Shown here: one piece after another, positions 1-22,590 of the stretch | How positions within the stretch are numbered: the first letter of the stretch is position 1 | How the letters are laid out: each line of letters begins with the position of its first letter | Origin: a virus | Reading direction: 5' to 3' (one strand) | Virus record (IMG/VR): IMGVR_UViG_3300022926_000125 | Coordinates: 1-22,590 of that record | DNA: 22,590 nucleotides | Program-made: the position numbers and the translations under genes | The notes under the pieces: model-generated | What the model was told of the DNA's origin: nothing | The model's input: only the letters and a program-made list of their open reading frames with translations | Database searches by the model: none

Positions 1-1
1 G

Positions 2-589
2 TGCCTAGTGCTTACTAACGAAGAGAAGACAATCCGAGTAGCTGCACGGTATGTACAAGCATCCTCTGGTATGACGATGAAGCAGATCGTAGCTAACAAG
101 GCACTGGCACTCACGAGATATAACAAAGTGAAACAAAACGTGAGGATGAAGGACAGCACTGGCAAGGACATGAACTGGGTTGAGGCTATCGTTAAGAGCT
201 ATCAGCCTGACATCGTAGTGCTAGACATGGGTGACAAGTTTGCTACTAAGAACAGTGACAAGTCAGACGTGTATCTTAAAGAGGCTGCTATCCATGCACG
301 TAACATCTCTAAGATGTACAACTGTGCCGTGATCTGGATGTCACAACTTAGTGCGGTAGCTGAGAATGTAGTACAGCCTGACATGTCTATGATGGAAGGC
401 TCTAAGACAGGCAAGGCAGCAGAGGCAGACCTAATGATCCTTGTATCTAAGAACAGATCAGTTGAGGGTGTAGACTCTGATGAAGACTTGACACGCTACT
501 TGACGGTAGCTAAGAACAAACTAGAGGGTGGCTGGCATGGACGTATTACGTGTGAGCTTGATGGTTCGATAGCACAGTACACCGCTTAA
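2..589 (+). CDS. Replicative DNA helicase, DnaB/T7 gp4-like, C-terminal part (5' truncated)
   Basis: The reading frame is open to the left edge, so this is the C-terminal end (about 195 residues) of a longer protein; GTG at 8 is probably not a true start. Visible RecA-fold features are a Walker B-like strand ending IVVLDMGD, a following strand with VIWMSQLS (the Gln sensor that couples ATP hydrolysis to DNA movement), and MEGSKTGKAAEADLMI, which matches the position of the gp4/DnaB motif leading to the arginine finger. The Walker A loop and any primase domain would lie off the window. Known role of the family: hexameric 5'-3' unwinding at the phage fork. It ends 22 nt before the DNA polymerase, which supports the assignment. 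Whether a primase is fused cannot be seen. Confidence 0.82.
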   Translation, partial: CLVLTNEEKTIRVAARYVQASSGMTMKQIVANKALALTRYNKVKQNVRMKDSTGKDMNWVEAIVKSYQPDIVVLDMGDKFATKNSDKSDVYLKEAAIHARNISKMYNCAVIWMSQLSAVAENVVQPDMSMMEGSKTGKAAEADLMILVSKNRSVEGVDSDEDLTRYLTVAKNKLEGGWHGRITCELDGSIAQYTA

Positions 590-611
590 CGAACACACGA
601 GAGGAGACGAC

Positions 612-2660
612 ATGAGGTTAGTGTTAGACGTGGAGAACACCACAACAAAACGTTCAGGCAAGAAGTTGCTAGACCCATGGGAAGAAGGTAACTTCCTAGT
701 GCAAGTAGGTACACAGAACGTAGATATACCAGAGGAGACACACGTCTTTACGTTTGACCATGTAGAATACAAGGATACATCAGGGCGTGGGGCTGTGCTG
801 TTACAGACTATACTTGATGAGACTACACTATTGATTATGCACAACGCCCGTCACGATATGCCATGGCTTTGGGAGTCGGGCTTCCACTATGACGGTGCTA
901 TCTATGATACGATGATTGGAGAGTACTTACTTCTGCGTGGACAGAAGCGTAGCCTAAGCTTGGATAGCTGTGCTGAGATACGTAACCTGCCCTCACGCAA
1001 GATGGATACACTTAAGGAATACTTCAAGAAAGGTTACGGCACTAACGAGATCCCTCTGGCTGAACTTAAGGAATACCTAGAGGCTGACTTGAATACCACA
1101 CGTGAACTGTTCCTTGCACAGGAGCAGGACTACCAACAGGAAGACACTAAGTCTATGCTAAACGTGCGTGACATCAGCATGAAGGTATGTATGACACTGT
1201 GTAAGATGTATGCCCGTGGGTTCAAGGTGGATCGTGCTGCACTGGATGAAGTGCGTAAAGAGTTTGAACAAGAGAAGGCAGAGATAGAGACACGCTTGGG
1301 TATGCAGGTACGTAGGTTCATGGGTGACACACCAATCAATCTAAACTCTACAGAGCAACTGTCTCAAGTAATCTATAGCATGAAGCCTATCAACAAGAAC
1401 GAGTGGGCTGATCTATTCGAGCATGTCAATGATGCTAAGGAGTATCGTGCAGCTGTGAATGCTAACACTGTACGTATACAGAAGACACGTGCCTACACCT
1501 GTCGTACCTGTGAGGGAAACGGTAAAACGTATAAACTTAAAGTAGACGGTACACCGTATAAGAAACCTAACAAATGCTCTGACTGTGGAGGCTTAGGTTA
1601 TAAACTTAAAGAGTTGCAGGAGATTGCAGGTCTTAAGTTCTACCCACCAAGTAAGGACTGGGTAAGTGCTAGTGGGTTCTCTACCAGTAAGGATAACCTA
1701 GAGCTACTGATTAGTACTGCACGTAGTAAAGGTATGATGGAGGCTGAGTACTTCTTGCAGGATGTACGTAGGCTGAACGCTATCTCTAGCTATCTGTCTA
1801 ACTTCGTAGAGGGTATTGACTTGTACACTAAGCACGATGACTTCCTGCATGTGGATCTATCACAGACTACCACAGCAACAGGACGCTTCAGTGGGCGTAA
1901 CCCTAACATGCAGAACATGCCACGAGGTAACACATTCCCAGTGAAGAAGGTATTCGTATCACGATGGGATGGTGGCTACGTGATGGAGGCTGACTTTGCA
2001 CAGCTAGAGTTTCGTACTGCTGCATTCCTAGCGCAGGATAAGGTAGCTATGGAAGAGATTGCCACAGGCTTTGACGTACACAGTTACACTGCTAAAGTTA
2101 TTACTGATGCAGGTGAGCCTACTACACGACAGGAAGCTAAGGAGCATACCTTCGCACCCCTCTTTGGTGCTACTGGTTATGGCAGATCAAAAGCGGTAGC
2201 TGCTTACTATGAACACTTCACTGAGAAGTACCCAGGTGTTGCAGCATGGCACAAGAAGCTAGCCAAGGAAGCTGTGACATTCTTAAAGATTACCAACGTA
2301 AGTGGTAGACAATACGCATTCCCTGACTGCAAGCGCAGGGACAATGGGAGCGTAACCTACATGACCAACATCAAGAACTACCCAGTGCAGGGCTTTGCTA
2401 CTGGTGATGTTGTTCCTGTGGTTTTAATGGAGTTAGAGGAGAGACTGAAGCCACTGCAATCATGCTTGGTTAATACAGTACACGACTCAGCTGTAATAGA
2501 CATACATCCAAAGGAGAAGCTATATGTGATACAGATGATTCATGATATGAATAACGATCTTAATCAGATCATTGAGGAAGCATACGGAATTAGCATGAAC
2601 GTACCACTGCTTTTAGAGGCTAAGATCGGCCCTAATTGGCTTGACAATAAAGACGTGTGA
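612..2660 (+). CDS. polA: Family A DNA polymerase with 3'-5' exonuclease and inserted DnaJ-type zinc module
   Basis: 682 residues; ATG preceded by a good AGGAG. Exonuclease domain (about 1-170): D6/E8 (Exo I), N78..D82 (Exo II) and Y155xxxD159 (Exo III), all acidic residues present, so proofreading should be active. Residues 297-329 hold C297xxC300xGxG and C322xxC325xGxG, one pair of DnaJ-like zinc knuckles where T7 polymerase has its thumb region. Polymerase domain: TATGRFS (421-427), motif A DFAQLEFR with D461, motif B R506xxxK510xxxF514 ending in FGATGYG, and motif C VHDSAVID with H624/D625. The residue equivalent to E. coli Phe762/T7 Tyr526 is Phe514. The zinc insertion is a reported hallmark of HMO-2011-type podoviruses. 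It replicates the phage genome with the upstream helicase; what the zinc module binds is unknown. Confidence 0.96.
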   Translation: MRLVLDVENTTTKRSGKKLLDPWEEGNFLVQVGTQNVDIPEETHVFTFDHVEYKDTSGRGAVLLQTILDETTLLIMHNARHDMPWLWESGFHYDGAIYDTMIGEYLLLRGQKRSLSLDSCAEIRNLPSRKMDTLKEYFKKGYGTNEIPLAELKEYLEADLNTTRELFLAQEQDYQQEDTKSMLNVRDISMKVCMTLCKMYARGFKVDRAALDEVRKEFEQEKAEIETRLGMQVRRFMGDTPINLNSTEQLSQVIYSMKPINKNEWADLFEHVNDAKEYRAAVNANTVRIQKTRAYTCRTCEGNGKTYKLKVDGTPYKKPNKCSDCGGLGYKLKELQEIAGLKFYPPSKDWVSASGFSTSKDNLELLISTARSKGMMEAEYFLQDVRRLNAISSYLSNFVEGIDLYTKHDDFLHVDLSQTTTATGRFSGRNPNMQNMPRGNTFPVKKVFVSRWDGGYVMEADFAQLEFRTAAFLAQDKVAMEEIATGFDVHSYTAKVITDAGEPTTRQEAKEHTFAPLFGATGYGRSKAVAAYYEHFTEKYPGVAAWHKKLAKEAVTFLKITNVSGRQYAFPDCKRRDNGSVTYMTNIKNYPVQGFATGDVVPVVLMELEERLKPLQSCLVNTVHDSAVIDIHPKEKLYVIQMIHDMNNDLNQIIEEAYGISMNVPLLLEAKIGPNWLDNKDV

Positions 2661-2714
2661 TGCTATAACTATGACTCCTTTGACCGTGTAAAAAAATGTA
2701 TGAAAGGTATACAT

Positions 2715-3590
2715 ATGACTAACGAAATCGTACTAGCAACTGAAGGCCAATCCCTAGCTGAAATGATGGGACTATCCTCAAACTCAAGTGGCTCTCGCTC
2801 TATGCTTCCACGCTTCAGTCAGATCCATAACCCTATCAAGGGTGAGATTGAAGTGAATGGCAAGAAGATTAAAGCTGACGCTGTACCTGCTGGCTCTTAC
2901 AAGCTAACACAAACAGACAAGCCTGACATCTACGCTATCAACCCAGAGATCCGCATCTTTGCCTTACGCTTACAGTGGACACGTTGGGATTCTGACGCTA
3001 AGGTAATGTATAAAACTGTATTGGTTAATTCACTTAATGGTGACCTGAAAGATAACGCAGGAGGCTTCAACGCAGGGCGTCCCTCGGGTTATATTGAAGA
3101 CTTTAAGTCCCTACCTAAAGCAACGCAGGACTTGATGCGTAACACTAAGCGTACCAAGGTTGTCTTTGGTGTCGTAACTATGAAGGGTGCCATGGATGAC
3201 AAAGGTAATCCTATTGAGGACAACAGCATTACTGACGTAGAGATTCCATTCGTTATGGATGTTAAAAGTCGTGGCACAATCAAAGCTATTGATGATGCTA
3301 TCAAAGTTTTGGATCGTAAGGAAGGGTTGCTTCTACAGTATAAGATAGAGCTATCAGCTGAGATGCATGAGAAGCCTGACGGTTCTGAGTATGCGACTAT
3401 GGTCTTAACTCCTAATGTAAAGGTAGACATTGTTGAGCAAGACAAGGAGTACTTGCATAACTTCATGGATTGGATTTCAGGTATGAACAACTACATCTCG
3501 TCCGAGCACGACAAGAAGAACGCAGACAGTCTTGGTGCTGATGCCCTCGAAGCTTTGCATGACATTGTAGATGTAGAGGTAGCTGACTGA
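2715..3590 (+). CDS. Putative single-stranded DNA-binding protein
   Basis: I chose ATG 2715 (291 residues) over the in-frame ATG at 2700, because AAAGG lies just upstream of 2715 and nothing like a Shine-Dalgarno precedes 2700. I do not recognise the family by motif. The protein is soluble, with a Ser-rich N-terminus and a beta-rich middle containing an aromatic stretch (RIFALRLQWTRWD, about residues 79-91). It ends in a strongly acidic tail (DIVDVEVAD). An acidic C-terminal tail after a beta-rich body, and a place directly after the polymerase and before a nuclease, are typical of phage SSBs such as T7 gp2.5, which use the tail to recruit polymerase and helicase. The role is inferred from context and shape. 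Its stop shares 1 nt with the next start, so the two are probably translated together. Confidence 0.5.
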   Translation: MTNEIVLATEGQSLAEMMGLSSNSSGSRSMLPRFSQIHNPIKGEIEVNGKKIKADAVPAGSYKLTQTDKPDIYAINPEIRIFALRLQWTRWDSDAKVMYKTVLVNSLNGDLKDNAGGFNAGRPSGYIEDFKSLPKATQDLMRNTKRTKVVFGVVTMKGAMDDKGNPIEDNSITDVEIPFVMDVKSRGTIKAIDDAIKVLDRKEGLLLQYKIELSAEMHEKPDGSEYATMVLTPNVKVDIVEQDKEYLHNFMDWISGMNNYISSEHDKKNADSLGADALEALHDIVDVEVAD

Positions 3591-4465
3591 TGAACCACGT
3601 AGCTGAACTATCACTGCATAGCTTCTTACAGAAGGCACTCAATGGGGAGACTATTGTTGATGAGTCTATCATTGAGAAGGTTGGTAAGGACGTAGCTGAT
3701 GCAGTCCGCAAACAGTTCAGCAGCGGTTCTCGTGATGAGTTTAAGTTAAGGATGTCCAACCTTGGGCGTCCTACTTGCCAACTCTGGTACGAGAAGAATG
3801 ACCCTGCAGACAAGACACCATTCCCGACACAGTTCCTAGTGAACATGATGTTGGGTGATATTGTTGAGGCTGTATTCAAGGGGTTACTTCGTGCTGCTGA
3901 CGTTGAGTTTACAGACAATGAGAAGGTTACACTTACTCTGTCTGACGGTACTGAGATCAATGGTGAGTTCGACATGATCCTAAACAATCGTGTTGATGAT
4001 GTTAAGTCTGCATCACCCTGGTCATACCAACATAAGTTCGTTGACTTCGAGACACTAGCAAAGGGTGATACCTTTGGTTATGTCAGCCAGCTTGTAGGCT
4101 ATGCTGTTGCAGCAGGTAAAGAGGTTGGCGGTTGGTGGGTAATAAACAAGGCTAACGGGGAGTTCAAGTATGTCGATGCTAATGGTGTTGATGTTCCTGC
4201 ACAGATGCAGAAGATCGAAGAGACAGTAAAGTATATTCATGAGGACAAACCTTTTGAGCGTTGCTTTGAGGCTATCCCTGAGACGTATCGTAAGAAAGCA
4301 TCAGGTAACTTGAAGCTAGGTACTACGTGTGGCTTCTGTGCTTATAAGCATAAGTGCTGGCCTGGACTACAGACGCTACCCTCCAGGGTTTCTACTGCTA
4401 AAGAGTTGCCTATGGTAGACTACGTATTCATAGGGGATGGTTTTGACGACAGCAAAGAGGCATAA
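3590..4465 (+). CDS. PD-(D/E)XK exonuclease, Cas4/RecB-like, with predicted Fe-S cluster
   Basis: 291 residues. The nuclease core shows GEFDMI (D128), then VDDVKSA giving D137xK139, and FGYVSQLVGY with Q167xxxY171, the order expected for RecB/Cas4-type PD-(D/E)XK nucleases. Four cysteines, C63 near the N-terminus and C247xxC250xxxxxC256 near the C-terminus, have the spaced arrangement that in Cas4 and AddB binds a 4Fe-4S cluster bracing the nuclease fold. Such phage enzymes resect DNA ends for recombination or degrade host DNA, filling the place of T7 gp6 exonuclease. It starts on the stop codon of the putative SSB and overlaps endonuclease I by 29 nt. No helicase domain is present, so it is a stand-alone nuclease. 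Strand polarity cannot be told from sequence. Confidence 0.82.
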   Translation: MNHVAELSLHSFLQKALNGETIVDESIIEKVGKDVADAVRKQFSSGSRDEFKLRMSNLGRPTCQLWYEKNDPADKTPFPTQFLVNMMLGDIVEAVFKGLLRAADVEFTDNEKVTLTLSDGTEINGEFDMILNNRVDDVKSASPWSYQHKFVDFETLAKGDTFGYVSQLVGYAVAAGKEVGGWWVINKANGEFKYVDANGVDVPAQMQKIEETVKYIHEDKPFERCFEAIPETYRKKASGNLKLGTTCGFCAYKHKCWPGLQTLPSRVSTAKELPMVDYVFIGDGFDDSKEA

Positions 4466-4880
4466 CCCTAGGCGATACAGAAGTGGCCTAGAGAAAACAG
4501 TATCGGAGTTCCTGAAGCAAAACCAAAAGCAAGTTCGTTATGAAGAGCTTAAGGTAGAGTGGATGGATCTTCGGTATAGAACATACACACCTGACTTTGT
4601 GTTAGACAACGGTATCATCATTGAGACTAAAGGTATCTTTGACAATGAGGATAGACGTAAGCACATAGCTGTAAGAGAACAGCACCCTGAGTTAGATATT
4701 AGGTTTGTCTTTAGTAATGCGAACGCTAAGTTATACAAAGGGTCAAAGACTACTTATGCAATGTGGTGCGATAAGCATGGGTTCATGTACTCTAATCGTA
4801 TCATACCGCAAGAGTGGTTGGCTGAAGAGGGTGCAGCACTACGCAAGAAAGTCATAAAGCTAAAGGTTGATAAACAATGA
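4437..4880 (+). CDS. Endonuclease I, T7 gp3-like Holliday junction resolvase
   Basis: 147 residues from ATG 4437, with clear side-by-side similarity to T7 gp3: SGLEKTVSEFL, YTPDFVLDNGIIIETKG, REQHPELDIRFVFSNA and KLYKGSKTTYAMWCDKHG all have close T7 equivalents. The catalytic set is complete: E19, D53, E63 and K65, matching T7 E20/D55/E65/K67. The enzyme acts as a domain-swapped dimer that cuts four-way junctions and branched DNA, resolving concatemers before packaging and helping to break down host DNA. The start is uncertain. AGGGG (4432-4436) touches ATG 4437 but sits 6 nt before an in-frame TTG at 4443, which may be the real start and would remove two residues. It overlaps the upstream nuclease and ends in an ATGA overlap with the next gene. 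Confidence 0.94.
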   Translation: MVLTTAKRHNPRRYRSGLEKTVSEFLKQNQKQVRYEELKVEWMDLRYRTYTPDFVLDNGIIIETKGIFDNEDRRKHIAVREQHPELDIRFVFSNANAKLYKGSKTTYAMWCDKHGFMYSNRIIPQEWLAEEGAALRKKVIKLKVDKQ

Positions 4881-5098
4881 CAGATAATGTAAACAGTCCT
4901 ATACATTATAACGCAGGTGGTATAGAAGCTATTGAAGCTATTCTAGCTGCTACCAATGAGCAGAGTGAGGGCTACCTACAAGGTAATATCCTTAAGTACC
5001 TCTGGCGTTACCGATATAAGAATGGCTTAGAAGATCTAAAGAAAGCACAGTGGTATCTGAATAAGCTGATTGAAGTATATCAAGAGAAGCACAAATGA
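4877..5098 (+). CDS. DUF3310 family protein
   Basis: 73 residues. The N-terminal NVNSPIHYNAGGIEAIEAI, the middle GNILKYLWRYRYKNGLEDL, and KKAQWYLNKLIE near the end are the hallmark of DUF3310, a small helical family common in tailed phages and sometimes annotated as nucleotide kinase without biochemical support. The conserved ILKYLWRY segment resembles the helical packing of MazG/HisE-type pyrophosphohydrolases, and a MazG protein lies two genes downstream. A link to nucleotide metabolism is therefore plausible but is inference. It is joined to endonuclease I and to the next small gene by ATGA overlaps (start 4877, stop 5096-5098), which points to translational coupling. Confidence 0.9.
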   Translation: MTDNVNSPIHYNAGGIEAIEAILAATNEQSEGYLQGNILKYLWRYRYKNGLEDLKKAQWYLNKLIEVYQEKHK

Positions 5099-5262
5099 AA
5101 AGCTTTAGTGTGATGTTCATAATGCGGGTGGACGAGAACAACAACTTCTTAAGTTCCTACGATGAAGCCCACGAAGAAGATGTCCAGGATTTGATTACAG
5201 ATATTATGTATGACGTGGACGATATAGAAATAGAAAACTTAACAGTTAAGGAGCGACAATGA
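5095..5262 (+). CDS. Small acidic hypothetical protein, 55 residues
   Basis: A short reading frame that fills what would otherwise be a 160-nt gap between the DUF3310 gene and mazG. It begins with ATG at 5095, overlapping the upstream TGA, and its own TGA (5260-5262) overlaps the ATG of mazG at 5259, so both ends form ATGA junctions like those of its neighbours. This exact fit is the strongest sign that it is real. The product starts MKSFSVMFIMRVDENNN, likely a beta strand, and continues into an acidic stretch with an amphipathic helix (EEDVQDLITDIMYDVDD). It has no cysteines, no membrane segment and no motif I recognise. Context suggests a minor role in replication or nucleotide metabolism, but no function can be assigned. 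Confidence 0.82.
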   Translation: MKSFSVMFIMRVDENNNFLSSYDEAHEEDVQDLITDIMYDVDDIEIENLTVKERQ

Positions 5263-5639
5263 GTACTATTAGTGACGGTGACCTGGAGGCTTGGGAATAC
5301 TACAATGAAGTATACAAGAACAAGCAGCTAGGATTGAATGACTACCAGAAGGCAGCATCTAAAACAGCAATCTATAGATCAGAACACTCTATCCTGTACC
5401 CTGCGCTGGGCTTAGCAGGTGAGGCAGGAGAGGTAGCTAACAAAGTAAAGAAGATGTTACGTGATAATAAGTTTGATCGTAATGCTATTGCAGCAGAGAT
5501 TGGTGACGTACTGTGGTACATCGCTGCGCTATCACGAGACTTGAACATTGATTTGCATGACTTAGCAATGCAAAACTTAGAGAAGCTTTACGGACGTAAG
5601 GCACGAGGCACACTAGGCGGGAACGGAGACAACAGATGA
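5259..5639 (+). CDS. mazG: MazG-like nucleotide pyrophosphohydrolase
   Basis: 126 residues forming one all-alpha MazG domain. The metal-binding motif is visible as LAGEAGEVANKVKK (E55, E58), followed after about 20 residues by EIGDVLWYIAAL (E80, D83), giving the ExxE...ExxD signature. Family members hydrolyse (d)NTPs to monophosphates and pyrophosphate. In marine phages the roles proposed are cleaning damaged or excess nucleotides or altering host nucleotide signalling; the true substrate here is unknown. The N-terminal 45 residues (YYNEVYKNKQ, DYQKAASKTAIY) are the usual leading helix of phage versions. It is coupled by ATGA overlaps to the 55-residue gene before it and the ribonucleotide reductase after it (5636), placing it in the dNTP supply block. 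Confidence 0.92.
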   Translation: MSTISDGDLEAWEYYNEVYKNKQLGLNDYQKAASKTAIYRSEHSILYPALGLAGEAGEVANKVKKMLRDNKFDRNAIAAEIGDVLWYIAALSRDLNIDLHDLAMQNLEKLYGRKARGTLGGNGDNR

Positions 5640-6233
5640 ATAACTATCTACCAACAGACTACCAAGCATTTATTCACACATCACGTTATGCACGATGGTT
5701 AGAAGAAGAAGGCCGACGTGAGAGTTGGGATGAAACAGTACACCGTTACATGAAGAACGTAGTATATCGTGCACTACCTAATTCAGGTGATGCTTGCGCT
5801 GAGTATGACTATGGTTCAGTTGAGCGTGATCTACGTGATGCTATCTTGGGCCTAGAGGTTATGCCTTCTATGCGAGCTATGATGACAGCTGGCCCAGCGC
5901 TTGAGCGTGACAACACTGCAGGATATAACTGTTCGTATCTACCTGTAGATGATCCCAAGAGTTTCGACGAGGCCATGTTCATTCTGTTGTGTGGCACTGG
6001 TGTTGGCTTCTCTGTTGAACGTCAGTTCGTGACTAAGCTGCCAGAAGTACCACAGTTGTTCCAGAGTGATACCACAGTCGTCGTGAAGGACAGCAAAGAA
6101 GGTTGGGCTAAAGCTCTGCGTCAAGTGGTTGCACTCCTCTATAGTGGCGAGATCCCTAAGTGGGACGTTAGCAAAGTTCGTCCTGCAGGTGCAAGACTAA
6201 AGACGTTTGGAGGACGTGCCTCTGGCCCAGCGC
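5403..6233. repeat. Cluster of three of the six GCCCAGCGC 9-mers in the window
   Basis: GCCCAGCGC occurs on the + strand at 5892-5900, 6225-6233, 11189-11197, 13729-13737 and 18313-18321, and on the - strand at 5403-5411. Five of the six are preceded by CTG or CTC, giving CTSGCCCAGCGC. All lie inside genes, in different reading frames and with different gene orientations. No function is known to me. Confidence 0.75.
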
Positions 6234-7567
6234 CATTGGTTGATCTGTTTAACTTTGTCATCAAGGTATTCAAAGATGCACAAGGACGTAAGCTGTCTAG
6301 CATTGAAGCACACGACATCATGTGTAAGATCGGTGAAGTTGTAGTCGTCGGTGGTGTACGCCGTTCAGCTATGATCTCTCTGTCAAACTTGAGCGATGAT
6401 CGTATGCGTCATGCTAAGTCGGGTCAGTGGTGGGAGAGCAATCCGCAACGTGCATTGGCTAACAACTCTGTGTCATACACTGAGAAGCCAGACAGCCTAT
6501 CCTTCATGCGTGAGTGGATGGCACTGGTAGAGTCAGGCTCAGGTGAGCGTGGCATCTTTAACCGCCAGGCATCTAAGAAACAAGCCTCTAAGAATGGACG
6601 ACGTGATTCTAACTATGAGTTCGGCACTAATCCCTGCTCAGAGATTATCCTTCGTCCGTACCAGTTCTGTAATTTGACTGAGGTTGTTGTTCGTGCAGCT
6701 GATAGTATAGAAGACCTAGAGCGTAAGGTACGTCTTGCTACTGTCTTGGGAACGATCCAGTCTACCTATACTAAGTTCCCATACCTTCGTAAGATCTGGC
6801 AAAACAACACTGAAGAAGAACGTCTGCTTGGAGTTTCTCTGACAGGCATTATGGACAACCCTCTAATGACCACAGCTAATGCAGGTCTAGACAAAACATT
6901 GGAGCACTTACGTGATGTTGCCATTAAAACAAATGCTGAGTGGGCTGATCGTCTTGGCATTCCTGTTGCTGCTGCTATCACTTGTGTTAAGCCATCGGGA
7001 ACAGTATCCCAACTCGTTGACTCTGCCTCTGGGATACACGCACGACATTCACCTTATTACATTAGAACCGTTAGAGGAGATAACAAAGACCCTCTTACAT
7101 CCTTCATGAAAGACCAAGGTATCCCAAATGAACCTGATGTATTTAAACCAGATCAGACTACAGTATTTAGCTTTCCAATTAAGTCACCTGACGATGCCGT
7201 TGTTACCTCAGATGTATCAGCAATTGACCAGTTGAAGATGTGGTTGGCTTATCAGCGTCACTGGTGTGAACACAAGCCATCTGTGACTATCAACGTCAAA
7301 GCTAATGAGTGGTTTGAAGTAGGTGCTTTTGTGTACGATCACTTCGATGAGATGTCTGGTGTATCCTTCTTGCCATACAACGAGCATACATATCAGCAAG
7401 CACCGTACCAAGAAGTAGGCAAGTCTGAGTACGAGCAACTACTATCATTGATGCCTAAGTCAATCGACTGGGCTAAGTTGATGGAGTACGAAAAGGAAGA
7501 CAATACTTCTGGTATGCAGACACTAGCTTGTTCTGGTGACTCATGTGAGATCGTGGACCTGACATAA
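5636..7567 (+). CDS. nrdJ: Adenosylcobalamin-dependent (class II) ribonucleoside-triphosphate reductase
   Basis: 643 residues, monomeric RTPR type as in Lactobacillus leichmannii. Key residues align by spacing: N-terminal redox C99 (AGYNCSY); the NPCSE motif with N332, thiyl-radical C334 and E336; second redox C345, 11 residues after C334 as in the model enzyme; and C-terminal shuttle cysteines C632/C637 in ACSGDSC. MPSMRAMMTAG and LLCGTGVGFSVE are typical of the alpha/beta barrel core. It makes dNTPs from NTPs using vitamin B12 and no oxygen, so it depends on host cobalamin. It is about 100 residues shorter than the Lactobacillus enzyme. It starts in an ATGA overlap with mazG and is followed after 1 nt by a glutaredoxin, the probable electron donor to the C-terminal cysteines. 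Confidence 0.95.
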   Translation: MNNYLPTDYQAFIHTSRYARWLEEEGRRESWDETVHRYMKNVVYRALPNSGDACAEYDYGSVERDLRDAILGLEVMPSMRAMMTAGPALERDNTAGYNCSYLPVDDPKSFDEAMFILLCGTGVGFSVERQFVTKLPEVPQLFQSDTTVVVKDSKEGWAKALRQVVALLYSGEIPKWDVSKVRPAGARLKTFGGRASGPAPLVDLFNFVIKVFKDAQGRKLSSIEAHDIMCKIGEVVVVGGVRRSAMISLSNLSDDRMRHAKSGQWWESNPQRALANNSVSYTEKPDSLSFMREWMALVESGSGERGIFNRQASKKQASKNGRRDSNYEFGTNPCSEIILRPYQFCNLTEVVVRAADSIEDLERKVRLATVLGTIQSTYTKFPYLRKIWQNNTEEERLLGVSLTGIMDNPLMTTANAGLDKTLEHLRDVAIKTNAEWADRLGIPVAAAITCVKPSGTVSQLVDSASGIHARHSPYYIRTVRGDNKDPLTSFMKDQGIPNEPDVFKPDQTTVFSFPIKSPDDAVVTSDVSAIDQLKMWLAYQRHWCEHKPSVTINVKANEWFEVGAFVYDHFDEMSGVSFLPYNEHTYQQAPYQEVGKSEYEQLLSLMPKSIDWAKLMEYEKEDNTSGMQTLACSGDSCEIVDLT

Positions 7568-7568
7568 C

Positions 7569-7808
7569 ATGTACACTATTATCACACGAAACCAGTGTAA
7601 CTTCTGTGATACAGCCAAGGCTCTGTTAAGGAGCCAAGGCTTACCCTTCACAGTATATAATGTCCAAGATCCTGAGACTAAGTGGTTGCTTACTCTGATC
7701 AAACAGGCAGGGCACACAACAGTACCACAAGTGTTTGGACCTGATGGTTCTTACATTGGTGGGTACACAGAGTTAAAGGATCAACTTAATGCAGCTGGAT
7801 ATGTTTAA
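7569..7808 (+). CDS. Glutaredoxin (NrdH-like redox partner)
   Basis: 79 residues with a complete thioredoxin-fold glutaredoxin pattern. The sequence opens with a beta strand, then NQCNFCDTAK with redox pair C10/C13, then the cis-proline loop TVPQVF (P53), and finally GGYTEL (G64/G65), which in glutaredoxins contacts glutathione or the partner protein. The active site CNFC is not one of the most common forms (CPYC, CVQC). It begins 1 nt after the ribonucleotide reductase stop and most likely reduces that enzyme's C-terminal cysteine pair after each turnover. Whether it takes electrons from glutathione or from host thioredoxin reductase cannot be decided from sequence. Its 3' end overlaps the next gene by 20 nt. 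Confidence 0.93.
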   Translation: MYTIITRNQCNFCDTAKALLRSQGLPFTVYNVQDPETKWLLTLIKQAGHTTVPQVFGPDGSYIGGYTELKDQLNAAGYV

Positions 7809-8214
7809 AAATCTTGATGCCTATATAAAGGAAGAGGTAAAGACATGCCGTATCTGCCAGGAGGATAAACCTGTATCTATGTTTCAGGGTACTACAGGAG
7901 GCAAAGCTAAGCAGAGAGTATGTAAGAGTTGCTTTAAGGATCAATACCATAAAGTAAAAAAACTAAAAGAAAAAATACCTCTCCCATCAGCTGATTACTG
8001 TTGCCCTATCTGTGAAAGAAACGAAGCAGAATTAAAGAAGATAGAGAAAACTAAAAAGACTGTCTGGAGTTTTGATCACTGTTGGACCACCTACACCTTT
8101 AGAGGGTGGTTGTGTCATAGGTGTAATAGGGGTCTTGGGTTCTTTACCGACGATATAAACTCTTTAAAAAATGCCGCTATCTATTTAGAGCGTTCATCTA
8201 AGGACACACTATGA
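7789..8214 (+). CDS. Endonuclease VII-like HNH (beta-beta-alpha-metal) nuclease
   Basis: 141 residues. The C-terminal half fits the recombination endonuclease VII family: C72xxC75, then FDHCWTT (D96, H97), RGWLCHRCNRGLGFF with C109xxC112 and the presumed catalytic N113, and an ending NSLKNAAIYL. Four cysteines (C72, C75, C109, C112) form the zinc site that braces the nuclease. The usual DHDH is reduced to DHC, so the second histidine is missing. The N-terminal half adds another CxxC pair (C20/C23, C45/C48), a second zinc knuckle. Family role: resolving branched DNA, or nicking as a homing-type HNH enzyme. ATG 7789 was chosen over the ATG at 7801 because AAGGA (7776-7780) lies 8 nt upstream. 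It sits between glutaredoxin and phoH, overlapping both, so it is integrated in the operon. Confidence 0.85.
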   Translation: MQLDMFKNLDAYIKEEVKTCRICQEDKPVSMFQGTTGGKAKQRVCKSCFKDQYHKVKKLKEKIPLPSADYCCPICERNEAELKKIEKTKKTVWSFDHCWTTYTFRGWLCHRCNRGLGFFTDDINSLKNAAIYLERSSKDTL

Positions 8215-8924
8215 TCGAAGATCGTGAACCACCAAAGAAGCAATCTCGTACTCGTCGCAAGACAAACTACAAGGGGGCTGACAGTAAGAAGACCTCAGGC
8301 TTCACGCCACGTACTAACAATCAGCGTGACCTGTGGGACTACATGAAGACACACGATCAAATCTTTATCCTTGGTCCAGCGGGTACAGGTAAGACATTCG
8401 TTACTGCTACGTTTGCAGCTGACCTGTATACACTCAAGGAGATAGACAAGATTGTTATCACTCGTCCTCATGTGGCTGTTGGTAAGGATGTAGGTTATCT
8501 ACCTGGTACACTAGAGGAGAAGACCTACCCCTGGGCTTTACCTGTTCTAGATGTACTGACTAAGCATCTGGGTAAGGGTGCAGTAGAGACTGGCATCAAG
8601 AATGGCAACATTGAGATGGCACCTCTAGCGTTAATGCGTGGGCGTAGCTTTGAGGATGCTTTCATTATTGTAGACGAGACACAGAACATAACAACGCATG
8701 AACTGAAGATGCTCCTAACTCGTGTGGGTGAGGGCAGTAAGATCGTACTCAATGGTGACGTACAACAGTCAGACTTAAAGGAAGCGGATGGCTTATCAAA
8801 GGTTATTCATCTAGCTAAGAAACATATGCTAGACATTCCTATTATTGAGTTTGGTGTAGAGGATATTGTACGTAGTGGTATCTGTGCTGAGTGGGTTAAA
8901 GTATTCCTTAAGGAAGGATTATAA
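8211..8924 (+). CDS. phoH: PhoH-like ATPase
   Basis: 237 residues, one P-loop domain of the PhoH family. Walker A is GPAGTGKT (55-62), Walker B is FIIVDETQN (D155/E156), and NGDVQQSD (181-188) is the sensor I segment. TRPHVAVGKDVGYLPGTLEEK (84-104) is the family signature loop. The first 35 residues are basic and probably disordered (KKQSRTRRKTNYKG), which could contact nucleic acid. PhoH is very common in marine phages. It is named from the phosphate-starvation regulon, but biochemical work on the family points to RNA-linked ATPase or helicase activity, so the phage role is unsettled. It starts in an ATGA overlap with the HNH nuclease and is the last gene of the coupled replication operon. 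Confidence 0.94.
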   Translation: MIEDREPPKKQSRTRRKTNYKGADSKKTSGFTPRTNNQRDLWDYMKTHDQIFILGPAGTGKTFVTATFAADLYTLKEIDKIVITRPHVAVGKDVGYLPGTLEEKTYPWALPVLDVLTKHLGKGAVETGIKNGNIEMAPLALMRGRSFEDAFIIVDETQNITTHELKMLLTRVGEGSKIVLNGDVQQSDLKEADGLSKVIHLAKKHMLDIPIIEFGVEDIVRSGICAEWVKVFLKEGL

Positions 8925-8927
8925 TGC

Positions 8928-8957
8928 TTGACACCTAAGTTGTATTTATGATACACT
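8928..8957 (+). promoter_or_regulatory. Candidate sigma70-type promoter before the 68-residue ORF
   Basis: The 77-nt gap after phoH contains a perfect -35 hexamer TTGACA (8928-8933). An 18-nt spacer leads to TACACT (8952-8957), which is preceded by TGA, an extended -10 (TGn). The -10 matches the consensus at four of six positions. It would start transcription near 8964 and drive only the small ORF at 9002 before the terminator at 9215, separating that gene from the long operon. A TATGAT at 8947 is better as a hexamer but only 13 nt from the -35, so it is less likely. Confidence 0.5.
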
Positions 8958-9001
8958 TACCATAGCTCCTAGCCTGGGCTTTAACATGTAAGTGGATTGG
9001 A

Positions 9002-9208
9002 ATGTTAACACTCGAAGAAGAGGCTAAGCGTTTCATTGAGTCTAAGAAGGTACAGTTTATAGCAGGTCTTGAGGATGGTATGGATGACATCCTAGACTAC
9101 TTGTTAGATAACTTATACCCCTCAGATGAAAAGGACTACGCTATAAAAGCCCTGAAAGAAGCTGTACTATGGTCACGAGAATGTGCTAATAAGTACGGCA
9201 TACAATAA
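9002..9208 (+). CDS. Small helical protein, candidate Acb2/Tad1-hairpin-type cyclic-nucleotide sponge
   Basis: 68 residues, ATG at 9002 with only a weak GGATTGG upstream. Predicted to be all helical: a charged N-terminal helix (LEEEAKRFIESKK), a middle helix (MDDILDYLLDNL), then a turn with PSDEKDYAIKALKEAVLWS and a short tail. The pattern P-S-x-E..A...L.EA..W is the one I associate with the hairpin domain of Acb2, the phage protein that sequesters CBASS cyclic oligonucleotides, and with related small T4-type proteins. The similarity is by eye and covers about 30 residues, so the family call is tentative. The gene is set apart from the replication operon by its own promoter and terminator, as accessory host-takeover genes often are. 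If it is not Acb2-like, its function is unknown. Confidence 0.72.
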   Translation: MLTLEEEAKRFIESKKVQFIAGLEDGMDDILDYLLDNLYPSDEKDYAIKALKEAVLWSRECANKYGIQ

Positions 9209-9214
9209 ACTAAA

Positions 9215-9245
9215 AGGGAGGCCGTGATAGCCTCCCTCTTTTTAT
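9215..9245. terminator. Bidirectional intrinsic terminator between convergent arms
   Basis: AGGGAGGC (9215-9222) pairs perfectly with GCCTCCCT (9230-9237) around a 7-nt loop. The + strand continues CTTTTTATTT, a classic U-tract for the small ORF ending at 9208. Read on the - strand, the same hairpin is followed by TTTTAGTTTA, which can end transcripts of the virion gene that stops at 9242. One 8-bp stem thus serves both converging operons. Confidence 0.92.
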
Positions 9246-12200
9246 TTCAAACCATAAAGTTTATCTGTTGCTTTAGTTTCTTTTTCTTCCATATCAAGGT
9301 AGAACTTTATGATCTCTAGCTGCTCAGTGTCTAGCTTAGAGGGATCAGATTCAAATCCCATATCGTTTAGGATCTTAGCCAATTCTTTCTTTGGCACCTT
9401 ACCTAACTCCCATAACACTTTAGTACGAGTATCAGCTGGGTCATACGATACAGCCAACATATCTTTAATGTCACCCTTAGCTAAAGTTATAATCTGAGAA
9501 ATCATCGTCTTACGATCAGCAGCTGAAGCATTCTTCCATTTGTTTGTATCCATGTACATAGAAGCATAGTAGTTCAGCACTGGTGTGATCATACGATTGA
9601 TGTCATTCAGTGGCTCAGCAATGTTAGACCTAATGCCTGTACGCCACTGGGCTAGACCTGCCTCATTGAACATCTCTTGAATAGGGGACTGTGCTAACTC
9701 CTCACGAATACCAAAGATACGCCCAATAGGTACACGATCCTGCTCAGCTGTTAGTGGGCGCTGCTTTTGTTCAGGCTTAGTGTACAGATCCATAGCACCC
9801 AGAATTTCATCAACGTAACGCACAGAGTTATTCACCCATTCGCTACCCTGACGACGATCAGGTGATACGTATGGTGTACCTTTAGATAGAGCGATCACTT
9901 GGTTGACTGGATCTAGTGGACGTGAGTAGCCTGACAGATACATAGACGCAGACTTAGATACAAACTCACCTAGCATACGCTTAGCTTCGACATCATCAGA
10001 TGTAGTTATATCAACTAGCATATCGTAAGCGCCTTGAATGCTATCACCAAGCTGACGTGTAAGCTGTTGAGGGCCAAACGTTGCAGCTAGTTCTTCAATC
10101 AAAGGCTTAGGTACTTCACCGTCACGGTACACATGTGCAGCCATACGTCCTACTGCCTTGTAGAAGCTATAAGGGAAGTCATACATACGGTTACGAATAG
10201 TACCATCTGAGCTACGCTCCTGGTACCATGCTAGTCCTTCATCCAAGTAGTCCATCTCATAGGTAGCAGCAGCCCCAATAAAGGTAAGACCAACAGCAGA
10301 CTTAGTTAGCAACTCCATAGGATCACGTGCAGTACCAGCTACGTATTTGTGGATAAGGCTGATACCTGTGTGGTCCATCATGTGGCCAAGCGTGTTGTTG
10401 AAGAACTGACCAAAGGGAATCATAGCCCCAATGATAGGCAGCTTACGTACATCTTCAATGACCTTAGCAGCAAACTGTAGTGTACCCTCTGTACCACCAT
10501 ACTGCTTAGCAAACACGTTACGTAGTGCGTCCTCTGAGGCGACTGACACAATACGTGCATACTCATCCCCAGTCATACGCTTCCATAGGTTCTCATCCTT
10601 AAGGAAGTCTACATAAGATACACCATACTCTAGACGTACTTGCTTGTCGATTGCGTACATAAACTCCTGAGACTTAGTTAGGATGTCTTGCGCTTTAACG
10701 CCATAGATTGTTTGTGCACCATCCATGATCTTATCAAAGACATTACGCTTCTGGACTAGAGCATCAGCCTCCTTAATGCCCATGTCTTTAGCCATAGCAC
10801 CGAAGTCTTGGAAGCCTAGATCTTTAGCAATCTCTTCTAGTTCAATACCACCAGACAGATACTTGAACATCTTCTTCTGTGCTTCAGGGTTATACGCAGC
10901 GAAGTCCATGAACGCTTCATACGTCATGTGTGGGTCTAATAAGTTACGTGCTTTCTGCTTCTGCAAGCTAAACATCAAGCCAGCTTTACGGGCATACTTA
11001 GCAGCCCCTTCCTTGTTAAACATAGCTGCATTAAGCAGAGAGCCAGTACCATACAGAGTACCACGTACAATGTCAGATGCTGATTGCATAACGCTAGCTG
11101 TCTGCCAACCAATCAAGTTGAGGGCAGTCGTACCAGGGTGAGTAACAAGCATACGAATAAGGTTACGCTGCAGGTAGTGTGTACCCTCGCCCAGCGCATC
11201 ACGTACTTTCTGTGAGATTGCTGGTAGCTCTGCCTCAATGACACCCTCAAGCATCTTATCAGGATCAGCCTTAGGAATATACTTTAGAGTTCTGCTCATC
11301 TGAGACAGAATGTTAAGCTCTTGTCCAGCCTTACTGAATTGCTCAGCGTCCATCTTAAGAGCTTGAGTAAAGGACTTACCCTTGTACTCATCAACAGACT
11401 TACCTAAGCTACTACGGAAGGCTTCGTCTATGTCTTTCTGTGCTGCAGCTGGAAGCTCAATAATTAAGTCATGCATCCAGTTAGCAAAGTTATCACCATC
11501 AAAACGTGGTGACCAGTTGCGTACACCATTATCAGCTAAGATACCAGCCACACCCTTAATACCTAAAGCTTCATCACCTAGATAGAAAGCTTTACGGATC
11601 TGTGTTTCTTTCTGTGGTACTTTACCACCAGCCAGCATACGAATAATGCTACCCTGCTGTACCTTAGTGGCAAACTCTTCCATCTTCTTCTTAAAGTCAG
11701 GAAGGCTATCCTGGAATCCCTTAATGTCTAGGTCTTCCTTGGCAGCTTTCTTAACGTCACCCGCAATAGTACGTGCTCTTGCAAGGTTCTGGTTAGCTAA
11801 GTCAAAGTAGTATGCACCAAGCATGTCTGCCTCTGGACCAGTAGCACGACCGAGCATGTTAAGACCCAGGGATAGACCTGTACCAAACACACCACCAGCT
11901 GCAGCAACAGAGCCTTGGATCAAGTCGTACTCAGTCTGTAGCCCAACTTCCTGCATAGCCTGTTGGTACACAGCGTCAATAGATACACCAGCCACAGTGT
12001 CAGTTACACCAGTAGCTATAGCTTCAGTGGTTGCAATACCACGTAGTCTCTTAGAGAACTCACCAGCAGCGACGTCCTTAAAGCCTTCATTCTTTAGTAC
12101 TTTACCAATAAGCTGACGCTCAATCTGTTTAGCTTCTTGCTTAGCTAATTCAGTTAAGCCTCTCTTCTTGATGATGTCTGCTACTTCTTTCTTAACAGCC

Positions 12201-12763
12201 TCTTTAGCAATCTGTGCAGCTGCTTTAGCTCCACCACCAGTAAAGACTTTACCTACACCCAAAGAGATTAAGTTGACTGGATCAACTACCAGTGCACGAC
12301 CATAGTCATACACAGCATCAAGCTTCTCCATGCCAGATGTACCCTCAGCGAAGGCACCCTTCATAGCGTCAAAGGTAGTATAAGCTGCAGCAGCCTCAGC
12401 CTTCTGTACTTCAGAGGCATTCTTCAAGTAAGACATCTCACCCAGTGTAACTACAGACTGACCGAAGTTAAACTTACGCATGTTGTTCACATAAGCATCG
12501 ACAATCTTCTGACGGTCAAACTTATCCTCCGTCATACCAAAGCGAGACTTCATGTAGGGTGCAATCTTAGCAAAGATCTTGTCTTGTGTAAGGTCACGCA
12601 CCCCTTCAGGAGTAGCTTCTGTGTCATCAGTAGGCTGTAGGTACTTTGTAAAGTCTTCACCGTCTTCTTCTACAGGAGTTAGATACTTAGTATAATCCTC
12701 TGTGTCGTCCTCCTGAGTTTCTTCTTCGTTTACAGGTACAAGATACTTTGTAAAGTCTTCCAT
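9242..12763 (-). CDS. Large virion protein, putative internal/DNA-ejection protein (1173 residues)
   Basis: 1173 residues, the last gene of the virion operon. I recognise no enzyme motif. The N-terminus (1-50) is acidic and carries three copies of (D)FTKYLxP at residues 3-10, 23-30 and 37-44. Beyond it are Ala/Gly-rich amphipathic stretches (VDPVNLISLGVGK near 160, GSVAAAGGVFGTGLSLGLNMLG near 284-305) and a later segment AVGLTFIGAAATYEMDY, of the kind that insert into membranes. Size, helical Ala-rich make-up and a place directly downstream of a transglycosylase gene fit the large ejected core proteins of podoviruses (T7 gp15/gp16 role), which form a channel across the host envelope. The assignment rests on context. 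The ribosome binding site is weak (AAGG 11 nt upstream), so it may be coupled to the gene 11 nt before it. Confidence 0.62.
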   Translation of the reverse strand: MEDFTKYLVPVNEEETQEDDTEDYTKYLTPVEEDGEDFTKYLQPTDDTEATPEGVRDLTQDKIFAKIAPYMKSRFGMTEDKFDRQKIVDAYVNNMRKFNFGQSVVTLGEMSYLKNASEVQKAEAAAAYTTFDAMKGAFAEGTSGMEKLDAVYDYGRALVVDPVNLISLGVGKVFTGGGAKAAAQIAKEAVKKEVADIIKKRGLTELAKQEAKQIERQLIGKVLKNEGFKDVAAGEFSKRLRGIATTEAIATGVTDTVAGVSIDAVYQQAMQEVGLQTEYDLIQGSVAAAGGVFGTGLSLGLNMLGRATGPEADMLGAYYFDLANQNLARARTIAGDVKKAAKEDLDIKGFQDSLPDFKKKMEEFATKVQQGSIIRMLAGGKVPQKETQIRKAFYLGDEALGIKGVAGILADNGVRNWSPRFDGDNFANWMHDLIIELPAAAQKDIDEAFRSSLGKSVDEYKGKSFTQALKMDAEQFSKAGQELNILSQMSRTLKYIPKADPDKMLEGVIEAELPAISQKVRDALGEGTHYLQRNLIRMLVTHPGTTALNLIGWQTASVMQSASDIVRGTLYGTGSLLNAAMFNKEGAAKYARKAGLMFSLQKQKARNLLDPHMTYEAFMDFAAYNPEAQKKMFKYLSGGIELEEIAKDLGFQDFGAMAKDMGIKEADALVQKRNVFDKIMDGAQTIYGVKAQDILTKSQEFMYAIDKQVRLEYGVSYVDFLKDENLWKRMTGDEYARIVSVASEDALRNVFAKQYGGTEGTLQFAAKVIEDVRKLPIIGAMIPFGQFFNNTLGHMMDHTGISLIHKYVAGTARDPMELLTKSAVGLTFIGAAATYEMDYLDEGLAWYQERSSDGTIRNRMYDFPYSFYKAVGRMAAHVYRDGEVPKPLIEELAATFGPQQLTRQLGDSIQGAYDMLVDITTSDDVEAKRMLGEFVSKSASMYLSGYSRPLDPVNQVIALSKGTPYVSPDRRQGSEWVNNSVRYVDEILGAMDLYTKPEQKQRPLTAEQDRVPIGRIFGIREELAQSPIQEMFNEAGLAQWRTGIRSNIAEPLNDINRMITPVLNYYASMYMDTNKWKNASAADRKTMISQIITLAKGDIKDMLAVSYDPADTRTKVLWELGKVPKKELAKILNDMGFESDPSKLDTEQLEIIKFYLDMEEKETKATDKLYGLK
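12632..12763 (-). repeat. Triple FTKYLxP peptide repeat at the N-terminus of the 1173-residue protein
   Basis: DFTKYLVP, DYTKYLTP and DFTKYLQP begin at residues 3, 23 and 37, separated by acidic linkers rich in E and D. Unequal spacing (20 and 14 residues) and conservation of only the short core point to a binding peptide kept by selection rather than a recent tandem duplication. Confidence 0.85.
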
Positions 12764-12774
12764 TGGACACAGCC

Positions 12775-14688
12775 TTATCGGTTATTCAGTTTATCACGAA
12801 GCTCATATAGAGATGCTAGTAGTGTATCACGAGAGTCTGTCTTAGGCAAATCCTTAGTCTTGCTGATTAGTTTGGTTACATCTGCTGCAGTCATGCTTTC
12901 ACTGCGATCCAGAGATTTAGCTACTGTAGAACCTGCACCGTGTAGACGATCAACCATAGATTTGATAGAGTCAATATCACTCATAACGTCAGGCTTTGCG
13001 TCTGGACGTGACTTAGTAGGTTCAGAGGGGCGTGACATTAGCCCTGCATTGTTTGGTGCACGATCACCACCCGTTGGAACCATAGCAGATACTTCACTTG
13101 CAATATCACCGTCTACCATTGCAGGAGGTGTATCAATGTATTCTACTTCGGTGTCTGCCCTCTTAGCTGAGAATGTACCGCCTCCCGTCTCTGTATCTTG
13201 AGCTTTACCATATAGAGCAGCTGTTGCGTCTGATGTGGCTTCTGTTTGATCATTATTAAACAGTCTATTTATAGCACCTTTAAAGTAGTCAACTAGAGAG
13301 GGGACTTCCTCTGATTCAAACTTTTTAAGTTCTTCTTGTATGTCTACTGGTAGTGGCGTATTAGATAGCAAGCTCTCAAAAGTAGCATCACCCATGTCAC
13401 TATTAATGAAAGCATCATACTCATCTTGTAGATCTTCTGGTAGATCTGACTTAAAGGTATCAATGGCTTCTTGTACTTCTGGTGTTTTAACTACTTCTTT
13501 AATGTCTTCACGATCAAATCTTCCTTTAAAGCGCTCAGCCAATCCTGGAGCTTTAGGAGGTTTAACAGAGGGACCAGTATACGTAGATGTTTTACCAGCG
13601 ACTGTAACCGTGTCATTAGGCTGTACTGTGCCATCAGCTACGGCTTTATTAAAGTCTGCTGCTGTATCAAATATGTGTGTCTTTGGTGTTCTCGGAGCTG
13701 TTGGAGCTATCGGTGCTGTTGGCTCCTCGCCCAGCGCTTCTTGCGTTTGTATAACTGCAGGTGTTTCTTCCTTGTCCTCAGACATATAAGCTTTAAGTAC
13801 TGGATTAAACTGAGGAGCATACGTATTACGAGTAAGGATACCTGGAGTAATTGCTTCCATAGATGCAGCATACTTCAAGAAGCTAGGATCTATAGCCGCA
13901 TACTCAGCAAAACCAGCAATAGATTTCCCTTTTAATGTCTCTAGATCTTCAATCTCTTGTTTTAACTTAGCTACACCTTCTGTGTTTGTGGGATCTAGTT
14001 CGTTCAGTTTCAGGGTTGCAGCACGAATACGAGCATCAATACCTGATTCAAACACATCTGATAGAGTAGTAACAGCAGATCTTTGTTGGGAGTCTGTAGC
14101 TGGCTTACCAGGTAAGTTCAAGTCTAATGCTTGGCCTCCTGTAAGCTTTGGCGCTGTACCCATAACACGATATAGGTCACGACCTGTCATGCCATTGATG
14201 TAGATGTCATCAAGTACTTCGTCTTCCATCATACCATTGTCTAAGCCAAAGATAGCAGCAAGAGCATTGCTCTCACGCTTCACAGGATTGTCACCACCCT
14301 TGTATAGACCATAAGCTTTATTGATAACCTTGGTAAGATCTACATCAGGGTTATCAGCTACATAGTCTTTAGCTTTCTTGATCAGTGCTTTCTTGTCTTC
14401 AGCTGTAAGATCATCACGATCCTCAAGAGTAGTCTTTAGTTGCACCAGTCCTTGGATTCCACTTGTGTTTAACACATAGGCAACGTCTGCTTTGTCAATA
14501 CCATAGGTCATAACTGAATTAGCAATACCTAAAGCTGCTTGTGCTTTTTCTTCACGATCAACAATAGCTTTAGTACCATACGTTTGTAGATACTCTTGAC
14601 GCTTAGCTGCACGATCACGTGCATACTGTTTACGCTCTTCAATACCCTTAGCTAGAGTAGTACCAAAACCAGCCCAGAAACCTGCCAT
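12775..14688 (-). CDS. Putative internal virion/structural protein (637 residues)
   Basis: 637 residues, family not recognised. The N-terminus MAGFWAGFGTTLAKGI is a short Gly-rich hydrophobic segment followed by a basic, helical, coiled-coil-like stretch (EERKQYARDRAAKRQEYLQ). The middle is largely helical and charged. From about residue 300 the protein becomes Pro/Thr-rich and low in complexity, with repeated PTAP-type steps (EEPTAPIAPTAPRTPK), and it ends in a helical region (TLLASLYELRDKLNNR). A segment near the C-terminus, NNAGLMSRP, resembles the last residues of the upstream 202-residue protein (RSGLMARG). It lies between two genes of the virion block with gaps of 4 and 11 nt, so it is almost certainly co-transcribed and probably packaged. 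GAGG 8 nt upstream supports the start. An internal core or ejection protein is the likeliest role. Confidence 0.58.
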   Translation of the reverse strand: MAGFWAGFGTTLAKGIEERKQYARDRAAKRQEYLQTYGTKAIVDREEKAQAALGIANSVMTYGIDKADVAYVLNTSGIQGLVQLKTTLEDRDDLTAEDKKALIKKAKDYVADNPDVDLTKVINKAYGLYKGGDNPVKRESNALAAIFGLDNGMMEDEVLDDIYINGMTGRDLYRVMGTAPKLTGGQALDLNLPGKPATDSQQRSAVTTLSDVFESGIDARIRAATLKLNELDPTNTEGVAKLKQEIEDLETLKGKSIAGFAEYAAIDPSFLKYAASMEAITPGILTRNTYAPQFNPVLKAYMSEDKEETPAVIQTQEALGEEPTAPIAPTAPRTPKTHIFDTAADFNKAVADGTVQPNDTVTVAGKTSTYTGPSVKPPKAPGLAERFKGRFDREDIKEVVKTPEVQEAIDTFKSDLPEDLQDEYDAFINSDMGDATFESLLSNTPLPVDIQEELKKFESEEVPSLVDYFKGAINRLFNNDQTEATSDATAALYGKAQDTETGGGTFSAKRADTEVEYIDTPPAMVDGDIASEVSAMVPTGGDRAPNNAGLMSRPSEPTKSRPDAKPDVMSDIDSIKSMVDRLHGAGSTVAKSLDRSESMTAADVTKLISKTKDLPKTDSRDTLLASLYELRDKLNNR

Positions 14689-14692
14689 ATCC

Positions 14693-15301
14693 TTAACCTC
14701 GTGCCATTAGACCACTACGTACAGGTGCTTCCTGTTCCATCTGTGGCTGTTGTTCTTCCATTGGTGCTTCGCCTTCCATAGGCATAGCTTCTGTCTCTTC
14801 TTCCATCATGGGCATTTCATCTTCCATGCCACCTAGCCCAGAGGCTACGTCACGCATCAAGTCTACACCCTCATCGTCTTCCTTAGTACCCTCAAGCTTC
14901 TTAATACGTTCTAGTACCAGAGCTTTGACTTCCTCTTCACGCTGACGTTGTTTAGTCTCTTCGTCATCGCCATCACCCATCTTGAAGGGAATACCTGAGT
15001 CCTCAGCAATAGCCTTAAGTTCTTCCTGTACTACAGGCAAGACAATCAGACCTACGTCTACAGAGTGAATACCATCCATCTGTGCTTTGGTTACGATAGT
15101 CTTAGCTAGTGGAGCTAGAGGTACACCCAACTGTAGGACTTGAAGAAGATTGTCCATTACGTTAGTTTTGTTTAGGTGGTTAATGTGGAAGTCAATAGCT
15201 TCTTCAGGATCACTAATCTCTGGTGGACGTTCCCAAGGATGGTTACGTGGTTCATCTGTTAGGGATTGCCCTGGGATAGGTGCATCAAATACGCTTGCCA
15301 T
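14693..15301 (-). CDS. Acidic hypothetical virion-operon protein (202 residues)
   Basis: 202 residues. The first 90 include FHINHLNKTNVMDNLLQVLQ, helical and conserved-looking, then a compact domain (VDVGLIVLPVVQEELKAIAEDSG). The C-terminal third is low complexity, made of Met, Glu, Pro and Gln (repeated EEEMPM/EGEAPMEEQQPQ-like units), ending RSGLMARG. No catalytic motif or membrane segment is visible. AAGGA 7 nt upstream of the ATG supports the start. It lies 12 nt after the transglycosylase gene and 4 nt before the 637-residue protein, so the three are one transcription unit. Acidic helper or scaffold-like roles during assembly of the ejection core are possible but unproven; I do not recognise the family. 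Confidence 0.75.
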   Translation of the reverse strand: MASVFDAPIPGQSLTDEPRNHPWERPPEISDPEEAIDFHINHLNKTNVMDNLLQVLQLGVPLAPLAKTIVTKAQMDGIHSVDVGLIVLPVVQEELKAIAEDSGIPFKMGDGDDEETKQRQREEEVKALVLERIKKLEGTKEDDEGVDLMRDVASGLGGMEDEMPMMEEETEAMPMEGEAPMEEQQPQMEQEAPVRSGLMARG

Positions 15302-15313
15302 TATGTTATCCTT

Positions 15314-16162
15314 TTATGATCGTGCTCTATAGACAGCTTCACCACGGGTAACGGTACCGTCATTATCAATGTCTAAGCCTTTGTTTGCACGGTATTGCTT
15401 ACTACCCTTAGAGTACATTACATAGTCATCACTTTGACCTACTGCAGCTGGCCAGTGAATAGCCATATAAAGGTCATCAAAGTCTTTTATCTTACCCTCA
15501 AAGCGAGACAAGTATTTATCTACATATTCCATCTGATCTGCACGTGACATCTTAGCCAAGGCTTTAGTAGAAGTACCAAGACCCTTAGCTGTATCAGGCA
15601 TAAACTGAATTAAGCCTGTTGCACTAGAGGTACCAGACTTCTGTGCAGGATCCCATGAACCAGCTGTTTCAAACTGAATAGCTTTAAGAAGTTCTACAGA
15701 GTCAATGCCATGCTTAGACGCAAGAGTATCTACCTTAGACATGAAAGCTTTATCTTTCTTAACTTCTTCAGGTAAATTTAGTTTGTAGTCAGGATGAGGT
15801 TTCTGCCCTGGCTTATACTTAGGCTTGGTTATACCAAGTTCCATACCCTCCATGTAATCAGTCTCTGTGCCACCCAGCTGCCCCATCTCATTACGAGATA
15901 ATTGTGCATCAAACATATCGGAACCATCACTAACGCTTTTTAAACGTTCACTTGAGTTCGGGCGTGACTCACGAATAGCGTCTAAATGTTCACGTACAAA
16001 GCTTGGCAGGGAGTCTACAGGATCAAGAGGTCTAGATGTAATCATTTGTTGCTCTTTAGCCATCATGCCTCTAGTGCGCTGACGTGCTGTACCAGCTGTA
16101 GGTGTAGCCGTAGCTTCAGCCACAATAGCATCAGCCAAAGTTAGTTCATTCTTATTTGCCAT
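15314..16162 (-). CDS. Virion-associated lytic transglycosylase (SLT domain) with EF-hand loop
   Basis: 282 residues. Residues about 138-215 form a soluble lytic transglycosylase domain: LLKAIQFETAGSWDP with catalytic E165, then SATGLIQFMPDTAKGLG, the usual GLxQ(F/I)MP motif. The enzyme cuts peptidoglycan glycan strands with formation of 1,6-anhydro ends. Residues 264-275 read DIDNDGTVTRGE, a textbook EF-hand calcium loop (D264, D266, D268, G269, T270, V271, E275). The first 130 residues are polar and probably disordered. There is no signal peptide or holin nearby, and the gene sits among virion genes, so it more likely opens a local hole in the wall during DNA entry (as T7 gp16 does) than acts as the endolysin. 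AAGG is 9 nt before the ATG. Confidence 0.87.
   Translation of the reverse strand: MANKNELTLADAIVAEATATPTAGTARQRTRGMMAKEQQMITSRPLDPVDSLPSFVREHLDAIRESRPNSSERLKSVSDGSDMFDAQLSRNEMGQLGGTETDYMEGMELGITKPKYKPGQKPHPDYKLNLPEEVKKDKAFMSKVDTLASKHGIDSVELLKAIQFETAGSWDPAQKSGTSSATGLIQFMPDTAKGLGTSTKALAKMSRADQMEYVDKYLSRFEGKIKDFDDLYMAIHWPAAVGQSDDYVMYSKGSKQYRANKGLDIDNDGTVTRGEAVYRARS
15338..15373 (-). other. EF-hand calcium-binding loop in the transglycosylase
   Basis: Twelve residues D-I-D-N-D-G-T-V-T-R-G-E, with ligands at loop positions 1, 3, 5, 7 and 12, Gly at 6 and a hydrophobic residue at 8. It lies 8 residues from the C-terminus, so it is a single dockerin-like loop rather than a pair. Confidence 0.8.
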
Positions 16163-16173
16163 TTTGTTTTACC

Positions 16174-19100
16174 TTACCCTAGCTTACCTAAGCCCCATTC
16201 AAGAGCACCCTCAACGAGCTTACCAAAGAGTGTACCTTTACCCATCTGGTCTGCTAGCTCAGCCTGTTGATCCGCACTTAGCTCTTGTAGCAATACAGAA
16301 GCGATACGGTCTGCAGCATTCTCAGCTGAAGTAAACGCAAAGCTCATAATGTCACGCTCACGCTGCCAATACTGATCCAGGTTAGCTGCAGTCATGCTGT
16401 TCATAGTACGAGCATACTCCATGTTAGACTGGTTCTGTGCAGCTGTGTTGATCGTAGCAATGTTCTGTCTCCAGTTGGCATTGGCTTGAGCAACGACTAG
16501 ACCATTCTGAGCGTTGAACATATCACGCTGTTCTTGTAGTCCCGCATTAAACTGACGCATAGAGTTAATGCTATCAGTGTTGTACTGAGCCATAGCGTTC
16601 TGTTGGGCTGCGTTGAATGTGCTTGTCTGTGTAGCCAGGTTAGCAAAGAATTGATCTGCTTGGTTCTCACTAGAAGCGTTGAACTGTAGTGAGGCATTCT
16701 CTGCTGCCTGGTCAGTCAGTATAGACTGTTGTACAGCTTGAGCCTTAAACATAGCAGCTTGCTGTTCGTTTGTCAAGTTAGACATATCCATCTGCAGGAA
16801 GGCTTGAGCATTTTGTACCGCTACCTGTTGTTTGTTAGACAGGTTAGCCATATCCATAGCAGCAATCTGTGCAGCGTTCTGTAGTGTAGATGCTTGCTTA
16901 GAGTTTAAGTTAGCAAGACCAACAGTCTTCATCAATTCAGAGTTATGAAGCTGGGCTTGTTGCTGTGCAGTAAACGTTAAGTTGTTAGCCTCAGAAAAAC
17001 GTGCAGCATTAGTGATAGCTGTTTGCTGGCGGTTATCAATAGTCTTACCCTGTAACGCTGCCTCTAGCTGAGCATTCGTAATGTATGACTGTTGCTTAGA
17101 TGAGAGGTTAGCTAAGTCTACTTGCAGGTTGTTCTGACTACCCTGTAGTACAGCCTGTTGAAGATTAGACAGGTTTAAGTTAGACGCTTCAGCATAACGT
17201 GCAGCAACCACTAGGTTAGACTGTTGTTCATTAGTTAAGTTCTGACCCTGTAGAGCAGATTTAATCTGTGCATTAGCAAGTACAGCCTGTTGCATGTTTG
17301 ACAAGTTCTGAGACTGTAGACCAAAAGCGTTCTGTGAGTTCTGCAGTGCAGCCTGTTGCTCAGCATTGAAGTTAGCTAGTTCTACACCCTGTTGTGCAGC
17401 CGCATTCGTAAGGGCTACTTGTTGTTGACGGTTTAGATTATCCATCTTCATAGAACGGAAAGCTTCTGCATCTGCTGCAGCAATAGGGATAGCTGATTCC
17501 ATAGTAGCCTGAACAATAGCAGCTGCAGCCATAGAGCTACCACCTAAGCCACGTGCAGCCATGGCAGCGTTAGCCGCTCGCATAGCACCAGCAGCCCAAG
17601 CAGGAGTACCATCATCAAAGTCTTTCATCAGCTGAGATAGTTGACCCTGAACAGTGTCTTGCGCTTCAATCTTACCCTCTTTAAAGGCTACAAGAGTACC
17701 CTCATCTAGGGAGAACTTAGCAAGCTTTGCAGCTGTGGCTGTAGCATCAGTAGTCAAACCCGACATAGTAATAGCTTCAGCCTGGGCCATCTCTGACTCA
17801 GCGATCTGTGCAGGTTTAGGTAGCTCTTCTGGTTTAACTGTAGTCTGTGCCGCTTTAATGTTTTCAGGTACATTAGCTTGAGCAATGTTAGCTTTTACTG
17901 CTTCTTCGTCTAGACCCTGAGCCTGAGCTAGTTCCTGTGCTGTAACATTACGCTGTCCTGCAAATACAGAATCTATATAGTTAGGGTCAAACGCAGCAGC
18001 ATCAGCCTTTGCCTCAGGCGATAACTCACCCTGTGCAGCCACCGCTTGTGCTTCCTTAGAGACCTCACCCTGAGCGGCAGTAACACCTTCTGTTTTAAAC
18101 TTACCCTGAGGTGCACCTTTAACCCACCCCTTTGGAGCGGTATAGCCACCACTAGGTACTAATACCTGCTCGCCTGTGGTTGGGTTATGGAAAGTCTCAA
18201 AAGCTTGGGTGACCATGCTTCCACGGGGTGGAGGTGTAAACCCTGCATCTGCCGCTGAGACCTTTTTGTAGTCTCTTTCGGTGCCATACAAAGCTTCAGA
18301 CACTTGAGGCTGGCCCAGCGCAGCGTCATACATCATAGTTGGACCTTTTTCTACTGTCTGTGCTTGAGCAGTAATAGGTACAGTAGAAGCCTCTTGCATA
18401 TTAGCTAAGGGTAATACTTGACCTGCATCTTCAGGGATGAAATCTCCAGCAGTAGGTATAATACCTTTTACAGTAGCTTGACGGGGTGTCATCGTTTGAG
18501 TGATAGTGTCCTGAGCTTGTCCAAAGAATTGATCCTGAAAGTCAGGGCTTACTGACACGTCTACACCCTCATCTGCATATAGTACAGCACCGCCTTGCGC
18601 CAAGTTTCCTCTTACCATACCACCACGTGCAAGAGCTACACCAATAGCACGAGCCTTAGCTTTTAGAGCGTCACTGCTATTGAAGAAGGCTTTCAGTGCT
18701 GTGCTAGACTGTGGACCTTTGTAGCCGTTCATCTTAGCAATAGTGAAGAGAGCCTCTGTCTGAGTGTCACCACCCTTAACAGTACCACCCTCAGCAAACG
18801 ATCCCCCTAAGTCAATAGGCTTAGAAAACTCTCTCCCTAAGTCAACATCAGTAGGCTTAACTTTATACTTAGGCTCATACAGAGTATTATCGCCTTTAAG
18901 CGGTTTAGTTGCGATACCCTTACCCCTACTATACCCTGGAGGCACAGCTGTGATAGGCTTGCCGTTAAGCTCAGTGATCATCATCTGTGCTCCGTACTTG
19001 TTAGTATAGGGTACGTCTTTATAGCCTGTACCAATGAATTCACCTGAGCCTGGAGCAGTAGTCACCAGTGAAGAATCAATGTTACCTACTGTACCTGCAT

Positions 19101-20052
19101 AGCTTGTACGATAGGATACAGTATCAGGCAAAGCACTCTCTGAGGCATTAACTGCAGATGTATAACTTACAGGGGCAGTCTTCATACGATTCTCAATAGA
19201 AGCACCAAAGCGATCACTAATACCAGACTTACGTCCCTCTTCAGCTAGTCGTATCTCCTCAGCTTTACGTAATTCTTCAGTTAGTCTACGCTGTTCCTCT
19301 TCCTTAGCTTTAGCAGCTGCAAGTTCTTCAGCCTCAACACGTATAAGCTCTTCTTGTTCAGCACGAGCCTGAGCTAATGCTTCTTCTACAGCTTTCTTAC
19401 GTTCAGCCTCTGCAGCAGCATTCTCTTCCTCAGCTTTTCTTGCAGCTTCTTCTGCAGCCTCCTTACGTGCAGCCTCTTCCTCTAATTGCTTCTGCTTCTC
19501 TGCCTCTGCAGCAGCTTTAGCCTCTTCATCTGCAGCTTTTTTATCAGATACAGTCGTTTCAAACTCGCTTAAGTTTTTTGCATTTGTATTATACTCATTA
19601 ATGGCATTAAGAACAGCTTGAATACGTGGGCCTTCATCATCATACTTTTTAAGAGCACCAAGAGACAGTTGAGTACCGTCTTTAAGTACGACTTTATAAG
19701 TGTTACGCCCACCAACAACTTTCCATCCACTCGTATCTAAAGTCTTACCTTCTTGAATAGCTTTATATGCAGCCATCTTGAGAGTACCACGCCAGCCATC
19801 ACCAGAGATAGCACCCTCATCGTTTAAGCCTAAGTATGTCTTTAGTTGCTTATCTAATAGTGTTTTAAGATCAGCCTCTTCACCACTTAGCCCAGCAGCC
19901 TTAGCTCCACCTGCAGCGTTAGCTTTATCAGCATAATCCTGTGCAGAAGACTGTGAATTAGTCTTATATACGACTTGCCCTAATGGGTTCTTAACTTCAT
20001 AGCCCTTATAAAAAAGAGATGAAGATCGAGATACTGTGTATGCGCTAGCCAT
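16174..20052 (-). CDS. Giant repeat-rich structural protein (1292 residues), coiled coil plus Gln/Asn repeats
   Basis: 1292 residues, AGGAG 6 nt before the ATG. Layout: a globular N-terminal part (1-165); a long Ala/Glu/Lys/Arg coiled coil (about 170-275) of AAEEAARKAEEE-type sequence; a flexible middle with Gly-rich FAEGGTV, LARGGMVRG and LAQGGAV motifs (about 440-520) and QGELSPEAKADAAA-like repeats; then about 11 tandem units of roughly 22 residues with core NLSNxQQAxxxNAQ (870-1114); then a helical C-terminus ending in WGLGKLG. There are no enzyme motifs. Long fibrous proteins of this type are frequent in the virion block of marine podoviruses, but their exact place (tail, core or ejected protein) is not settled. 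It is followed after 11 nt by the transglycosylase, which suggests a shared role in tail or DNA entry. Two hairpins lie upstream. Confidence 0.72.
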   Translation of the reverse strand: MASAYTVSRSSSLFYKGYEVKNPLGQVVYKTNSQSSAQDYADKANAAGGAKAAGLSGEEADLKTLLDKQLKTYLGLNDEGAISGDGWRGTLKMAAYKAIQEGKTLDTSGWKVVGGRNTYKVVLKDGTQLSLGALKKYDDEGPRIQAVLNAINEYNTNAKNLSEFETTVSDKKAADEEAKAAAEAEKQKQLEEEAARKEAAEEAARKAEEENAAAEAERKKAVEEALAQARAEQEELIRVEAEELAAAKAKEEEQRRLTEELRKAEEIRLAEEGRKSGISDRFGASIENRMKTAPVSYTSAVNASESALPDTVSYRTSYAGTVGNIDSSLVTTAPGSGEFIGTGYKDVPYTNKYGAQMMITELNGKPITAVPPGYSRGKGIATKPLKGDNTLYEPKYKVKPTDVDLGREFSKPIDLGGSFAEGGTVKGGDTQTEALFTIAKMNGYKGPQSSTALKAFFNSSDALKAKARAIGVALARGGMVRGNLAQGGAVLYADEGVDVSVSPDFQDQFFGQAQDTITQTMTPRQATVKGIIPTAGDFIPEDAGQVLPLANMQEASTVPITAQAQTVEKGPTMMYDAALGQPQVSEALYGTERDYKKVSAADAGFTPPPRGSMVTQAFETFHNPTTGEQVLVPSGGYTAPKGWVKGAPQGKFKTEGVTAAQGEVSKEAQAVAAQGELSPEAKADAAAFDPNYIDSVFAGQRNVTAQELAQAQGLDEEAVKANIAQANVPENIKAAQTTVKPEELPKPAQIAESEMAQAEAITMSGLTTDATATAAKLAKFSLDEGTLVAFKEGKIEAQDTVQGQLSQLMKDFDDGTPAWAAGAMRAANAAMAARGLGGSSMAAAAIVQATMESAIPIAAADAEAFRSMKMDNLNRQQQVALTNAAAQQGVELANFNAEQQAALQNSQNAFGLQSQNLSNMQQAVLANAQIKSALQGQNLTNEQQSNLVVAARYAEASNLNLSNLQQAVLQGSQNNLQVDLANLSSKQQSYITNAQLEAALQGKTIDNRQQTAITNAARFSEANNLTFTAQQQAQLHNSELMKTVGLANLNSKQASTLQNAAQIAAMDMANLSNKQQVAVQNAQAFLQMDMSNLTNEQQAAMFKAQAVQQSILTDQAAENASLQFNASSENQADQFFANLATQTSTFNAAQQNAMAQYNTDSINSMRQFNAGLQEQRDMFNAQNGLVVAQANANWRQNIATINTAAQNQSNMEYARTMNSMTAANLDQYWQRERDIMSFAFTSAENAADRIASVLLQELSADQQAELADQMGKGTLFGKLVEGALEWGLGKLG
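16711..17445 (-). repeat. About 11 tandem ~66-bp repeats encoding NLSNxQQAxxxNAQ units
   Basis: Residues 870-1114 of the 1292-residue protein consist of about 11 units, for example LANFNAEQQAALQNSQNAF, NLSNMQQAVLANAQIKSAL, ANLSSKQQSYITNAQLEAAL and ANLSNKQQVAVQNAQAF. Mean length is about 22 residues. The invariant QQ and the Asn/Leu positions suggest a repeated helical hairpin or beta-helix rung. The DNA copies have diverged, so the array is old. Confidence 0.88.
19228..19545 (-). other. Coiled-coil segment of the 1292-residue protein
   Basis: Roughly 105 residues (170-275) composed almost wholly of Ala, Glu, Lys, Arg and Gln with heptad-like spacing and no Pro or Gly until the end. A long single alpha-helix or coiled coil is expected. 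Confidence 0.85.
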
Positions 20053-20184
20053 GTTAAGCTCCTAGAGGCTTTCTTTATTGTATAGATTTACGAGGGATTA
20101 AGCGTAGGCTTAGAGAGCCTAGTTACACTACAAGGAGAAGGTAAGTGGTACCAGGCAGCTAAGGCCACCTGGTTACGCTACTTA
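20053..20184 (-). promoter_or_regulatory. 132-nt spacer with two hairpins upstream of the giant virion gene
   Basis: The only gene-free gap over 100 nt in the virion arm. Directly after the stop of the 74-residue gene (- strand) lies a long imperfect stem: 20142-20149 pairs with 20177-20184 (two G-T wobbles), then after a 3-nt bulge 20150-20155 pairs with 20168-20173. A second, perfect 6-bp stem is TAGGCT (20105-20110) with AGCCTA (20116-20121). Neither is followed by a T-run on the - strand, so they are poor terminators. mRNA processing, stability or attenuation is more likely. A TACAAT (- strand, 20077-20082) could be a -10 hexamer but lacks a matching -35. Confidence 0.5.
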
Positions 20185-20409
20185 TTATGCTTCAGCTTCT
20201 ACTTCAGTTTCAGAAACTACAGACTTAGCTAGCATGTTAATGAAAGCCTCACGACCAATAGCAAGTTGATCCAAGTTAAACCGTGCGCTAGACAACTTAC
20301 GGTCTAGGTCATTGATGTGGTTCAACATAGTCTGTTGCTCTGGAGTTAGGTCTTCTACCATGTACTCTTTATCGTTGATAGTAATGGGGGTCTTTTTGTC
20401 ATTTCCCAT
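20185..20409 (-). CDS. Small tail-fibre-associated protein (74 residues), DUF6447-like
   Basis: I place the start at ATG 20409, with AAGGA 7 nt upstream, and not at the GTG at 20454, which has no ribosome binding site and lies within the presumed leader. The product begins MGNDKKTPITINDKEYMVEDL, a small beta hairpin, followed by a long helix (EQQTMLNHINDLDRKLSSARF) and a second helical stretch (LDQLAIGREAFINMLAKSV), ending acidic. This resembles the DUF6447-type proteins I have seen next to phage tail fibre genes; the match is from memory of the pattern. Its place just downstream of the fibre and the 73-residue gene suggests an assembly or attachment role. No enzyme motif is present. Confidence 0.75.
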   Translation of the reverse strand: MGNDKKTPITINDKEYMVEDLTPEQQTMLNHINDLDRKLSSARFNLDQLAIGREAFINMLAKSVVSETEVEAEA

Positions 20410-20465
20410 AACATTTTCCTTTTTGTTGTTGTTATAGTTACGTACTGCACACAAGGTGCCAGATT

Positions 20466-20494
20466 ATTATACTATAGTTATTCGTTATCTGCAA
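20466..20494 (-). promoter_or_regulatory. Candidate sigma70-type promoter, - strand
   Basis: Reading the - strand, TTGCAG (20494-20489) is followed by a 17-nt spacer and a perfect TATAAT (20471-20466). It lies across the end of the 73-residue gene and would start transcripts near 20459, giving a leader of about 50 nt for the 74-residue gene and then the whole downstream virion block. The -35 matches the consensus only at TTG. Confidence 0.45.
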
Positions 20495-20699
20495 TAGCAG
20501 CGTTTGCATTGGTCATATCTTCCGTCGTCCAGAAGTCTTTGGCCACCATGATTTTCAGATGCTCGACGTTGCGTGACACACAGTCCGCCCAGTCTTCGTC
20601 GGACATACCTTCTGGCTGGCCTGCGTTCAGCAGATCGACTGAGTGGCCCATTGCGGTGTAGTGCTGAGCGATCTGTTCCGCAGTTGGTGTGTCAGTCAT
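20478..20699 (-). CDS. Small hypothetical protein downstream of the tail fibre (73 residues)
   Basis: 73 residues, start supported by AGGAG 6 nt upstream. The sequence has two helical halves: TAEQIAQHYTAMGHSVDLLN, and GMSDEDWADCVSRNVEHLKI followed by MVAKDFWTTEDMTNANAAIA. The middle pattern (LNAGQPEGMSDEDW..C..RN..HLKIMVAKDFWT) is one I have seen after S74-type fibre genes in marine phages, so it probably belongs to an exchangeable fibre cassette. The DNA is visibly richer in G+C than the neighbouring virion genes (codons such as GCC, GAC, CTG, TCG are frequent), a hint of separate origin. It may assist fibre folding or be a minor virion part; function is unknown. Confidence 0.82.
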   Translation of the reverse strand: MTDTPTAEQIAQHYTAMGHSVDLLNAGQPEGMSDEDWADCVSRNVEHLKIMVAKDFWTTEDMTNANAAIADNE

Positions 20700-20720
20700 G
20701 TCTTTCTCCTTTTCTGACTT

Positions 20721-22590
20721 TTACGGATTTTCTAGGGCAGTTACTTTTGCCTCTAGGGTTTCAATACGATCCATTGCCTCTTGCAGTGCCTTGACTGCTT
20801 TCATGTAGAGGATGGAGTATTTTATAGATTTGGTAACTGTTGTTGCATCTGGGCTTTCAGGCGTAGCATCTGAACTTTCAGTTACTAGGCCACTCATACC
20901 CGCTGCCTCTACTTCTTGCGCAACAACACCTAAACGCCACAAGTCATCGCTATCGCCGTATTGCTCAACGTCAGCATTCATTTTATATTTACGAACTTGT
21001 AACGCCTTTATGTCGTCCCATTGAGAAGAAGCGTCTGTAATTTGCTGCTTTAACTTTTGGTCTGAGATTGCACCATAACTGTTGTTTTGGTTTTGCACAT
21101 TACCGTTAGAGTAAACCAAAAAGCGAGTTGCAGTTGTGTCGTGGCAGGTAATAAACCTACTGTTAGTATCATTAAAACTGTTACCGTAAAATACGGAAAG
21201 CGGATAACCAGAACCTGAACCGTCTGAGTTTTTAATTCTCAATGTATAATCGGCGGCACCAAGTTCATTAACAAATTCATGTTGCTGACTTGTTATGCTA
21301 CTTATATCAGAGGCACCAGCATTCCCAGACACTTTTAAAGCACCAAGTTCATTAACGAACGCCCTCGGATTACCATCCCCATCCGACAGCACGATGTAGT
21401 TGTCTGAGATGCGGATGTCCAAGCCGCCTTGGTTGCCGTTGTAGCGGCCTAAGATGGTGTTTGCTGCTCCAGTGGTTACAGCAGACCCTGACCCAACGCC
21501 CATGAAGGTGTTGTTGTTGCTAGTTGCATTATAACCTGCCCTGTAACCTACAAAGGCATTTTGGTATCCATTGCCTGAATAGCCTGCGTGATAACCAAGA
21601 TATGTATTATATCCACCGCCAGCTGTTGTTTGACTATACCCAGCCTGATACCCAACGGCTGTGTTGTAGCTGGCGGTGGTGTTATAGAACAAAGCATTGC
21701 TTCCAAGGGCAGTGTTATAGTTACCAGTTGTATTGCTATACAGGGCAGTCATACCTGATGCTGTATTATCTGCGCCGCTTGTGGTTGATCGCAATGCCCT
21801 ATCGCCTAATGACGTATTGCGTAAGCCTGTGGTATTGGCGAAGCCAGCCTGATAACCGACAGAAGTTATCTCACCAGTATTATTACTATACCCAGCTTGA
21901 TAACCAACAGCCGTGTTGTTGCTTGCGGTATTAGAGTTTAACGCCTGTTTACCAACGCCGACATTGCCTGAGCCTTTCTCAATCTCAATACCGCCAGAGA
22001 GGTAGAGGTCTTTGAAGCGGCCACCTGATGAGCCTAAATCAACGGTTCCGTTTCCAACAGCATTTGTTGATACATTCCAAGGTAGAAGGCTAGGGCCGCT
22101 ATCATAAAAGTACAGCCCACTAGCCCCTTTACCAATCTGCAAGCGTCCACCTTCAGTCCCAATACTCCCCACAGATGCGCCGCTTTTATTGAATGTAACA
22201 ATATCACCGTCAATGCCAGTGCGGTTGATATACACAGGAGTTCCGTTATAACGTGAAAAACCTGCATAGGTAGTGGTCAGATTTATACCTGTGTCGGCAG
22301 AAGTATTTGATCCGTTGTTGTAAACAGAACTATCAGTAGTCCCCACCAGCAGCGATCCATCGCTGGTGATCCGCATGGCTTCTGTGGAGGTTCTATTATT
22401 GTAGAATTGCAACGACTGAGTTGAGCCTGATAATCCATCCATAATGATAGAGTATTCTGCTGATCCTGCCTCCGAGAATACCAGCTTTGAGTCGCTGTTA
22501 TTAGCTGCGTTAATCGTTAGCGAGGTATCCCCACTAGATGAAACCTCAAGCTGACTAGATGGCGAACTCGCCCCAATGCCAACATTACCT
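20721..22590 (-). CDS. Tail fibre/spike with YadA-like repeats and S74 intramolecular chaperone (5' end outside window)
   Basis: The frame stays open to the right edge, so ATG 22442 is internal; the visible part is about 622 residues. It starts in GNVGIGASSPSSQLEV-like sequence, typical of S74 fibres. Residues coded by about 21430-21970 contain ten or so short repeats such as NTAVGYQAGYSNN and NTALGSNALFYNT, the YadA/trimeric-adhesin head type. The last 114 residues are a peptidase S74 (chaperone of endosialidase) domain, beginning at the presumed self-cleavage serine in AISDQKLKQQ (codon 21063-21065) and including LRLGVVAQEVEA-like sequence and a terminal coiled coil (MDRIETLEAKVTALENP). Known mechanism: the domain drives trimer folding, then cuts itself off. 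This is the host receptor-binding protein. Two small genes follow it. Confidence 0.92.
   Translation of the reverse strand, partial: GNVGIGASSPSSQLEVSSSGDTSLTINAANNSDSKLVFSEAGSAEYSIIMDGLSGSTQSLQFYNNRTSTEAMRITSDGSLLVGTTDSSVYNNGSNTSADTGINLTTTYAGFSRYNGTPVYINRTGIDGDIVTFNKSGASVGSIGTEGGRLQIGKGASGLYFYDSGPSLLPWNVSTNAVGNGTVDLGSSGGRFKDLYLSGGIEIEKGSGNVGVGKQALNSNTASNNTAVGYQAGYSNNTGEITSVGYQAGFANTTGLRNTSLGDRALRSTTSGADNTASGMTALYSNTTGNYNTALGSNALFYNTTASYNTAVGYQAGYSQTTAGGGYNTYLGYHAGYSGNGYQNAFVGYRAGYNATSNNNTFMGVGSGSAVTTGAANTILGRYNGNQGGLDIRISDNYIVLSDGDGNPRAFVNELGALKVSGNAGASDISSITSQQHEFVNELGAADYTLRIKNSDGSGSGYPLSVFYGNSFNDTNSRFITCHDTTATRFLVYSNGNVQNQNNSYGAISDQKLKQQITDASSQWDDIKALQVRKYKMNADVEQYGDSDDLWRLGVVAQEVEAAGMSGLVTESSDATPESPDATTVTKSIKYSILYMKAVKALQEAMDRIETLEAKVTALENP
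20724..21065 (-). other. Peptidase S74 domain (self-released C-terminal chaperone)
   Basis: 114 residues from the SDQKLK serine to the C-terminus. The serine and the lysines just after it are the expected dyad region; DDLWRLGVVAQEVEAAGM is the conserved core. The final 25 residues form the trimeric coiled coil. Confidence 0.85.
21256..21356 (-). repeat. 17-bp direct repeat within the tail fibre gene
   Basis: GCACCAAGTTCATTAAC occurs at 21256-21272 and at 21340-21356, 84 nt apart, which is a multiple of three. It encodes VNELGA twice (AFVNELGALK and EFVNELGAAD). Confidence 0.85.
21430..21970 (-). repeat. About ten YadA-head-type repeats in the tail fibre
   Basis: Units of 16-19 residues with core N-T-(A/S)-x-G-x-x-A-(G/L), for example NTAVGYQAGY (twice), NTSLGDRAL, NTALGSNAL, NTYLGYHAGY and NAFVGYRAGY. 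Such repeats form a trimeric left-handed beta roll in adhesins. Confidence 0.9.

Follow-up and report, generated by a model that had tools for sequence, protein, structure and literature searches.

The E. coli Chi site (GCTGGTGG, read by RecBCD) is an 8-bp, G-rich, non-palindromic sequence that is polar on the leading strand and over-represented in phages relying on the host pathway (PMC3784561, PMC8022716). It has been described as simply strand-biased (PMC5993296). Rec- lambdoid phages over-represent this Chi, with a median of 3.12, and phages equipped with RecBCD inhibitors avoid it (Bobay 2013, PMC3784561). Chi-like sites are also known from Firmicutes, namely AGCGG in B. subtilis and GAAGCGG in S. 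aureus (PMC8022716). These two sites are read by AddAB. According to a 2021 survey, Chi-like sequences were known in no more than five species, and Alphaproteobacteria depend on an AddAB-type system; the survey treated its two alphaproteobacterial Chi candidates as likely false positives, and its Dataset S6 holds 75 octamers found de novo and described as GCGC-rich (PMC8022716). In a Paracoccus genome paper, AGCGG was assigned to the AddAB of that genome with reference to a review (PMC3925955). No identified Chi sequence in Roseobacters was found in the literature searched.

Here, we describe a word, GCGCTGGG, preferably GCGCTGGGC, which is likely (probability about 0.72) to be an unreported Chi-like site of AddAB in Planktomarina and many other Rhodobacteraceae. 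This function is inferred, and no recombination or nuclease assay on the word was found. We also found no report of it as an alphaproteobacterial or phage Chi, in a literature search that was partial; Dataset S6 of PMC8022716, outside this search, may contain the word, and a survey of alphaproteobacterial phages sought motifs of 20–40 bp, too long for it (PMC10783043). The word shares with E. coli Chi its length, G-richness, lack of palindromy, leading-strand polarity and over-representation in phages. In contrast, its sequence is different, although GCGCTGGG has GCTGG in common with GCTGGTGG; its hosts possess AddA and lack RecC; its excess is ~40–50 fold in the phages CRP-2 and CRP-603, as against the lambdoid median; and it fades at the host terminus. 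As in the Chi-rich lambdoid phages, a host Chi would be over-represented in one class of phages and not in a companion class, but the word-rich phages are marine podoviruses of AddAB hosts whose word flips its orientation at mid-genome. The word would have the same class of enzyme, AddAB, as its reader as the Firmicutes sites have, whereas it is unrelated to them in sequence and longer than AGCGG.

The window, that is, the whole stretch of 22,590 nucleotides that was analysed, is part of an HMO-2011-type roseophage, and the bulk of it belongs, by mapping, to the left genome half. An earlier note, made from the sequence alone, had reported six copies of GCCCAGCGC in it, and all six were confirmed in position and strand (Table 1); its count of about 24 GCGC sites was a near miss, as we counted 23.

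Table 1. Copies of the word and nuclease genes located in the window.
Feature	Position	Strand	Remarks
GCCCAGCGC copy 1	5403..5411	-	In mazG-like gene; GCGCTGGGC on + strand; minority orientation for its genome half
GCCCAGCGC copy 2	5892..5900	+	In ribonucleotide reductase gene; homologous sites in CRP-2, CRP-207
GCCCAGCGC copy 3	6225..6233	+	In ribonucleotide reductase gene; homologous sites in CRP-2, CRP-603, CRP-207, CRP-4
GCCCAGCGC copy 4	11189..11197	+	Antisense in 1173-aa minus-strand gene; between gene-direction switch and genome midpoint
GCCCAGCGC copy 5	13729..13737	+	Antisense in 637-aa minus-strand gene; between gene-direction switch and genome midpoint
GCCCAGCGC copy 6	18313..18321	+	Antisense in 1292-aa minus-strand gene; just beyond midpoint (estimate from mapping to CRP-2)
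Cas4-domain (PD-(D/E)XK) exonuclease gene	3590..4465	+	phrog_1990, E 9e-34
Endonuclease gene	4437..4880	+	phrog_945; same place as endonuclease I of relatives
Recombination endonuclease VII gene, Holliday-junction resolvase type	7789..8214	+	PF02945

GCCCAGCGC heads the window's 9-mers in over-representation under both Markov-1 and Markov-2 models (P ~2e-10, uncorrected for ~1.3e5 word pairs). Dinucleotide shuffles of the window gave a mean of 0.07 copies and never six (0/100), and codon-preserving shuffles, for which our own ORF calls covering 97% of the window were used, averaged 0.03 copies and peaked at 1, with six copies in 0 of 300. The earlier note had named codon-preserving shuffles that often give six copies as a result that would refute it; since the shuffles never exceeded one copy, its own refutation test was passed. 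The word is also crisp: a search allowing up to one mismatch returned the six exact matches and no single-mismatch 9-mer neighbour.

Across relatives, the core of the signal is the 8-mer CCCAGCGC/GCGCTGGG, which occurs at 137 distinct sites with unrelated flanks (sites within ~70–80 bases of contig ends being omitted from this tally). The base before CCCAGCGC is preferentially G (85/137) and the base after it is seldom G (5/137). The upstream CTS that the earlier note had seen beside five copies is indeed present at 5/6 sites in the window, yet it precedes only 8 of the 85 distinct 9-mer sites across relatives and was rejected as an extension of the signal.

To place these copies in context, 20 phage records were shuffled with codons preserved, only the first 50 kb being used for ten of them. 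Six records stood clearly above every shuffle: the window (6 copies against a shuffle mean of 0.19), CRP-2 (18 against 1.1), CRP-603 (19 against 1.9), CRP-207 (11 against 1.0), CRP-4 (7 against 0.7) and SIO1 (8 against 1.4). Enrichment was thus found in some HMO-2011-type relatives, e.g., CRP-2 and CRP-603, a check which the earlier note had proposed. About 0.4 copies are expected in CRP-2 and CRP-603, and CCCAGCGC is the top over-represented 8-mer of these two phages and of the cobaviruses CRP-4 and SIO1, while no one-base neighbour exceeds 3 copies in CRP-2, CRP-603 or the window. In CRP-207 the word is less crisp, as CCCAGCGT reaches 7 copies against 1.5 expected. The sites of CRP-4 are not all independent because 2 of the 7 are shared with HMO-type phages. 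The other 14 records showed no clear enrichment, among them CRP-1 (2 copies), HMO-2011 (0) and CRP-345 (0). Environmental HMO-type loci carry the word as well, with 140 copies against 5.4 expected at polymerase loci (best 80 of 239) and 177 against 9.3 at terminase loci (best 80 of at least 600), spread over 53/80 and 54/80 loci, respectively. Related words are mildly in excess there, CCCAGCGT in environmental set A (24 vs 11.2) and CCCTGCGC in set B (26 vs 8.0). Few environmental cobavirus loci have the word (14/80 and 15/80, with four distinct sites each). Overall, the candidate Chi of the host is over-represented in some phages beyond what composition and coding account for.

The earlier note had stated that five of the six copies point the same way on the chromosome, which is true only of the left genome half in phages. 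A genome-wide strand bias was rejected, as the copies split 10+/8- in CRP-2 and 9+/10- in CRP-603; instead, the orientation flips at mid-genome. Over the distinct sites of six genomes, the left half carries 21+/7- and the right half 8+/20- (Fisher p 0.001), the best change point lies at 0.48–0.50 of genome length, and the halves still split 16/5 vs 6/16 (p 0.002) without CRP-4 and SIO1. Over the stretch from the gene switch to the midpoint, whose genes lie on the - strand, the word is 7+/1- in these six genomes. Environmental right-half loci follow the predicted sense (47:17, p 2e-4); at left-half loci, the bias is not significant for the 8-mer (22:15) and is significant for the 9-mer (20:7). 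In both environmental sets, orientation mostly coincides with gene direction. Single-strand interruption sites of the T5 type occur on only one of the two phage strands, a criterion that the word, found on both strands, does not meet. As the orientation flips at mid-genome, an enzyme entering from either end would meet the word in its active sense, and the outward orientation in the two halves therefore fits an end-entering enzyme.

On the host side, polarity was ranked in a MAG of the host genus Planktomarina, over 640 kb around the origin and for words with at least 15 copies. GCGCTGGG ranks first of 16866 octamers (73:19 leading) and GCGCTGGG(C) first of 6437 9-mers (44:4 on the leading strand, p 1.5e-9). 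Because the strand boundary at 240 kb had originally been set from the flip of the word itself, the ranking was rerun at assumed origins of 190, 205, 220 and 240 kb; rank 1 was retained at each (41:7 at 190 kb). The most polar one-substitution neighbours reach only 19:3 and 16:4. In G047, a second host-family genome, GCGCTGGG is again first of 5964 octamers (93:38), with the 9-mer only at rank 4 (53:19). Sequence samples of MED193 gave 22:8, with copies on both strands within the same stretch, and the word is absent from the top polar words listed there. The word outnumbers its reversed form in 51 of 61 host-family genomes, at least 2-fold in 27, and is at most half as common in 5. Its over-representation in the host is modest: the 9-mer has 48 copies in Planktomarina, against 22.9 under Markov-4 (rank 16 of 118039) and 44.3 under a maximal-order model.

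This host polarity does not depend on the strand of the genes. Inside lagging-strand genes of Planktomarina the 9-mer remains 17:1 on the leading strand, and it uses all six frames, frame 0 being the commonest. These observations bear on the view that the pattern arose by chance, from codon usage or from a protein motif in common, which is all but excluded. In its favour, the two reductase sites encode Gly-Pro-Ala and are common to relatives; against it stand the failure of codon-preserving shuffles in all six word-rich phages, the many distinct sites and the host frames. The claim of the earlier note that no shared protein motif explains the copies, which would rather mark a DNA-level signal, is supported by the shuffles, the host frames, the host polarity and the phage orientation flip. 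Among its options, a DNA-level, Chi-like signal is the one supported; no finding points toward a packaging word, an uptake word or a primase site, although none of these was directly tested.

A polar, leading-strand word of 8–9 bp could also be KOPS, the polar sequence that orients FtsK, here that of Rhodobacterales. The KOPS given for alphaproteobacteria is GGGNAGGG (PMC2443382), likewise a leading-strand polar octamer, and the two words differ in behaviour. In Planktomarina, GGGNAGGG is 53:22 around the origin and 40:3 beside the terminus (summed over 11 sampled pieces of C1, 0–400 kb), where it dominates. The polarity and density of our word, in contrast, peak around the origin and fade around the terminus, with a single 9-mer in the 11 pieces sampled at 0–400 kb; of five 9-mers sampled at 420–600 kb of C1, four, all from a single 20-kb piece, lie on the lagging strand. 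The gradients of the two words are thus opposite. Moreover, GGGCAGGG leads the polar octamers of the MED193 and G006 samples, and G006 combines a strong KOPS (67:10) with few copies of the word (13:4). KOPS words showed no enrichment in phages. An identity of the word with KOPS or AIMS was rejected, as its abundance and bias fall, not rise, toward the terminus; the KOPS reading is all but excluded and the separation from KOPS is shown.

Another host signal remains conceivable, though unlikely: a replication-polar sequence other than Chi, serving segregation, architecture or origin-proximal loading, and read by another host protein that the phages use. In support of this, the origin-high, terminus-low gradient is not demanded of Chi, and AIMS, polar octamers of mostly unknown function, have been described in nearly all bacterial genomes (PMC5993296). 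However, AIMS by definition increase toward the terminus, as GGGNAGGG does in the very genome where the word does the opposite; KOPS words are not enriched in phages; and the outward orientation in phage halves suits an end-entering enzyme. In favour of the Chi-like reading, addA_alphas was above cut-off in 6/6 hosts checked and recC, sought in the same number, was found in 0/6, showing that alphaproteobacterial AddA is present and RecC absent in the six hosts.

A reader encoded by the phages themselves, whether a regulator, a methylase, or a nicking or homing enzyme, would make the enrichment a trait of the phage lineage, but this is very unlikely. This would agree with unlike counts in phages of the same host strain (2 copies in CRP-1, 18 in CRP-2) and with the genes of the word-rich phages: all six encode PhoH and have a relative of the Cas4-like exonuclease, which is also present in several word-poor phages, and CRP-2, CRP-603 and CRP-207 encode a DNA methylase. 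Against it, the same word tops the polar octamers of two host-family genomes. CRP-13 has only 3 copies despite its Cas4-like nuclease and PhoH, and CRP-9 only 2 although its methylase is 86% identical to that of CRP-603; no match to the methylase of CRP-603 or CRP-9 was found in the window fragment, CRP-4 or SIO1. Presence and absence set against copy counts do not support a phage methylase, PhoH or Cas4 as sole cause. Among cobaviruses, the word-rich CRP-4 and SIO1 carry a Cas4-like exonuclease and the word-poor CRP-5 and ICBM2 a 5'-3' exonuclease, an observation on few phages.

A protein scan, which left out most genes of the word-rich phages and had only a partial genome in the window, returned no member of the RecT, Red-beta or Gam families. 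A weak hit linked CRP-4 gp17 to a Gp2.5-like family of ssDNA-binding and annealing proteins (phrog_112, E 5e-4). Differing in this from the lambdoid case, three word-poor phages encode DUF932 and no recognised recombinase or Gam. One DUF932 gene is carried by CRP-1. The absence of DUF932 fails as a predictor of richness, since, among the 17 records that lack it, only 6 are word-rich. An AlphaFold model of DUF932 (mean pLDDT 66.6) had no PDB match at E <= 0.001, RAD52 appearing only at probability 0.06, and VIA-align returned no hit with Z >= 8. In the viral library, 24 matches were obtained at E <= 0.001, five of them named DUF932 or TIGR03299 and the remainder unnamed or uncharacterised, with one putative hydrolase. 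No paper linking DUF932 to single-strand annealing was found in the literature searched.

In the preferred, Chi-like reading, AddAB would enter at a DNA end and degrade until it meets the word in the right orientation, where it would cease destruction and ready the strand for RecA. In the host, the leading-strand placement of the word would serve the repair of broken forks. Phages exposed to AddAB may have accumulated it; in some HMO-2011-type phages, and in at least two cobaviruses, it would have been gathered at many positions, facing outward on each genome half, so that AddAB coming from either end would soon meet an active copy; the physical ends of HMO-type genomes are not established. 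Three parts of this account are inferred: the reading of the word by AddAB, the halt of degradation at it, and its acquisition by phages for the sake of protection or recombination.

A bolder reading is possible, in which GCGCTGGG(C) would be the first Chi-like site of Alphaproteobacteria, read by AddAB, and HMO-2011-type phages would use either outward-facing Chi sites or DUF932 replacing or blocking AddAB. The DUF932 contrast singles out a concrete gene which, if this were true, would be an unrecognised anti-AddAB or recombination factor. A candidate seen from both the phage and the host-chromosome sides makes the Chi question testable biochemically and may help recombineering in Roseobacters, and seeking a host's polar word in its phages could reveal Chi in other groups. 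If the Chi-like reading is true, the word would be a sequence mark of abundant ocean phages surviving the degradation of DNA ends by their hosts.

The earlier note had reported six copies of the 9-mer (the 8-mer core CCCAGCGC with its preferred preceding G) at particular places in the window, and all six were confirmed. The word is the top-ranked 9-mer of the window and has no one-mismatch neighbours there. Dinucleotide shuffles gave a mean of 0.07 copies and reached six in 0 of 100, while codon-preserving shuffles gave at most one copy in 300, so the word's excess held. The window polymerase shares 65-68% identity with its counterparts in CRP-603, CRP-2 and CRP-207 and the gene order resembles that of these relatives, indicating that the window belongs to an HMO-2011-type roseophage; the virus record comprises 22.6 kb in total, with nothing beyond. 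As to enrichment in relatives, which the note had left to be checked, it is strong in CRP-2, CRP-603 and CRP-207, and absent in HMO-2011 and CRP-345. The observation was thus correct, and reaches beyond the window.

The core is sharply defined in CRP-2 (18 copies vs 0.42 expected) and CRP-603 (19 vs 0.36), where each one-base variant has at most 3 copies. CRP-207 is less crisp, with 11 copies of the core and 7 of the variant CCCAGCGT. A G precedes all 6 copies in the window, all but one of the 11 in CRP-207 and all but one of the 7 in CRP-4. Around 137 distinct sites, the information lies mainly in this preceding G (85/137) and in the scarcity of a following G (5/137); so many distinct sites with unrelated flanks suggest that the word was gained repeatedly.

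Codon-preserving shuffles were applied to 20 phage records (12 and 8 more), ten of them represented by their first 50 kb only. Clear enrichment was seen in six of them: the window, CRP-2, CRP-603, CRP-207 and two cobaviruses, CRP-4 and SIO1. Borderline records were CRP-3 (6 copies, matched by 1/300 shuffles), CRP-13 (3 copies, 4/300), CRP-804 and CRP-6 (5 and 4 copies, each the maximum of 150 shuffles). Enrichment was weak or absent in CRP-1, CRP-9 and ctYwJ313 (2 copies each, matched by 17, 12 and 42 of 300 shuffles, respectively), and by the same shuffle in CRP-345, HMO-2011, CRP-5, ICBM2, CRP-7, DSS3phi2 and RDJL1. Environmental HMO-type loci were strongly enriched (140 copies vs 5.4 expected; 177 vs 9.3). 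In two sets of environmental cobavirus loci, the word was carried by 14/80 and 15/80, its copies falling at four distinct sites per set. Given that two of the seven CRP-4 sites are common to HMO-type phages, part of the CRP-4 set may have been inherited or exchanged.

CRP-1, CRP-345 and HMO-2011 all have a DUF932 gene located upstream of their integrase, and the word is absent or nearly so in all three. No DUF932 match was found in the six word-rich records, that of the window being partial; 11 records without DUF932 are also not word-rich. Of at least 600 environmental DUF932 contigs, of unchecked phage type, the top 80 held 4 copies vs 2.7 expected. Among 80 HMO-type polymerase loci, DUF932 was found in one within the stretch fetched, many being too short to extend to its position. 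The contrast is suggestive, and is confounded with phylogeny. A structure model of DUF932 gave no usable fold match.

Coordinates of the DUF932 genes in word-poor HMO-type phages and of a domain at the window edge
Feature	Record	Position	Remark
DUF932 (PF06067) gene	CRP-1 (L090)	5174-6004	upstream of integrase
DUF932 (PF06067) gene	CRP-345 (L092)	5225-6073	upstream of integrase
DUF932 (PF06067) gene	HMO-2011 (L091)	4544-5380	upstream of integrase
Peptidase_S74 (endosialidase chaperone) domain, C-terminal	window	20721-22589	gene truncated by window edge

Other words were also noted in these phages. In the window, ACGATC/GATCGT reaches 26 copies against 10.1 expected, and TGATCGT 14 against 3.5; CRP-1 has a milder excess. 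Over-represented words elsewhere were CCAGTAGC in CRP-6 (L282; 21 vs 1.9), GCCGCAGC in CRP-804 (L284; 14 vs 0.76) and the 9-mer GTAGCTACA/TGTAGCTAC in HMO-2011 (11 vs 0.9). CAGCTG has no copy in CRP-1 or in the first 50 kb of CRP-2 and CRP-603, a pattern of restriction avoidance (expectation 43-61 counting both strands, about half for a palindrome); the window, CRP-207 and CRP-4 do contain it.

The orientation of the core changes along the phage genome. Six genomes provided 56 distinct sites, at 21:7 in favour of the plus strand in the left half and 20:8 in favour of the minus strand in the right half (p 0.001; p 0.002 without CRP-4 and SIO1), the window being positioned by mapping onto CRP-2 and the SIO1 record being rotated. 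The change point fits best at 0.48-0.50 of genome length; the gene-direction switch fits worse (p 0.054), and 7 of the 8 sites between that switch and mid-genome are oriented by half, opposing gene direction. An environmental right-half set, which played no part in forming the idea, gave 47:17 in the same sense, half and gene direction mostly coinciding there. In its left-half counterpart, the 9-mer supports the pattern (20:7); the 8-mer bias (22:15) falls short of significance. RecBCD-type enzymes read Chi on the 3'-ended strand, an established polarity. Given this polarity and the orientation by half, active copies would face an enzyme entering from either genome end. This placement is an inference. 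Direct terminal repeats are annotated at the record ends of one cobavirus, ICBM2; the physical ends of HMO-type genomes are not established.

In host chromosomes, the 9-mer exceeded its reversed-word control in four Planktomarina MAGs (131/31, 37/11, 65/19 and 125/24) and in Roseobacter MED193 (246 vs 65), and lay below it in Pseudooceanicola spongiae (80/162). Across the family, the word exceeded the control in 51 of 61 genomes, at least twofold in 27, and reached half or less of it in 5. In the 640 kb around the GC-skew minimum of a Planktomarina MAG, its strand polarity was the highest of 16866 octamers (73:19) and, for the 9-mer, the highest of 6437 (44:4); rank 1 was kept at all four assumed origin positions. 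The leading strand carries GCGCTGGGC. Two single-substitution neighbours, GCGCGGGGC (19:3) and GCGCTGGGG (16:4), are polar in the same sense, and most others are non-polar. Even within lagging-strand genes the word lies on the leading strand (17:1), and all frames are used. In G047, a family genome chosen for its word enrichment, GCGCTGGG was the top polar octamer of 5964 (93:38) and the 9-mer ranked fourth. Polarity was weaker in the MED193 samples (9-mer 22:8 by our own count). In the Planktomarina origin region described above (G004:C3), two further words, TGAGCCTT (24:2) and TGGGGTGG (32:2), show strong leading-strand polarity.

A polar host word could instead be a KOPS, which orients FtsK. 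The alphaproteobacterial KOPS is given as GGGNAGGG (PMC2443382), and GGGCAGGG ranks first in polarity among the octamers of both the MED193 and the G006 samples. On contig C1 of the Planktomarina MAG we place the terminus near 390 kb, the point at which GC skew and KOPS orientation converge. Eleven sampled pieces of 0-400 kb held GGGNAGGG at 40:3 and a single 9-mer; five pieces of 420-600 kb held five 9-mers, of which four share a single piece and lie on the lagging strand. The phages show no enrichment of KOPS words. We therefore reject the KOPS explanation: a different octamer is the KOPS, and the gradient at the terminus is opposite. AIMS, polar octamers rising toward the terminus, are likewise defined by a gradient opposite to that of the word (PMC5993296).

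Polarity and over-representation characterise Chi motifs (PMC8022716), and lambdoid phages without a recombinase over-represent Chi, whereas those with inhibitors avoid it (PMC3784561); the Roseobacter word fits this general pattern. Alphaproteobacterial AddA was present in all six host genomes searched and RecC in none of them, the identity of the enzyme reading the word being inferred. The absence of a recombinase from the word-rich phages is uncertain: CRP-4 gp17 weakly matches a Gp2.5-like annealing family. Against the Chi reading, the word fades at the host terminus, its host over-representation is modest under the strictest model, its polarity is weak in MED193, and many phages of the same hosts do without it. 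Nevertheless, phage and host evidence back the word as a likely candidate Chi site of Roseobacters (probability about 0.72), in the absence of biochemical data. A Paracoccus genome paper, citing a review, gives AGCGG, the site of B. subtilis, as that of Paracoccus AddAB (PMC3925955); the present word suggests that the AddAB site of related Rhodobacteraceae differs from it.

What the first reader, a model, noticed from the sequence alone, without database searches (positions are those of the whole stretch)
9002..9208. Possible Acb2/Tad1-hairpin anti-CBASS sponge in an isolated transcription unit
The C-terminal half (PSDEKDYAIKALKEAVLWS) carries the P-S-x-E..A...L.EA..W pattern I associate with the small helical cyclic-nucleotide sponge family that includes Acb2. 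The ORF is separated from the long operon by its own TTGACA promoter and closed by a strong terminator, a usual arrangement for accessory anti-host genes. If correct, it would bring anti-CBASS or anti-Thoeris function into a marine podovirus of uncultured-type hosts.
Basis: partly seen in the sequence, partly recalled or inferred. Interest (0 to 1): 0.68.

Follow-up and report, generated by a model that had tools for sequence, protein, structure and literature searches.

The report
Tagged Acb2/Tad1-like hairpin protein in marine phage
A 68-residue protein of an abundant type of marine phage joins a remote cousin of the phage 'sponge' domain that soaks up bacterial alarm molecules to a short front-end tag, and the same tag sits on two unrelated proteins in the same gene position of related phages; whether it still soaks up alarm molecules is unproven, because the binding residues known from the characterised sponges are missing.

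Summary
The ORF, promoter and terminator are real. The ORF is conserved and under purifying selection (dN/dS 0.03-0.18) in HMO-2011-type marine podoviruses, including Roseobacter phages CRP-2, CRP-207 and CRP-603. Its C-terminal ~44 residues are remotely homologous to the Acb2/Tad1 hairpin domain: Pfam PF24729 is sub-threshold, but hhalign gives 95-96% probability, PHROG 1454 bridges the two families, and a confident AlphaFold model is a helical hairpin. Anti-CBASS or anti-Thoeris function is not supported at residue level: T68 of T4 Acb2 is Thr in every aligned sponge but Lys in the window and never Thr in its family, and the T4 Y8 segment has no counterpart. 'Isolated transcription unit' holds only for the window's clade. 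Unexpectedly, the N-terminal 13-18 residues ([LI]ExEAxx[FWY]) are a separate module. It recurs on two unrelated proteins, MazG and an AT-hook/YFAGxAL protein, but only when these occupy the same slot as last gene of the early arm (terminal MazG 65/68, internal MazG 0/69). Best reading: a divergent sponge-superfamily hairpin with altered or lost ligand specificity, carrying a group-specific docking tag, in a swappable payload slot.

The parts
9002..9208 (+). 68-aa slot protein: N-terminal tag plus Acb2/Tad1-like helical hairpin
   Evidence: ORF; homologues; purifying selection; AF2 pLDDT 95.4, helices 4-37 and 42-65
9011..9046 (+). N-terminal tag, residues 4-15 LEEEAKRFIESK, consensus [LI]-E-x-E-A-x-x-[FWY]-[ILMV]-x-x-[KR]
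   Evidence: Shared with terminal MazG and AT-hook/YFAGxAL slot proteins; E5, E7, A8 are the only invariant columns among the most diverged relatives
9062..9193 (+). Residues 21-64: stretch aligned with the canonical Acb2/Tad1 hairpin family
   Evidence: hhalign prob 96.3, E 1.8e-9, 44 columns; 94.8 with A2; 200 column shuffles max score 18.5 vs 43
9146..9148 (+). Codon for Lys49, the position of T4 Acb2 Thr68
8928..8957 (+). Promoter-like site TTGACA-18-TACACT, conserved in the window's clade
9215..9247 (.). Terminator shared by the two convergent arms
8211..8924 (+). PhoH-like protein (upstream neighbour)
   Evidence: PF02562, E 3e-64
7789..8214 (+). Endonuclease VII
   Evidence: PF02945
7569..7808 (+). 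Glutaredoxin
   Evidence: PF00462
5636..7567 (+). B12-dependent ribonucleotide reductase
5259..5639 (+). MazG at the internal position, without the tag
   Evidence: PF03819; untagged N-terminus
9242..12763 (-). First gene of the convergent structural arm (1173 aa), 33 bp from the slot gene

Best explanation
The ORF encodes a two-part protein. Residues ~21-64 are a diverged Acb2/Tad1-superfamily helical hairpin. Residues ~3-18 are a group-specific amphipathic helical tag that replaces the N-terminal segment which in Acb2 forms half of the cyclic-dinucleotide pocket. The gene occupies a fixed slot at the end of the early arm of HMO-2011-type phages, and that slot exchanges its payload: hairpin, MazG NTP pyrophosphohydrolase, or an AT-hook/YFAGxAL protein. 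Most likely the hairpin still oligomerises and binds a nucleotide or nucleotide-derived signal, as a sponge or modulator with a specificity different from known Acb2 and Tad1. The tag most likely docks any payload to one constant phage or host partner. Shown by computation: homology of the hairpin, loss of known ligand residues, shared tag, position-linkage of the tag, purifying selection. Inferred: oligomerisation, nucleotide binding, counter-defence role, docking.
For: Hairpin homology: PF24729 is the only Pfam family hit by the window protein (15.2 bits) and is hit by 22 of 38 relatives. PHROG 1454 is hit by 30 of 38 (best 6e-7) and canonical PF24729 members hit it at 3e-37. hhalign 94.8-96.3% with clean shuffles; named Acb2/Tad1 hairpin proteins dominate the top Foldseek viral hits. 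Payload swap and tag. Protein-level selection: (codons across classes no more alike than codon usage predicts). MazG is a nucleotide enzyme and Acb2/Tad1 bind nucleotide signals, so two of three payload classes concern nucleotides (PMC12043709).
Against: Pfam score below the gathering cut-off. The residues known to bind ligand in T4 Acb2, and R67 of PaMx33, are not conserved. No PDB sequence hit to an Acb2 or Tad1 chain except 'Acb2 homolog 43' at E 0.6. VIA-align puts T4 Vs.4 at Z 7.3, level with unrelated helical hairpins. The third payload (YFAGxAL) has no known link to nucleotides. The tag is short: CRP-2 endonuclease I scores higher than the CRP-2 slot protein with the tag PSSM. CRP-235 has no tagged slot gene.
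Confidence: 0.42

Rival explanations
1. It is a true Acb2- or Tad1-type sponge that binds CBASS cyclic di/trinucleotides or gcADPR with the known pockets.
For: Remote homology of the hairpin; predicted hairpin; small protein at the end of the early arm.
Against: Thr68/Thr74 is Lys/Glu/Arg in all 38 A2 relatives and never Thr in A5; the Y8/Y11 segment is absent and R67 is Asp. T4 Y8A is binding-deficient and T68M lowers binding (PMC12657230).
Confidence: 0.12
2. The hairpin has been recruited for a non-sponge job, for example as a scaffold or regulator of replication or nucleotide metabolism. The tag docks it, like MazG, to a shared complex (such as ribonucleotide reductase or polymerase).
For: Fixed syntenic position behind ribonucleotide reductase, glutaredoxin, endonuclease VII and PhoH; tag shared with MazG; loss of ligand residues. 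Tag residues are better conserved than the hairpin.
Against: No partner identified; superfamily members with known function are sponges; the slot content is swapped freely, which suits accessory genes better than core machinery.
Confidence: 0.33
3. The resemblance to Acb2/Tad1 is coincidental: a generic short helical hairpin with an E-K..A..L.EA..W heptad pattern.
For: Sub-threshold Pfam score; generic hairpins tie with T4 Vs.4 in structure comparison.
Against: None of 200 column-shuffled profiles comes near the real score. Two independent libraries converge on the same family. The score rises when more diverged relatives are added. The unrelated slot protein family (A4) gives no match to canonical members.
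Confidence: 0.08
4. The shared tag is convergent: any short protein starting with a soluble amphipathic helix may show LExEAxxF, so the slot proteins have nothing in common.
For: Short motif; endonuclease I of CRP-2 shows a similar helix; codons across classes are unrelated.
Against: Internal MazG never has it (0/69) while terminal MazG does (65/68). Profile comparison of N-termini is far above shuffles between all three classes, and null against internal MazG. The exact octapeptide LEQEAQEF occurs in two classes, and 77 of the 80 loci of an unbiased scan are slot proteins, the other 3 being cut off by contig ends.
Confidence: 0.2

Closest known systems
Pfam PF24729 Acb2/Tad1 hairpin domain; PHROG 1454 (small proteins of Gordonia, Mycobacterium and Streptomyces phages)
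   Same: Helical hairpin; motif turn-[R/D]-E-K-x-x-A-x-x-x-L-x-E-A-x-x-W; small stand-alone phage gene, sometimes near ThyX or endonuclease VII
   Different: Below the gathering cut-off; lacks the DIxxRFxFHPATT..H...R N-terminal part, the GRE arginine and the invariant Thr
T4 Acb2 (Vs.4; PDB 7uq2) and PaMx33 Acb2 (p26; PDB 8h2j)
   Same: Superfamily fold; E53, A54, W57 and L51 match T4 E72, A73, W76 and L70
   Different: No Tyr8/Tyr11 segment; Thr68/Thr74 to Lys49; Arg67 of PaMx33 to Asp42 (T4 also has Asp here); no detectable direct sequence match
Tad1 (PDB 7uav, 8kbe and others)
   Same: C-terminal hairpin helix motif SRExxxxxTxxEEAxMW
   Different: Tad1 has an N-terminal beta domain and binds gcADPR; none here; Thr and Arg absent
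MazG of HMO-2011 (ADW08407), CRP-1 gp30, CRP-345 gp39
   Same: Same genomic slot, same N-terminal tag
   Different: C-terminal domain is an NTP pyrophosphohydrolase
CRP-13 gp34 / CRP-9 gp35 AT-hook-YFAGxAL proteins
   Same: Same slot, same tag (LEQEAQEF in CRP-13 gp34)
   Different: AT-hook-like stretch before the tag (CRP-13) and an unrelated C-terminal helical domain of unknown function

Membership tests
Acb2/Tad1 hairpin (PF24729) | Profile score above the Pfam gathering cut-off (27 bits) | tested here: not met
   15.2 bits for the window protein; relatives scored singly also below the cut-off
Acb2/Tad1 hairpin (PF24729) | Homology of the hairpin by profile-profile comparison | tested here: met
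   hhalign 94.8% and 96.3%; shuffles max 18.5 vs 43; PHROG 1454 bridge
Acb2/Tad1 hairpin (PF24729) | Two-helix antiparallel hairpin fold | tested here: met
   AF2 pLDDT 95.4, helices 4-37 and 42-65; top viral structure matches named Acb2/Tad1 hairpin
Acb2 (cyclic nucleotide sponge) | Residues of the dinucleotide pocket: Tyr8 segment and Thr68 (T4 numbering) | tested here: not met
   No Tyr8 counterpart; Thr68 is Lys49 in the window and never Thr in A2 or A5; importance from PMC12657230
Acb2 (cyclic nucleotide sponge) | Trinucleotide-pocket Arg67 (PaMx33 numbering; role recalled from the literature) | tested here: not met
   Asp42 in the window, variable in relatives; T4 Acb2 also lacks it, so not decisive
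Acb2 (cyclic nucleotide sponge) | Homohexamer with binding of cyclic di/trinucleotides | not testable with these tools
   No multimer prediction or binding assay available
Tad1 | N-terminal beta domain plus hairpin, gcADPR binding | tested here: not met
   68 aa, all helical
HMO-2011-type phage (source of the window) | DNA polymerase with DnaJ-type CXXCXGXG insertion; convergent early and structural arms | tested here: met
   CRTCEGNG and CSDCGGLG in ORF 612-2660 (hallmark from PMC6918029); gene order as in CRP-2 and HMO-2011

The most novel reading that the evidence does not exclude
HMO-2011-type phages, among the most abundant in the ocean, keep one 'payload slot' at the end of the early arm. 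A conserved N-terminal docking tag ([LI]ExEAxx[FWY][ILMV]xx[KR]) is fused there to interchangeable, unrelated effector domains (sponge-superfamily hairpin, MazG, YFAGxAL). The tag is acquired by a protein only when its gene sits in this slot, so it acts as a delivery or docking address for phage accessory proteins.
Probability: 0.4. Interest if true: 0.78.

Novelty: new variant of a known kind. Interest (0 to 1): 0.6.

Why it matters
It extends the Acb2/Tad1 hairpin superfamily to one of the most abundant marine phage groups, in a form that the public Pfam model misses. It also warns that 'Acb2/Tad1 hairpin' need not mean CBASS evasion, since the ligand residues are gone. More important, the slot offers a direct test of modular targeting in phages. 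The same short tag is fused to three unrelated domains at one locus, and position alone decides whether MazG carries it. If the tag's partner is found, it would tell where a whole class of early phage proteins acts, and the slot could be mined for new counter-defence proteins.

Tried and rejected
PDB sequence searches with the protein and two profiles: no significant hit; the weak hits are unrelated helical proteins, apart from 'Acb2 homolog 43' at E 0.6. Foldseek against PDB: nothing below E 0.9; VIA-align lists T4 Vs.4 at Z 7.3 (3.2 A, 66 aligned), tied with unrelated hairpins, so fold comparison to the PDB does not discriminate. Genome-contig scan with A1 found no cellular or prophage relative. 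Idea that the YFAGxAL domain is another Acb2/Tad1 hairpin: rejected, hhalign 0.3% and no named structure match. Idea that the tag is a DNA-level recombination remnant: not supported, codon identity across classes is close to or below expectation. [quoted passage not shown] Not pursued: CBASS or Thoeris content of host genomes, because the host of the window phage is unknown.

Full report
**What is there.** Window 9002-9208 (+) is a 68-codon ORF, the last gene of the plus-strand (early, replication and nucleotide-metabolism) arm, 33 bp before the convergent minus-strand arm. Upstream lie PhoH, endonuclease VII, glutaredoxin, B12-dependent ribonucleotide reductase, MazG, DUF3310 and endonuclease I. 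The DNA polymerase at 612-2660 carries two CXXCXGXG motifs, the hallmark of HMO-2011-type phages (PMC6918029), and gene order matches CRP-2 and HMO-2011. The window is therefore from an HMO-2011-type marine podovirus; cultured relatives infect Rhodobacteraceae and SAR116 isolates.

**Is the gene real?** Yes. Homologues occur in CRP-2, CRP-207 and CRP-603 and in dozens of viral contigs (52 distinct proteins). dN/dS is 0.03-0.18.

**Transcription unit.** The TTGACA-18-TACACT site at 8928-8957 is by itself no better than chance for the region, but TTGAC is invariant and an extended -10 is conserved in ten members of the window's clade. It is absent in CRP-2-type relatives, where the gene overlaps PhoH or endonuclease VII by 4 nt. 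The terminator (9215-9237, -15.1 kcal/mol, z -3.4) lies between the convergent arms in all relatives examined. So 'isolated unit' is a clade-specific arrangement.

**Relation to Acb2/Tad1.** PF24729 is the only Pfam family hit by the window protein, at 15.2 bits against a cut-off of 27; 22 of 38 relatives hit it. PHROG 1454 is hit by 30 of 38 relatives (best 6e-7). Canonical PF24729 proteins from Gordonia, Mycobacterium, Arthrobacter and Streptomyces phages (alignment A3) hit PHROG 1454 at up to 3e-37. Profile-profile comparison gives 94.8% probability over 40 columns, and 96.3% (E 1.8e-9) over 44 columns with a more diverse set. In 200 column shuffles the best score was 18.5 against a real 43. 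AlphaFold2 gives a helical hairpin at pLDDT 95; its best structural matches among viral proteins are dominated by proteins named Acb2/Tad1 hairpin. Comparison with solved structures is not informative because generic hairpins tie. I conclude remote homology of residues ~21-64 (about 0.9).

**Ligand residues.** T4 Acb2 Y8A is binding-deficient and T68M lowers binding (PMC12657230). Thr68 aligns with an invariant Thr in all ten canonical members, in PaMx33 p26 (Thr74), in Tad1 and in 'Acb2 homolog 43' (9ptq). The window has Lys49 there; its relatives have K, E, R, Q, D or L, never T. PaMx33 Arg67 aligns with Asp42 (T4 also has Asp). No counterpart of the Tyr8/Tyr11 segment exists. Anti-CBASS activity through the known pockets is therefore unlikely (0.12), although binding of another nucleotide-like ligand is not excluded.

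**The unexpected part: a tag and a swappable slot.** Related phages that lack the hairpin carry other proteins as last gene of the early arm: an AT-hook-like protein with a YFAGxAL domain (CRP-13, CRP-9, many contigs) or MazG (HMO-2011, CRP-1, CRP-345, many contigs). All begin with, or have just after the AT-hook stretch, the same motif [LI]-E-x-E-A-x-x-[FWY]-[ILMV]-x-x-[KR]. A 13-column PSSM trained only on terminal MazG N-termini places 60/60 hairpin and 28/29 YFAGxAL proteins above all 691 background proteins (>=200 aa). Terminal MazG matches a relaxed motif in 65/68 cases and internal MazG in 0/69, including the window's own MazG at 5259-5639. N-terminal profiles match between all three classes (hhalign 95.6, 95.3, 90.3%; none of 100 shuffles reaches the real score) but not with internal MazG (0.3%). 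The full YFAGxAL profile matches the window family only at the tag (18 columns) and does not match canonical Acb2/Tad1 at all; canonical members match only the hairpin part. In the most diverged hairpin relatives E5, E7 and A8 of the tag are the only invariant columns. Codons across classes are no more alike than codon usage predicts, so conservation is at protein level. Where MazG carries the tag, it precedes what looks like a normal MazG start (MSDFNSYQ), as in CRP-1 gp30, whose annotated start omits the tag.

**Limits.** Sequences within classes are related, so counts are not independent. The tag is short, and CRP-2 endonuclease I (15.6) and gp05 (10.8) also score with the PSSM (slot protein 13.7). 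CRP-235 has no tagged slot gene, and Cobaviruses such as ICBM2 carry a different small gene there. The YFAGxAL domain has no known function.

**Mechanism.** Most likely a small oligomeric hairpin that binds a nucleotide-type ligand with altered specificity, delivered or docked by the tag to a constant partner. A non-sponge role in nucleotide metabolism or replication is nearly as likely. Shown: homology, loss of known ligand residues, tag sharing, position-linkage, purifying selection. Inferred: oligomer, ligand, docking, counter-defence.

**Novelty.** New variant of a known kind (Acb2/Tad1 hairpin superfamily). I found no description of the slot or tag in the two HMO-2011-type papers that I searched for relevant terms (PMC9038755, PMC6918029), but my literature search was limited.

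Noticed in passing
L188:3013-3393 (CRP-1 gp30, MK613343): The annotated MazG start lies 51 nt downstream of the start of an open frame that adds MNKLKEEAEQFLKEKYN, i.e. the annotation cuts off the tag.
   Followed up: yes
window 5259-5639 and the other internal MazG genes: Internal MazG proteins carry a different conserved N-terminal pattern, roughly D[IL][ED]A[FW]x[YF][YF], in place of the tag.
   Followed up: partly
L098-L101 (NZIV01000047/30, NHFY01000045/18): Contigs of identical lengths (62,825 and 55,371 bases) with phage-type ribonucleotide reductase and tagged terminal MazG are binned both in a Neomarinimicrobiota MAG and in a Flavobacteriales MAG: probably phage contigs mis-binned in public genomes.
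   Followed up: no
L190:2548-2769 (CRP-235 gp20): An HMO-2011-type isolate whose last early gene has no tag; the PSSM scan of the first 50 kb found no tagged gene.
   Followed up: partly
L433:14486-14920 (CRP-2 endonuclease I): The N-terminus of endonuclease I (GLEKEVAAWL) scores as high as the slot tag with the PSSM; chance, or the same helix type.
   Followed up: no
window 16174-20052 (-): 1292-aa protein of the structural arm with a long array of imperfect repeats (NLSNxQQAxLxNAQ).
   Followed up: no
window 20721-22589 (-): Tail-fibre-like protein with YadA-type NTAVGYQAGY repeats and a C-terminal region resembling an intramolecular chaperone (by eye only).
   Followed up: no
L087, L094, L096 (Gordonia and Mycobacterium phages): Canonical PF24729 genes lie directly behind ThyX thymidylate synthase in several actinophages, a nucleotide-metabolism neighbourhood as in the window.
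   Followed up: no
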